Assembly (NCBI RefSeq): GCF_020622065.1
Contig: NZ_JAHRYQ010000001.1
Span: forward strand, 186,001 to 250,000
Length of the DNA stretch: 64,000 nucleotides
Reading direction: 5' to 3'
From: Geothrix sp.
Lineage (GTDB): Bacteria > Acidobacteriota > Holophagae > Holophagales > Holophagaceae
Made by a program: the position numbers and the translations under genes. Below, piece after piece: positions 1 to 64,000 of this stretch. The notes below the pieces were generated by a model. That model was given only the letters and a program-made list of their open reading frames with translations. It was not told the DNA's origin and did not search any database. Positions within the stretch are counted from its first letter, which is position 1, and each line of letters opens with the position of its first letter.

Positions 1-2
1 GG

Positions 3-260
3 GACATCCTCTTCCGAGCGCTGCGATTCTTCTACCTGCTCTGGGGCGGGATGCTGTTGTCGACCCTGGCGTTCTATGGCCGCCTGAAGCTGCCGCCCGC
101 GTTCTGGCACTGGCCCGAGTTGTGCCGGGCGCTCATGGGCCCCTGGGGCCGGGCCCTGGCGCTGGGTTTCGGCCTGGTCATGTGCCTGGCCGCCCTGCTG
201 GAGGTCTGGGAGCTGGTGGATCGGGTGCTGGTGCGCTTCATGGGGGAATCGGAGCGGTAG
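3..260 (+). CDS. C-terminal end of an unidentified membrane protein (partial)
   Basis: Reading frame open from the left edge to a TAG at 258-260; about 85 residues are visible and the start lies outside the window. Two hydrophobic stretches are visible, one near the left edge (FFYLLWGGMLLSTLAF) and one around residues 56-68 (ALGFGLVMCLAALLEV), followed by a short charged tail. This suggests a polytopic inner-membrane protein. An internal ATG at 51 exists but the frame stays open and hydrophobic upstream of it, so the gene probably continues leftwards. I do not recognise the family. Confidence 0.55.
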   Translation, partial: DILFRALRFFYLLWGGMLLSTLAFYGRLKLPPAFWHWPELCRALMGPWGRALALGFGLVMCLAALLEVWELVDRVLVRFMGESER

Positions 261-394
261 GGTTCCGTTTTGGACCGGCCCCGGCCGGAAACGCCTCTTG
301 GTGAATCGGGTGCTTTTGGTGATCCTGGAACCTTGGGCTTGAACCCTTTCGGGGTTCGGGCCATTCAAATAGCGTGTCTCGGAGGCGTGGCGAT

Positions 395-1765
395 ATGGCG
401 CAGGCGGTTCGTGGTGTGATCGGGGCGGGACTGATGCTGGGCGCGGCCGCCCTGCCCATGGCGGCGCAAAGCCTGGCCCTGCCAGCCGCGGATCCCGTGG
501 GCATCGCCCGCAGCGGCGCCCAGGTGGCCTACGGCTACAGCCTGGAAGCGGCCTCGACCAATCCCGCGCTGCTGGCCTCCCTGCGGGAGAACCGGGGCTT
601 CTATCTCGCGGCCGGGCTCGACCTCGCCTCCACCCAGCAGAGTCTGGAATCCAATCAGCGCACCACCTTCAGCACGGACCGCAACCGGGGCATCGGCGCC
701 TTCGGCGCGGCCTTCCGCCTCTCGCCCTCCTTCAGCCTCGGACTGAAGCTGGATGAACCCTTCATGCGCCATGGGCGCCTCCGGAACGATGCGCCCAGCC
801 GCTTTCTCGGAGATGGCCTCGACCTGTCGGCCCGCCGCCTGGAAGGGCAGATGGCCTGGGCCCTCAGCCCGAATCTGTCCTTCGGCCTGGGGCTCGGAGC
901 CGCTCGCCTGAGCTTTGAATCCAGCAGCGTCATGCGGTTCGGCGTGCCGCTCGATCCCTCGCAGCCCACCTCTGGAATCAATCCCGTGCAGGGGCTGGTC
1001 GAGCAGCGGGTCGCCCAGTCGGGGAACAAGACGGTCCCCAGCTATTCACTCGGGTTGCGCTGGGCCATCAATCCCCGCTGGACCCTGGGTGCGGCGCACC
1101 AGTCCGGGCTGAAGGGCGACCTGAAGCTCAGCGCGGGCTTCCGCGATGCCAGCCTGGGTCTCTACGCCAACGACGGCCTGAGCCTCGCGCCCCTGGGCAC
1201 CGCCCCGCGGGCCACCGCGCTGCTGGGCGCCTCGACCCCCGTGCAGGCCGGCAGCCGGACGCTCGAGCTGCCGTCGCAGACCTCGGTGGGCTTCCGGCAT
1301 CGCGCTACGCCCATGATCACCTGGGAAGCGGACCTCCGCTGGACCTCCGCCAGCCTGCGCATGCCGGCCTTCGCGGTGGTCTCCACCCCCAGCGGACCCG
1401 CGTCGGCCTCGTCGGAACTGCCCCAGGGCAAGAGCCACCTGGGCCTCGGCGCCTCCGTGGAAGTGGAACTTGGCAAGTTCTGGACTGTCCGAGGGGGCCT
1501 CTCCCTCGACCAGCGCTCGGTGGAAGAATCAGCCGCGGAACCCCTGCTGGGGGGCTCGCGCACGGCCGCCTTTTCCATCGGTGCCGGGTACCGGATCTGG
1601 AGCGGCGAACTGAGCCTCGGCTATCAGTACCGCCAGAGCGAGGACCAGGACACCCGCCGCCTCGACGGCGTGTGGAGTGCCGCAGGTTTCCGCGCCACGG
1701 GCACCCGCGTGCGCATGGAGGGCATGGGGCATCTCCTGGCCCTCGGTTTCAAGAAGACCTTCTAG
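395..1765 (+). CDS. Outer-membrane beta-barrel protein, FadL/OmpP1-like
   Basis: Predicted 456-residue outer-membrane protein. A signal peptide is visible (GAGLMLGAAALPMAAQ), followed by an N-terminal segment with the ASTNPALLAS pattern seen in FadL/OmpP1/TodX proteins, where Asn-Pro-Ala sits in the plug region. The remainder alternates short amphipathic strands rich in Gly, Leu, Arg and aromatic residues, and the protein ends in Phe (GFKKTF), the usual signal for barrel insertion. FadL relatives move hydrophobic compounds across the outer membrane; the substrate here cannot be told. I chose the ATG at 395 because GGAGG lies at 381-385, nine bases upstream; a GTG at 374 is in frame but has no such site. 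The next gene, rlmB, starts two bases after this stop. Confidence 0.75.
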   Translation: MAQAVRGVIGAGLMLGAAALPMAAQSLALPAADPVGIARSGAQVAYGYSLEAASTNPALLASLRENRGFYLAAGLDLASTQQSLESNQRTTFSTDRNRGIGAFGAAFRLSPSFSLGLKLDEPFMRHGRLRNDAPSRFLGDGLDLSARRLEGQMAWALSPNLSFGLGLGAARLSFESSSVMRFGVPLDPSQPTSGINPVQGLVEQRVAQSGNKTVPSYSLGLRWAINPRWTLGAAHQSGLKGDLKLSAGFRDASLGLYANDGLSLAPLGTAPRATALLGASTPVQAGSRTLELPSQTSVGFRHRATPMITWEADLRWTSASLRMPAFAVVSTPSGPASASSELPQGKSHLGLGASVEVELGKFWTVRGGLSLDQRSVEESAAEPLLGGSRTAAFSIGAGYRIWSGELSLGYQYRQSEDQDTRRLDGVWSAAGFRATGTRVRMEGMGHLLALGFKKTF

Positions 1766-1767
1766 CC

Positions 1768-2514
1768 ATGCGCTATCTCGGTCCCCACGCCTGCGAGGAG
1801 GCCCTGGTCCGTGGGGAGCTGCACACGGTCTGGATTGCGCCCGCGGCCTTCGGGCGGCTGGCGAAGTTCGTGGGCGAGGCCCGCGCCGCAGGGGTGGTGG
1901 TGCACCGCGAACCCATGGAGGGCATCGACCGGCGTAGCCAGGGGCAGCGCCACCAGGGCGTCCTGGGCGAGGGCGGCGCCTTCGCCTACGCGGAGTTCGA
2001 GGATGTGCTGGCCGCCGTGAAGGAGAAGGGCGACGCCGCGCTGATCCTCGCCCTGGACGGCGTCACCGATCCCCACAACCTGGGCGCCATCCTGCGCTCC
2101 GCCGCCGCCGCCGCGGTGGACGGTGTGATCCTTCCCGAGCGGCGCTCGGCGGCGGTGAACGACACCGTGGTGCGCGCCAGTGCCGGTACGGCGGGCCGCG
2201 TGCCGGTCTGCCGGGTGGTGAACCTGGGCCGCGCCCTGGACGACCTGAAGGAGGCCGGGGGCTGGATCTACGGCCTGGCCGCAGGCGAGGGCAGCCGCGA
2301 CTATTTGAAGGAATCCTTCGACCGCGCGACGGTGCTGGTGATGGGGGCCGAGGGTGAGGGCCTCCACCAGAAGATCCGCGAGCGCTGCGATGGGCTGCTG
2401 CACATCCCCATGCCCGGCGGCATCGAGAGCCTCAATGTCTCGGCCGCCGCTGCGGTCACGCTCTTCCGCGTGATCGCGCGCCGCGGGCAGGCCAGTCCCG
2501 AAGTTTCCCCTTGA
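1768..2514 (+). CDS. rlmB: 23S rRNA 2'-O-ribose methyltransferase RlmB (TrmH/SpoU family)
   Basis: 248 residues, close to the 243 of E. coli RlmB, which methylates the ribose of G2251 in the peptidyl-transferase loop of 23S rRNA using S-adenosylmethionine. The three SPOUT motifs are present: DPHNLGAILRSA (motif 1), VMGAEGEGL (motif 2) and IPMPGGIESLNVS (motif 3), which form the trefoil-knot cofactor site. The N-terminal part (YLGPHACEEAL, then a segment ending GVVVHRE) matches the small RNA-recognition domain of TrmH-type enzymes. The frame is open further upstream, but the ATG at 1768 directly follows the stop of the barrel gene and gives the family length. A paralogous TrmH-type enzyme acting on a neighbouring rRNA site cannot be excluded. 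Confidence 0.88.
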   Translation: MRYLGPHACEEALVRGELHTVWIAPAAFGRLAKFVGEARAAGVVVHREPMEGIDRRSQGQRHQGVLGEGGAFAYAEFEDVLAAVKEKGDAALILALDGVTDPHNLGAILRSAAAAAVDGVILPERRSAAVNDTVVRASAGTAGRVPVCRVVNLGRALDDLKEAGGWIYGLAAGEGSRDYLKESFDRATVLVMGAEGEGLHQKIRERCDGLLHIPMPGGIESLNVSAAAAVTLFRVIARRGQASPEVSP

Positions 2515-2539
2515 GGGGGCTCTGGGGGCGTGATATCTT
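2511..2539 (+). promoter_or_regulatory. Candidate sigma-70-type promoter for the tRNA-tuf cluster
   Basis: TTGAGG at 2511-2516 and TATCTT at 2534-2539 are separated by 17 bases. The pair overlaps the end of rlmB and would start a transcript about 125 bases before tRNA-Tyr. A second perfect -35 hexamer, TTGACA at 2638-2643, lies closer to the tRNA but has no convincing -10 partner. Assignment is by pattern only. Confidence 0.35.
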
Positions 2540-2671
2540 TCGAGTTCCCTGTCAGGAAAGCCCTGCCTCGCAGTGACCCTGACACGCGGCTTCGCAAGGA
2601 GCTTCGAGGGACGCCTCCAGGGGCGCTCCAGGGATGATTGACAAGCCCCGGGAGGGGCGCCGGACAAACAT

Positions 2672-2758
2672 GCCGAGATGGCCGAGTGGTTAATGGCAGC
2701 AGACTGTAAATCTGCCACGCAACGCGTTACGGAGGTTCGAATCCTTCTCTCGGCACCA
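2672..2758 (+). tRNA. tRNA-Tyr (anticodon GTA)
   Basis: Seven-base acceptor stem GCCGAGA pairs with TCTCGGC, the discriminator A is followed by an encoded CCA, and the anticodon loop CTGTAAA gives GTA. The long variable arm expected of a bacterial class II tRNA-Tyr lies between the anticodon stem and the T arm (GGTTCGAATCC). It is the first of three tRNA genes ahead of tuf, an arrangement common in bacteria. Confidence 0.96.
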
Positions 2759-2809
2759 GTCCAACTGGAACCCGTTCCAGATCGCTGGATCCTGTTCTCG
2801 GGATTCCAC

Positions 2810-2886
<77 letters not shown>

Positions 2887-2951
2887 CCCTCCCCGTCCGC
2901 CGAACCCCGGCTGACGGCAAGGCCCCCCGCCTCGCGGCGGGAAGGTTCAAA

Positions 2952-3026
<75 letters not shown>

Positions 3027-3078
3027 CCCTTTCGCACAGTTCCCCTTCATCTTCTCTCCCACCTTTCAGGAGGCACTC

Positions 3079-4272
<1,194 letters not shown>

Positions 4273-4305
4273 AAACCAGTCCGCCCTCCGACTTAGGAGG
4301 TCCCA

Positions 4306-4455
4306 ATGCGCGACATCATCCACTTGCAGTGCCAAGACTGCAAGCGCAAGAACTACAGCACCACCAAGAACAAGAAGACCACCACAGGCAAGCTTGAATT
4401 CAACAAGTTCTGCCGTTTCTGTGGCGGTTACCGGGTTCACCGCGAGGCGAAGTAG
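4306..4455 (+). CDS. rpmG: 50S ribosomal protein L33
   Basis: 49-residue L33, a small protein near the E site of the large subunit. It begins MRDIIHLQCQDC and carries two Cys pairs (CQDC near residues 9-12 and CRFC near 36-39), the zinc-binding form of the protein rather than the Cys-free paralogue. It ends GGYRVHREAK. AGGAGG at 4295-4300 lies six bases upstream of the ATG. It follows tuf by 33 bases and precedes tRNA-Trp and secE, a widely conserved gene order. An inverted repeat at 4475-4484/4494-4503 follows the gene but has no T-run. Confidence 0.95.
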   Translation: MRDIIHLQCQDCKRKNYSTTKNKKTTTGKLEFNKFCRFCGGYRVHREAK

Positions 4456-4509
4456 CCTCCGGTCCCGAGGGTTCCCGCCCGGCTCCCACCAGAAGCCGGG
4501 CGGTCCCAC

Positions 4510-4585
4510 AGGGGAGTAGCTCAGCTGGTAGAGCAGCGGACTCCAAATCCGCAGGTCGCGGGTTCGAACCCTGTCTCCCCTGCCA
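4510..4585 (+). tRNA. tRNA-Trp (anticodon CCA)
   Basis: Acceptor stem AGGGGAG pairs with CTCCCCT, discriminator G is typical of tRNA-Trp, CCA is encoded, and the anticodon loop CTCCAAA gives CCA. It sits between rpmG and secE as in many bacteria. Confidence 0.96.
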
Positions 4586-4587
4586 TT

Positions 4588-4622
4588 CCGGCCCCGGCGA
4601 TCTCGCTCGGGGCCGGGTTTTT
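4588..4622 (+). terminator. Intrinsic terminator after tRNA-Trp
   Basis: A nine-base stem CCGGCCCCG (4588-4596) pairs with CGGGGCCGG (4608-4616) and is followed by G and five T. It would end the tRNA-tuf-rpmG transcript before secE. Confidence 0.8.
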
Positions 4623-4651
4623 CAGACCGAATCCTTTCCACGGGGTCCATC

Positions 4652-4846
4652 GTGATCGGAGCCATCAAACAACAGGCCAGAGATCTGTTCGCAGAGCTCG
4701 ACCGGGTGGATTGGCCCAGCAAGGAAAAAGTGCTGACCTCCACCTGGACTGTGGTGATCGTCTCGGTGTTCGTCGGGGCCTTCCTGTGGTCCGTGGACTG
4801 GTTCCTCTCCAAGGGCTTCGCGTACTTCTTCCTGAAGGCCCGTTGA
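4652..4846 (+). CDS. secE: Preprotein translocase subunit SecE
   Basis: 64-residue short-form SecE, the clamp subunit of the SecYEG channel in the inner membrane. The cytoplasmic amphipathic helix with the conserved ELDRVDWPSKE segment precedes one transmembrane helix (WTVVIVSVFVGAFLWSVDW). The start is GTG at 4652; no strong ribosome-binding site precedes it. The next gene, nusG, begins 13 bases after the stop, the near-universal pairing. Confidence 0.93.
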   Translation: MIGAIKQQARDLFAELDRVDWPSKEKVLTSTWTVVIVSVFVGAFLWSVDWFLSKGFAYFFLKAR

Positions 4847-4859
4847 GCCGGAGGCAGCC

Positions 4860-5498
4860 ATGACCGATCTCGTGAGCACCCCACAAGACACGGCGACCCC
4901 GGCGCAGCCGCAGGGGCGCGAGTTGAAGTGGTTCATCATCCACACCTATTCGGGCTACGAGGCCAAGGTGATGGAGCACCTGCGCCAGCGCATCAAGATG
5001 GAAGAGCGCGAAGGCAGCTTCGGGGACATCCAGATCCCCGAGGAGACCTATGAGGAAATGAAGGTCGACGCCAAGTCCGGCAAGAAGGAGCGCGTCGTCA
5101 AGAAGCGCAAGTCCTTCCCGGGCTATCTGCTGGTCCAGATCCAGGTGGAGAGCAAGCCCGAAGGTTCCGTCGAGATGGCGGATGCGGACTGGCACCTGGT
5201 GCGGAACACCCCCAAGGTGACCAGCTTCGTGGGGGCCAACAAGAAGCGGCCCACACCCCTGACGGACGACGAGGTCCGCCAGATCATGCACCACACGGAA
5301 GAGACCCAGGAGAAGCCCAAGCCCAAATACCACTTTGAGAAGGGCGAAAAGGTCCGTATCATTGATGGCCCCTTCGCCAATTTCGAAGGGGATGTGGATG
5401 AGATCCACGAAGAACGCTCCACCATCAAGGTGATGGTGACGGTGTTCGGTCGCAGCACCCCTGTGGAGCTCGACTTCATCCAGGTGGAAAAGCGCTAG
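4860..5498 (+). CDS. nusG: Transcription termination/antitermination factor NusG
   Basis: 212-residue NusG. After a non-conserved N-terminal extension of about 22 residues, the NGN domain starts at LKWFIIHTYSGYEAKV and includes the RNA-polymerase-contacting FPGYLLVQ segment. The KOW domain is visible near residues 158-186 (FEKGEKVRIIDGPFANFEG). NusG binds the clamp of RNA polymerase, increases processivity and links it to Rho or to the ribosome. The ATG at 4860 lies at the end of a GGAGGCAGCC site. The gene stands between secE and rplK, as expected. Confidence 0.96.
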   Translation: MTDLVSTPQDTATPAQPQGRELKWFIIHTYSGYEAKVMEHLRQRIKMEEREGSFGDIQIPEETYEEMKVDAKSGKKERVVKKRKSFPGYLLVQIQVESKPEGSVEMADADWHLVRNTPKVTSFVGANKKRPTPLTDDEVRQIMHHTEETQEKPKPKYHFEKGEKVRIIDGPFANFEGDVDEIHEERSTIKVMVTVFGRSTPVELDFIQVEKR

Positions 5499-5562
5499 CT
5501 GATCCACCCTTCAAGGCGGCCGTCGCCGGCATGTGCCGGAATCAGTCGCGGGAGAACAAGAC

Positions 5563-5994
5563 ATGGCAAAGAAGATCACTGGCTACATCAAGCTGCAGCT
5601 GCCTGCGGGCGAAGCCACCCCGGCTCCTCCCGTCGGTCCCGCGCTGGGCCAGCACGGCGTCAACATCATGGAGTTCGTGAAGCAGTTCAACGCGAAGTCC
5701 GTGGGCGCGGTCGAGAAGGGCACCACCCTCCCCGTCGTCATCACCGTCTACGCCGATCGCAGCTTCAGCTTCATCCTGAAGACCCCTCCGGCCGCCGTGC
5801 TGATCATGAAGAAGCTCGGCCTTGAGAAGGGCAGCCCCACGCCCAACAAGCAGAAGGTCGGCAAGATCACCAAGGCGCAGCTCGCGGAGATCGCCAAGGT
5901 GAAGATGCCCGACCTCACGGCTGGCAGCCTCGAGGCCGCCGTCCGTTCCATCGCCGGCTCGGCGCGCTCCATGGGCGTCGACGTCATCGATTAA
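5563..5994 (+). CDS. rplK: 50S ribosomal protein L11
   Basis: 143-residue L11, which with L10/L12 forms the stalk base that binds elongation factors. The Pro-rich N-terminal linker is present ([19 protein letters not shown]) and so is the C-terminal RNA-binding domain, ending [12 protein letters not shown]. The frame extends upstream to 5533, but the ATG at 5563 follows GGGAGAAC and begins [11 protein letters not shown], the family start. It heads the L11 operon. A terminator-like hairpin follows at 6001. Confidence 0.96.
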
Positions 5995-6000
5995 CCTTCC

Positions 6001-6034
6001 CTTGCGCGGGTCTCGGCCCGCGCAAGCCATTTTT
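6001..6034 (+). terminator. Intrinsic terminator or attenuator between rplK and rplA
   Basis: A ten-base perfect stem CTTGCGCGGG (6001-6010) and CCCGCGCAAG (6017-6026) with a six-base loop is followed by CCA and six T. The structure has the form of a rho-independent terminator, although rplK and rplA are usually co-transcribed. Confidence 0.7.
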
Positions 6035-6110
6035 TGTTGGAGAGCTGCGTCGTGCGGCAATCCCGGCCACCGCGACCGTCATCGCGGGAGATCGTTCGGA
6101 TGGAGCCAAT

Positions 6111-6803
6111 ATGGCAAAACCTGGAAAGAAGTACCGGGCTGCCGCGGCCAAGATCGAAGATCGCCCCTACGAGCTGAAGGACGCCCTCACCGTCGTCAAG
6201 GACACGGCTTACGCCAAGTTCGACGAGACGGTTGAAGTCCACATGCGGCTCGGCGTCGACCCCCGTCACGCGGACCAGATGGTCCGCGGCACCATCGTAC
6301 TGCCCCACGGAACGGGCAAGACGATGCGGGTGGCGGTCATCGCAGGCGGCGAGAAGATCAAGGAAGCGGAAGCTGCGGGCGCCGAGATTGTGGGCGGGGA
6401 CGAGCTGGTCGAGAAGATCGCCGGCGGATTCCTCGACTTCGATGCCCTCGTCGCAACCCCTGACATGATGAAGGGCGTCGGCCGGCTTGGTAAGGTGCTC
6501 GGCCCCCGTGGCCTCATGCCCAACCCCAAGACCGGAACCGTGACCTTCGATGTGGTCAAGGCCATCAAGGAGATCAAGGCCGGCAAGGTGGAGTACCGCG
6601 TCGACAAGACCGGCATCATCCACGCACCGGTCGGCAAGCTCTCCTTCGGCGTCGAGAAGCTGGAAGAGAACGCCAAGGCGCTCATTGATGCCGTCCACAA
6701 GGCCAAGCCCGCTACGGCGAAGGGTAAATATGTGAAGACGATGTATATCGCCTCCACCATGGGCCCCTCGGTCACCCTCAACACCACAAGCGTTGAGAAG
6801 TAG
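6111..6803 (+). CDS. rplA: 50S ribosomal protein L1
   Basis: 230-residue L1, the protein of the mobile stalk that helps release deacylated tRNA and, in many bacteria, represses translation of its own operon. Conserved segments are visible: [20 protein letters not shown] near residues 48-67, GGDELVEKI, and the signature [16 protein letters not shown]. The ATG at 6111 follows GGATGGAGCC. The gene is separated from rplK by 116 bases holding a terminator-like hairpin, and from rplJ by only ten bases. Confidence 0.96.
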
Positions 6804-6813
6804 GAGGCTGACC

Positions 6814-7302
6814 ATGGAAAAGAATCAGAAGATCGCCGAAGTCGCCGAACTCAAGGAAACCTTCGCGTCCGCCACCTCGGCCGTCGTGATCGAATTCAAG
6901 GGCCTCGTCGTCACCAAGGACACTGCCTTCCGCAAGAGCGTTCGGGAGAGCAAGGCCCAGTACCGTGTCAGCAAGAACACCCTGCTCCGCCTGGCTGTGA
7001 AGGACACTTCCTTCGAGGCCCTGGGCGATTCCTTCAAGGGCTCCAGCGCCATTGCCACGACCAGTGAAGATGTGGTCGCCCTGGCCAAGGCCGTCAACGG
7101 CTTCCTGAAGGACAACCCCGCCGCGACCTTCAAGGCCGGCGTCATGGATGGCAAGCTGATCAACGCCCAGCAGCTCCAGGTTCTTGCCGAACTGCCGAGC
7201 CGCGATGTCCTGATCGCCAAGCTGCTCTATCTCATGACCTACCCGATCTCCGGTCTGGCGGTCGCCCTCGAGGGCATCCGCAAGCAGAAGGCCGGCGAGT
7301 AG
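6814..7302 (+). CDS. rplJ: 50S ribosomal protein L10
   Basis: 162 residues (E. coli 165). L10 anchors L7/L12 dimers to the ribosome through its C-terminal helix. The N-terminal globular domain contains [13 protein letters not shown], matching the conserved VVKNTLLRRAV segment. The ATG at 6814 is preceded by TAGGAGG at 6801-6807, which overlaps the rplA stop. The gap to rplA is ten bases, so there is no room for the long structured leader that binds L10-L12 in E. coli; autoregulation through that leader is not apparent. Confidence 0.94.
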
Positions 7303-7357
7303 GACCAGCTGCTCAACCCCGAACCCAAAACCCATTTTCGAATTTTTGGAGGCCATC

Positions 7358-7735
7358 ATGGCTCTCACTGCCGATCAGCTCATCGCTGAAATCGAAACCA
7401 TGACCGTCCTTGACCTGGCCAACCTGGTCAAGGCCCTCGAGGACCGCTTCGGCGTGTCCGCTGCCGCCATGGCCGCTCCCGCCGCTGGCGGTGCTGCCCC
7501 GGCCGCCGCTGCCGAAGAGCAGACCGAGTTCAATGTCATCCTGACCGAGGCCGGCGCCAACAAGCTCAATGTCATCAAGGCCGTCCGCGAGATCGTCGCC
7601 GGCCTGGGCCTGAAGGAAGCCAAGGACCTGGTCGACGGCGCCCCCAAGGCCGTCAAGGAAGGCATCTCGAAGGACGAGGCCGGCAAGATCAAGGAAAAGC
7701 TCGAGGCCGCCGGCGCCAAGGTCGAGGTCAAGTAG
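7358..7735 (+). CDS. rplL: 50S ribosomal protein L7/L12
   Basis: 125 residues. The N-terminal dimerisation region ([19 protein letters not shown]) is followed by a flexible Ala/Gly/Pro hinge ([16 protein letters not shown]) and the conserved factor-binding C-terminal domain ([11 protein letters not shown] ... [14 protein letters not shown]). It recruits translation GTPases and binds L10. The frame opens at a TTG at 7346, but the ATG at 7358 is preceded by TTGGAGG at 7346-7352 and gives the family start MALTADQL. Confidence 0.97.
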
Positions 7736-8108
7736 TTTTTCTTACAGCACTAACGCAAAGCGTAGGGTGCGTTTCGCACCTTGCGCTTTGCGATTTTGTC
7801 TGGACATGGTACGATTATTCCTTCCGCCCGAATCCCGGGTGGTCGATGCCTCTTCAAAGGCTCCTGGTTGCGAACAACCTCCCGCCGCAGCGCCAATCAC
7901 CTTGCTGGGCCGCTCCTTCCGCCGATGGGTGGGGGAGGGGCCATCGGTGTGCCTGCGGGTGGCGTTCGTCCTCAGACCCTTTACTGATCCCCTTCTCCGG
8001 GGCCGAGGTTCCGGAGGCTCTACCGTCTTTGCTTAGGGCACGCAGCATCGTCTCACATCGCCGCGTGTCGTCCATAGAAGGTTCCGCCAACTGCATCTGG
8101 AGCGAACC
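7736..8108 (+). promoter_or_regulatory. 373-base rplL-rpoB spacer with a 17-bp hairpin at 7754-7792
   Basis: The spacer contains no plausible gene. Close to rplL, bases 7754-7770 pair with 7776-7792 (outer stem CGCAAAGCG with CGCTTTGCG, inner GGTGC with GCACC, three G-T or A-T pairs between, loop of five), followed by ATTTTG. In E. coli the rplL-rpoB spacer carries an attenuator and an RNase III site that lower rpoBC expression relative to the ribosomal proteins; this hairpin is well placed for the same task. The remaining 300 bases, GC-rich with short inverted repeats, show no clear promoter. Confidence 0.6.
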
Positions 8109-12503
<4,395 letters not shown>

Positions 12504-12545
12504 TCTCCTTCCGCATTCCTTCCCGACGAATCCTGAGAGGTCCCC

Positions 12546-16769
<4,224 letters not shown>

Positions 16770-16786
16770 GCTCCAGATGCTTCCCG

Positions 16787-16818
16787 GAAACGGCCCGCTT
16801 CGGCGGGCCGTTTCTCGT
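16787..16818 (+). terminator. Terminator of the rpoBC operon
   Basis: A perfect 12-base stem GAAACGGCCCGC (16787-16798) and GCGGGCCGTTTC (16803-16814) is closed by the stable tetraloop TTCG. Only a short pyrimidine-rich tail follows, but the A-rich and T-rich ends of the stem supply a U-tract. Confidence 0.85.
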
Positions 16819-16943
16819 ATGGCTCTGATCTGGCCCGAGGCAATTGCGCGGATTCATGGTGTGATGTAAAAAATCACCCCAACGGCCCGGTCTGGAACCG
16901 GGTCCATCGTGTCGCCGCCGCAGGATCCAGGGAGAACCGAGGC

Positions 16944-17531
16944 ATGAACGGACGCAGGAATCGACTCAGAGGCCGCATCGCCGGACTGGTCTTCGCGAGC
17001 TGGGCCGCCTGGCCCGGGGTTCTGTCCGCCCAGGCCCCGCCGCCCTACACACGCACCCTCGAGGGCTACGCAGTGCCCGAGGTGACCCTGGTGAACCAGG
17101 AGGGGGCCAAGGTGAACCTCAAGGCCATGCTGGAATCCGGCGAGCCCGTCATCGTGGATTTCATCTTCGGCACCTGCACGACCATCTGCCCGGTCCTGTC
17201 CGCGGGCTACGCCAACCTGCAGACCAAGTTGCCGGCGGGCTCGAAGGTGCACCTGGTCTCGATCTCCATCGACCCCGAGAACGACACGCCCAAGGTGATG
17301 CGCGACTACCTCAAGCGCTACCGGGCCCGGCCGGGCTGGGACTTCTTCACGGGCAAGCGAGAGGACATCGACAAGGTCATGCGGGCCTTCAACGCCTACA
17401 TCCCGAACAAGATGTCCCACTTTCCCCTGACCAACATCCGGGATCCCAAGACGGGCAAGTGGATCCGCATCTTCGGTCTCATGAGCTCCTCGGAATTCGT
17501 GGCCGAATGCCGCAAGGCGGGGATCCTGTGA
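16944..17531 (+). CDS. Sco1/SenC/PrrC-family copper protein
   Basis: 195-residue thioredoxin-fold protein with an N-terminal signal sequence or anchor (RIAGLVFASWAAWPGVLSAQA). The copper-binding CxxxC motif is at Cys 78 and Cys 82 (CTTIC), and a candidate third ligand His is at about residue 159 (NKMSHFP). Sco proteins carry copper to the CuA site of cytochrome oxidase or act as thiol-disulfide reductases in the periplasm. No oxidase gene lies nearby. Instead the stop overlaps the GTG start of the cytochrome c fusion gene (17528), so the two are probably translated together and the Sco protein may serve that cytochrome or the multicopper oxidase further downstream. Confidence 0.9.
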   Translation: MNGRRNRLRGRIAGLVFASWAAWPGVLSAQAPPPYTRTLEGYAVPEVTLVNQEGAKVNLKAMLESGEPVIVDFIFGTCTTICPVLSAGYANLQTKLPAGSKVHLVSISIDPENDTPKVMRDYLKRYRARPGWDFFTGKREDIDKVMRAFNAYIPNKMSHFPLTNIRDPKTGKWIRIFGLMSSSEFVAECRKAGIL

Positions 17532-19213
17532 GCGGGCCGAGGTTGAAGCCCATCCTGAAGAGGACCTTCGCCTTGGCCATGGGCCTGCTCGCCCTGACGG
17601 CTCCTGCGGCCGCACCGGCGGATAAGCTGACGACGGCCCTGGCCCAGGGCGAGCGCATGTACCGCGAGGGCATCCTCCCCTCCGGCGAACCCATGCAGGC
17701 CGTGGTGAGTGGCGATGTTCCCGTGGCCGGAACCTCCTTCACCTGCGTGAGCTGCCACCTGCGGGGGGGGCTCGGCTCCTGGGAGGGCGGCATCGTCACG
17801 CTCGCCACCAACGGGGCGCGGCTCGCCCAGCCGCGCTACTGGAAATTCCCGAACCTGAGCCCGGAGGAGCGGAAGGAACTGAAGCTGCAGAACCCGCCCG
17901 CCCGGCCCGCCTACACGGACGAGGCGCTGGCCCATGTCCTTCGGACGGGCATCGATCCCGGCGGCCGGGAGCTGCACCCCATCATGCCCCGCTACTACCT
18001 GAAGGACCCTGACATGGCCCTTCTGATCAAGTATCTGCGCTCGCTCTCGGCCCAGTTGTCGCCGGGGGTGGATGCCACCACCATCCGCTTCGCCACGGTC
18101 ATCACGGACGAGGTCCGTCCCGAAGACCAGCAGGCCATGCTCGTGCCCATGAACAACTATGTGGCCCGGCACAACCAGATCTCCAACGGCTTCGGCAACC
18201 GCATGTACCTGGGCGTGGGCGGCAATGAGATGAGCGGCAGCTACCGCAAGCTCGCCCTCTCCGTCTGGCGGCTGACGGGGGCCCCGGACACCTGGACCCG
18301 CCAGTTGGAGGCTTACCTGGCCAAGGAACCGGTCTTCGCCCTCCTGGGCGGAATCTCCTACGGGGACTGGAAGCCCATCCACGCTTTTTGCGAAAGCCAC
18401 CAGCTGCCCTGCCTCTTCCCCCTCACCGACCTGCCGGTGGTGTCCGAGGTCGACTGGTACACCCAGTACTTCTCCAAGGGCTACTACCAGGAAGGCCAGG
18501 CGGCGGCCCGCTACCTCCACGGGCTTGCAGAATCTGCGTCATCCTCGCGGATCCTGCAGATCACCCAGGACGGACCCGAGGCGAAGGCCCTCGCCACCGG
18601 ATTCCGGGAAACCTGGAATGAGCTGGGGCAGGGGCCCACCAAGGAGATCCGGCTGGCGAAGGGCGAGACCCTCAGCCCGGCCGTCCTCCGCAGCCTGGTC
18701 CAACAGGAGAAGCCCACCGTGGTTCTGCTGTGGACCGGCCCGGGCGCCTTCGAGGCGATCGAAAGCCTGGCGGGCCAGTCCGACCGGCCCGGGGCGGTCT
18801 TCATGTCGTCCCGCCTGCTCGGCGCCCAGGTGTACGCCCTGCCGGAACAGGCCCGGGTCTTCACCTGGTTCACCTATCCCTACCGGGATCCGAAGGATGA
18901 ACCCAACGCCTCGAAGTACGCCGATAGCCTGCTGGCGGGCCTGACCCAGCGCCGCCCGGAGACGCGGATCTCCACCCGGACCTACTCGATGATCCAGATC
19001 CTGCGCCAGGGCCTCATGGACATGGACCGGAACTTCTACCGGGACAACTTCATGGATCGCCTCAGCATGCAGCGGGACCAGGTCCTGCCGGACTACCTGC
19101 GCCTCAGCTTCGGCCCCGGCCAGCGCTACGCCTCCAAGGGCTGCTTCATCATGCAGCTCAGCCCCGGCCCCGAGCCGCGACTCATCCGGAAGAGCGAATG
19201 GGTGATTCACTAA
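17528..19213 (+). CDS. Cytochrome c domain fused to a periplasmic ligand-binding domain
   Basis: 561 residues from a GTG start that overlaps the Sco stop. A signal peptide (FALAMGLLALTAPAAAPA) precedes a monoheme cytochrome c domain: CVSCH with Cys 73, Cys 76 and His 77, and a likely axial Met in HPIMPRYYL near residue 153. From about residue 175 the sequence resembles a type I periplasmic binding protein (branched-chain amino-acid-binding LivJ fold), with segments such as VFALLGGISYGDW, GYYQEGQAAARYL, PTVVLLWTGPGAFEAIE and TWFTYPYRDP. Such domains bind small ligands between two lobes. The fusion suggests an electron-transfer protein gated by a ligand or a heme-tagged sensor in the periplasm; this is inference. 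A run of eight G lies at 17763-17770 just after the heme codons. Confidence 0.78.
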   Translation: MSGPRLKPILKRTFALAMGLLALTAPAAAPADKLTTALAQGERMYREGILPSGEPMQAVVSGDVPVAGTSFTCVSCHLRGGLGSWEGGIVTLATNGARLAQPRYWKFPNLSPEERKELKLQNPPARPAYTDEALAHVLRTGIDPGGRELHPIMPRYYLKDPDMALLIKYLRSLSAQLSPGVDATTIRFATVITDEVRPEDQQAMLVPMNNYVARHNQISNGFGNRMYLGVGGNEMSGSYRKLALSVWRLTGAPDTWTRQLEAYLAKEPVFALLGGISYGDWKPIHAFCESHQLPCLFPLTDLPVVSEVDWYTQYFSKGYYQEGQAAARYLHGLAESASSSRILQITQDGPEAKALATGFRETWNELGQGPTKEIRLAKGETLSPAVLRSLVQQEKPTVVLLWTGPGAFEAIESLAGQSDRPGAVFMSSRLLGAQVYALPEQARVFTWFTYPYRDPKDEPNASKYADSLLAGLTQRRPETRISTRTYSMIQILRQGLMDMDRNFYRDNFMDRLSMQRDQVLPDYLRLSFGPGQRYASKGCFIMQLSPGPEPRLIRKSEWVIH

Positions 19214-19276
19214 TCGGAATCCCCGTATGATCTATCCTTCTTCCGTGGTGCTCTCCTTCTTCTGATTGGGGTGTTC

Positions 19277-20902
19277 ATGCGTGCGATCGGGCGCGGGTTG
19301 TGGGCGATGTTCCTTGGCCTGGCCTTGCTCGGGCTGGGGTGCCGTGAAACCGTCGAGCTGCCCACGGGCCTCAGCTACGGCACGAACCCGGCGACCTACA
19401 CTACGGGCACGGCCATCGCGCCGAACACCCCGACCCACGGCGGCGGCGCCATTGATGCCTACTCCGTGAGCCCCGCCCTGCCGGTGGGTCTGGCCCTCGA
19501 CGCCAAGTCGGGGGTGATCACCGGGACGCCCACCGCCGCCACCGCCATCGCCAGCTACACCGTGACGGGGACCAACAGCGCCGGCAGCGCTACGGTGAGC
19601 CTCAGCATCACCGTCAACGACCCCATTCTTCCCATCACCATCACCACCCAGCCGGCGGACCAGTCCATCGTGGTGGGCCAGACAGCCACCTTCACCGTCG
19701 TGGCCGCGGGTACGGGCACCCTCAGCTACCAGTGGCTGAGGAACGCCGTCGCCATTTCCGGCGCCACCTCCGCCTCCTACACCACACCGGCGGCCGTCCT
19801 GGCAGACGATGCCAGCACCTTCAGTGTCCAGGTCTCCGACACCTTTGGCGGCCGCGTCACCAGCAGCTTGGCCAAGCTCACGGTGGTGGCCAAGGGCGGC
19901 CCGGGGACTTCCCTCGTGACGGGCAGCCTGGTCGCACCCCGGGCCTTCCACACGGCCACCCTGCTCGCCAACGGCAAGGTCCTGGTGGTCGGGGGCTACG
20001 ACGGGACCTTCAGCCTCGCCAGCGCGGAGCTGTACGACCCCACCACGGGGACCTTCAAGGCCACCGGGAGCCTCGTCACGCCCCGGCAGTCGCATACGGC
20101 GACCCTGCTCGTCAGCGGCAAGGTCCTGATCAGCGGGGGCAGCAGCTTCGGCACGGCCCTGGCCAGCGCCGAGCTCTACGACCCGGCCACCGGGACCTTC
20201 ACGGCCACGGGCAGCCTGGGGGCGGCCCGATCCGACCACACGGCCACCCTGCTCACAGATGGCCGGGTGCTGGTGGCCTGCGGGCGCAACCTGGGCTCGT
20301 ACCTCGCCACGGCCGAGCTCTATGATCCCGCTGTGGGTACCTTCGCGGCCACGGCCAATGCGCCCCTCGCCAGCCGGGCCACCCACACCGCCACCCTCCT
20401 GGCCAACGGCAAGGTCCTCCTGGCCGGCGGCTTCCGGTCCAGCTCACTGGCGACGGCCGAGCTCTACGACCCCGCCGGCGGGACCTTCACAGCCACGGGC
20501 AGCCTGGCTTCGGCCCGGGCGTACCACACCGCCACCCTGCTGCCGAACGGCAAGGTGCTCATCGTCGGTGGCGCTGCGACGCTCGTCACCGAGCTGTACG
20601 ACCCCGCCACGGGCGCCTTCGCAGCGTCGGGCAACCTGGTCACGGCCCGGGACCACTGGCACACGGCCGTCCTCCTGCCCACGGGCGCGGTCTACATCGC
20701 AGGCGGCGTCGGCGCCGGGTCGCCGGGCGCGGTGCTCTCCGCTGCCGAACTCTTCGATCCGGCCACGGGCCTCTGCATCGCCACGGGCAACCTGACGGCC
20801 CTGCGCGAGGCGCATACGGCCACGGCCCTTCCGGGCGGGAAGGTGCTGGTCGCGGGTGGCGGTGGCTTCGGCTACCTGGCCAGCGCCGAACTCTATTACT
20901 GA
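19277..20902 (+). CDS. Exported lipoprotein with Ig-like and Kelch repeats
   Basis: 541 residues. A signal sequence ends in ALLGLGC, a probable though not perfect lipobox. Residues to about 115 resemble putative Ig domains ([20 protein letters not shown] is the He_PIG type), followed by a second Ig-like domain to about 205 ([15 protein letters not shown]). The rest is a beta-propeller of six to seven Kelch-type units, each with HTATLL.NGKVL..GG, then AELYDP.TGTF. Kelch propellers usually bind proteins or glycans; the partner is unknown. A GTG at 19271 is an alternative start. No operon partner is obvious; the gene follows the cytochrome fusion by 63 bases and may belong to an extracellular electron-transfer group. 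Confidence 0.75.
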
Positions 20903-21454
20903 TCCCGGGCCATTCCAGGCCTTCGCAATGACCTTCACGATGAGCGGGTCGCCTTCCCAAGCCGGAGAGTGGGTCTTAGAATTCCCGCGAGCCGCGACGA
21001 TGGCCAGCCGCGTGATCCAGCGAGGAAGCGCACGCAGGGCGATGCGGGACATCGTCCAAGCGCGGTGACGCGGCTGGGCGCGCGGCTGGCCACCGTCCAT
21101 CCGGGCTGGGGCGGCGGACGCCGCCTGGCGTCGTCCGGGGCCCTCGACATGGAACCACCATGCCTGCGGGCCCCCGTCCTAGCCATGCTCGCCCGGCGCT
21201 TCCAGCGCGGCCCGTGCGAATTCTAAGACCCACTCTGGGCAGGTCGGGTCGGGCGACCCGCATTTACATGATTCCTACCCATCCGATGGGGGGAACTCCC
21301 CATAGGTATGAATCCGGTTTCAGCTGAACCTTTCATTCACCTACGACAAATCGTCGCACCCGGCCCGTTTTCAGGGCCGTGAGGGCTGACGGCTCTACCC
21401 GGTCTTCGCCGCTCCGATCTTCCATTCAGTTCCATTTTCCAAGCGAGGTGCACC
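20903..21454. other. 552-base intergenic region without a recognisable gene
   Basis: It holds the inverted-repeat element at 20966-21236 (separate entry) and about 215 bases upstream of the multicopper oxidase. In the latter part a small hairpin (ATGGGG at 21284-21289 with CCCCAT at 21296-21301) and an inverted pair CGGCCC/GGGCCG around 21360-21378 are visible. I see no clear promoter hexamers and no convincing riboswitch. Confidence 0.6.
20966..21236. repeat. Inverted-repeat element of about 270 bp, MITE-like
   Basis: A perfect 19-bp inverted repeat bounds the element: AGAGTGGGTCTTAGAATTC at 20966-20984 and its exact complement at 21218-21236. The inner ends remain partly complementary for another 15 bases. 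Inside, TGGCCAGCCGCG (21001-21012) pairs with CGCGGCTGGCCA (21081-21092), and GACGCC/GGCGTC forms another hairpin near 21117-21132. No transposase frame is present and I see no target-site duplication. It may be a non-autonomous mobile element or a structured RNA. Confidence 0.6.
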
Positions 21455-24400
21455 ATGCTGAAGAGGCTCAACCGTCTGCTGGCGCTCGCCGCGGCCCTGT
21501 TCACGGGGTTCGGCCTGCAGGCTGACACGACCGAGGTGGCCAACCGCACGGCGGCCCCCACCAAGGGCGGCGACAAGAACGCCATCGTCGAGCGGGCCAC
21601 CCGCCGGCGCACCCTGGCCAACGCCCGGGCGGCCGCCGCGGCCCGCACCCAGGCTGCCCTCAAGGCCAAGGGCGGGAAGATCGATCCCCTGGCCCTGGGC
21701 CAAAATCCGCTCAACGCGCTGGCGTCCAAGGGCACCGCGGGCCTGGCCCCCAAGGGTGCGGAGCAGCTGGCCGTTCCCGGCCCCGGCTTCCAGCTGGCGC
21801 AGCCCGACTACATGTTTGGCACCGCCAGCAACTGGCACAACACCAAGCCCATCCACAAGTTCGTGGATACGCTGCCGGGCCTGGGCGCCGCCAATGCCAA
21901 CAACCTGGGGAACTTCATCCCCGTGGCCAAGCCCATCCCCGGCGTCTTCAACGACGGCTCCGACTACTACGAGATCGCCGTCGAGCAGTACACCCAGAAG
22001 CTGCACTCCGAGCTGGACCCCACCCGCCTCCGCGGCTACCGGGACCTGAATCCCTCCGCCGAAAGCACGGCGAACGGGGCCAACAGCTCGAACTACCTCG
22101 GGCCCGTCATCATCGCCAAGCGCGATCGGCCCGTGCGCGTGAAGATGTTCAACCAGCTGCCCACGGGCACCGCAGGTGACCTGTTCATCCCGGTGGATAC
22201 CACCATGATGGGCGCCGGCGTGGGCCCCCTGGGCAACGCCGCCATCGGTACCGGGCTCTACACCCAGAACCGCGCCGAGTTCCATCTCCACGGCGGCCTC
22301 AACCCCTGGATCAGCGACGGCACGCCCCACCAGTGGGTGACTCCCGCCGGGGAAGTCACCAGCTACCCGAAGGGCGCCTCCTTCCAGAATGTGCCCGACA
22401 TGGGCGCCGGCACCCCCGGGGACGGCATCGCCACCTACTACTGGACCAACCAGCAGAGCGGGCGGTTCATGTTCTACCACGACCACTCCTTCGGTCTCAC
22501 CCGCCTGAATGTGTATGCCGGCGAGGCAGCCGGGTACATGATCGTGGACCCGGTGGACGACAAGCTCATCAACGCGGGCGTCATCCCCAGCAACGGCGAT
22601 CCCAATGGCGTCTACCGCTATGGCATCCCCCTCATCATCCAGGACAAGACTTTCGTCAACACCGCCACCCTCGGCACCGTGGGTGTCATGGGCGGCACCG
22701 ATCCCACCTGGGATGTGACCAAGTACGGCGGTGACGGCAGCCTCTGGTATCCCCATGTCTACATGGTCAACCAGAACCCCGCCGATATCTCCGGCGCCAA
22801 CGGCATGGGCCGGTGGGACTACGGTCCGTGGTTCTGGCCCCCGGTGACCGCCGCCGCCGGCCTGCAGCACGGCGCCGAGCCCATTCCGGGTGACCCCAAC
22901 GGCACCGAGTACCCCGGCACGCCCAATCCCTCGCTGGTCCCCGAAGCGTTCATGGATACGCCGGTGATCAACGGCACGCCCTATCCCAAGATCACCGTCC
23001 AGCCCAAGGCCTATCGCTTCCGCATCCTGAATGCCGCCAACGACCGGTTCTGGAACCTGTCCTTCTTCAAGGCGGATGCCTCGGGCACGGAAGTCTCCAT
23101 GGTGCCGGCCGTTCCCCACGATCCGGCCGACCTCACCTGGCCGGCCACCTGGCCCACGGATGGCCGCCTGGGCGGCGTGCCTGATCCCACCACCGCAGGC
23201 CCCTCCCTCATCCAGATCGGTAACGAGAGCGGCTACCTTCCCTCGCCCGTGGTGATCGCCCCGCAGCCCGTCGGCTACAACTACAACCGCCGGGACATCG
23301 TGGTGCTCAATGTGCAGGACAAGGCCCTCTTCCTCGGCCCCGCGGAGCGCGCTGATGTGATCGTGGACTTCTCGGCCTTCGCGGGCCAGAAGCTCATCCT
23401 CTACAACGACTCTCCGGCCCCCGTGCCCGCCTTCGATACGCGCTTCGACTACTACACCGGTTGCCCCGACCAGACCGACACCGGCGGCGCGGCGCCCACC
23501 CTGCCTGGCTTCGGCCCCAACACGCGCACCCTCATGCTGTTCGAGGTGGCCGCGGCCACGCCCGATCCGGCCTTCGACATGGCGGCCCTCAACGCGGCGT
23601 TCCAGTCCACTGCGACCTCCAACAGCGCCTTCGCCGAGTCCCAGCACCTGCCCATCGTGCCCCAGGTCGCCTACAACAGCGCCCTGAACAAGGCCGTGGC
23701 CAAGGATGTCTATGCCCGCATCCAGGATTGGCAGTTCCGCACGCCCTTCCCCTCCATGGAGAACGGCGACCTCATCCAGCCCTACATGGGTTCCAAGGCC
23801 ATCCAGGAGCTGTTCGAACTGGACTACGGCCGCATGAACGCCACCCTCGGCGTGGAAATGCCCTTCACCAACTTCAACATCCAGACCACCATCCCCCTCG
23901 GATATGCGGATCCCGCCACCGAGCAGCTGGTGGACGGCACCACCCAGTACTGGAAGATCACCCACAACGGCGTGGACACCCACCCCGTGCACTTCCATCT
24001 CTTCGATGTGCAGATCGTCAACCGCGTGGGCTGGGACGGCGCTGTGCGCCTGCCGGACGCCAACGAGATCGGTTGGAAGGAAACCGTCAAGATGAACCCG
24101 CTGGAAGACATCGTCGTCGCCTTCCGGCCCCTGTCCCCCCGGCTGCCCTTCGCCCTGCCCAACAGCCTGCGCTCGCCCAATGTCGTCCAGCCGGACAATG
24201 TCAACATCACCGTCACCAACCCGGTGGATGGCAATCCCATCAGCGTGAGCAACGCTGCCAAGGACTTCGGCTGGGAATATGTGTGGCACTGCCACATCCT
24301 CGGCCACGAAGAGAACGACTTCATGCGCCCCATGGTGCTGACCGTCGCCACTTCCACGCCCTCGGCCCCCACCGGACTCACGGCCGCCCTGTCGGCCCCC

Positions 24401-26602
24401 AGCCGGGCTGAGCTCGCCTGGACGGACAACGCCACGGACGAGACCGGATTCTCCATCCAGCGCCGTTCGGGAACCGATCCCTTCGTCACCATCGCCACCG
24501 CCGTTCCCAATGTGAGGAGCTACAGCGACCTCACCGTGGTGCCCGGCACGCTCTACGACTACCAGGTCATCGCCTACAACCAGGCGGGCGACTCCGCCCC
24601 GTCCAACATCGCCGGGGTCAACACCCCGAGCACGGTCCAGATTTCCGGCACCGTCTTCACCTTCGACGGCGTCAGCAACCTGCCCAAGGCTGGTGTGCTG
24701 CTCACCTTCGCCAGTGCCGGCGTCACCACGACGACCGCCACCACCGATGCCGCAGGCGCCTACACCGTGGCCGTCCCCTATGCCTGGACCGGCACCATCA
24801 CGCCGGCGCTCGCGGGCTTCGCCTTCACCCCCGCCAGCCGCACCTACGCTGCCCTCAACGCCAACCAGACGGGCCAGGACTTCCAGGCCCGTGCCGTGGC
24901 CACCCTCAGCGGCACTGTGACCGTCGGCGGTCTGCCCCTGGCCGGCGCCACCGTCACCCTCAGCAACGCGGGCGGCTCCGCCGTCACCAATGCCCTCGGG
25001 GCTTACTCCGCCGTCGTCAACAGCGGTTGGACCGGCACCGCCACCGTCACCCTGGCCGGCTACATCTTCGCTCCGGCTTCCCGCACCTACACCAATGTCG
25101 TGACCGACCAGGCGGCCCAGGATTACGCGGCCACGGCCGTGGTGGCCATTTCCGGCACCATCGCCAATGGCGCCACCCCGGTGGCGGGCGTCACCCTCAC
25201 GGCCAGCACCGGCTCCACCGTCACCACCGATGCCGCCGGCAACTACACGATGATCCTGCCCTCGCCTTTCACCGGCACGATCACGCCCTCCAAGCTGGAC
25301 TTCGCCTTCACCCCGGCCTCGCGCTCCTATGCCGCGGTCACCGTGGACCAGACCGTCCAGAACTACAACGCCGCCGCCATCGTCACGCTCTCCGGGACGG
25401 TCACCAACGGCGCCACCGGCCTCGCCGGGGTCACCCTCACCGCCAGCACCGGCCAGACCGCCATCACGGACGCCGCCGGCAGCTACACCCTCACCCTGCC
25501 GTCCCCCTTCAGCGGGACGCTGACACCCTCGATCGCCGGCTTCATCTTCACCCCGGCCTCTCGGACCTACGCCGCCACCGTGGTGGATCAGACGGCCCAG
25601 AACTTTGCCGCCACCGCCGTAATCACCGTCTCGGGCCAGGTCACCCTCAATGCGGTGGGCCTCTCCGGTGCGACCATCACCTTCAGCACGGGCCAGACGG
25701 TCGCCACGGATGCCAATGGCAATTACGCCGTGGTCGTCGCTTCGCCCTACACCGGCACCATCACGGCCGCCAAGGCGGGCTACTTCCTGACTCCGCTGTC
25801 CCTGAACCTGGTGGGCAGCACCGTGAATCAGCCCAACCAGAACTTCACGGCCGTCAACGCCATCGCGGTCTACGGCCTCGTCACCACCAACGCCGTGCCG
25901 CCCGTGCCTCTGGCCGGCGTCACCATGACCTTCAGCAACGGCGCCGGCACAGCCGTTACGGATGTCAACGGCCTCTACACGCACTATGTCCCCTCTGGCT
26001 GGAGCGGATCCGTCACGCCGTCCCTGGTGGGCTGGGTCTTCTCTCCTGGCCAGCGGAACCTGACCAATGTCACTGCCAGCCCTGCGGGCCAGAACTTCAC
26101 CGCAGGCCAGACCTTCCTGGTATCCGGCGCCATCACTTCCAATGGCACGGGCCTGGCCGGTGTGCGAGTGGCCCTCAGCAACGGTGGTAGCGCAGTCAAC
26201 ACGGATGCCACCGGTGCCTACAGCCTCTATGTCCGGGCCGGTTGGACGGGCACCATCACGCCCACCCTGCGCGGCTACTCGTTCAGCCCCGCTTCCGTGA
26301 CCGTCAGCACGCCATTGGCGGCCGCCCTGAGCCAGAACTTCACCACGATCCAGTCCATCTCCGGACGGGCGAGGATCCAGGTCAACGGACAGAATGTCGG
26401 ACTTCCCGGCGTGACCATCACCCTCAGCACGGGTGGCTCCACGGTCACGGATGCCAATGGCAACTTCACGCTCCAGGTCCCCACCGGTTGGACCGGAAGC
26501 CTCTCGGCTTCGGATGGCGGCATGCATGTCTGGACGCCCGCGACCTTCAGCTACACCAACCTGATCACCAATGTGACCGGGCTGAGGTTCAACGGACAGT
26601 AA
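21455..26602 (+). CDS. Large secreted multicopper oxidase with FN3 and repeat domains (OmpB-like)
   Basis: 1,715 residues. A signal peptide (LLALAAALFTGFGLQA) and a basic Ala-rich stretch precede the multicopper oxidase core. All four copper motifs are intact: HLHGG at residues 277-281, YHDHSFG with His 342 and 344, HPVHFH at 843-848, and WHCHILGHE with His 945, 947 and 951 and the axial Met near 957. A fibronectin type III domain follows (about 968-1056, ending near NIAGVNTPST). The last 650 residues form eight repeats of about 82 residues, each with an ISGTV start, a TDA.G.Y.V core and an FTPASRTY.....Q.F end, like carboxypeptidase-regulatory/SD-repeat domains. OmpB of Geobacter, a multicopper protein needed for Fe(III) oxide reduction, also carries an FN3 domain. 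Extracellular metal or phenol oxidation is alternative. Confidence 0.88.
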   Translation: MLKRLNRLLALAAALFTGFGLQADTTEVANRTAAPTKGGDKNAIVERATRRRTLANARAAAAARTQAALKAKGGKIDPLALGQNPLNALASKGTAGLAPKGAEQLAVPGPGFQLAQPDYMFGTASNWHNTKPIHKFVDTLPGLGAANANNLGNFIPVAKPIPGVFNDGSDYYEIAVEQYTQKLHSELDPTRLRGYRDLNPSAESTANGANSSNYLGPVIIAKRDRPVRVKMFNQLPTGTAGDLFIPVDTTMMGAGVGPLGNAAIGTGLYTQNRAEFHLHGGLNPWISDGTPHQWVTPAGEVTSYPKGASFQNVPDMGAGTPGDGIATYYWTNQQSGRFMFYHDHSFGLTRLNVYAGEAAGYMIVDPVDDKLINAGVIPSNGDPNGVYRYGIPLIIQDKTFVNTATLGTVGVMGGTDPTWDVTKYGGDGSLWYPHVYMVNQNPADISGANGMGRWDYGPWFWPPVTAAAGLQHGAEPIPGDPNGTEYPGTPNPSLVPEAFMDTPVINGTPYPKITVQPKAYRFRILNAANDRFWNLSFFKADASGTEVSMVPAVPHDPADLTWPATWPTDGRLGGVPDPTTAGPSLIQIGNESGYLPSPVVIAPQPVGYNYNRRDIVVLNVQDKALFLGPAERADVIVDFSAFAGQKLILYNDSPAPVPAFDTRFDYYTGCPDQTDTGGAAPTLPGFGPNTRTLMLFEVAAATPDPAFDMAALNAAFQSTATSNSAFAESQHLPIVPQVAYNSALNKAVAKDVYARIQDWQFRTPFPSMENGDLIQPYMGSKAIQELFELDYGRMNATLGVEMPFTNFNIQTTIPLGYADPATEQLVDGTTQYWKITHNGVDTHPVHFHLFDVQIVNRVGWDGAVRLPDANEIGWKETVKMNPLEDIVVAFRPLSPRLPFALPNSLRSPNVVQPDNVNITVTNPVDGNPISVSNAAKDFGWEYVWHCHILGHEENDFMRPMVLTVATSTPSAPTGLTAALSAPSRAELAWTDNATDETGFSIQRRSGTDPFVTIATAVPNVRSYSDLTVVPGTLYDYQVIAYNQAGDSAPSNIAGVNTPSTVQISGTVFTFDGVSNLPKAGVLLTFASAGVTTTTATTDAAGAYTVAVPYAWTGTITPALAGFAFTPASRTYAALNANQTGQDFQARAVATLSGTVTVGGLPLAGATVTLSNAGGSAVTNALGAYSAVVNSGWTGTATVTLAGYIFAPASRTYTNVVTDQAAQDYAATAVVAISGTIANGATPVAGVTLTASTGSTVTTDAAGNYTMILPSPFTGTITPSKLDFAFTPASRSYAAVTVDQTVQNYNAAAIVTLSGTVTNGATGLAGVTLTASTGQTAITDAAGSYTLTLPSPFSGTLTPSIAGFIFTPASRTYAATVVDQTAQNFAATAVITVSGQVTLNAVGLSGATITFSTGQTVATDANGNYAVVVASPYTGTITAAKAGYFLTPLSLNLVGSTVNQPNQNFTAVNAIAVYGLVTTNAVPPVPLAGVTMTFSNGAGTAVTDVNGLYTHYVPSGWSGSVTPSLVGWVFSPGQRNLTNVTASPAGQNFTAGQTFLVSGAITSNGTGLAGVRVALSNGGSAVNTDATGAYSLYVRAGWTGTITPTLRGYSFSPASVTVSTPLAAALSQNFTTIQSISGRARIQVNGQNVGLPGVTITLSTGGSTVTDANGNFTLQVPTGWTGSLSASDGGMHVWTPATFSYTNLITNVTGLRFNGQ

Positions 26603-26610
26603 CCCGTTCC

Positions 26611-26636
26611 CCCCGGGCGGAGCGATCCGCCCGGGG
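26611..26636 (+). other. Perfect hairpin just after the multicopper oxidase gene
   Basis: An 11-base stem, CCCCGGGCGGA at 26611-26621 with TCCGCCCGGGG at 26626-26636, encloses a GCGA loop. No T-run follows, so it may protect the transcript end or act together with the terminator 45 bases downstream. Confidence 0.55.
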
Positions 26637-26681
26637 ACTGCGGTTCCAGTACCCAACCTGCTTGATGGCATCAAACCACGG

Positions 26682-26716
26682 ATGGGGAAGGGAGCGATTC
26701 CTTCCCCATTTTTTTG
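26682..26716 (+). terminator. Intrinsic terminator after the multicopper oxidase gene
   Basis: A 12-base stem (26682-26693 with 26698-26709, one G-T pair) with a GCGA loop is followed by seven further T. It separates the oxidase transcript from the next lipoprotein gene. Confidence 0.88.
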
Positions 26717-26782
26717 CATCACGACCTTCAAATCATGGATTTCCCTCGGGATGATCGCAGCCCGGGGCCCAGGGAGTCGCCC

Positions 26783-29700
26783 ATGTCCTCTACCCTCATC
26801 CGGCGGAACACCTTTCGGGAGGCCCTCGTGGCCATCGCGTTGGGAGGGCTGGGGACGCTTCTGCAGATCGCTTGCGGGGGGGGCGGAGGCGGCGGCGGGA
26901 CGACAGTGGTTCCGCCCCCTCCGGCTCCGACCATCACCAGCTTCGCCGCCGCCAAGAGCCCCATCACGGCCGGGGCTTCCACCACCCTGACCGGCGTGTT
27001 CGCCAACGGGAGCGGCACGGTGGACAAGGGCGTCGGCGCCCTCGCCAGCGGAGTGGCCGTGTCGGTCAGTCCTTCCACCGACACCACCTACACCCTCACC
27101 GTGACGAACAGCGCCGGCGTGCCGGCCACCGCCACGGCCCAGGTGGTCGTGGTGCCCGCGCCCACCACGCCCGCCATCACGGCTCCGGCCCAGGTCACGG
27201 CCGGGCAGGGGGGCTATGCCGCCACCGTTCCGGCCCAGGCCGGGTCCAGCTATGCCTGGACCCTCACCAACGGCACGGTCACCGCCGGCGCGGGGACCCC
27301 CAGCATCCTCTTCACGGCAGGCACCGCGGGAAGCGTCGGGTTGAGCTGCGTCGTCACCAACGCAGCCGGCACCGCATCCACGGCCGGCAGCGCCAGCTCG
27401 ACCATCGTGGCGGCCCCCTCGACGCCGGTAATCACGCTGCCGGCCACCGTCACCGCGGGGCAGGGGGGCTACACCGCCTCCACGCCCGTCCAGGCGGGCA
27501 TGACGCTCGCCTGGACGATCACCAATGGCACGATCACCTCCAGCCCCACGGGTGCCTCCGTGACCTTTAGTGCGGGGACCGCGGGCTCCGTCGCCTTGAG
27601 CTGCGTGGCGACCAATGGGATCGGGGCCACCTCGGTGGCCGGTGCGGCCAGCGCTGCCATTGTGGCCCCCCCCACCTCGCCGGTGATCACCTCTCCGGCG
27701 AATGTCACGGCGGGACGGTCGGGTTACACGGCCTCGGTCCCGGCCCAGGCGGGTTCCTCGTACGCCTGGACTGTCACCAACGGCACGATCACCGCCGGTG
27801 CGGGCACCCCCAGCATCACCTTCACGGCCGGGGCCTCGGGTTCCGTTGGATTGAGCTGTGTGGTCACGAACGCCGCTGGCACTCCCTCCACGGCCGCCAC
27901 CGCCAGCGCGGCCATCGTGGCCGCCCCGGCCACCCCGGTCGTCATCGCCCCGGCGTATGTCACGGCGGGGCAGACGGGCTACACCGCCTCCACGCCTGCC
28001 CAGGCCGGCATGTCGTTCGCCTGGACCATCACCAACGGCACGATCACTTCGGGCAGCACCGGCGCCAGCGTCACTTTCACGGCTGGGGCCTCGGGGTCCG
28101 TGGGCCTCAGCTGTGTGGCCACCAATGCGGCGTCCACCGCCGCCACGGGAACTGCCAGCAGCGCCATCGTGGCCGCGCCGGCGACGCCCACGGTCACGGC
28201 ACCAGCCTATGTCACGGCGGGCCAGACCGGGTACACGGCCTCGGTCCCGGCCCAGGCGGGCTCCAGCTATGCCTGGACCGTCACCAACGGCACGGTCACG
28301 GCGGGTGTGGGAACAGCCAGCATCACCTTCACGGCCGGCGCCTCGGGCTCTGTGAGTCTGAACTGCGTGGTCACGAACGCCGCCAACACCGCCTCGGCGC
28401 CCGGAACGGCCAGCGCGGCCATCGCCGCCGCCCCGACGGCCCCGGTCATCACGGCCCCTGCGAATGTCACCGCCGGGCAGGCCGGCTACACGGCATCCAC
28501 GCCCGCCCAGAGCGGCATGTCGTTCGCCTGGACCATCACCAACGGCACGATCACTTCGGGCAGCACCGGCGCCAGCGTCACTTTCACGGCTGGGGCCTCG
28601 GGGTCCGTGGGCCTCAGCTGTGTGGCCACCAATGCGGCGTCCACCGCCGCCACGGGAACTGCCAGCAGCGCCATCGTGGCCGCGCCGGCGACGCCCACGG
28701 TCACGGCACCAGCCTATGTCACGGCGGGCCAGACCGGGTACACGGCCTCGGTCCCGGCCCAGGCGGGCTCCAGCTATGCCTGGACCGTCACCAACGGCAC
28801 GGTCACGGCGGGTGGGGGAACGGCCAGCATCACTTTTACGGCCGGGGGATCGGGCTTTGTGACCTTCAGCTGCACCGTGACCAATGCGGCGAACACGGCT
28901 TCCGCCCCCGGTGCGGCCAGCTCCACCATCACGCCGGCCCCGACCACGCCGGTCCTCACCGTCCCGGCCAACATCACGGCCAATCAGGTGGGCACGGCCC
29001 AGTCCGTTCCCGCCCAGTCCGGCTCCTCGTACGCCTGGACGCTGACCAACGGCAGCATCGTGTCCGGGAACGGGACGAACAGTCTCACCTTCCGCGCGGG
29101 GGCCACCGGCACCGTGGGTTTCAGCTGCACCGTCACCAACCTGGCCGGAACCGCCTCCGCTCCGGGAACCGCCAGCAGCGCCATCGTCCCGGCGCCCACG
29201 GCGCCGGTCATTTCGACGCCAGCCTATGTGACCGCCGGCAAGGGCGGCTATGCGGCGTCGGTGCCCGCCCAAGGGGGGATGACGCTGACCTGGACCATTT
29301 CCGGCGGCACGATCACCTCTGGAACCACGGGCACGACCATCACCTTCTCGGCAGGGGGAACCGGGTCCGTCTTCCTGAGCTGCAAGGCCGCCAATGCGGC
29401 CGGAGCCTCCGCCACGGGCAACGCCAGCAGCGCCATCGTGCCGTTCCCGACGATCTCGCAGCTGTCGGCCAGCCCCGCCGATGTGGCGTCGGGCGGCGCT
29501 TCCACCCTGTCCTATGCCTTCGCGGGAGGAACCGGTCTCATCAACCAGGGTGTGGGGGCTGTCACCAGCGGCGGCAGCTCTGTGGTCCATCCCACCAGCA
29601 CCACGACCTACACCTTGACGGTCACCAACCCGGCCGGGGACCCCACCACCGATACGGTGACGGTCACCGTGGGCGCCTTGCCGAACATCAGCACCTTCAA

Positions 29701-30955
29701 GGCGGGCCCCGCTACCCTCACCCAGGGCCAGGGGAGCCTGCTGACCTTCACCTTCACGGGGGATGGCGTCATCGATCACGGTGTGGGCCCCGTCACCAGC
29801 GGCAGCCAGATCGCCGTGTTCCCCGCGGCAACCACCACCTACACCCTCACGGCCACCAACGCCGTCGGCGCCACCACCACGGCCGTGATGACGGTCACGG
29901 TGAAGGCTTTCACCGGCAAGTTCGTGTATGTCGCGAACTCCGGCGGTGGCATCTCCGGGTTCTCCCTGAATGAGACCACCGGCGCGCTCGCGGAGCTGGG
30001 TAATTCGCCCTTCGATGACGGAACCCCCGCGCTGCATGTGATCAGCGACCCTGAAGGCAAGTTCCTCTTCGCGGTCAACGGGGATGGGCTCAACCAGCGC
30101 CCGAATACCCTCACCGTCTTCAAGATCGACTCCGCCACGGGTGACCTGACGGAAGTGGCCGCCTATCCCACGGATCCCAATCCTTGGGCCTCGGCCGTGG
30201 ATCCCACCGGTCAGTTTGTCTATGTGCGGTGCGATGGCCTGATCTCCTCGTATGGTCTGAACGCCGTCAGCGGAGCCCTGACCCCCCTGGGCTCCGTCGC
30301 CGCCTCCGGAGGCACGGGCGAGGTGCTGATCCACCCCTCCGGCCGACTGCTCTTCACGGTGGGCCGCACTTCCGACCAGCTGCAGGTCTTCGACCTGAAT
30401 CCCGCCACCGGGGCCCTCAGCCTGAACGGCGGCACCACCCTGCCCACCGGCACGGGCCCGCTGGCCCTGGCCCTCAGCCACAGCGGGGAGTATCTCTTCA
30501 CCAAGAGCGAAGGGGCCGCCGGGGGCGCGGCCCAGGAGTGCATTGTCTACGGCTATTACCTGGATCTGCAGACCGGCGGCCTCATGCCGCTGGCCGCTAC
30601 CGACACGGGCACGACCCAGGCGGATACCTTCCATGGAGTCTCCGCCAACCCCACCCAACCCGTCATCTACATCACCCTGTCCACCACGGACAACGATTAC
30701 GCAGCCTACGCCCTGAACCTGGTCACCGGCGCCCTCTCCCCCTTGACCGGCAGCACCTATGCGCTGTTCGGCGGCACCGGTTCCGACAACCTGATGGTCA
30801 GCCGCAACGGCCTGTGGGGATTCATGACCGACTACTGGGGCAACCGGATCGCCGTCGGCGCCATCGATCCCGCCACCGGCGTACTGCTCAGCCCCACTTT
30901 CCACACCGTTGGGGCCTCCCCCGTATCCGTGGCCGTGGTGGGAACGGTGCAGTAG
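26783..30955 (+). CDS. Giant lipoprotein with Ig-like repeats and a C-terminal beta-propeller
   Basis: 1,390 residues. The lipobox LQIAC is followed by a Gly stretch encoded by a run of eight G and GGC/GGA codons, a tether typical of surface lipoproteins. From about residue 45 to 1050 there are roughly a dozen Ig-like repeats in two alternating types, PAYVTAGQTGYTAS.PAQ.G..(Y/F)AWT(V/I)TNGT(V/I)T and TFTAGASGSV.L.C.VTNAA. The last 340 residues form a seven-bladed propeller of the lactonase/YncE type (KFVYVANSGGGISGFSLN, NPWASAVDPTGQFVYV, HPSGRLLFTVGR). The Ig array would project the propeller from the outer membrane. The ATG at 26783 was preferred over 26714 because AGGGAG precedes it and it directly leads into the signal peptide. 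Enzymatic function is unproven. Confidence 0.78.
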   Translation: MSSTLIRRNTFREALVAIALGGLGTLLQIACGGGGGGGGTTVVPPPPAPTITSFAAAKSPITAGASTTLTGVFANGSGTVDKGVGALASGVAVSVSPSTDTTYTLTVTNSAGVPATATAQVVVVPAPTTPAITAPAQVTAGQGGYAATVPAQAGSSYAWTLTNGTVTAGAGTPSILFTAGTAGSVGLSCVVTNAAGTASTAGSASSTIVAAPSTPVITLPATVTAGQGGYTASTPVQAGMTLAWTITNGTITSSPTGASVTFSAGTAGSVALSCVATNGIGATSVAGAASAAIVAPPTSPVITSPANVTAGRSGYTASVPAQAGSSYAWTVTNGTITAGAGTPSITFTAGASGSVGLSCVVTNAAGTPSTAATASAAIVAAPATPVVIAPAYVTAGQTGYTASTPAQAGMSFAWTITNGTITSGSTGASVTFTAGASGSVGLSCVATNAASTAATGTASSAIVAAPATPTVTAPAYVTAGQTGYTASVPAQAGSSYAWTVTNGTVTAGVGTASITFTAGASGSVSLNCVVTNAANTASAPGTASAAIAAAPTAPVITAPANVTAGQAGYTASTPAQSGMSFAWTITNGTITSGSTGASVTFTAGASGSVGLSCVATNAASTAATGTASSAIVAAPATPTVTAPAYVTAGQTGYTASVPAQAGSSYAWTVTNGTVTAGGGTASITFTAGGSGFVTFSCTVTNAANTASAPGAASSTITPAPTTPVLTVPANITANQVGTAQSVPAQSGSSYAWTLTNGSIVSGNGTNSLTFRAGATGTVGFSCTVTNLAGTASAPGTASSAIVPAPTAPVISTPAYVTAGKGGYAASVPAQGGMTLTWTISGGTITSGTTGTTITFSAGGTGSVFLSCKAANAAGASATGNASSAIVPFPTISQLSASPADVASGGASTLSYAFAGGTGLINQGVGAVTSGGSSVVHPTSTTTYTLTVTNPAGDPTTDTVTVTVGALPNISTFKAGPATLTQGQGSLLTFTFTGDGVIDHGVGPVTSGSQIAVFPAATTTYTLTATNAVGATTTAVMTVTVKAFTGKFVYVANSGGGISGFSLNETTGALAELGNSPFDDGTPALHVISDPEGKFLFAVNGDGLNQRPNTLTVFKIDSATGDLTEVAAYPTDPNPWASAVDPTGQFVYVRCDGLISSYGLNAVSGALTPLGSVAASGGTGEVLIHPSGRLLFTVGRTSDQLQVFDLNPATGALSLNGGTTLPTGTGPLALALSHSGEYLFTKSEGAAGGAAQECIVYGYYLDLQTGGLMPLAATDTGTTQADTFHGVSANPTQPVIYITLSTTDNDYAAYALNLVTGALSPLTGSTYALFGGTGSDNLMVSRNGLWGFMTDYWGNRIAVGAIDPATGVLLSPTFHTVGASPVSVAVVGTVQ
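28006..28814 (+). repeat. Identical 302-bp direct repeats inside the Ig-array gene
   Basis: Bases 28006-28307 and 28513-28814 are identical by direct comparison, with an offset of 507 bases (169 codons, equal to two Ig units). The first differences are G/C at 28005 and T/G at 28308. The rest of the array is clearly diverged, so this pair reflects a recent duplication or gene conversion. Confidence 0.9.
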
Positions 30956-30987
30956 GAGTCCCATAATCTTCAAGGAACAGAAAGGTT

Positions 30988-31023
30988 GGCGGAGCGGGGC
31001 ACGGCCCGCTCCGCCCTGTTTTG
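30988..31023 (+). terminator. Intrinsic terminator after the Ig/propeller lipoprotein gene
   Basis: GGCGGAGCGGG (30988-30998) pairs with CCCGCTCCGCC (31005-31015), an 11-base stem with a six-base loop, and is followed by CTGTTTTG. Confidence 0.82.
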
Positions 31024-31084
31024 TGCCATCCAGCACAAGAGCATCCGGGGATTCCCTGTCGAGATTCTGGTAGCCTGTCCCCTT

Positions 31085-32059
31085 ATGTCTCAGCCGTCCG
31101 AAGCGCCCACCCTGGACCTCAAGGCCAGCCTGAAGAAGCCCCTCCAATGGGCATTGGCGGCAGGCTTGCTGACAGCCATCGTCACCCTCTTCATGCCGAA
31201 CTACTACCGGTCCGAGGCGCGCCTGTTGCCCGTGGAATCCAAGGGGCTGTCTGGAAATCTCGGGGGCCTGGCCAGCGCCGCTGCCGCCTTCGGCGTGAGT
31301 GTGCCCGGTGGAGACAGCAGCGACGCCAATTTCGTGGATGTCTTGAATAGCCGCTGGTTGAAAGAACAACTGCTCCAAACTGAATTCCAGTATCACATTC
31401 GGTCTTGGCGTTTCGGGGCCGAGCGGATCGAGAAGGGCACCCTCTATGGCTACCTGAAAGCTGAGAATATGGATCGGGCGGTCCTGGGAATAAATGCCGT
31501 CTTGATTGTCTCTCGGGATCTCAAGTCGAAAGTCATCTCTATCACTGCTGAGACCAAGTCCCCCGAACTCTCACAATTAATTGTGCAGCGGGCTGGAAAA
31601 CTTCTCGAGGCATTCCTGCAGGAGAAGGGGCGAACCCGGGGGGGCGCAAAGGCTGCTTTCGCCGAAGCGCGCCTCTCCGACGCCCGACGGGAGATGGATG
31701 TGGCAGAGGATGCCCTACGCCACTTCCTTGAGGGAAACCGGAACTTCCAGACCAGCGGTGACCCTGCCGTACGACTCAGAGGCACTCGCCTGGAAACCGA
31801 CCTTCGCCTTCGCCAGCAACTCGTTAGCACCATTGCAATGAATCGCGAACAAGCACTACTGGAAGAGAAAAACGATATACCTATTCTCAATGTGCTGGAT
31901 CCGGGAAGCTTGCCTATCGAGAAAAGTGGACCGGTGCGAAGCCGAATTGTTGCATGGCTATTTCTCTTCTCTGGGCTCTTGGCTTGGGGATGGCCAAATC
32001 GGGAGTGGATTAAAAATCGATTGTTTGATGGATCGAACGCTGAGTCTGGAGAAATGTGA
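31085..32059 (+). CDS. Wzz/GNVR-type polysaccharide chain-length determinant protein
   Basis: 324 residues with the polysaccharide co-polymerase layout: a transmembrane helix near residues 21-37 (PLQWALAAGLLTAIVTLFM), a large periplasmic part with a coiled-coil-like stretch around 180-220 (EARLSDARREMDVAEDALRHF), and a second helix near 288-305 (SRIVAWLFLFSGLLAWGW). Such proteins sit in the inner membrane and set the length of O-antigen or exopolysaccharide made by Wzy. The C-terminal domain is short and lacks a tyrosine kinase. The frame is open to 30986, but the ATG at 31085 precedes the first conserved residues. It opens the polysaccharide locus; G+C begins to fall inside this gene. Confidence 0.8.
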   Translation: MSQPSEAPTLDLKASLKKPLQWALAAGLLTAIVTLFMPNYYRSEARLLPVESKGLSGNLGGLASAAAAFGVSVPGGDSSDANFVDVLNSRWLKEQLLQTEFQYHIRSWRFGAERIEKGTLYGYLKAENMDRAVLGINAVLIVSRDLKSKVISITAETKSPELSQLIVQRAGKLLEAFLQEKGRTRGGAKAAFAEARLSDARREMDVAEDALRHFLEGNRNFQTSGDPAVRLRGTRLETDLRLRQQLVSTIAMNREQALLEEKNDIPILNVLDPGSLPIEKSGPVRSRIVAWLFLFSGLLAWGWPNREWIKNRLFDGSNAESGEM

Positions 32060-33105
32060 TGAAGACGATTGCATTAGTGGGTTGTGGCCGAATCTCCAAA
32101 AGGCATGTGCAGGTGGTGACACAACTGCCAGGATTGCGGCTTGTTGCGGTCTGCGATCTCATAGAAGACTTGGCCCGGGAGACTTCGCAGCCGCTCGGCA
32201 TTCCATACTATACAGATGCGCTGGAGATGGTCACCCGCGAGAAGCCTGACATTGTCAGCATTCTCACAGAGTCAGGAACTCATCCTCTCGTGGGCAGCCT
32301 GCTGGCGCCTCATGTTAAGGTGGTAGTGGTCGAAAAGCCAATGGCGCTCACGCTAGATGACGCAGACCAACTGGTCGAAACATGCGAAGCCCATGGAACC
32401 AGGCTTTTTGTCGTGAAACAAAACCGGTTCAATCCAGCCATCCAGCAACTCCGTCGTGCCGTAGATCAGAACAGGTTCGGAAAGATGGTGTTGGGTACAG
32501 TGCGGGTCCGGTGGTCACGTGAGCAGGATTACTACGACCAAGCGCCCTGGCGGGGGACTTGGAAGCTTGATGGGGGCGTCTTTACCAACCAGGCCAGTCA
32601 CCATATCGATTTGCTGCAGTGGTTACTAGGTCCAGTGGAGTCCGTTAAGTCCTACATCTCGACGCGACTCGTAAACATCGAGGCTGAGGATACCGGTGTG
32701 GCTGTGTTGAAGTTCAAGAGCGGCGCTCTGGGAGTGATCGAAGCCACCACGGCCACTCGACCTAAAGACTTGGAAGGGAGTATTTCTATTCTTGGCGAAA
32801 AGGGATCTGTGGTGGTCGGAGGCTTCAGCGTCAATCGCATGGTGACTTGGAGCTTTACAGATCCGACTCCCGAGGATGAAGCAGCTCAGAAGGCCATAAC
32901 CAATCCGCCAAATGTCTATGGGTTTGGGCACCAGCCTTTCTATGAAGACATGTTGGACTGTCTCGCTTCGGGCCGGCGCTCCATGCTGGACGGGCTGGAA
33001 GGGCGCAAGTCCCTAGAGATCATTAACGCGCTCTATGAATCCGCAGCCACCGGAGAAGAAGTTCATCTGAGATATGTTCCCCAGTCTGTCCGATTGGGGA
33101 GATAA
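32059..33105 (+). CDS. wlbA: UDP-2-acetamido-2-deoxy-glucuronate 3-dehydrogenase, WlbA/WbpB type
   Basis: 348-residue Gfo/Idh/MocA oxidoreductase. The nucleotide-binding start is IALVGCGRISKRH, the catalytic EKPMAL motif and the VVKQNRFNP segment follow, and NQASHHIDLLQWLLGPVESV carries the conserved His of WlbA enzymes; LEGSISILGEKGSVVVGG is another WlbA-type segment. WlbA oxidises C3 of UDP-GlcNAcA to the 3-keto sugar, which the aminotransferase two genes on then aminates. A GTG at 32056 is an alternative start; the ATG overlaps the previous stop (TGATG). The 6-dehydrogenase (WbpA) that makes the substrate is not in this window. Confidence 0.88.
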   Translation: MKTIALVGCGRISKRHVQVVTQLPGLRLVAVCDLIEDLARETSQPLGIPYYTDALEMVTREKPDIVSILTESGTHPLVGSLLAPHVKVVVVEKPMALTLDDADQLVETCEAHGTRLFVVKQNRFNPAIQQLRRAVDQNRFGKMVLGTVRVRWSREQDYYDQAPWRGTWKLDGGVFTNQASHHIDLLQWLLGPVESVKSYISTRLVNIEAEDTGVAVLKFKSGALGVIEATTATRPKDLEGSISILGEKGSVVVGGFSVNRMVTWSFTDPTPEDEAAQKAITNPPNVYGFGHQPFYEDMLDCLASGRRSMLDGLEGRKSLEIINALYESAATGEEVHLRYVPQSVRLGR

Positions 33106-33107
33106 CG

Positions 33108-33743
33108 ATGGAGACCCGGATTCATCTCAATGTTAAGTTGGGGCTTGATGTCCAAGTGGACGAATTTGTGGTGTTAGGGCGCCCTCCCAAAGGAGCGGTT
33201 TCTGGTCAATTCGAGCTCTCAATCGGAGAGAATTCAGTCATACGTTCCCACAGTGTTTTATATGCAGGCTCAGCGATCGGTGCTCGATTCCAGTGCGGCC
33301 ACGGGGCCCTGGTGCGCGAAGATTGTGTGATCGGAGACGACTGCTCGGTTGGTTCGGGCACCGTCTTGGAGTTCAAGGTCACGATGGGCAGAGGGGTGCG
33401 CGTCCACAGCCAATGTTTCGTCCCCGAATTTAGTGTGCTCGAGGATGGGTGCTGGTTGGGACCCAATGTGGTGCTCACCAATGCGAGGTTTCCTCAATCC
33501 GCCCGCACCAAGGAGATGCTCGCGGGTGTGCATGTAGAGAAAAAGGCTAAGATCGGAGCAAATTCCACCATCCTACCGGGCGTCACCATTGGTGAGGGAG
33601 CCCTGGTGGGCGCAGGAAGTGTGGTGACCAAGAATGTGCCTCCAGGCACCATCGTGGCCGGGAATCCAGCTGTGGTCCGTGGCCTTGTTGCTGATCTTCA
33701 CTATCCTGATACCCACGAAGCCGTCTATCCCGGAGTCATCTAA
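33108..33743 (+). CDS. wlbB: Left-handed beta-helix acetyltransferase, WlbB/WbpD-like
   Basis: 211 residues. Two blocks of hexapeptide repeats are visible: residues about 38-125 (IGENSVIRSHSVLYAGSAIG, then GHGALVREDCVIGDDCSVG) and 150-190 (KKAKIGANSTILPG, VTIGEGALVGAGSVVTK, followed by VPPGTIVAGNPA), the typical end of acetyl-CoA-dependent sugar N-acetyltransferases. By position between WlbA-like and WlbC-like enzymes it would acetylate the 3-amino group of UDP-GlcNAc3NA. It starts two bases after wlbA and overlaps the aminotransferase start in TAATG. Substrate specificity is inferred from neighbours. Confidence 0.82.
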   Translation: METRIHLNVKLGLDVQVDEFVVLGRPPKGAVSGQFELSIGENSVIRSHSVLYAGSAIGARFQCGHGALVREDCVIGDDCSVGSGTVLEFKVTMGRGVRVHSQCFVPEFSVLEDGCWLGPNVVLTNARFPQSARTKEMLAGVHVEKKAKIGANSTILPGVTIGEGALVGAGSVVTKNVPPGTIVAGNPAVVRGLVADLHYPDTHEAVYPGVI

Positions 33744-34873
33744 TGAGCGCCCATGGTAACCAGATCCCCCTTGTGGACCTCAAAGCCCAATACCTCGCCC
33801 TCAAGCCTGAAATCGATGCTGCCATGGCCGGGGTGATTGATCGCACATCCTTCATTCTTGGACCTGAAGTGGAGGCTTTTGAAACATCGTTTGGGGCCTT
33901 CTGTGGTGGGGTGCAGGCCATCGGCGTAGCTAACGGCACCGATGCAACAGGCATGGCCCTCAGGGCTGTGGGGGTGGGAGCAGGTGATGAGGTCATCACG
34001 GTTTCCCATACCTTCATCGCTACCGTGGAAGGGATAAGCGAATTGGGCGCGAAACCGGTCTTTGTGGATGTGCAGGATGGAACCCTGCTCATGGATGCCT
34101 CCAAAGTGGAAGCGGCCATTACCAGTCGGACCAAGGCCATCCTCCCTGTGCATTTGTATGGTCAGACGGTCGATATGGATCCTCTTCTGGCGCTGGCCGA
34201 AAAACACGACCTCAAGATCGTGGAGGATGCATGCCAAGCGCACGGAGCCGAGTACAAAGGACGGCGCGCTGGATCGATGGGTGATGCCGCGACATTCAGC
34301 TTCTACCCTGGCAAAAACTTAGGTGCCTATGGTGATGCGGGGGCGATCACCACCCGGCATGCAGAAGTCGCAGATTGGTTGAAAAGCCTGAGAAATCATG
34401 GGCGCGCTACCAAATACACCCATGACTTCGAAGGGCGAAATTCCCGGATGGACGGCCTTCAGGGCGCAGTCTTGAATGTGAAGCTGCCCCATCTGGACCG
34501 ATGGAACGCCAAGCGTCGAGATGTGGCGGCCAGGTACGACGCTGCGCTGATGGGCCTACCGAACCTGCGGCGTGTCGCTACCGGGCTTGGGTGCACTCCT
34601 GTATTCCACCTTTATGTCGTGCGTGTGCCAAACCGGGATCAGGTTCTTGCGACTTTGAAGGCCGAGGGCATCGAGGCCGGAATCCATTACCCTGTGCCTC
34701 TGCATCTGCAGAAGGCCTGCGCTCACCTCGAGATTCCATCCGGCACGCTGCCCGTAACCGAGCGTGTCGCCTCGGAAATTCTCAGCCTTCCGATCTTCCC
34801 CGAGTTAAACGAAAAGGACCAGGACCGCATCATTGAGGTCGTACGCAAGGCGTTGGCGGGATCGCATGCATGA
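33743..34873 (+). CDS. wlbC: PLP-dependent sugar aminotransferase, WlbC/WbpE-like (DegT/DnrJ/EryC1)
   Basis: 376 residues. DegT-family landmarks: IPLVDLKAQY at the start, ANGTDATGMALRAVGVG, the EDACQAHGAEYKG segment, and the PLP lysine in SFYPGKNLGAYGDAG. The C-terminal HYPVPLHLQKAC segment is typical of 3-aminotransferases of the WbpE group. It would convert the WlbA product UDP-3-keto-GlcNAcA to the 3-amino sugar using glutamate. With WlbA and WlbB it forms a three-gene module for a UDP-2,3-diacetamido uronic acid; the 2-epimerase WbpI that yields the manno form is not clearly present, unless the 2-epimerase at 47530 has that role. Confidence 0.87.
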   Translation: MSAHGNQIPLVDLKAQYLALKPEIDAAMAGVIDRTSFILGPEVEAFETSFGAFCGGVQAIGVANGTDATGMALRAVGVGAGDEVITVSHTFIATVEGISELGAKPVFVDVQDGTLLMDASKVEAAITSRTKAILPVHLYGQTVDMDPLLALAEKHDLKIVEDACQAHGAEYKGRRAGSMGDAATFSFYPGKNLGAYGDAGAITTRHAEVADWLKSLRNHGRATKYTHDFEGRNSRMDGLQGAVLNVKLPHLDRWNAKRRDVAARYDAALMGLPNLRRVATGLGCTPVFHLYVVRVPNRDQVLATLKAEGIEAGIHYPVPLHLQKACAHLEIPSGTLPVTERVASEILSLPIFPELNEKDQDRIIEVVRKALAGSHA

Positions 34874-35030
34874 TCGATTCTTCGGCCGAAGCGACCTCGA
34901 TGGGCGCTATCGATTTGGTCGTTAGACCAGGGACAAACATGCCCCTGCAGGGAAGACGACTAAAGGGGCCGTACATGGCTAAAATTATTTTCTCAATAGC
35001 CGGCCCCCTATTTCCTTGCGGGCTTCGAGC

Positions 35031-36575
35031 ATGATGTCTTCCAGAGATTCCTTTTCAGCGGTTATCAATAATGGGGCGATCATATTTGCAAGTCGCCTTG
35101 TGGTGTTTGCTTCGGCTTTTCTATCCATCCGCCTTCTTGTCAAGCATCTGGGGATTTCGGGTTATGGTACCTGGGAGATATTGGCTGCAATGGTGGCCAG
35201 TTGTACCATCCTCACGGGACCCTTGGTTGGAACTCTTCTTTGGAAGCTTTCGGGTGCCTTTGGCCGAGGCGATTGGGAAGGGGCAAATAGATATATAGGG
35301 ATCGCTTTTTTTATAGTTATTTGCATATTTATAATTATTTCTATACCAGCAATTTGGGGGCGGGACTGGATCGCTGATCGGTTCCATTTAGACTCTGGCA
35401 TCAGAACCATATTTGCTCGAGTAATGCCGAGTTTGATTTTTCTCGCTCTCGTGGGAGGAATTAATGAGGTTTTGGCAACCATTGTCGATTCGAATCAGAA
35501 AATGGGAACCACGACCATGATTCGCACGGTCAATCAACTGATATTCTATGTCATATCGATAGCGATGATTATCCTAAAATTCGGCTTATGGTCTCTCTTC
35601 TTTGGTCATTTAGCCATGTTAGTATTAAATTTTATATCATTCATGATTTTTTCAAAAAAATATTTTCCTCAATTAAAATGCACCTTGGTTTTTCCGACCT
35701 ACACTGAATTCGTGGAATTAAAAAATTATTATCTACTCCTTGCTTTCGGCTATCTAGCTGCGGCACTAAGAGATCAGACTGATAAATTGGTGCTTGGGGT
35801 GTTTGCCTCCGCAGAATTTGTGGGAATATACGCCATCGCCAGTCGGATTGCGGCGCTCGTCACTGAGGCGAGCACATTCGTTTTTGGCCCGAGCATCTCC
35901 GCAGCTGGATCCAAGCACGCGCGTGGAGATGTGGAGGGGCTCCAGCGGTTGTACATGGATCTCATGTTAGTGGTGCCTCTATTTGCAGGATTGTTAGCCC
36001 TCTGGGTTATCACTGTCCACAGGGCTTTCATCTATGCCTGGCTTGGCCGGTCTGTACCCGAAGCAACGCCGTTGATCGTATTCATGACCTGTACTTATCT
36101 TTTCGTTGTCGCGTTGACCGCGGCCGGGGCCTCTATGTGTCGCGGGATCGGGCGAGTTGAATTGGAATCAAAATATGTGGCGGTTGGCCTTGTTCTGAAT
36201 GTGATAATGACGATTCTCGGGTTGGCCAAATTCGGCGCCATCGCTACGGTGTATGCCTCGGGAATTTCATGGATGATTGGGGCGGTCTACTTCCTTTTCA
36301 TAATCCACCAGGAGAATCTGCTACCTCTGGCAGGCACTTGGCGGGCGGTGCGCGCTCTCACCCTTTGGCTTTTCTTGATGGGACTCGCTCTTCTGGTGGC
36401 GTGGTTAGTCCCTATTCCCCTCTCTCGCTGGGGTGCGACCAGTCGATTGCTCTGGTTAACAGGAGCGGGGATATCTATCTGGGGGCTAGGTCTCGCCATC
36501 ACCATGTTACTGGATTCACGAGTGCGTAAAGATATGCTTGGTTACATAGCAGTGCTCCATCGAAAATTCGCATGA
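35031..36575 (+). CDS. wzx: Wzx-type O-antigen flippase (MOP/PST family)
   Basis: 514 residues, almost entirely hydrophobic, with 12 to 14 predicted transmembrane helices. The N-terminal SFSAVINNGAIIFASRLVVFASAFLS and GTWEILAAMVASC segments resemble polysaccharide transport proteins. It would flip the lipid-linked repeat unit to the periplasmic face of the inner membrane. Base composition is clearly AT-rich around 35280-35720, unlike the core genes. The start is ATG 35031 or 35034, with no strong ribosome-binding site. It follows the aminotransferase after 157 bases in which I see no gene. Confidence 0.85.
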   Translation: MMSSRDSFSAVINNGAIIFASRLVVFASAFLSIRLLVKHLGISGYGTWEILAAMVASCTILTGPLVGTLLWKLSGAFGRGDWEGANRYIGIAFFIVICIFIIISIPAIWGRDWIADRFHLDSGIRTIFARVMPSLIFLALVGGINEVLATIVDSNQKMGTTTMIRTVNQLIFYVISIAMIILKFGLWSLFFGHLAMLVLNFISFMIFSKKYFPQLKCTLVFPTYTEFVELKNYYLLLAFGYLAAALRDQTDKLVLGVFASAEFVGIYAIASRIAALVTEASTFVFGPSISAAGSKHARGDVEGLQRLYMDLMLVVPLFAGLLALWVITVHRAFIYAWLGRSVPEATPLIVFMTCTYLFVVALTAAGASMCRGIGRVELESKYVAVGLVLNVIMTILGLAKFGAIATVYASGISWMIGAVYFLFIIHQENLLPLAGTWRAVRALTLWLFLMGLALLVAWLVPIPLSRWGATSRLLWLTGAGISIWGLGLAITMLLDSRVRKDMLGYIAVLHRKFA

Positions 36576-37828
36576 GGACTCGCCTTAGCATGTCGGACCC
36601 ATTTGCCGTTCCAGCTGCTCCGCGTCCTGACCTTCTGCCGGGTGGGCATGTCCTTGTTTTCACCTCCGCCTTCTTCTTGCCGACCCAAGGCAGTGCCGTG
36701 GTTATGCGCAACCTCCTCTCCTGCTTTGATCCATCAAGCTATACTATTGTGACTTATGAACAGCGTTCGAAGCATTTGGATGTAAAACTCCTGGGAGTGC
36801 GTCTCTTTCGCCTCCATTCAGGGCGACGCTTCCGATCCAGGGGTGGCGATTGGTGGCGACGGCTGCGGCAACCTTGGTTGGAGCGATGGGCGGTGCGCTT
36901 GGCGAAGAGGCTCACACCCAAGCTGATTCTGGGTGTGTACCCGGATATGCACATGCTCAAGGCGGCTCAGGTTGCGGCCAGGGAAACCCGTACCCCCCTC
37001 CTTGTTTACTTCCACGATCTGCTAGATGAAGTCTGGGCCCATACCAGCCAGTCGGAGGCGGCAAGCAGACTCCAGCAAGCCGTATTCAAAGAGGCCGCCT
37101 CGGTGCTCGTGACGGGGCAAGGGATGGCCGACCACTATCAGGCCACCCTCGGCCTTGCCACGCGGTGCTTGCAGATCATCTACCCGGAACCCCTTGAGTT
37201 GAAACCAGAGCCCATCATGATCGCCGACACCGTCTTTGTCGGGGGATCCGTATACGATGTGAATCATCTCTCCCTTCGACGTCTGTTGGACGCCTCTCGA
37301 GTGGCCCGTTTGGAATTGGTACTCGCAACCGGGGCAGGCCAAGCTTATCTCGAACGGCTCGGACTGGTTGGCAAAGGCCTATCGATCGTGAAATACGCAG
37401 ACCGAGGCGAGTATCTCAAGGCCCTTCAGCATCAGGGTGTCTTAGGGGTATGCTTGAATTGGCCAGAAGAATCCGGCACGCCAGAGCAAGAACTTGCAAC
37501 AGCCTTTCCGACCAAGGTAATTGAGTATCTGGTGGCTGGTCGACCCATCCTTGTTCATTGTCCCGAGCATTATTTCCTGGCTCGGTTCTTTCGAGAGCAC
37601 CAGTGTGGTTGGGTGGTGAGCGACCGCAATCCTGCAATATTGGCCGAAGCCATTCAAGACCTGACCAAGGACCGGGCTGCCCTGGTTCGATTAAGGAGTA
37701 AGGCCTTGAAGGCGGCCAAAATTTTTGCCGGCGCACGCATCACGGATATCTTGCGACAGGAAGTCCGTGATGCTGCACAACTTCCCTGGGGTGAAAAGAT
37801 TTCACGATTTAGCACGCGTGACGAGTGA
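36572..37828 (+). CDS. Glycosyltransferase (GT-B fold, unassigned linkage)
   Basis: 418 residues, starting ATGA over the wzx stop. An N-terminal segment HVLVFTSAFFLPTQGSAVVMRN resembles the first strand and loop of GT4-type enzymes, and the C-terminal half has EYLKALQHQGVLGVCLNW, TKVIEYLVAGRPILVHCP and CGWVVSDRNPAILAEAIQ, matching the nucleotide-sugar binding lobe in which a Glu contacts the sugar nucleotide. It would add one sugar to the growing lipid-linked unit on the cytoplasmic side. Donor and linkage cannot be read from the sequence. Confidence 0.72.
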   Translation: MRTRLSMSDPFAVPAAPRPDLLPGGHVLVFTSAFFLPTQGSAVVMRNLLSCFDPSSYTIVTYEQRSKHLDVKLLGVRLFRLHSGRRFRSRGGDWWRRLRQPWLERWAVRLAKRLTPKLILGVYPDMHMLKAAQVAARETRTPLLVYFHDLLDEVWAHTSQSEAASRLQQAVFKEAASVLVTGQGMADHYQATLGLATRCLQIIYPEPLELKPEPIMIADTVFVGGSVYDVNHLSLRRLLDASRVARLELVLATGAGQAYLERLGLVGKGLSIVKYADRGEYLKALQHQGVLGVCLNWPEESGTPEQELATAFPTKVIEYLVAGRPILVHCPEHYFLARFFREHQCGWVVSDRNPAILAEAIQDLTKDRAALVRLRSKALKAAKIFAGARITDILRQEVRDAAQLPWGEKISRFSTRDE

Positions 37829-37903
37829 CCGCGGTCAAGTACTTAGGGTAGAGGGGGCATATATCTTTTCTAGCCGAGGGCGGGCCAAGGTGTTGGAGCA
37901 GCG

Positions 37904-39241
37904 ATGAAGGAGGATGTACTTAACTTTGAGCCTATGCCATCCCTTTCAAGGGGAGTTGTTACATCGCTTCCTATAATTGCAGCTGTCGGGATTTATTTAT
38001 TTCCTTTGAATATAGGTTTCGCGACACTCTATGGATTTCGATTCGTAGTATTAGGGAGCTTCCTGATTCTGTTGTGCCATCGGCATGCTGCGCTTCGCCC
38101 CTCGCGTTCTGCTCGGATGTTTATCCAACTTGGGATCATTTGGATGATATGGGGGCTTGTAAGTATATTATGGTCACCAAATATCATTGAAGGAGTAAAG
38201 GAGCTCTTCTCAATACTTCTTGGGTTCTTGCTCGTATTAAGTCTGTTGGGGTTGGAAGGTCCTCGGATGGAGGGGCTCAATGCCCTTAGGCTAGGGTGGG
38301 TTTGGGCTGCAGTGGTAACTGGGTTAATTGCTGGATGGGAACTTCTGACATTCAACCATCTCCCAAATGGCGGAATCGAAGGGGAAGCATTGGATTACCT
38401 GGCAGCCACAGGGCATTGTCTGAGCACATTTGGTAACCCAAACAATTACGGTGCTTTTATTATAATGGCCTCTTCATTTGTTTTTTGGTTATATCTCGAT
38501 GCGAAAAAAATATTAACAAAAATTGTAATTATTATAATTATTATTATGATATTGATATTTCTGATATTTACATCTTCTAGGCTCGCAGTCCTTGGAGAAC
38601 TGGTGAGTCTAGGGTTTCTTGTGCTTCTGCGGAATAAGGGGCATCGATCCATTCTGTATTTAGGTCTATTTTTTATTATTATTCTAGCTGTGATTCTTTC
38701 GTTATCGGGTACCGATGTTTTTATTGTAGAAAAATTCCTTCGACTAGGAGAAGAAGTAGGGCTGGATGGGACTTCTCCCTCAAGGCTTCTATTGATTGTA
38801 GATGGTATATGGATGGGACTTCATTCCTGGGGGTTGGGTGTAGGGGCCGGAGCGTTTCCGTATTATGTCTCTCAGCGCTTGGTCCCCTTCCCTGTTGGAG
38901 CGCATTCTCCGCACAACTTCTGGACCGAAATCTTTAGCCAATATGGACTCGTGGTTTCGGTGTTGCTATTGGGATGGGTTCTGCGCTTTGGTGCGCTTGC
39001 TTGGCGATCTCGAAAAACGGCCATCCATCTAAACGATCCTTCCATGAAGCTGACTTCGGACATCGCGTTGACCTCTCTCATCGGTTACTGGTTCGCGTCT
39101 TCTTGCAATAGTGCGTTCATCGGCCAACCGTGTAATTGGATGCTGCTGGCCACATGGGTGATGATGGGGAGTTGGTTGGAGGCACATACCAAGGGACAGG
39201 TTAAGGTTGCAGCATCCAACACCTCCGGAGATGCACGATGA
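37904..39241 (+). CDS. wzy: O-antigen polymerase/ligase-type membrane protein (Wzy candidate)
   Basis: 445 residues with about 11 transmembrane helices. The large periplasmic loop and the motif region GLGVGAGAFPYYV, then GAHSPHNFWTEIFSQYGL, are characteristic of the Wzy/WaaL O-antigen polymerase-ligase superfamily. In this locus, next to wzx and the Wzz-like gene, Wzy polymerase is the more likely role. WaaL ligase is the alternative. Composition is AT-rich at 38450-38720, where a run of Ile codons forms one helix. ATG 37904 is preceded by TTGGAGC. Confidence 0.8.
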   Translation: MKEDVLNFEPMPSLSRGVVTSLPIIAAVGIYLFPLNIGFATLYGFRFVVLGSFLILLCHRHAALRPSRSARMFIQLGIIWMIWGLVSILWSPNIIEGVKELFSILLGFLLVLSLLGLEGPRMEGLNALRLGWVWAAVVTGLIAGWELLTFNHLPNGGIEGEALDYLAATGHCLSTFGNPNNYGAFIIMASSFVFWLYLDAKKILTKIVIIIIIIMILIFLIFTSSRLAVLGELVSLGFLVLLRNKGHRSILYLGLFFIIILAVILSLSGTDVFIVEKFLRLGEEVGLDGTSPSRLLLIVDGIWMGLHSWGLGVGAGAFPYYVSQRLVPFPVGAHSPHNFWTEIFSQYGLVVSVLLLGWVLRFGALAWRSRKTAIHLNDPSMKLTSDIALTSLIGYWFASSCNSAFIGQPCNWMLLATWVMMGSWLEAHTKGQVKVAASNTSGDAR

Positions 39242-39469
39242 ATCAGCCTTTTCTTCGTAGGGAGGGGAATTTGCGGTATTATTGAATTTTTTATATGATA
39301 AACCCATCCAAGCTGATTCTGGGCGAATGACAAAGGAGAACCGTTTGCGCACATCTTCACCCGAAAGCCGGTTCCATTTAATATATTCTATGGAGATGGT
39401 TGGCGATCGTTCGGATATGAGTAAGCGTGGGATATGTATTAGCCCATTTTGGGGAAGGGTATCCGATAA

Positions 39470-40093
39470 ATGATTATAATTGTGAATTATGGAATGGGAA
39501 ATCTCGGGTCGGTCCATAACATGCTCAAGCGGGCAGGGATCGATTCGCTAATCACCGAAAAACCAGAGGATGTGCTTAGGGCATCCCGAATCATCCTCCC
39601 TGGGGTTGGTGCATTCGATCAAGCTATGGACAACCTAAAACGATCTGGCCTTGCGGATGCGCTCCGGAGGCGTGTTGAGCAAGACGAAGTGCCAATTCTT
39701 GGCGTTTGCTTGGGCATGCAATTGCTGACCGAGACCAGTGAAGAAGGGAACTGTGATGGGTTCGGCTGGATTCCCGGAAAAACCATTCGATTCCGGCAGG
39801 TAGACCTGGGGCTGGATATGAAGATCCCGCACATGGGTTGGAACCTTGTCTCGACCACACAGGTCAACCCGATTCTTCCGCTGACGGAAGAAGAACTCCG
39901 ATTCTATTTCGTTCATTCCTATCATGTGGATTGTGCACCAGAGTACATGATTGGGGTCAGCAATTACGGATATTCCTTCGCGAGTGCCATTGGACACCGC
40001 AATGTTCTAGGAGTGCAATTCCATCCAGAGAAGAGTCACCGATTCGGGCTGGATCTGCTCTCTCGGTTTGCGAAGGCACAGGGGGGCCTGTGA
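39470..40093 (+). CDS. hisH: HisH-type glutamine amidotransferase of a sugar amidation system
   Basis: 207 residues. Class I amidotransferase with nucleophile Cys 80 in GVCLGMQLL and the His-Glu pair in GVQFHPEKSHRFG. It begins IIIVNYGMGNLGSVHN and is clearly HisH-like. It is followed, with a four-base overlap, by a HisF-like gene and then by wbpG, the arrangement known in Pseudomonas O-antigen loci where HisH2/HisF2 supply ammonia for amidation of a uronic acid. It is therefore probably a dedicated paralogue and not part of histidine synthesis. The 228 bases upstream hold only a doubtful 63-codon frame. Confidence 0.88.
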   Translation: MIIIVNYGMGNLGSVHNMLKRAGIDSLITEKPEDVLRASRIILPGVGAFDQAMDNLKRSGLADALRRRVEQDEVPILGVCLGMQLLTETSEEGNCDGFGWIPGKTIRFRQVDLGLDMKIPHMGWNLVSTTQVNPILPLTEEELRFYFVHSYHVDCAPEYMIGVSNYGYSFASAIGHRNVLGVQFHPEKSHRFGLDLLSRFAKAQGGL

Positions 40094-40854
40094 AACCGTT
40101 TCGAATCATCCCCTTCCTGCTGTTGGAGAACAGGCGACTCGTCAAGACGATTCACTACCGAAATCCCCGCTACATCGGTGATCCGATCAATGCTGTGCGG
40201 ATCTTCAATGAAAAGGAAGTGGACGAACTGGCGCTCTTGGACATTAATGCCGCCACCGCCGGGATCAATTACGAGCACATCCGAAAAATCGTCTCCGAAG
40301 CCTTCATGCCCATCGCCTATGGCGGTGGCGTGCAGAGGCTGGAAGATATCCGGACTTTGTTCCAAATCGGAATCGAAAAGGTGGTCATCGGGACGGCCGC
40401 GGTGGAGTCACCTGAGTTGGTTTCCCAAGCATCCGCACGATTTGGCAGCCAAAGCATTGTCGTGTCAGTGGATGTCAAGACGGACCTGTGGGGGAATCGA
40501 CGGGTCTTCTATGCCAACGCCAGGCGAAAGCTGAAAGAAGACGCCGTGGCCTTCGCTCAAAGAATGGTCGCCCTGGGAGCTGGCGAGATTATTTTGAATG
40601 ATGTGGATCGCGAAGGCTCAATGAAGGGCATGGATCTGCCCCTGATTCGGTCGATGTCCCAGGCGCTGGCGGTTCCGTTGGTCGCCTCAGGTGGAGCTGG
40701 GTCCCTGGGCGACCTGCTCGATGCTTGGCAGTCGGGTGGGGCGCATGCGGTATCAGCCGGAAGCCTGTTTGTCTACAAAGGCCCGCTCCGTGCGGTACTC
40801 ATCAATTACCCGCAGGACTCAGCGGTCCAAGCCGCACTTTCCAAAAGGGCCTAA
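40090..40854 (+). CDS. hisF: HisF-like cyclase subunit of the sugar amidation system
   Basis: 254-residue TIM-barrel protein. GTG at 40090 overlaps the hisH stop; the frame is open upstream only because it crosses hisH. In true HisF, Asp 11 (PCLD) and Asp 130 are catalytic. Here the first is replaced by Leu (PFLLL at residues 8-12) while the second is kept (VSVDVK, Asp 128). The segment INAVRIFNEKEVDELALLD is characteristic of the HisF paralogues in O-antigen loci. The protein would channel ammonia from HisH to WbpG rather than make imidazole glycerol phosphate. Confidence 0.88.
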   Translation: MKPFRIIPFLLLENRRLVKTIHYRNPRYIGDPINAVRIFNEKEVDELALLDINAATAGINYEHIRKIVSEAFMPIAYGGGVQRLEDIRTLFQIGIEKVVIGTAAVESPELVSQASARFGSQSIVVSVDVKTDLWGNRRVFYANARRKLKEDAVAFAQRMVALGAGEIILNDVDREGSMKGMDLPLIRSMSQALAVPLVASGGAGSLGDLLDAWQSGGAHAVSAGSLFVYKGPLRAVLINYPQDSAVQAALSKRA

Positions 40855-40857
40855 GAC

Positions 40858-41973
40858 ATGCCTTCAGCCTCGTTTCAGCGTTGCAGGCGCTGTGTAATGG
40901 ACACTTCTGATCCGGAAATCGTGTTTGATTCTGATGGCGTCTGCAATCACTGCCATTTCCATGATCAAATTCGGAGTCGGTACATTCTGCCTGCAGGAGA
41001 GCGTGAAAAGGCACTCGAACAGCGGATCCGACGGGTCAAGGCAGAAGGGCGGGGCAAAAAATACGACTGCATCATCGGCTTGAGCGGCGGGGTGGACAGT
41101 TCTTATATCGCTCTGAAAGTCAAGGAACTTGGACTGCGACCCTTGGCGGTGCACATGGACGGTGGTTGGAATTCAGAACTCGCTGTTTCCAATATTGAAA
41201 ACATCGTAGACCGATTGGGGATCGACCTATTTACGAACGTCGTGGAATGGGACGAAATGCGGGATCTTCAATTGAGCTTTTTTAGGTCTGGCGTACCGAA
41301 TTGCGACATTCCCCAGGATCACGCGATCATTGCAGTGTTATTGAAGGCCGCAAACGCCTTTGGGGTGAGGACCATCGTAAGAGGACTGAATATCGCCACC
41401 GAATCGGTTCTTCCTCAGGCTTGGGGCTATTCTGCTATTGATCTTCGCCACATCAAAGCGATCCACAAAAAGTACGGCCAAGTCAAACTGAAAACATTTC
41501 CAACTTGTAGCATCCTAGAACTTGCTTATTATTATGCTTTTAAGAAAATTACATACTACGATATTCTGAACAACCTGGAATACGATAAAGATAAGGCCAA
41601 GGAATTGATCACGGCCGAATTGGGATGGAGGGACTATGGTGGAAAACACCATGAGTCACTCTTTACCAAATTTTTTCAATCCTATTATCTGGTGAAAAAA
41701 TTTGGATTTGATAAGCGACTTGCTCATTACTCTAGCCTGGTGCTGGCGGGGTCAATGACACGAGATCAGGCTCTCGTAGCTCTGGAAAAACCTCCCTATG
41801 ATGACGACCGAATGCACCTAGAGCTTAATTTTGTAGCTAATAAGATGGAAATCGAAGTTGTTGAACTCGAGCGGATCATTGCCAGTCCTCCTCGGCGCCA
41901 TACAGAATTCCCTTCATACAAGTCCTTGCTCTTTTCCGATTGGGCTACGCGGATCAGGAAATTCCTGAAATAG
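40858..41973 (+). CDS. wbpG: N-acetyl sugar amidotransferase WbpG
   Basis: 371 residues. PP-loop ATP pyrophosphatase signature LSGGVDSS at 75-82 and two Cys pairs near the N-terminus (Cys 9/12 and Cys 29/32) that probably bind zinc. The WbpG family activates the carboxyl group of a sugar uronic acid with ATP and uses ammonia to form the amide. It starts three bases after the hisF stop, giving the complete HisH-HisF-WbpG unit. The substrate is probably the 2,3-diamino uronic acid made by the WlbA-WlbB-WlbC module upstream. Codon use is mixed, with AT-rich stretches around 41510-41600. Confidence 0.9.
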   Translation: MPSASFQRCRRCVMDTSDPEIVFDSDGVCNHCHFHDQIRSRYILPAGEREKALEQRIRRVKAEGRGKKYDCIIGLSGGVDSSYIALKVKELGLRPLAVHMDGGWNSELAVSNIENIVDRLGIDLFTNVVEWDEMRDLQLSFFRSGVPNCDIPQDHAIIAVLLKAANAFGVRTIVRGLNIATESVLPQAWGYSAIDLRHIKAIHKKYGQVKLKTFPTCSILELAYYYAFKKITYYDILNNLEYDKDKAKELITAELGWRDYGGKHHESLFTKFFQSYYLVKKFGFDKRLAHYSSLVLAGSMTRDQALVALEKPPYDDDRMHLELNFVANKMEIEVVELERIIASPPRRHTEFPSYKSLLFSDWATRIRKFLK

Positions 41974-42140
41974 GGCGGAACGGGTAGATTGAAGAGAGCA
42001 TCCCGCGGGTAACGATGTGCATGGCCGCCGGTGTCGGGACCCTGGATTTTCGGGAGTGCTGCAGACCGAGCGAGTCCCTCTCCATCTAGGTGCTTCTTGG
42101 TTGACATTGTTAAGGATCGGTTGCAGGGAGCACATCTCGT

Positions 42141-43325
42141 ATGCACATTCTCATCCTTCCAAGCGAGTTGTACTGCCCGCCCAAATTGCCGCTTCTCGGG
42201 ATCTTTCAGAGGCACCAAGCCGAGCTTCTATCTGCACGAGGCGAGCAGGTTGGGATCGTGTCATCAGGGCAGATACCATGGCGCTTTCTATTAGAGGGGT
42301 TCCCCTATGAGGCCCGAGAACAATCTGCAGGGCTGACCGTTTTTCGGCAGTTCTCCTGGCCCCTTCTTCCGGCCCGATTTGCCCAGAACCTGTTCCGGCA
42401 GCAAGTCATCCAAAGGGCCGAGGCTTTGGTGGCGTCCTATGTGGCCACCTACGGTAGGCCTGATGTGATCCATGCCCACAATTGCCTTTACGGGGGGGTG
42501 GTCGCAGCCAGATTTGGTCGGGAAGCCGGTATTCCGGTGGTATTGACCGAGCATAGCTCCACATTTTTCACCCAATCCTTCTCCCCCGGGGACCTAGGCG
42601 ATATCGAAGAAGTCATTGGCGCCGCGGCAGCGGTGAGTGCGGTGGGCTCTAGACTGGCCGAGCGCGTAGCTTCTACGGTTCCCAACTGGGGCGGGCAGTG
42701 CCGAGTTCTGGGTAATCTATTGGACCCGTTTATTGAGGTTCAGGCGCGACGCGAAGTGCTTTCGAGCAAGCCCTCGCCCAAAGCTGGATACACAGTTCTT
42801 GCTATCGGAGCGCTCATCCCTGTGAAAAATCATCAGCTGTTGCTGAGGGCGTTCGCCACGGCTTTCAGGGGAGATGTCTCGGTCCGCCTTAGGCTGGGGG
42901 GTGGCGGACCTCTAGGATCGGAGCTCTGGGCCCTTTCGGGACAGTTAGGGATTCAGTCCCAGGTCGAGTTCCTCGGCCCTCTCACGCGAGAGCAGGTCGT
43001 CCAAGAAATGTCCCAATGCGATGCGTTTGTCTCCTCGAGCTTGGTGGAGACCTTCGGAGTGGTTCTGATCGAAGCCATGGCTTTCGGAAAACCCGTGCTT
43101 GCTACGAAGAGTGGAGGACCCCAGGATGTCGTGGGGGAGGGCTGCGGGCGGCTGGTGGACATTGATGTGGAGGCGCTTTCCGCTGGATTGTCAGCCATGC
43201 GAGAGGAGAGCCATGATCCAAGGGCCATCCAGGAGCAGTGCCTAGGATCTTACGGGGCAGACGCCTTCTATTCCAAGTTGATGGCCCTTTACTTTCTGGC
43301 TTGCACTGATGAACGAATAGGGTAA
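42141..43325 (+). CDS. Glycosyltransferase family 4 enzyme
   Basis: 394 residues. It starts MHILILPSELYCPP and has the GT-B bilobal layout: acceptor lobe with VIHAHNCLYGGVVAARF and TEHSSTFF, then donor lobe with ALIPVKNHQLLLRAFA, VEFLGPLTREQVVQEM and the Glu-x7-Glu motif in SSSLVETFGVVLIEAMAFG, which binds the phosphate and sugar of the donor. It is a retaining enzyme by family. A spacer of 167 bases separates it from wbpG; a TTGACA at 42111-42116 is present there without a matching -10. Confidence 0.85.
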   Translation: MHILILPSELYCPPKLPLLGIFQRHQAELLSARGEQVGIVSSGQIPWRFLLEGFPYEAREQSAGLTVFRQFSWPLLPARFAQNLFRQQVIQRAEALVASYVATYGRPDVIHAHNCLYGGVVAARFGREAGIPVVLTEHSSTFFTQSFSPGDLGDIEEVIGAAAAVSAVGSRLAERVASTVPNWGGQCRVLGNLLDPFIEVQARREVLSSKPSPKAGYTVLAIGALIPVKNHQLLLRAFATAFRGDVSVRLRLGGGGPLGSELWALSGQLGIQSQVEFLGPLTREQVVQEMSQCDAFVSSSLVETFGVVLIEAMAFGKPVLATKSGGPQDVVGEGCGRLVDIDVEALSAGLSAMREESHDPRAIQEQCLGSYGADAFYSKLMALYFLACTDERIG

Positions 43326-43443
43326 CCATGGCTTTGTCTAGCTATTTACAAAATTCTTAAGCCTGGGATCTCACAGGGGTTTTACGGCTTTGCAGAGAAT
43401 GAACATAGCCCACCGCATCAGCGGGTACATCTTCGAGGAGAAT

Positions 43444-44382
43444 ATGAAAAAGGCACTGGTGACGGGCGGAGCAGGCTTCATCGGTTCGACGGTGGTGCGC
43501 GCGCTGCTAGATCTTGGCGTATCTGTGAGGGTTCTTGATGACCTTTCGACGGGAACCGTCGACAACCTGGATGGGCTGCGCAGGGTGGAGTTCCTCCAGG
43601 GAGATGTTTGTGATGCGAGTGCGGTGATTCATGCCATAGCGGGCGTCGATACCGTATTCCACTTGGCGGCTTCGGTCGGGAATAAGCGGTCGCTCGACAA
43701 TCCCTCCAGAGATGCCCAGGTGAATCTCCTTGGGACCATTCAGGTGCTCGAAGCTTGTCGGGCCGCTCGGGTCGAAAAGATCGTTTATTCGTCTTCCGCT
43801 GGTATTTTCGGTGAATTGAAAACCCTGCCCATCGCGGAAGACCACCCCCTAGTGCCTGAAACACCGTACGGCGTTACCAAACTCGCCGCGGAAAAAATGT
43901 GTCTCGCATACACCCAGTTATACGATATTCGAGCCGTTTGCCTTCGCTATTTTAATGTATATGGACCCAGGCAACGGTTTGATGCGTATGGAAATGTCAT
44001 ACCAAAGTTCGTTTTCACCTTGTTGAAGGGTGGAGACATCGAGGTTTACGGGGACGGACAACAGACTAGAGATTTTGTGCATGCAAGGGATGTGGCCCAG
44101 GCCAATGTGAAGGCGGCACTGGCGACAGAAGTAACAGGGGTTTTCAATATTGGAAGCGGTACAAGGGTGACCATAAATGATTTGATTCGAATTCTAAGGG
44201 CCAATGGGTTGGAGTTTTCCCCCACAACGGGACCAACTCGCTCCGGTGATGTGAGAGATAGCTTGGCCGATATTTCCTCTGCTCGGATGGCGTTTGGCTA
44301 TAAGCCATCAGTGGATCTTGCCCGTGGAGTCGGTGAGTATGTGGCTTGGGCAAAGGGTGAAATGGATCATAAATTGGCGTAG
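43444..44382 (+). CDS. UDP-sugar 4-epimerase (extended SDR, GalE/WbpP-like)
   Basis: 312 residues. NAD-binding TGGAGFIGS at the start, Ser in VYSSSAGIFGE and the catalytic Tyr-x3-Lys in YGVTKLAAEK, then RYFNVYGPRQ and GDGQQTRDFVHARDVAQ, all typical of nucleotide-sugar epimerases. It probably interconverts UDP-GlcNAc and UDP-GalNAc or the uronic acid forms. The start was set at ATG 43444 because GAGGAG lies at 43434-43439; the frame runs to 43390. Specificity between GalE, Gne and WbpP activities cannot be set by eye. Confidence 0.86.
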   Translation: MKKALVTGGAGFIGSTVVRALLDLGVSVRVLDDLSTGTVDNLDGLRRVEFLQGDVCDASAVIHAIAGVDTVFHLAASVGNKRSLDNPSRDAQVNLLGTIQVLEACRAARVEKIVYSSSAGIFGELKTLPIAEDHPLVPETPYGVTKLAAEKMCLAYTQLYDIRAVCLRYFNVYGPRQRFDAYGNVIPKFVFTLLKGGDIEVYGDGQQTRDFVHARDVAQANVKAALATEVTGVFNIGSGTRVTINDLIRILRANGLEFSPTTGPTRSGDVRDSLADISSARMAFGYKPSVDLARGVGEYVAWAKGEMDHKLA

Positions 44383-44424
44383 TAATGTGTTTGAATTTTT
44401 TAACGCGACACGGAGTCAATTGAG

Positions 44425-45096
44425 ATGAGGCGATTTTGGCAATTATTAGTTGGTTGGTTTTTTTTAATAAAGAACCGACGCAAAGGAATTCGTGTATCGC
44501 CAATCACATATGTGTCCTCAGACTGCTCCTTTGAGGGGCCGAACTATATAGATAGGTTTTGCAATATTCAAAAAATGCGCATGGGGAGGTATTCCTACAT
44601 TGGGTACGGTTCCACGGTTTATGGCGCAAACATCGGACGATTCTGTTCTATCGCTTCTGGAGTGAAAATCGGTCTAGGCAGTCATCCAGTGGACATGGTC
44701 TCTACCTCCCCTCTCTTCTACAGTCAATTTAATGCCTTTAGGGAAGATTGGGTAGGTGATCAGGCTGTCGAATTCGATTACAAAGAAGTCGTTATTGGCC
44801 ATGATGTTTGGATTGGCGCAAATGCGATTGTGATGAGTGGCGTCAAAATTGGTCATGGTGCTGTCATCGCGGCAGGAGCCGTTGTCACCAAAGATGTCCT
44901 CCCGTATTCCATTGTGGGGGGAGTGCCGGCTCGATTGATCCGGAATCGATTCTCTGCTGAAACCATTAAGGCTATCGAAGCGACGAATTGGTGGCGTAAA
45001 GATTGTGACGAATTGAAGAACCTATTACCCTTTTTTAAAAATGTTTCTGCTTTTGTTCAGCATGAATATTATCCAAAATATTCAAACGAGGATTGA
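44425..45096 (+). CDS. CatB/Xat-type sugar O-acetyltransferase
   Basis: 223 residues with hexapeptide repeats forming a left-handed helix: [38 protein letters not shown] and [19 protein letters not shown], then [20 protein letters not shown]. The GSHP segment with His is characteristic of xenobiotic/CatB-related acetyltransferases. It probably acetylates a hydroxyl of the repeat unit. The start ATG 44425 lies in an AT-rich stretch and has a weak ribosome-binding site. Confidence 0.82.
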
Positions 45097-45098
45097 TC

Positions 45099-46307
45099 GT
45101 GAAAATCGTCCATATCTGTTTAGAAGCCCCCTATATTGATGGATGGAATTATCAGGAGAACATGCTTCCGAGGCACCACGCGGAGCTTGGTCACGAAGTG
45201 ATTGTTATTGGATCGCGAAACAAACTGCCATACTATTTAAAGAACAAAATAGATTATACAAATTGTGATACTCCATATATGGTGGGATCAGTAAAAATTA
45301 TTCGAATTAATTGCAGTTTTTCAATTTTGCAAAAACTAAACTATTATCCTGCATTGCCATCTCTGTTAGAGGAAATTGCCCCTGACCTCGTCTACCATCA
45401 TGGTGGACAATCGCTTTCCCTACTGGCTTCTAAGTCATATGTGGATAAACATGATAAATCAAAGTTGTTCATTGATTTTCATTCGGAATACTATAACACG
45501 GCCAATTCCTGGTTTTCTCGAGTGATTCTCCATAAAACCATATGGAGATCTATCATTCAGTATTGCTTGCCTTCTGTTAGCCAAGTTTATTGTATTTCAT
45601 CATCGGTGAAGGAACTCTGTGAAGAATTATATGGTATAAATCCTAGACAAATAGAGTATCTCTATCTTGGTATGGATGTTGTATCGACCAATGAAGCAGA
45701 ACGGGAAAACATCCGACAATTGGTGCGGACGCAGCTGGGGATGGCTCCGAGTGACTTCTTGATCGTTACTGGAGGGAAAATCAACCCCGTCCGCAAAATT
45801 GAACTTCTCACAGAAGCCCTCCGGGGGCTTAACAGGGAGAGGGTCCATCTGGTTGTTTTCGGAACCCCAGACCCCGGTTTTGAATCGTATGCAGCCCAAC
45901 TTGGGGCAGGGGTGCCCCGGGTGCACTTCGTGGGCTGGTGCAATACCGAAGCGATCAACAGGTACTTCCTTGCCTCGGACTTGGCTGCTTTTCTCGGTGG
46001 GCAATCCGTTCTATGGCAGCAATCGATCGCGGCGGGGCTGCCAGGTCTGTTCAGGAAACGGGCGGGACATGAACATTTGAACCAGGGAAATTGTTTGTAT
46101 ATCTACACAGACATGGTCGAAGAAGTCGAACAGTGGTTGAGAATCCTGACCGACCCGGCGAATGGGCAGATCCTGGACGGTATGCGGGAGCGAGCCATCT
46201 CTCTTGCCACGGGAGAGATGTCCTATCGTTTGGAGGCAGAGCGGGTCGTTGCCAAATACTTGGAACTGAACGCGGCTCGGTCGACCGATGAGTGCGCCAA
46301 TTCATAG
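45099..46307 (+). CDS. Glycosyltransferase (GT4-like)
   Basis: 402 residues from GTG 45099, which follows ACGAGGA closely; a TTG at 45093 overlapping the previous stop is the alternative. The N-terminal VKIVHICLEAPYIDGWNY and the central TGGKINPVRKIELLTEAL segment correspond to the two GT-B lobes. The C-terminal lobe (VHFVGWCNTEAINRYFLASD) lacks the usual second Glu of the Glu-x7-Glu motif: FLGGQSVLWQQSIAAGLPG has Gln in its place. This may mark a divergent family. AT-rich at 45230-45660. Confidence 0.72.
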   Translation: MKIVHICLEAPYIDGWNYQENMLPRHHAELGHEVIVIGSRNKLPYYLKNKIDYTNCDTPYMVGSVKIIRINCSFSILQKLNYYPALPSLLEEIAPDLVYHHGGQSLSLLASKSYVDKHDKSKLFIDFHSEYYNTANSWFSRVILHKTIWRSIIQYCLPSVSQVYCISSSVKELCEELYGINPRQIEYLYLGMDVVSTNEAERENIRQLVRTQLGMAPSDFLIVTGGKINPVRKIELLTEALRGLNRERVHLVVFGTPDPGFESYAAQLGAGVPRVHFVGWCNTEAINRYFLASDLAAFLGGQSVLWQQSIAAGLPGLFRKRAGHEHLNQGNCLYIYTDMVEEVEQWLRILTDPANGQILDGMRERAISLATGEMSYRLEAERVVAKYLELNAARSTDECANS

Positions 46308-46405
46308 CCGGGAGATTCCATCTCTCTTCGGGCCAGCGCTATTATGGGAGCTAGGTCGGCGTTATTCTTAATTTTGGGGATCTTGTCCGCATGAGGAAGT
46401 AGTTG

Positions 46406-47533
46406 ATGACCAAAACATTGAATAAAATTGCCATAACGGGCTCGTCAGGTTTTCTTGGCTGGCATCTCCGGTGTTGGGCGAAGCAGATGCCTTCCGTTGA
46501 AGTAATCGAAGTTCCGGATGAATCCTTTGATTCGCTGGAATCCTTGAGCGAGACCATCGGTTCGGCAGGCGTTGTCATCCATTTGGCCGGCATGAACCGT
46601 GGCCCTGAAGCAGAGGTCTACGAAACCAATCTGAAACTGGCCCGTAATTTGGCGGGAGCGCTGGATCGCCTCGGTGAGGCTCCGGTGATCTTGTTTGCCA
46701 ACTCCACCCATAGCTTTGGTGACAGCCCCTTCGGACAATCTAAACGGGAGGCTTCGGCTCTACTTGCGATGTGGGCAAAGGATCGAGGCGCGCGCTATGT
46801 GGATGTGGTCCTTCCGCATCTCTTCGGCGAGGGGGGGCGGCCCTTCTACAACAGTGCGTTCGCGACTTTTTGCCACCAGCTTGCCAATGGAGAGGAACCA
46901 CAGATTCTTCAGGATGGCCGAGTGGAGCTTATTCACGCACAGAGGGCGGCATCACGATTTATGGAACTGGCACTGGACACGGAAACTTCGGGTGCCGTTC
47001 GGATTGAAGGTATTCCGATGCAGGTCTCCGTCCTCTTGGCCCATCTCAAATCACTATACGGATCCTACGCGGAAGGTATCATCCCTGACCTCTCGGACCC
47101 CTTTCATCTGGATTGCTTCAATACGCTCCGCTCCTACCTATACCCGACCTGCTACCCAATGCCGCTGCGGCTGCATACCGACACTCGTGGCGGGCTTTTC
47201 GAAGCCGTGAAGACGCAGCATGGAGGGCAGGCTTTCCTTTCCTCAACGCATCCAGGGATCACCCGTGGACGGCACTACCATCATCGGAAGGTGGAACGAT
47301 TCCTTGTGGTATCCGGTGAAGCGGAAATCAGGATTCGGCGCTTGTTTTCCATGGAGGTTCAGGTGTTCCGGGTCAGCGGAGCCGAGCCCTGTTTCGTGGA
47401 TATGCCGACATTCCACGCGCATGAAATCACCAATGTAGGCACCCGAGATCTTCTGACATTATTTTGGAGCCACGAAATTTTTAATCCTTCCGACTCCGAT
47501 ACGTACCCTGAACCGGTTATTCTGAATCAATGA
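46406..47533 (+). CDS. fnlB: FnlB/WbjC-type UDP-sugar reductase-epimerase with cupin domain
   Basis: 375 residues: an SDR domain (IAITGSSGFLGWHLRCW, then FANSTHSFGDSPFGQSK) fused to a C-terminal cupin (GLFEAVKTQHGGQAF ... TRGRHYHHRKVERFLVVSG). This layout is diagnostic of FnlB/WbjC/CapF, the second enzyme of UDP-L-FucNAc synthesis, which epimerises C3 and reduces C4 of the 4-keto-6-deoxy sugar. It overlaps the 2-epimerase gene by four bases. The TTG at 46403 is an alternative start. Confidence 0.9.
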   Translation: MTKTLNKIAITGSSGFLGWHLRCWAKQMPSVEVIEVPDESFDSLESLSETIGSAGVVIHLAGMNRGPEAEVYETNLKLARNLAGALDRLGEAPVILFANSTHSFGDSPFGQSKREASALLAMWAKDRGARYVDVVLPHLFGEGGRPFYNSAFATFCHQLANGEEPQILQDGRVELIHAQRAASRFMELALDTETSGAVRIEGIPMQVSVLLAHLKSLYGSYAEGIIPDLSDPFHLDCFNTLRSYLYPTCYPMPLRLHTDTRGGLFEAVKTQHGGQAFLSSTHPGITRGRHYHHRKVERFLVVSGEAEIRIRRLFSMEVQVFRVSGAEPCFVDMPTFHAHEITNVGTRDLLTLFWSHEIFNPSDSDTYPEPVILNQ

Positions 47534-48657
47534 GCAAATTACGCGTCCTCACGGTTGTCGGAACCCGCCCCGAAATCATACGATTGTCCAGAGTCGTGGC
47601 CCAGTTGGAGCAGGACTTCGATCATCGGTTGGCCCACACCGGTCAGAACTATGATTTCGAACTCAATCAGGTCTTTTTCGAAGATTTGACCCTTCGCAAG
47701 CCCGACTACTTTCTAGGGGCAGTGGGTGGCGGTTTGGCTGAAACGATTGGTAACATCATCGCCCGCATCGACCCTGTTCTGGAAGAATTCCGGCCCGAAG
47801 CGATGCTCGTTCTCGGAGATACCAACAGCTGTCTAGCAGTGATTCCTGCCAAGCGACGCAAGATCCCAATATTCCACATGGAGGCGGGGAATCGATGCTT
47901 CGATCAGCGGGTGCCTGAAGAGACCAATCGCAAGATCGTGGACCACACCGCGGATATAAACCTACCATATAGTGACCACGCTCGGGAAAACCTCCTCCGC
48001 GAAGGGTTCCCCCCTGATCGCATTATCAAGACGGGGAGCCCGATGTTCGAGGTGCTGCATCACGCCATGGCGCGCATTGGCGCCTCGGATGTGCTGAACC
48101 GCCTTGCCCTTCAGCCGGACAACTACTTTGTGGTGAGTTGCCACCGCGAAGAGAATGTCGATGCCGAACCGAACTTGGTCCGTTTTGTGGATACGCTCAA
48201 CCAGCTCGCACTCAGCCGTGGAAAGCGTATCATCGTTTCTACGCACCCACGCACCCGGGCACGCCTGGATGCGCTGGGGTTGACCCTGGATCCTCGGGTG
48301 GATCTCCTCAAGCCTCTGGGGTTCCTCGACTATATCCGTCTCCAGCAGTCGGCATCCGCCGTTCTGTCCGACAGCGGCACCATTACCGAGGAATCGTCCA
48401 TCCTTGATCTGCCGGCCCTAAACCTGCGAGAAGCCCATGAGCGACCCGAGGGCATGGAAGAGGGGGCTGTAATGATGACGGGGCTGGCCTGGGGGCGGGT
48501 GGACCAAGCTCTCGCCATGCTCGAATCGCGCACGCGTGACAGGAGGCAATCCCGCATAGTCTCTGACTACACGGCGCCTCATGTCAGCCAGACGGTGGCA
48601 CGGGTGATCCTCAGCTATGCGGACTATGTCAACCGTGTGGTGTGGCGCCAGTATTGA
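47530..48657 (+). CDS. fnlC: UDP-N-acetyl hexosamine 2-epimerase, FnlC/WbjD type
   Basis: 375 residues. Non-hydrolysing 2-epimerase family: VVGTRPEIIRLSRVV at the start, THTGQNYD-type segment (AHTGQNYDFE), MLVLGDTNS, HMEAGNRCFDQRVPEE and SDSGTITEESSILDLP. FnlC/WbjD/CapG completes UDP-L-FucNAc from the FnlB product. It directly follows fnlB. By family it could also act on UDP-GlcNAc or serve as the missing 2-epimerase of the diamino uronic acid pathway; the coupling to fnlB favours the FucNAc role. Confidence 0.9.
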   Translation: MSKLRVLTVVGTRPEIIRLSRVVAQLEQDFDHRLAHTGQNYDFELNQVFFEDLTLRKPDYFLGAVGGGLAETIGNIIARIDPVLEEFRPEAMLVLGDTNSCLAVIPAKRRKIPIFHMEAGNRCFDQRVPEETNRKIVDHTADINLPYSDHARENLLREGFPPDRIIKTGSPMFEVLHHAMARIGASDVLNRLALQPDNYFVVSCHREENVDAEPNLVRFVDTLNQLALSRGKRIIVSTHPRTRARLDALGLTLDPRVDLLKPLGFLDYIRLQQSASAVLSDSGTITEESSILDLPALNLREAHERPEGMEEGAVMMTGLAWGRVDQALAMLESRTRDRRQSRIVSDYTAPHVSQTVARVILSYADYVNRVVWRQY

Positions 48658-48669
48658 GACCTCGCAGCC

Positions 48670-49908
48670 GTGCGCATCCTCATCCTATCCCAATATTTCG
48701 ACCCGGAACCTACGTTCAAGGGTCTGCTCTTCGCGCACGAGCTGATGAAGCAAGGGCATGTTGTTGAGGTACTGACGGGCTTTCCCAACTACCCGTTGGG
48801 GAAGTTGTACCCCGGCTACAGGATGAAGCTTCTACAAAGAGAAAACCTCGGTGGAATAAGAGTCACTCGGGTGCCTCTGTTTCCGAGCCATGATTCGGGC
48901 GGGTTCCGCAGAATGGCCTCCTACCTGAGTTTTGCGGGCACCGCAGCGCTGATGGGCCCTTGGGTGGTCCGGAAACCTGATGTCATTTACGCCTACCACG
49001 GCAATGCCACCATAGGAGTGCCGGCTTGGGTGATCGGGATGATCCGACGAGTCCCGTTCGTACTGGATATTCAGGACCTTTGGCCGGATTCTGTCACATC
49101 CTCAGGCATGCTCCCTGCCAAATTCCAGGCCATGATTCCGGCCTTGGAAGCATGGTGCAGGTTTCTGTACCGCCGTTCCGCTCGGATCGTGGTGCTGTCG
49201 CCAGGATTGAAACGAGTCCTCATGGCTCGAGGTGTACCCGAGGAAAAGGTGGAGGTCATCCCGAACTGGTGCGATGAGATCCAGATCCAGCCTGGGTCAG
49301 CAAGGCCGGAGGAGGAAAGCCTCCTGGAGGGTCGTTTCAATGTGGTGATGGCAGGCAACATGGGTCGGATGCAAGGTCTGGATGTGGTCCTGGAAGCGGC
49401 CCAGCTCCTTCAAGGCCCTGCACCACAGGTGCAGTTTGTGCTGGTGGGTGGCGGCGTGGATCGGCCTCGCCTGGAAAAACGAATGGCTTCGCTGGGGTTG
49501 AAGAATATCCTCTTCTTGCCGGGAAGGCCGATGGATGAGATCGGCGCCCTGCTTCACCGTGCGGACGCATTGCTGGTCCACCTCAAGGATGATCCATTGT
49601 TCGCGATTACCATTCCTTCTCGCATTCAAGCCTACCTGGCGGTTGGTAGGCCGCTCTTGTGCGGAGTCCGCGGGGATGGGGCGGAGTTGGTAAAGGAGGC
49701 TGGAGCGGGCTTCTGCTTCGAACCAGAATGTCCAGAAGCCCTGGCGGGTGCCGTACTCACGGTCCTGAACCTGTCCACGGAGGAACGACGCGAGATCGGC
49801 AGGAGAGGCAGCGAATTCTATAAAGATCGGCTGTCTCTTTCCGTTGGAACGAAGGCCTTTCTTCGTTTTTTCGACCGAACCCTGAGTGGCAGGTCCCAAT
49901 TCAGTTAG
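48670..49908 (+). CDS. Glycosyltransferase, WbuB-like (putative L-FucNAc transferase)
   Basis: 412 residues from a GTG at 48670. Start RILILSQYFDPEPTFKGLLF, LTGFPNYPLGKLYPGYR and LDIQDLWPDSVTSSGML are hallmarks of the WbuB/WbjE group; VMAGNMGRMQGLDVVLEAA and FAITIPSRIQAYLAVGRPLL complete the GT4 donor lobe. WbuB in E. coli adds L-FucNAc, consistent with the fnlB-fnlC genes immediately before and fnlA immediately after. Confidence 0.85.
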   Translation: MRILILSQYFDPEPTFKGLLFAHELMKQGHVVEVLTGFPNYPLGKLYPGYRMKLLQRENLGGIRVTRVPLFPSHDSGGFRRMASYLSFAGTAALMGPWVVRKPDVIYAYHGNATIGVPAWVIGMIRRVPFVLDIQDLWPDSVTSSGMLPAKFQAMIPALEAWCRFLYRRSARIVVLSPGLKRVLMARGVPEEKVEVIPNWCDEIQIQPGSARPEEESLLEGRFNVVMAGNMGRMQGLDVVLEAAQLLQGPAPQVQFVLVGGGVDRPRLEKRMASLGLKNILFLPGRPMDEIGALLHRADALLVHLKDDPLFAITIPSRIQAYLAVGRPLLCGVRGDGAELVKEAGAGFCFEPECPEALAGAVLTVLNLSTEERREIGRRGSEFYKDRLSLSVGTKAFLRFFDRTLSGRSQFS

Positions 49909-49972
49909 GGGCGGACATACCCCCCTTTTTTCCTTTTTAATCATGATCCATTCAGATACCACGGAGCCACGC

Positions 49973-50998
49973 ATGCCACCTCTTGCCGGCCTATCGAAAA
50001 AGAAACTGCTAATTACCGGAGGAACGGGTTCATTCGGTAATGCGGTTCTGCGTAAATACCTTCAATCCGATATCGCCGAGATCCGCATCTTCAGCCGGGA
50101 CGAGAAGAAGCAGGATGATATGCGCCATGAGTATCACGATGACCGGATTAAGTACTACATTGGTGATGTCAGGGAGCCGGACGGCGTGTCCTCAGCTCTG
50201 AGGGGGGTGGATTATGTCTTTCATGCGGCGGCCCTCAAGCAGGTGCCATCCTGTGAGTTCTACCCGGTCGAAGCTGTGCGCACCAATGTCATGGGCACCC
50301 ACAATCTATTGAATGCGTGCATCCGTGAAGGCATCCAGAAGGTCATCTGCCTCAGCACTGACAAAGCCGTATATCCCATCAATGCTATGGGTATCTCCAA
50401 GGCCCTCATGGAGAAGGTCGCGATTGCGGAATCACGCAATTTGGTAGAAGGGCAAACCACCATTGTCGTAACCCGCTACGGCAATGTTATGGCCTCGAGA
50501 GGTTCGGTCATACCACTCTTTTTGGATCAAATCCGCGCTGGGAAACCCCTTTCGGTGACGGATCCCAGAATGACCCGGTTCTTGATGCATCTCGATGTGG
50601 CGGTGGAGTTGGTCGAGTTTGCGTTTGAGCACGGTCGAAATGGGGATACGTTCATCAGAAAATCACCTGCGGCGACCATGGGAGATCTGGCTCAGGCGGT
50701 TAGAGAATTGTTGAAAGTGGAGAATCCCATTCAGATTATCGGAACCCGGCATGGCGAAAAGCTATACGAATCTCTGGTGTCGAGGGAAGAAATGGTTCGT
50801 GCGGAGGACATGGGTGGTTTCTACCGTGTTCCAGCCGATGCCCGAGATCTGAACTACGGGAAATATTTCACAGATGGGGATCTTAGTCTGAGCCAAGCAG
50901 AGGAATACCATTCCCATAACGCGCAGCGCCTGGATCTGCCCGCAATCCAGACGCTGCTGCAGACCCTGGATTGCGTTCGCGCCGCCAGGGCCCTTTGA
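49973..50998 (+). CDS. fnlA: UDP-GlcNAc 4,6-dehydratase/5-epimerase, FnlA/WbjB/CapE type
   Basis: 341 residues, the CapE length, without the N-terminal membrane domain of WbpM. Rossmann motif TGGTGSFGNAVLRKYL, AALKQVPSCEFYP, the active-site CLSTDKAVYPINAMGISK and RYGNVMASRGSVIPLF are intact. It catalyses the first step from UDP-GlcNAc to UDP-L-FucNAc. The order here is fnlB-fnlC-wbuB-fnlA rather than the common A-B-C. I set the start at ATG 49973 because GGAG lies eight bases upstream; ATG 49943 is in frame. Confidence 0.9.
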   Translation: MPPLAGLSKKKLLITGGTGSFGNAVLRKYLQSDIAEIRIFSRDEKKQDDMRHEYHDDRIKYYIGDVREPDGVSSALRGVDYVFHAAALKQVPSCEFYPVEAVRTNVMGTHNLLNACIREGIQKVICLSTDKAVYPINAMGISKALMEKVAIAESRNLVEGQTTIVVTRYGNVMASRGSVIPLFLDQIRAGKPLSVTDPRMTRFLMHLDVAVELVEFAFEHGRNGDTFIRKSPAATMGDLAQAVRELLKVENPIQIIGTRHGEKLYESLVSREEMVRAEDMGGFYRVPADARDLNYGKYFTDGDLSLSQAEEYHSHNAQRLDLPAIQTLLQTLDCVRAARAL

Positions 50999-51041
50999 GG
51001 ATCCCTGCAGTTCCGGTAGTCTCCATCGATCGAATGCGGCT

Positions 51042-51680
51042 ATGAATGGGTCTCTGTTGAACATGTCCAACCTGGTCAAGCGATGCTTGGATCTGACGGT
51101 CAGCTCACTGCTCCTCCTGCTGATCTGGCCCATCCTGGTCCTTTTGTGGGTCCTCATTCGCTGGGGCATGGGGACGCCAACTCTCTACCGGCAGGTTCGG
51201 CCGGGATATCGGGGACGCCTCTTTCAGGTCTACAAGTTCCGGACCATGAATGAATCCAGGGATGTGGATGGCCTGTTGCTCCCTGACCGCGACCGCCTCA
51301 CCTGCCTGGGACGGTGGATGAGGAGGCTGAGCCTAGATGAACTGCCACAACTCTTTAATGTGGTCCTCGGGGATATGAGCTTAGTTGGACCACGTCCCCT
51401 GCTGATGCAGTACTTAGAGCGCTATTCTCCGGAGCAAGCCCGGCGGCACGAGGTCCGGCCGGGGATTACGGGCTGGGCCCAGGTGAACGGGCGAAATGCT
51501 CTGAGTTGGGAGGAAAAATTTCGCCTCGATGTTTGGTATGTTGACCATCAGACATTTTGGCTGGACCTCAGAATCCTCTTTCTGACCGCGTGGAAGGTGG
51601 TCCGCCGGGATGGCATCAGTGCCGCTGATTCCGCGACCATGCCAGAATTCTTAGGGACCAATCCTCCCCCGAAAAGCTGA
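51042..51680 (+). CDS. Initiating phosphoglycosyl transferase, PglC/WcaJ superfamily
   Basis: 212-residue short monotopic enzyme. One N-terminal membrane hairpin (TVSSLLLLLIWPILVLLWVLI) is followed by YRQVRPGYRGRLFQVYKFRTM, LSLDELPQLFNVVLGDMSLVGPRP and WAQVNGRNALSWEEKF, the conserved core including the catalytic Asp-Glu dyad (DELPQ). It transfers sugar-1-phosphate from a UDP-sugar to undecaprenyl phosphate, starting the repeat unit. Size and sequence fit PglC, which uses UDP-diNAc-bacillosamine, and the needed dehydratase, aminotransferase and acetyltransferase occur at 61448, 57690 and 57019. ATG 51063 is an alternative start. Confidence 0.85.
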   Translation: MNGSLLNMSNLVKRCLDLTVSSLLLLLIWPILVLLWVLIRWGMGTPTLYRQVRPGYRGRLFQVYKFRTMNESRDVDGLLLPDRDRLTCLGRWMRRLSLDELPQLFNVVLGDMSLVGPRPLLMQYLERYSPEQARRHEVRPGITGWAQVNGRNALSWEEKFRLDVWYVDHQTFWLDLRILFLTAWKVVRRDGISAADSATMPEFLGTNPPPKS

Positions 51681-51784
51681 AAATCCTGCGGCCTTCCCGA
51701 CTCAGCAAGGCCTAAGTTCGTCGGCCCTGAATAAGTCCAAAATATAGATTTGGCAGGAATTTGCGGGAACTTCAGGCATGTCTG

Positions 51785-51827
51785 GTACACCAGAAAGTGA
51801 GGGGGGACCCCCAATTTTCTGGTGTAC
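51785..51827 (+). promoter_or_regulatory. Hairpin just ahead of the transposase start
   Basis: GTACACCAGAAA (51785-51796) pairs perfectly with TTTCTGGTGTAC (51816-51827), with G-rich and C-rich blocks in between. In transcripts entering from outside, it would sit directly against the ATG at 51830 and could block its translation, a control seen in other insertion sequences. Confidence 0.5.
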
Positions 51828-51829
51828 GG

Positions 51830-52201
51830 ATGAAGCCGAAACCGAGGCGGACAACGAGCGAGCAGCTGGTGATCGGCTGGAAGCTGGACCTGGCGCTGGA
51901 CCCGAACCACGAGCTGGTGCGGCTGGCGGCGGTGATCCCCTGGGAGGATCTGACGGCGGAATTCGGCCGCATGAATGTGCTCGACCTAGGGCGTCCTGGC
52001 ATTCCGGTCCGGTTGATGGCGGGCCTTCATCTGCTGAAGCACACCTACGGACTGTCGGATGAACAGGTGGCGAAGGGCTGGGTGGCCCACCTCTGGGCCC
52101 TTTTGCGTCTGCTCATAGGCGAGGTGAGGCGGACCATCAGCGCCCTGATCGCCTTCCTCGAACCTCAGGCGGGGTTCAGGCCGCTTCTCATATCCTTCTG
52201 A
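51830..52201 (+). pseudogene. Truncated IS5/IS1182-like transposase
   Basis: 123 residues. The N-terminal part PKPRRTTSEQLVIGWKLDL, then DPNHELVRLA, FGRMNVLDLGRPGIPVRLMA and LKHTYGLSDEQVAKGW, matches IS5-superfamily transposases up to the point where the catalytic DDE region should begin. It then continues into an unrelated or C-terminal stretch (LRLLIGEVRRTISALIAFL) and stops. The whole DDE core is missing, so the product cannot transpose. An internal deletion joining N- and C-terminal pieces is the simplest explanation. Confidence 0.82.
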
Positions 52202-52235
52202 CCTCGCGCGGTGGGTTTTTCAGGGCCGACTAAGT

Positions 52236-53477
52236 TCAGGTGCGCAGAGTCACGCGGCGAAGACAGTCCTCGATCAGGTCATAGCCATCCCAGATGGGCT
52301 CAAAGGCCAAGGCCTCACCAATGGGCACGATTCGATCAAGGCCCAAGGAACCACCTTGATAAGCCAGATGGGTGAGCTCGCCTGGTTCGAACCCGAAATG
52401 AGTCAGCGTCTGGTCCCCATCATCCAGGTGACAGGTGAGCTCCTCAAGGGAGTCCAGGCGAATCATACGCAGAAAGCCCCCGCCACAGGTGGCCTTGTCC
52501 AACAGGTGGTTCTGTTCCAGGGTCGCCACCACCAAGGAAGGGTGACTGAAATCGATCCTCACCTCGGCCCTTGCGGCTAGATCAAAGGCAGCATTGGCCC
52601 GTTTGGAGGCATGGGGGATCGAAGTCGAGTGATTGCGCCGGGCAGCCTCGACCTGCAGCTTTTCCAGGAATACCGGGGTAGCACTTGCCACTTCTGAGGC
52701 TGAACCACACCAGAAGAGGACTTGGGGCGATGAACAAGCCGCCTGATTAAACCAGAAGAAGTCGTTATAGAAGGCGCTCGCCAGCTTCTCCTGCTCTGTC
52801 TGCCCCAGAGCCAAGTAGGACGCTGCTTTGATCATGGCGTAGGAATACTTGCTCGCAAAGCTGCGCTCGCTAGCATGGGGATTCAGGGGCACCCCACGCA
52901 GGGCCTGAACCGTCTCATTCCCACCCCAGACGATCCTGTGGCCGCACCAATCCGAAAAGCCACCGGATAGGGCTGCATCATGTTCGTAGGTCACGAAACG
53001 ATTGGCTGTTGCGAGATCCGGGAAGCGCAGGGCCACCTCCCCGATGGCCTTTAACAGTTCGCCCACCAGAAAGGGTTGCTCGCGAGAAAGCCGAACGACA
53101 TTCTGATTGCCCGCCAGGTAGGCAAGGGCCCACGAGTAAAGGAAAAGGGTGTCGATGTTCGAGGGGGCCACATGAAAGACTCGGCCCACTGGAACCCAGA
53201 TGAGATTCCCAGCGGTCCTGGCTCTGTGCGCGTCGCGGAGTCTAATCAGGTTTGATTTCCGGAGCCAGAACGCGGTGGCCACGCTTGCCGGATCTTGACG
53301 GAGCGTTGGGGAGCCCTTGAGAAGGTATTCGGACAAGGCCGCAAGGGCGTCAATGCGATGCGCGGCGAAGGGCTCTGCAGGGGGCACCCTGGTCTCGAGA
53401 AAGGACTTGAGGTCGGCTGAGACCGTTGGGGCGAGTATGTGCACCCTTTGCGTCCAGTGGGTGGTGGTGACACTCAT
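52236..53477 (-). CDS. LuxC-type acyl-protein/acyl-CoA reductase
   Basis: 413 residues. LuxC belongs to the aldehyde-dehydrogenase superfamily and reduces an enzyme-bound acyl group to an aldehyde with NADPH. The presumed catalytic Cys lies in FNQAACSSPQVLFW; VGRVFHVAPSNIDTLFLYSW and LAGNQNVVRLSREQP correspond to the cofactor-binding half. I placed the start at ATG 53477, which has AGGAGG six to nine bases upstream, in preference to 53483 or 53519. It is the last gene of the minus-strand operon, starting two bases after the luxE-like gene ends. No luciferase (luxAB) is present in the window, so light production is not implied. Confidence 0.85.
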   Translation of the reverse strand: MSVTTTHWTQRVHILAPTVSADLKSFLETRVPPAEPFAAHRIDALAALSEYLLKGSPTLRQDPASVATAFWLRKSNLIRLRDAHRARTAGNLIWVPVGRVFHVAPSNIDTLFLYSWALAYLAGNQNVVRLSREQPFLVGELLKAIGEVALRFPDLATANRFVTYEHDAALSGGFSDWCGHRIVWGGNETVQALRGVPLNPHASERSFASKYSYAMIKAASYLALGQTEQEKLASAFYNDFFWFNQAACSSPQVLFWCGSASEVASATPVFLEKLQVEAARRNHSTSIPHASKRANAAFDLAARAEVRIDFSHPSLVVATLEQNHLLDKATCGGGFLRMIRLDSLEELTCHLDDGDQTLTHFGFEPGELTHLAYQGGSLGLDRIVPIGEALAFEPIWDGYDLIEDCLRRVTLRT

Positions 53478-53479
53478 GG

Positions 53480-54580
53480 TCATCCTCCTCCTGAGGGCGA
53501 TTGGACGGTATCGCTGCACCCGCGGATTTCCGCCTTCGGAACACGACCAAGGACCTCAAAGTGCTTCCCGCCCATCTGCAAGGAAGGTGCATCGACTCCA
53601 CGGATGACGCCAAGGTCTTCGGTCAGCAGGCTGTGGCCCGGGTAGCTGGTGGGCAGGGCACTCAGAACCTGGATCAGCCCCACTTCACCATCAGGGAGGG
53701 GCTGTAGGGTCGCGGGATCGCGAATGATGACATCGGAATAGATGGGGGCATGAAGGCTGTGGAGCGGATTCTCGAAGTAGACCCCACCAACCTGTTCCAC
53801 CATGCCGTAGAAGTTCACCACATTCCGGATTCCGGTTGTTTCCAGAACGCGCTTTCTAAATGCTTCTGCACTGACGGACTGATCTTGCAGCTTCTTCCAG
53901 CCGCCGGAGTGGATCAGGATCGCCTCGGGTAGGTCGATACGCTCCCCGAGCGCTTCCAGTACCTGCACCAAACCCTGCCAGACCATGAATGTAAACCCGA
54001 AAAGCAGGATGCGCTGGCTTTTGGCGTGGGCCATGTAGTCTTTCAGGCCTTCCAGATCCAGGCTTAGGTCCTCACGCAGGGCGTAGAAGGGTCGATGACC
54101 GAATTGGGCCATGCCGAGGATCCCGGCGCCCCTGGCGGAAAAGGAAGTGCGGTCCTTGACCACGCCCGGATGATCCAAAACGATCATGGGTAAGCGTTCG
54201 CGACCCAGGAAATGCTGCACCACCTTGATGAGCACTGCGGCCTGCATACGGGCGGTTTCCTTATCCAGGAAAATGCGACTGACCTGCTGGCCTGTCGTGC
54301 CACTCGAGGTCAGGGTTTTCAGAACCTCCTCATCCGGGATGCTCTTGAGGGTGTATTCCTTGAAGAGACTCACTGGCAGGAAGGGGACATCTTCCATGCG
54401 AGTGATGGCAGTCCCTTTGGTGTACCCGAATACGCGCCGAATGATGTCCCGGTATAACTCGCAAGAATCAATGTGGTGATCCGTCAGCGCAGTGAGCTTG
54501 GGCAGCAGCCTTTGAACCTTCTCTGCTTGGGAAAGTCCGAAGGGTGGCAATTCCAGCAGGTCGGCGGCAGGGCTCAGCAT
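53480..54580 (-). CDS. LuxE-type acyl-protein synthetase
   Basis: 366 residues. LuxE activates a fatty acid with ATP and transfers the acyl group to LuxC through its own Cys. Family segments seen: YRDIIRRVFGYTKG near the N-terminus, PVSLFKEYTLKSIPDEE, the phosphate-loop-like SSGTTGQQVSR, DHPGVVKDRTSFSARG, and the GGWKKLQDQSVSAEAF region. The C-terminal domain ends in LTEDLGVIRGVDAPSLQMGG, the AMP-ligase type hinge. It overlaps the preceding acyl ligase gene by seven bases. LuxE and LuxC homologues side by side imply reduction of an acyl thioester to an aldehyde. Confidence 0.87.
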   Translation of the reverse strand: MLSPAADLLELPPFGLSQAEKVQRLLPKLTALTDHHIDSCELYRDIIRRVFGYTKGTAITRMEDVPFLPVSLFKEYTLKSIPDEEVLKTLTSSGTTGQQVSRIFLDKETARMQAAVLIKVVQHFLGRERLPMIVLDHPGVVKDRTSFSARGAGILGMAQFGHRPFYALREDLSLDLEGLKDYMAHAKSQRILLFGFTFMVWQGLVQVLEALGERIDLPEAILIHSGGWKKLQDQSVSAEAFRKRVLETTGIRNVVNFYGMVEQVGGVYFENPLHSLHAPIYSDVIIRDPATLQPLPDGEVGLIQVLSALPTSYPGHSLLTEDLGVIRGVDAPSLQMGGKHFEVLGRVPKAEIRGCSDTVQSPSGGG

Positions 54581-55983
54581 GGTTTCAGCCCTCTCAGCGC
54601 CAAGTAATCCATCTTACCGCTGCTGCTCCTGGGGATGGCATCGAGATGGATGATCTTGATGCTGTTCGGAGGTACTTGCAGCGATTTGGAGATGGAAAGG
54701 GCTATGGAATCAGGGATCGCATCATGGAGTGTTTCGAGGAACAGGAAGAGCTGGTTCTCCCCTTCAATGGCTGCGGCAGAACACTTGAAGTCTCGCTCAA
54801 CCATTCGCTCGAGATCTTCGAGCCCTACTCGGTTGCCGAACAGCTTGGCGAACCGATTGAGCCGCCCGACCAAGGTGAAAAAGCCGTCCTCATCCACTGT
54901 GGCCAAATCCCCAGTCGCCAGGGAACCAAGCAGCTCGTCCCCCTTGGCCAAGTCCGCTATCGATTCTGCATAACCCATCATCACATTTGGGCCTTCATAG
55001 ATCAGTTCATGCTGGCCTTCCAGGCCATCCACAGGTCTCAGGCTGAGGCGCCCATCCGGGATGGGAATGCCGATGCTTCCCAGTTTCCTCTCGAGCTGAC
55101 TTGGAGGGAGGTAGGAAATCCGAGCCGATGCCTCGGTCTGGCCATACATGACATAAAAATCAATATTCGCTGCCACCGAGAGGCCATGAAAGTGAGAGAT
55201 GAGCTCACGCTTCAGTCCCCCACCGGCCTGGGTCAGCGAACGAAGGGTCGGGTGCTTTTTGGGATTGAACCGAATTCGGTGCAGGGTTTCATACATATAG
55301 GGGATGCCGGCAAACGAAGTGCAGGCCTCTGTATCCACCTGCTTCCAGAATTCCGGACGAAGGAAGGAATCTGGTGTGAGGACGACAGTCCCGCCACTGC
55401 CCAAATGTGAATTCAGGATCGATAGGCCGTAGGAATAATGCATCGGAAGACTTTGGATGGCGCGCTCGCCTGGACCGAGGTGCAGGTATGAGGCAATGGA
55501 CTTGGCGTTGGCCTTTAGATTCCCTTGGGTCAACCTAACCAGCTTGGGGCTTCCCGTGGATCCTGAGGTGGTCAGCATGACCGCAAGATTCGGATGCACG
55601 GCGTAAGCAGGTCCACCTGATTTGACGGAGTAGGACAGAAGGTTGAATTTGGAGAGTTTCGGATCCGGAGTGGATGGCAACTCATTCAACGGTTCAAGAA
55701 CGAGCGAGGGAAGGTAGGTCTCAAGCAGCGTTTGTGCGGGCGCCCGGGCATCCCTCAACAAAACAGGCATGCCTTGTTTAAGACAGGCCAAATAAAGAGC
55801 CACAAAATCAGTGGTCGGACTTGCGCCAAGGAACACAACGCCCCGGTGTGGGTTCAGATGCGTCAAGACTTCGGCTGCTTGAACCACTTTGGCGATGAGT
55901 CCTGCATATGTCAGCCGCTCGCCTCGAGTCACATCAACCAGTGCCTCTGCGGCAGGGTCTTGGCTCTTGATCAGGTCAAGCAT
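54574..55983 (-). CDS. Acyl-AMP ligase (ANL superfamily)
   Basis: 469 residues, shorter than most acyl-CoA synthetases. The P-loop TTSGSTGSPKLVRLTQGN, the MYGQTEASARISYLP motif, the GDLATVDEDGFFTLVGR hinge region and the catalytic Lys near the end (IPRSSSGKMDYLAL) are all visible. It would adenylate a carboxylic acid and load it on the adjacent acyl carrier protein or on CoA. The next gene (luxE-like) overlaps it; the FabG-like gene ends 34 bases upstream. Substrate is unknown; the small size resembles ligases of secondary metabolism and polysaccharide acylation. Confidence 0.86.
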   Translation of the reverse strand: MLDLIKSQDPAAEALVDVTRGERLTYAGLIAKVVQAAEVLTHLNPHRGVVFLGASPTTDFVALYLACLKQGMPVLLRDARAPAQTLLETYLPSLVLEPLNELPSTPDPKLSKFNLLSYSVKSGGPAYAVHPNLAVMLTTSGSTGSPKLVRLTQGNLKANAKSIASYLHLGPGERAIQSLPMHYSYGLSILNSHLGSGGTVVLTPDSFLRPEFWKQVDTEACTSFAGIPYMYETLHRIRFNPKKHPTLRSLTQAGGGLKRELISHFHGLSVAANIDFYVMYGQTEASARISYLPPSQLERKLGSIGIPIPDGRLSLRPVDGLEGQHELIYEGPNVMMGYAESIADLAKGDELLGSLATGDLATVDEDGFFTLVGRLNRFAKLFGNRVGLEDLERMVERDFKCSAAAIEGENQLFLFLETLHDAIPDSIALSISKSLQVPPNSIKIIHLDAIPRSSSGKMDYLALRGLKPC

Positions 55984-56017
55984 GGCAATCCATTCGTGAG
56001 TCCATTTGAAGAGGAAT

Positions 56018-56749
56018 TCAGGCGATCATCCCGCCGTCAACACCGATAACCTGGCCGGTCACATAGGCGGAGAGGTCAGACGCGAGGAACAAAGCCACCT
56101 TTGCGATATCTTCCGGCTGACCGATACGACCCATGCCGATGCTATCGATTCGTTTCTGGTACCAGTCGGCAGTGACGCCCTGGGTCATGTTGGTATCGAT
56201 GAAACCTGGGGCGATGGCATTGGCTCGAATCTGCTTTCGCGCGAGGTCCTTGGCGATGGCCAGCGTGAATCCGAGTACGGCACCCTTGGAGGCGGCATAG
56301 GCGGAAACGCCCTCCATGCCCCGTGTGCCGGCAATGGAGGCGATGTTCACGATGCTGGAGCCGGAAGGCAGGATCTTGAGGGCGAATTGAGTCCAGTTGA
56401 TCATGGCCATGACATTGACATCGAAAGTTTGGCGGGTCTGGCCCATGGAGATCATTCCCAGCAGCCCCTGCTGGATGACTCCGGCATTGTTGACGAGGAC
56501 ATTCAACTGCCCATGCTGCTTCTTGATCTGTACGATGGTTTGCCGGAGGAATGCGTCATCACAGACATCTCCAATGTGGGCATGGACCTCGGCACCAGTC
56601 TCAAGAGCCAACTGCTGAGCCAGGGTTTCCAGTTCCTGGCTGCGTGCACAGAGATGCAAGATCGCACCCGCACGAGCGAATTCCGACGCGATCGCCGCAC
56701 CAATGCCTCTGCTGGCGCCTGTGATGAGGGCGACTTTCCCATTGAGCAT
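56018..56749 (-). CDS. FabG-like short-chain dehydrogenase/reductase
   Basis: 243 residues. Cofactor loop TGASRGIGAAIA, NNAG (VLVNNAGVIQQG), catalytic Ser in NIASIAGTRG and Tyr-x3-Lys in YAASKGAVLGF, and the C-terminal GQVIGVDGGMIA, all typical of 3-oxoacyl-ACP reductases. It follows an acyl carrier protein with a one-base overlap. In this context it probably reduces a 3-keto group on an ACP-bound acyl chain to the 3-hydroxy form. A role in reducing a sugar intermediate is possible but less likely. Confidence 0.87.
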   Translation of the reverse strand: MLNGKVALITGASRGIGAAIASEFARAGAILHLCARSQELETLAQQLALETGAEVHAHIGDVCDDAFLRQTIVQIKKQHGQLNVLVNNAGVIQQGLLGMISMGQTRQTFDVNVMAMINWTQFALKILPSGSSIVNIASIAGTRGMEGVSAYAASKGAVLGFTLAIAKDLARKQIRANAIAPGFIDTNMTQGVTADWYQKRIDSIGMGRIGQPEDIAKVALFLASDLSAYVTGQVIGVDGGMIA

Positions 56750-56997
56750 TAGAAGGTCACGCCATGCTTGGTGAGGATCTCTTTGGCCTTGCCGACCGAG
56801 CTCAAACCGAGAATGTCGTCGGTATCCAACATGACATCAAAGACGGACTCGAGTTCACTCATCAGGTTCATGTGACCAAGGGAGTCCCATTCGCGAATGG
56901 AATTGTAGGCAAGCGTCTCGGTAACCACCTCGGCTGGAACACCCAGGGCCGTTGTGAAACAGACTTGGAGTTTGTTCAGGTTCTCGGCATTGGTCAT
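56749..56997 (-). CDS. Acyl carrier protein
   Basis: 82 residues. The phosphopantetheine site is Ser 39 in the motif EWDSLGHMNL, and helices II and III (LMSELESVFDVMLDTDDIL) follow the ACP fold. This is not the housekeeping AcpP (DSLDTVE type) but the DSLGHMNL type found in stand-alone ACPs of polysaccharide and secondary-metabolite clusters. The gene is embedded in a single transcription unit with the ligase, FabG-like reductase and LuxE/LuxC genes, so it is their likely carrier. Confidence 0.88.
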   Translation of the reverse strand: MTNAENLNKLQVCFTTALGVPAEVVTETLAYNSIREWDSLGHMNLMSELESVFDVMLDTDDILGLSSVGKAKEILTKHGVTF

Positions 56998-57018
56998 ATG
57001 ACCTCCTTGAATACGGAT

Positions 57019-57669
57019 TCAGGCTGGTTTGACGGGGACCAGGCGGGCAGGTGTTCCAAGGGCTGTCGTGGAATCGGGGATGTCCACCGCACAGAAACTG
57101 CCGCCGCCCAGGATTGAATTGTGGCCCATGTGTCGCCCTGGAGCCAGGGCCGCATTGGTGCCGAGAAAAGCCCCCGTCTCGATGATGCAGTTGCCACTGA
57201 TCCGGGCACCGGGACAGAGCTGGGCGAACATCTCGACGCGGCAGTCATGCCCTACGGATGCATGGAGGTTCACGATGATATGATCTTTCAGGACCGTTTG
57301 ATTGGAGATGATGCATCCAGGGGCCAAATAGGTCCCGACTCCGATTTGGGTTTCCAGCCCGAGGATCACCGAGGGGTCAATGATGGAAAGCGGCTGCCAC
57401 TGGCTGCTCAGGCAACGATCCACCAGGGTTTTCCGGACGGCATTGTTCCCGATGGCACAGATGAAGTGCATCCCATCTGTGTGGGGGTCCTTTAGCAATG
57501 CCTCCAGCGAGAGAACAGGCAGGCCGAGTTGGGTTTGACCGACCAGCGCCGGGTTGTCGTCACAATAGCCCACGAGATTGAATTCCCCGGACTGCCCCAT
57601 GGATCGCCCATAGGACCAAGCGATTTCCTTGCCCAGTCCTCCGGCACCGATGATGACCAATGATTTCAC
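57019..57669 (-). CDS. PglD/NeuD-type sugar acetyltransferase
   Basis: 216 residues. N-terminal Rossmann-like domain (SLVIIGAGGLGKEIAW, VGYCDDNPALVG) and C-terminal left-handed helix of hexapeptides (ILGLETQIGVGTYLAPGCII, NLHASVGHDCRVEMFAQ) with the catalytic His in ASVGHDC. PglD acetylates the 4-amino group of UDP-4-amino-bacillosamine; NeuD members act on sialic-type sugars. Next to a DegT aminotransferase and with a PglF-type dehydratase and PglC-like enzyme in the same locus, the bacillosamine role is the most economical reading. It lies 20 bases downstream of the DegT gene. Confidence 0.86.
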   Translation of the reverse strand: MKSLVIIGAGGLGKEIAWSYGRSMGQSGEFNLVGYCDDNPALVGQTQLGLPVLSLEALLKDPHTDGMHFICAIGNNAVRKTLVDRCLSSQWQPLSIIDPSVILGLETQIGVGTYLAPGCIISNQTVLKDHIIVNLHASVGHDCRVEMFAQLCPGARISGNCIIETGAFLGTNAALAPGRHMGHNSILGGGSFCAVDIPDSTTALGTPARLVPVKPA

Positions 57670-57689
57670 TAAGATCCTCGAGAATGGCG

Positions 57690-58907
57690 CTAGAAGCAGG
57701 AACGAGAAAGCACGTGCCGAAGCGACTCAACGGCCGAGGCAATGGAGGCCTCAGTCAAGGTTGGGTGAACCATGAACATCAGGCTCGTTTCGCCGAGGCG
57801 TTTCGCAATGGGGAATGAGCAGTCTTGGCCACTGGGGAGCGTCGAGAATGCTTTTTCCAGATAGATTTCGCTGCAGCTGCCGCTAAAACAGGGCACACCC
57901 GTGGCTGTCACCTCGGTCATGATCCGGTCTCGAGTCCATTGGGGGTGGAGAGTCTCTGGCTTGAGGTAGACATAGGCCTTGTAGGCAGCATGGCCAAAGT
58001 CTCCATCCGCCCTTGGGATATGCAGTGCGGGATGACCTGCAAGCCCATCAAACAGCTGGTTCATATGGGCCTTTCGCAGTCGCGTCCACTCGGACAATTT
58101 CCGCAGCTGAATCCTGCCGACAGCCGACTGCAACTCGGTCATCCGCCAGTTGGTTCCGAAGGACTCGTGCAGCCAACGAAATCCGGGGGCCTGTTGGCGA
58201 TGGTAGACGGCATCGTAGCTCTTGCCATGGTCTTTGTACTCCCAGGCTCGGCGCCAAACCTGCTCATCGTTGGTCGTAAGCATTCCGCCTTCGCCACCCG
58301 TGGTGATGATCTTGTCCTGGCAGAAGGAAAAGCAACCCACATGGCCGATGCCGCCAACGGGGCAGCCCTTGTAGGTTGCGCCATTGGCTTGAGCACAATC
58401 TTCGATCACCTTGATCCCATGCTTCTTGGCCAAAGCCATGATGGGGTCCATGTCGCAGGGCCAGCCGGCGAGGTGGACAGCGATGATGGCGCGGGTCTTG
58501 GGAGTTATGACCTTGGCGATGGATTCGGCTGTGATGTTCCCGCTGTCTGGATCCACTTCGGCAAGCACAGGCGTGCACCTGCGGGCTACGGCTGCGCTAG
58601 CGCTGGCGATAAAGGTGCGGGGGCTGGTGATCACTTCTGCCCCGGCTGGGATCTCCAGGGCATGCAGAGCCAGTTCCAGGGCAACCGTGCCATTCATGAG
58701 GGCGACGGCGTATCGGCAGCCGGCGGCTGCAGCGTATTCTTCCTCGAAACGGCGGCCTTCTTCCCCAGTCCAGTAATTCACCTTCCCGCTTCGGAGAACC
58801 TGAGCCACGGCATCAACCTCATCCTCGGCATAGAAGGGCCAAGGAGCAAAGGCTGGCACTGCGTGAGATGAACCAAGTGGGAGCTGGGTGTGGGGTAGCT
58901 TGGTCAT
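57690..58907 (-). CDS. PLP-dependent sugar aminotransferase, PglE-like (DegT family)
   Basis: 405 residues from ATG 58907. The frame extends to 58958, but the ATG chosen follows GGAGCCCTCCC closely and gives the family N-terminus after a short leader. PLP lysine in SFCQDKIITTGGEGGML, AEVDPDSGNITAESI, and VIEDCAQANGATYKG are DegT landmarks. PglE aminates C4 of UDP-2-acetamido-4-keto-6-deoxy-glucose. It heads the minus-strand operon and is followed by the PglD-like gene. The alternative is amination of an aldehyde or ketone made by the LuxC pathway, which would be new for this family. Confidence 0.84.
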   Translation of the reverse strand: MTKLPHTQLPLGSSHAVPAFAPWPFYAEDEVDAVAQVLRSGKVNYWTGEEGRRFEEEYAAAAGCRYAVALMNGTVALELALHALEIPAGAEVITSPRTFIASASAAVARRCTPVLAEVDPDSGNITAESIAKVITPKTRAIIAVHLAGWPCDMDPIMALAKKHGIKVIEDCAQANGATYKGCPVGGIGHVGCFSFCQDKIITTGGEGGMLTTNDEQVWRRAWEYKDHGKSYDAVYHRQQAPGFRWLHESFGTNWRMTELQSAVGRIQLRKLSEWTRLRKAHMNQLFDGLAGHPALHIPRADGDFGHAAYKAYVYLKPETLHPQWTRDRIMTEVTATGVPCFSGSCSEIYLEKAFSTLPSGQDCSFPIAKRLGETSLMFMVHPTLTEASIASAVESLRHVLSRSCF

Positions 58908-58995
58908 ACCGGGAGGGCTCCAGACAATAGGTAATAATGACGCATTTGCGCGGCCCATGGAGAATGGGAACAGGGATTGTGACCTTAGAGACTGG

Positions 58996-59057
58996 CCCTG
59001 CCAAGGTCCATGAATCGGGGCTCCAATAGGAGCCCCGATTCATGGACCTTGGCAGGG
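58996..59057 (-). repeat. Perfect 29-bp stem hairpin between pnp and the aminotransferase gene
   Basis: Bases 58996-59024 are the exact complement of 59029-59057, with a four-base AATA loop. The hairpin starts nine bases after the pnp stop codon on the transcribed strand. No T-run follows, so it is not a typical intrinsic terminator. It may protect or process the pnp transcript end, or be a palindromic insertion. Confidence 0.9.
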
Positions 59058-59066
59058 GCCCGGGAA

Positions 59067-61250
<2,184 letters not shown>

Positions 61251-61447
61251 GCAAGCTCCTGGGCCCTCGGGCCCAATGGGCTCCCCTGAGCCCGGCTCAG
61301 CGTCCGGGTCTCCCGCGATCGCTCCATGAAACCCGTCCGCCAAATCCTGAACCAGGAGGGGAGGTGGGCTTCCTGCAGAGGTCGCCGCCGAAGGGGAGCA
61401 GGTGGAAATCGGCAGGATCAGCATAACACGCTGAGCCTTCAGGCGCT

Positions 61448-63424
61448 TTAGGCCTGCTGGGCCTTGGGCACATAGATGGCATGGGCGCCCGAACCGCGGC
61501 GGTCGCGGACCTCTTCCGAATAGCGTCCCAGGCCACTGGGCGAAGGGGCATAGGTCGGCACGAGTAGTCGCAGCCAGTGGAGAATCTGGGCCTGGCGCCT
61601 GCCCTCCCCCTCCATGATTGAAAGGCGGAGGGCCGCAGCCCCTTCTTCCAGAAGGTCGTCATCCAGTTCTTCCGGATTGGCGTTGAAGACCTTGGGATGG
61701 ACCCCCGTGCGGGACTCCTCCTGCTGCGTGAAGAGTTCTTCGAACAGCTTCTCGCCGGGCCGGATGCCGCTGAACTGCACCTCGATGTCCTGCCCGGGCA
61801 GCAGTCCGGACAGGCGCGCCATGTCCGTGGCCAGATCGACGATCTTGACGGGGTCGCCCATGTCCAGGACATAGACCTTGGCGGTGTCACCCAGGATGCC
61901 CGCCTGGAGCACCAGCTGGCTGGCTTCGGGGATGGTCATGAAGTAGCGGGTCATGTCCGGGTGGGTCACGGTGATGGGTCCACCCACGCGGATCTGCTCC
62001 TTGAAGATGGGAATGACGCTCCCCCGGCTCCCCAGGACATTGCCGAACCGCACACTGACATAGCGCGTTCCTTCAGGAGCCCGTCGGGCTGCCCGGAGCA
62101 CCAGGGACTCTGCGATCCGCTTGGTTGCCCCGAGCACATTGGTGGGGTTGACGGCCTTGTCTGTGGAGATGTTCACAAAGGTGTGGGTGCCCACCGCCAA
62201 GGCAGCGTTCACCACATTCAGGGTTCCGAAGACATTGTTGTCCACAGCCTCCTCGGGATGAGCCTCCAGGTAGGGCACATGCTTGTGGGCCGCGGCGTGG
62301 AACACCACCTGCGGTTTCCAGCGGTTGAACACCTGCTGGAGGCGAATCGGATTGCGGACATCGCAAAGCTCCAGGGAGAGCCCCTGGTTGGGAAAGAGGC
62401 TCCGGAGGGAGCGTTCGGTTTCCCACAGGCTGTTTTCGCCGCGCCCCAGCAGGACGATCCGGGCGGGGCGGAAGGCGGCTACCTGGCGGGCGATTTCGCC
62501 CCCGATCGACCCACCGCCTCCGGTGATGAGCACCACGGCATCTTCAAGCACGAGGTTGAGGGAGCTCTGGTCCAACTCCACGGGCTCCCGCCGCAGGAGG
62601 TCCTCGATGGAGACATCTTGCAATTCCGGCTTCCAAACCCGCGATCCCAGCAGGTTGAAGAGTCCTGGTGTGGTCTTGACCTCGATCCCGGCGGAGCGGA
62701 CCACATCCGTCAGCTGCCGGATCACGGAACCAGGGGCGCTGGGAATGGCCAGCACCACCTGAGTGGCTTCTTCCTTCCGGATGATCTGGTGAAGCAGCCG
62801 GGACGGACCCAGCACCCGGGTCCCCTGGATGCGGATGCCCTGCTTGTCGAGGGCATCATCAATGAAGCCTACGATTCGAGTCCCCAACTCGGGATGCCGC
62901 TTGAGTTCCTCGGCAATCATCAGCCCCGCCCGGCCGGCCCCGACGATGAGGGTGCGGTGCGGGATGGCCCCATCCGGCAGCTGATCGATGCCCAGGTCCC
63001 GTTCGTGGCGGGCTCGGATGGCCCCTCTGAGGGTGAGCCACAATCCGCCGGTGGTCAGGGCGGAGGCCAGGGCCGTTTCCAGATCGAAGACCGAGTGGAG
63101 TTCGCGGGCCAGGACCGTCACGAACGCGCTCAGCACCAGCAGGGTCGTGGTGGCCAGGGCCAGCCGGACGGCGTCCCGGAAGCCGATGAGGCGGTAGTGC
63201 TGGCGGGTCAGCTGGAAGACGAGGTTGACGGCCAGAGCCAGGAGGGTCCACTTCAAGGCCCCATGCGGCGTCAGGTGGGCCCCCACGAAGACCCGCTCGC
63301 AAAGCATCCAAGCCAGCAAGGCCGCCCCGCCGTCCAGAACAAGCTTGACCCCTTGCCGAAGCAGGGGTTGGTCCAGGGTGGATGGAGGCGGAAGTGAGGA
63401 CCGGTAGGCAGGGGGAGGGTTCAT
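61448..63424 (-). CDS. Membrane-bound UDP-GlcNAc 4,6-dehydratase, WbpM/PglF/CapD type
   Basis: 658 residues from ATG 63424, or 669 from a GTG at 63457; neither has a strong ribosome-binding site. Four transmembrane helices occupy about residues 20-140, then a CoA-binding-like Rossmann domain (TLIVGAGRAGLMIAEEL) and the dehydratase domain with ITGGGGSIGGEIARQ, VNISTDKAVNPTNVLGATKR and RFGNVLGSRGSVIPIF. Enzymes of this type make UDP-4-keto-6-deoxy-GlcNAc for QuiNAc, FucNAc or bacillosamine. Combined with the PglE- and PglD-like genes, bacillosamine synthesis is plausible. Confidence 0.9.
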   Translation of the reverse strand: MNPPPAYRSSLPPPSTLDQPLLRQGVKLVLDGGAALLAWMLCERVFVGAHLTPHGALKWTLLALAVNLVFQLTRQHYRLIGFRDAVRLALATTTLLVLSAFVTVLARELHSVFDLETALASALTTGGLWLTLRGAIRARHERDLGIDQLPDGAIPHRTLIVGAGRAGLMIAEELKRHPELGTRIVGFIDDALDKQGIRIQGTRVLGPSRLLHQIIRKEEATQVVLAIPSAPGSVIRQLTDVVRSAGIEVKTTPGLFNLLGSRVWKPELQDVSIEDLLRREPVELDQSSLNLVLEDAVVLITGGGGSIGGEIARQVAAFRPARIVLLGRGENSLWETERSLRSLFPNQGLSLELCDVRNPIRLQQVFNRWKPQVVFHAAAHKHVPYLEAHPEEAVDNNVFGTLNVVNAALAVGTHTFVNISTDKAVNPTNVLGATKRIAESLVLRAARRAPEGTRYVSVRFGNVLGSRGSVIPIFKEQIRVGGPITVTHPDMTRYFMTIPEASQLVLQAGILGDTAKVYVLDMGDPVKIVDLATDMARLSGLLPGQDIEVQFSGIRPGEKLFEELFTQQEESRTGVHPKVFNANPEELDDDLLEEGAAALRLSIMEGEGRRQAQILHWLRLLVPTYAPSPSGLGRYSEEVRDRRGSGAHAIYVPKAQQA

Positions 63425-63548
63425 GGCTCGAGACGGCTCATCAATAGAGGAATACACGGGTGTGCTTGGGTGGCTGAAAGAGCTGCGGGCTCATGATAAC
63501 CTGAACCCTTGTCAATGCTGGATTTCATGTGAATTCATTGGAGATGTC

Positions 63549-64000
63549 ATGCGATTTAACCTTCTGGGCGGCGCGGCGATTCTCACCTCGGCCCTCTTCG
63601 CTCAACTTCCCCAGGGGCTGGACCTCCAGGCTCTGAAGCAGGCCGCCGGGGCCCAAGGGGTGGGCGCGGCAGATGCCGTACCCGGGCGGCCGACAGCGCT
63701 GCCCACCAACGCTCCGACACCTGAAGACGCCGCCCGCCAGCGAAGCGAAGACGAAAAGCTGGATGAGGAGATCCGGACTCTGAAACGCCGGGAGAAGGGG
63801 CCGCGCCGTTTCGGCGCCGATCTGTTCCAGGTGCGGCAGCGCGGTTCGGCCGCCACGGAAGGGGGCATTGCCGAGGACTATGTGCTGGGCACGGGCGACC
63901 GGCTGAACCTCAATGTCTTCGGCAGCGCGACCTTCGACCTCCCGGTGCAGGTCGACGGCCGGGGTGAGATCGTGATCCCGAAGGTAGGCACGGCCAAGGT
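63549..64000 (+). CDS. wza: Wza-type polysaccharide export protein (5' part, runs off the window)
   Basis: About 150 residues visible. ATG 63549 follows GGAG at 63539-63542. The first 20 residues (FNLLGGAAILTSALFAQ) are a signal sequence. A charged linker rich in Arg and Glu follows to residue about 100, then the poly-export domain begins (AEDYVLGTGDRLNLNVFG, FDLPVQVDGRGEIVIPKVG). Wza forms the outer-membrane channel for capsular or exopolysaccharide export. It is divergent from the WbpM-like gene, with a 124-base shared upstream region in which only weak promoter-like hexamers are visible. Confidence 0.85.
   Translation, partial: MRFNLLGGAAILTSALFAQLPQGLDLQALKQAAGAQGVGAADAVPGRPTALPTNAPTPEDAARQRSEDEKLDEEIRTLKRREKGPRRFGADLFQVRQRGSAATEGGIAEDYVLGTGDRLNLNVFGSATFDLPVQVDGRGEIVIPKVGTAK

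Follow-up and report, generated by a model that had tools for sequence, protein, structure and literature searches.

Flagellin-glycosylation islands of Aeromonas carry genes for an acyl carrier protein (ACP), an SDR reductase, an ANL ligase and LuxE- and LuxC-type proteins in that order, and a similar set has been described in Enterobacteriaceae (PMC4875605). In Vibrio cholerae O1, rfbK-L-M-N-O have been assigned to tetronate synthesis (Morona et al. 1995, as cited in PMC4772473), and wbeL mutants are among the material described in PMC3441752. RfbN, which contains a LuxE domain, takes part in making tetronate, the N-acyl group of perosamine. Among the wfpC-G genes of Flavobacterium psychrophilum are those for an ACP and a PglD homologue, for which a role as an N-acyl system that modifies UDP-Qui2NAc4N with a hydroxy acid has been proposed; the ACP, a 3-ketoacyl-ACP reductase and the PglD homologue, together with ketosynthases, have been proposed to provide a 3,5-dihydroxyhexanoyl group (PMC6519341).

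We analysed a 64-kb stretch of DNA from a Geothrix sp. (the window) by open reading frame calling and Pfam searches, which located seven adjacent genes on the minus strand with junctions that are either overlaps or gaps of at most 34 bases. The first encodes a DegT/PglE-type 4-aminotransferase (57690..58907, longest ORF to 58958; PF01041, 298 bits) and is followed after 20 bases by a PglD/NeuD/VioB-family sugar N-acyltransferase (57019..57669; TIGR03570, 174 bits, cut-off 160.8), which lies 21 bases upstream of a dedicated ACP (56749..56997; PF00550, 20.8 bits, exactly at the cut-off). The ACP gene has one base in common with that of a FabG-like SDR reductase (56018..56749; PF13561, 208 bits), and a gap of 34 bases leads to an AMP-forming ANL acyl ligase (54574..55983; PF00501, 146 bits) of 469 residues, compared with 471 for V. 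cholerae WbeL (PMC3441752), which we propose to be an acyl-ACP ligase. Its gene overlaps by 7 bases with that of a LuxE-type acyl-protein synthetase (53480..54580; PF04443, 173 bits), and the stop codon of the latter is overlapped by 4 bases by the probable ATG start (53483) of a LuxC-type acyl reductase (52236..53483, longest ORF to 53519; PF05893, 75 bits, cut-off 21). All seven family assignments of the earlier note, and its proposal of a single operon uniting an amino-sugar branch with ANL, ACP, SDR, LuxE and LuxC, were confirmed. Its statement that no established product could be named for the combination did not take in the precedents (V. cholerae O1 tetronate and the Aeromonas and enterobacterial flagellin islands), by which the combination can be named and is not itself unprecedented. 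Nearby are a PglF/WbpM-type UDP-GlcNAc 4,6-dehydratase (61448..63457, minus strand; PF02719, 372 bits), a PglC-type sugar phosphotransferase (PGT; 51042..51680, plus strand; PF02397, 212 bits) and FnlABC-type genes. Between the dehydratase gene and the operon lies pnp (59067-61424), and the PGT is encoded on the opposite strand.

Motif and alignment inspection indicated that the catalytic motifs are intact in all seven proteins. The ACP retains the phosphopantetheine serine (DSL), the SDR contains TGASRGIG and YxxxK, the ANL protein has a P-loop and the C-terminal SSSGK lysine, PglD has a GHD motif and DegT the PLP lysine. LuxE contains SSGTTG and an acylation cysteine, Cys355, aligned to the LuxE of PDB 7xc6 (79 bits), and Cys262 of LuxC aligns with the active-site cysteines of lux LuxC and RfbN. 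DegT matches the aminotransferase of PDB 7L7X (516 bits, E 8.7e-154), for which kinetic data show activity on UDP-4-keto-6-deoxy-GlcNAc (PMC8040287), and is predicted from this match to be a 4-aminotransferase for the same substrate, as in a PglFED bacillosamine-type pathway; the PglD score above the TIGR03570 cut-off agrees with the N-acyltransferase of that pathway. Neither LuxC (24 of 750 bits) nor LuxE (97 of 550 bits) reached the cut-off of its NCBIfam equivalog model, the SDR, which is close to FabG models, did not reach the cut-off of any NCBIfam model listed, and LuxC alone, used as a PDB query, had no match.

To assess conserved synteny, as the earlier note had suggested, we examined 58 LuxE loci with 5 kb of flanking sequence on each side. 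ANL was present in 58/58, ACP and LuxC each in 55/58 and SDR in 46/58; 43 loci contained all five cassette genes and 19 had the exact gene order of the window. The absence of conserved linkage, which would have spoken against a unified pathway, was thus not encountered; the same cassette is widespread, and because its linkage recurs across many phyla it is not due to chance. A PglD-type N-acyltransferase, judged by best match, lies directly upstream of ACP in seven loci, as does a GNAT (PseH-like) protein in 20 of the 50 upstream genes scanned. The order PGT-PglD-ACP-SDR-ANL-LuxE-LuxC-DegT is found in L176, where PGT (60% identical to that of the window) immediately adjoins PglD, and DegT and LuxE are 55% and 53% identical to their window counterparts. 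L095 has the order DegT-PglD-ACP-SDR-ANL-LuxE-LuxC; the ACPs of these two loci are 57-60% identical to the window ACP, and PglD is only 27-33% identical between cassette loci. Dehydratase homologues adjoin the cassette in L051 and L065, the latter with the order dehydratase-DegT-PGT-ACP-SDR-ANL-LuxE-LuxC. A search of E. coli with an enterobacterial cassette gave no match.

LuxE and LuxC are related to enzymes that supply bacterial luminescence. The operon is not a bioluminescence operon, in agreement with the earlier note. Searches of this genome for luxA and, with the LuxD protein, for luxD revealed no homologue, while the luminous genome G637 served as a working positive control. The window LuxE clusters with the LuxEs of cassettes and is distant from luminous LuxE, scoring 197 bits against the fusion protein of L180 (an RfbKLMN-type locus) and 77 bits against a luminous LuxE. 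Arg150 of LuxE is invariant in 107/107 cassette LuxEs and in both RfbN types but is missing in three luminous LuxEs. These data bear on the idea that LuxE, LuxC, ACP and ANL act on fatty acids to form a lipid-modified sugar or a fatty aldehyde or alcohol anchor, as the family names might imply and as both flagellin-island papers proposed for the same genes in suggesting a liposugar component. We regard this as decidedly unlikely, given the lack of luxD, the grouping of LuxE with cassette proteins and RfbN, its altered motifs, and the fact that RfbN serves a four-carbon hydroxy acid; the glycan masses discussed below likewise argue against it.

An N-acyltransferase gene adjoins that of ACP in the window as well as in many relatives, an arrangement suggesting that acyl-ACP is the donor and the aldehyde a mere intermediate. 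We consider that the operon probably encodes a dedicated pathway to the N-acyl donor for a rare surface sugar of bacillosamine type. In the proposed sequence of reactions, the dehydratase, the likely source of the 4-keto sugar, and DegT would convert UDP-GlcNAc to UDP-2-acetamido-4-amino-2,4,6-trideoxyglucose. LuxE would adenylate one carboxyl group of a small polar acid and hand the thioester to LuxC for reduction to an aldehyde, which the SDR would reduce to an alcohol. ANL would then activate the other carboxyl and load the product onto ACP, from which PglD would transfer the acyl group to the C4 amine, and the modified UDP-sugar would enter glycan assembly, probably through the PglC-type transferase, its candidate user. 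The use of acyl-ACP by PglD, the reaction order and the identity of the acid are what we infer here.

The solved-structure relatives of PglD are bacillosamine and perosamine N-acetyltransferases, and characterised PglD relatives take acetyl-CoA. PglD might accordingly acetylate to give a diacetamido sugar while the ACP cassette acylates another residue of the same polysaccharide, an arrangement to which L065, with its cassette, DegT and PGT and no recognised PglD, lends some weight. This seems unlikely, as the operon contains no other acyltransferase and PglD or a GNAT immediately adjoins ACP in many loci. The proximity of the SDR to FabG models and the Flavobacterium set with ketosynthases (PMC6519341) are compatible with a type II fatty acid-like route, in which reduction of a 3-oxoacyl-ACP by the SDR yields the 3-hydroxyacyl donor (3-hydroxybutyryl or 3,4-dihydroxybutyryl) and LuxE/LuxC give a precursor aldehyde; we find this quite unlikely, since the operon lacks a ketosynthase, leaving LuxE/LuxC without an obvious place. 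Although the LuxC family forms aldehydes, it is extremely unlikely that the aldehyde itself, whether trapped by an amine or remaining on the glycan, is the end product, as this would leave SDR, ANL and ACP idle and the conserved neighbours are N-acyltransferases. An aldehyde or lipid anchor was thus the least likely part of the earlier proposal, and the end product of the N-acyl-donor pathway is probably neither a lipid nor a free aldehyde.

Published glycan masses suggest a four-carbon dihydroxy acid rather than fat. Flagellin of the cassette-bearing A. piscicola AH-3 reportedly carries a sugar of 376.14 plus a 102 Da moiety, which its authors called a carbohydrate, suggesting a liposugar. 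Exchanging one acetyl of pseudaminic acid for C4H6O3 (102.032) gives a computed mass of 376.148, whereas C8 or C14 substitutions would give 400 or 484 Da, and the 3-hydroxybutyryl of a type II route 360 Da. In our reinterpretation, the 376 and 102 Da groups may both represent a C4H6O3 acyl group; the 376 Da sugar is retained in an AH-3 fgi-1 mutant, for which no deletion of the cassette is described. That the acyl group is some short polar acyl is quite probable; dihydroxybutyryl, foremost 2,4-dihydroxybutyryl (3-deoxytetronyl, C4H6O3), is the leading though tentative candidate, 3,4-dihydroxybutyryl and O-methylglyceryl being isomers of identical mass. Aeromonas AH-1 flagellin, for which the value is 403 Da and whose island has no glycosyltransferase block, is not a direct test. 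Shewanella MR-1 flagellin was dropped as support, its glycan being different and its described cluster without LuxE/LuxC.

More speculatively still, carboxyl reduction by LuxE/LuxC may yield dihydroxybutyryl-ACP that N-acylates both bacillosamine-type and nonulosonic sugars across many phyla, with longer chains in a transketolase-containing sister branch. If true, this would account for the 376 and 102 Da groups that are unassigned in Aeromonas flagellin. The N-acyl-donor reading puts specific, cheaply testable chemistry where flagellin-island genes had been labelled 'liposugar' or 'fatty acid synthesis', assigns a concrete role to LuxE/LuxC homologues of non-luminous bacteria and predicts unusual N-acyl groups on the surface sugars of many bacteria.

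Compared with the lux fatty acid reductase (luxCDE), the operon shares the LuxC and LuxE folds and the acylation and active-site cysteines but has no LuxD or LuxA, a distant LuxE and an added ANL/ACP/SDR/PglD set. It differs from wfpC-G of F. psychrophilum, where the acyl chain is thought to be ketosynthase-made and no LuxE/LuxC is described. The V. cholerae O1 set likewise links ACP, ANL and LuxE and LuxC domains, directed there to the N-acyl group of a 4-amino-4,6-dideoxy sugar, but the sugar is another one, LuxE::LuxC is fused and an Fe-ADH (RfbM) takes the place of the SDR. The related loci L180 and L181 have ACP, ANL, Fe-ADH and a LuxE::LuxC fusion, and their Fe-ADH is similar to lactaldehyde reductase and to 4-hydroxybutyrate dehydrogenase, which fits reduction of a hydroxy-acid semialdehyde. 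With an SDR in place of Fe-ADH and unfused LuxE and LuxC, the product in the window need not be tetronate. The Aeromonas islands, by their published description, share all five functions and their order, with amino-sugar genes adjoining, and the window reproduces this order on one strand. In those islands pseudaminic acid is the sugar, PseH the neighbour and flagellin the target; at the window locus, where neither pseudaminic acid genes nor a flagellar setting was found, the five genes adjoin PglD and a PglFED-type UDP-sugar pathway inside a surface-polysaccharide locus.

The seven minus-strand genes that the earlier note had placed at 52236-58907 were all found there intact. The likeliest luxC start is an ATG at 53483, which makes the gene overlap luxE by 4 bases. 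In this 3.35 Mb genome the operon is flanked on one side by pnp (59067-61424) and on the other by an IS5-family transposase fragment (51761-52201), which separates a PglC-type gene from luxC. A 29-base-pair hairpin (58996-59057; arms 58996-59024 and 59029-59057, 4-base loop, z -12.8), which has no obvious T run and no second copy in the whole genome, lies between pnp and the operon. GC content is 52-59% in the cassette genes versus 65% in pnp. The window also contains two very long minus-strand open frames, at 7854-16721 (2955 codons) and 21395-31396 (3333 codons). Among 77 genomes of its own family, Holophagaceae, LuxE is present in two and this genome is the sole carrier of its genus, a distribution that fits a horizontally exchanged surface locus. 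LuxE matches occur in 40 of 396 genomes of a phylum sample, many being distant or other gene types. A different LuxE/LuxC gene group, not of the amino-sugar type, is found in the same phylum (L043, 6458-18011; L044, 9114-17273; L045, 6969-13992), with a transporter-like protein, a very long LuxC frame and two extra proteins of about 430-455 aa adjoining LuxE.

Scanning representative genomes with a LuxE alignment gave at least 560 confirmed relatives, the best 80 of which, spanning Pseudomonadota, Bacillota, Actinomycetota, Bacteroidota, Verrucomicrobiota, Acidobacteriota and others, were analysed; linkage was counted in the 58 of these with at least 5 kb on each side, so the counts hold for close relatives rather than for every LuxE. 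LuxE was accompanied by ANL in 58/58, ACP in 55/58, LuxC in 55/58 and SDR in 46/58. All five cassette genes occurred together in 43/58, in the exact order ACP-SDR-ANL-LuxE-LuxC in 19/58 and with SDR and ACP swapped in 14/58. This recurrent co-occurrence bears out the conserved linkage, whose absence the earlier note had named as evidence against a single pathway.

LuxA and LuxD were not found in this genome. LuxC and LuxE score far under the NCBIfam equivalog cut-offs, and a very long branch separates this LuxE from luminous LuxE; together these sequence comparisons argue against lux fatty acid reduction. The window LuxE scores 197 bits against an RfbN-type fusion (RfbN being the LuxE-domain protein serving tetronate synthesis in V. 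cholerae O1) versus 77 against luminous LuxE, and the placement of RfbN in the tree is uncertain because long branches meet there. It shares Arg 150 with the RfbN-type fusions; all 107 cassette LuxEs have this residue but three luminous ones lack it, and our guess is that it lies in the substrate pocket.

DegT matches PDB 7L7X (516 bits), an enzyme demonstrated to make the 4-amino sugar from UDP-4-keto-6-deoxy-GlcNAc; its partner acetylates this product using acetyl-CoA (PMC8040287). A dehydratase (61448-63457) and the PglC-type transferase (51042-51680) would complete the sugar route. The cassette is joined to the same sugar genes as here in several loci (L176, L065, L095, L051 and L112); L176 matches the window at 60% for the sugar phosphotransferase and 55% for DegT, and PglD diverges more (27-33% among cassette loci). 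By best hit, a PglD-type enzyme lies directly upstream of ACP in seven loci. A GNAT acetyltransferase model matches 20 of 50 scanned genes upstream of ACP, which is what PseH would be expected to give in pseudaminic clusters. The cassette is joined by split transketolase genes (for example L166, 11370-13153) chiefly within one distinct LuxE clade (20/37 full-length loci versus 2/50 elsewhere), suggesting a chain-extension variant. The adjoining plus-strand polysaccharide locus encodes a WbjC-like reductase, a WecB-type epimerase and an FnlA-like dehydratase (46403-50998; FnlA-like gene 526 bits, under the model cut-off), which together suggest an L-FucNAc branch.

The gene content of the operon is established, and for it we propose a pathway in which LuxE would activate one carboxyl of a small acid, LuxC would reduce the thioester to a semialdehyde and the SDR would reduce this to an alcohol; ANL would then load the remaining carboxyl onto ACP, from which PglD would transfer the acyl group to the sugar 4-amine. 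Reaction order, acyl donor and acid are our inference; malate would yield 2,4-dihydroxybutyrate. According to masses given in one paper, A. piscicola AH-3, which carries the cassette, has as linking sugar a derivative of pseudaminic acid with a mass of 376.14 Da, and the glycan chain terminates in an unidentified 102 Da moiety. Pse5Ac7Ac with one acetyl swapped for C4H6O3 has a calculated mass of 376.148, and we read the AH-3 sugar as possibly bearing such an acyl group, isomers of which are inseparable by mass. No such match is obtained with hydroxybutyryl, glyceryl, malyl, succinyl or fatty acyl groups.

Since the cassette and a tetronate precedent are already known, the operon does not form an entirely new category; no description was found, in the literature searched, of a version that has an SDR and separate LuxE and LuxC and is coupled to a PglFED-type sugar. 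RfbKLMN-type loci (L180, L181) encode ACP, ANL, a LuxE::LuxC fusion and an Fe-ADH with lactaldehyde and 4-hydroxybutyrate dehydrogenases among its relatives; they share ACP, ANL, LuxE and LuxC with the window, which instead has an SDR and unfused LuxE and LuxC. In V. cholerae O1, synthesis of 3-deoxy-L-glycero-tetronate, which N-acylates perosamine, has been ascribed to such a set (PMC3441752; likewise PMC4772473, citing Morona et al. 1995). Aeromonas group II islands (98 strains), for which fatty aldehyde channelling and a liposugar were proposed by their authors, have the order ACP, 3-oxoacyl-ACP reductase, AMP-dependent synthetase, luxE, luxC, and a comparable set occurs in enterobacteria (PMC4875605). 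The published Aeromonas order is the same as that in the window, but in AH-3 the five genes lie immediately downstream of pseH, whereas here their neighbour is PglD.
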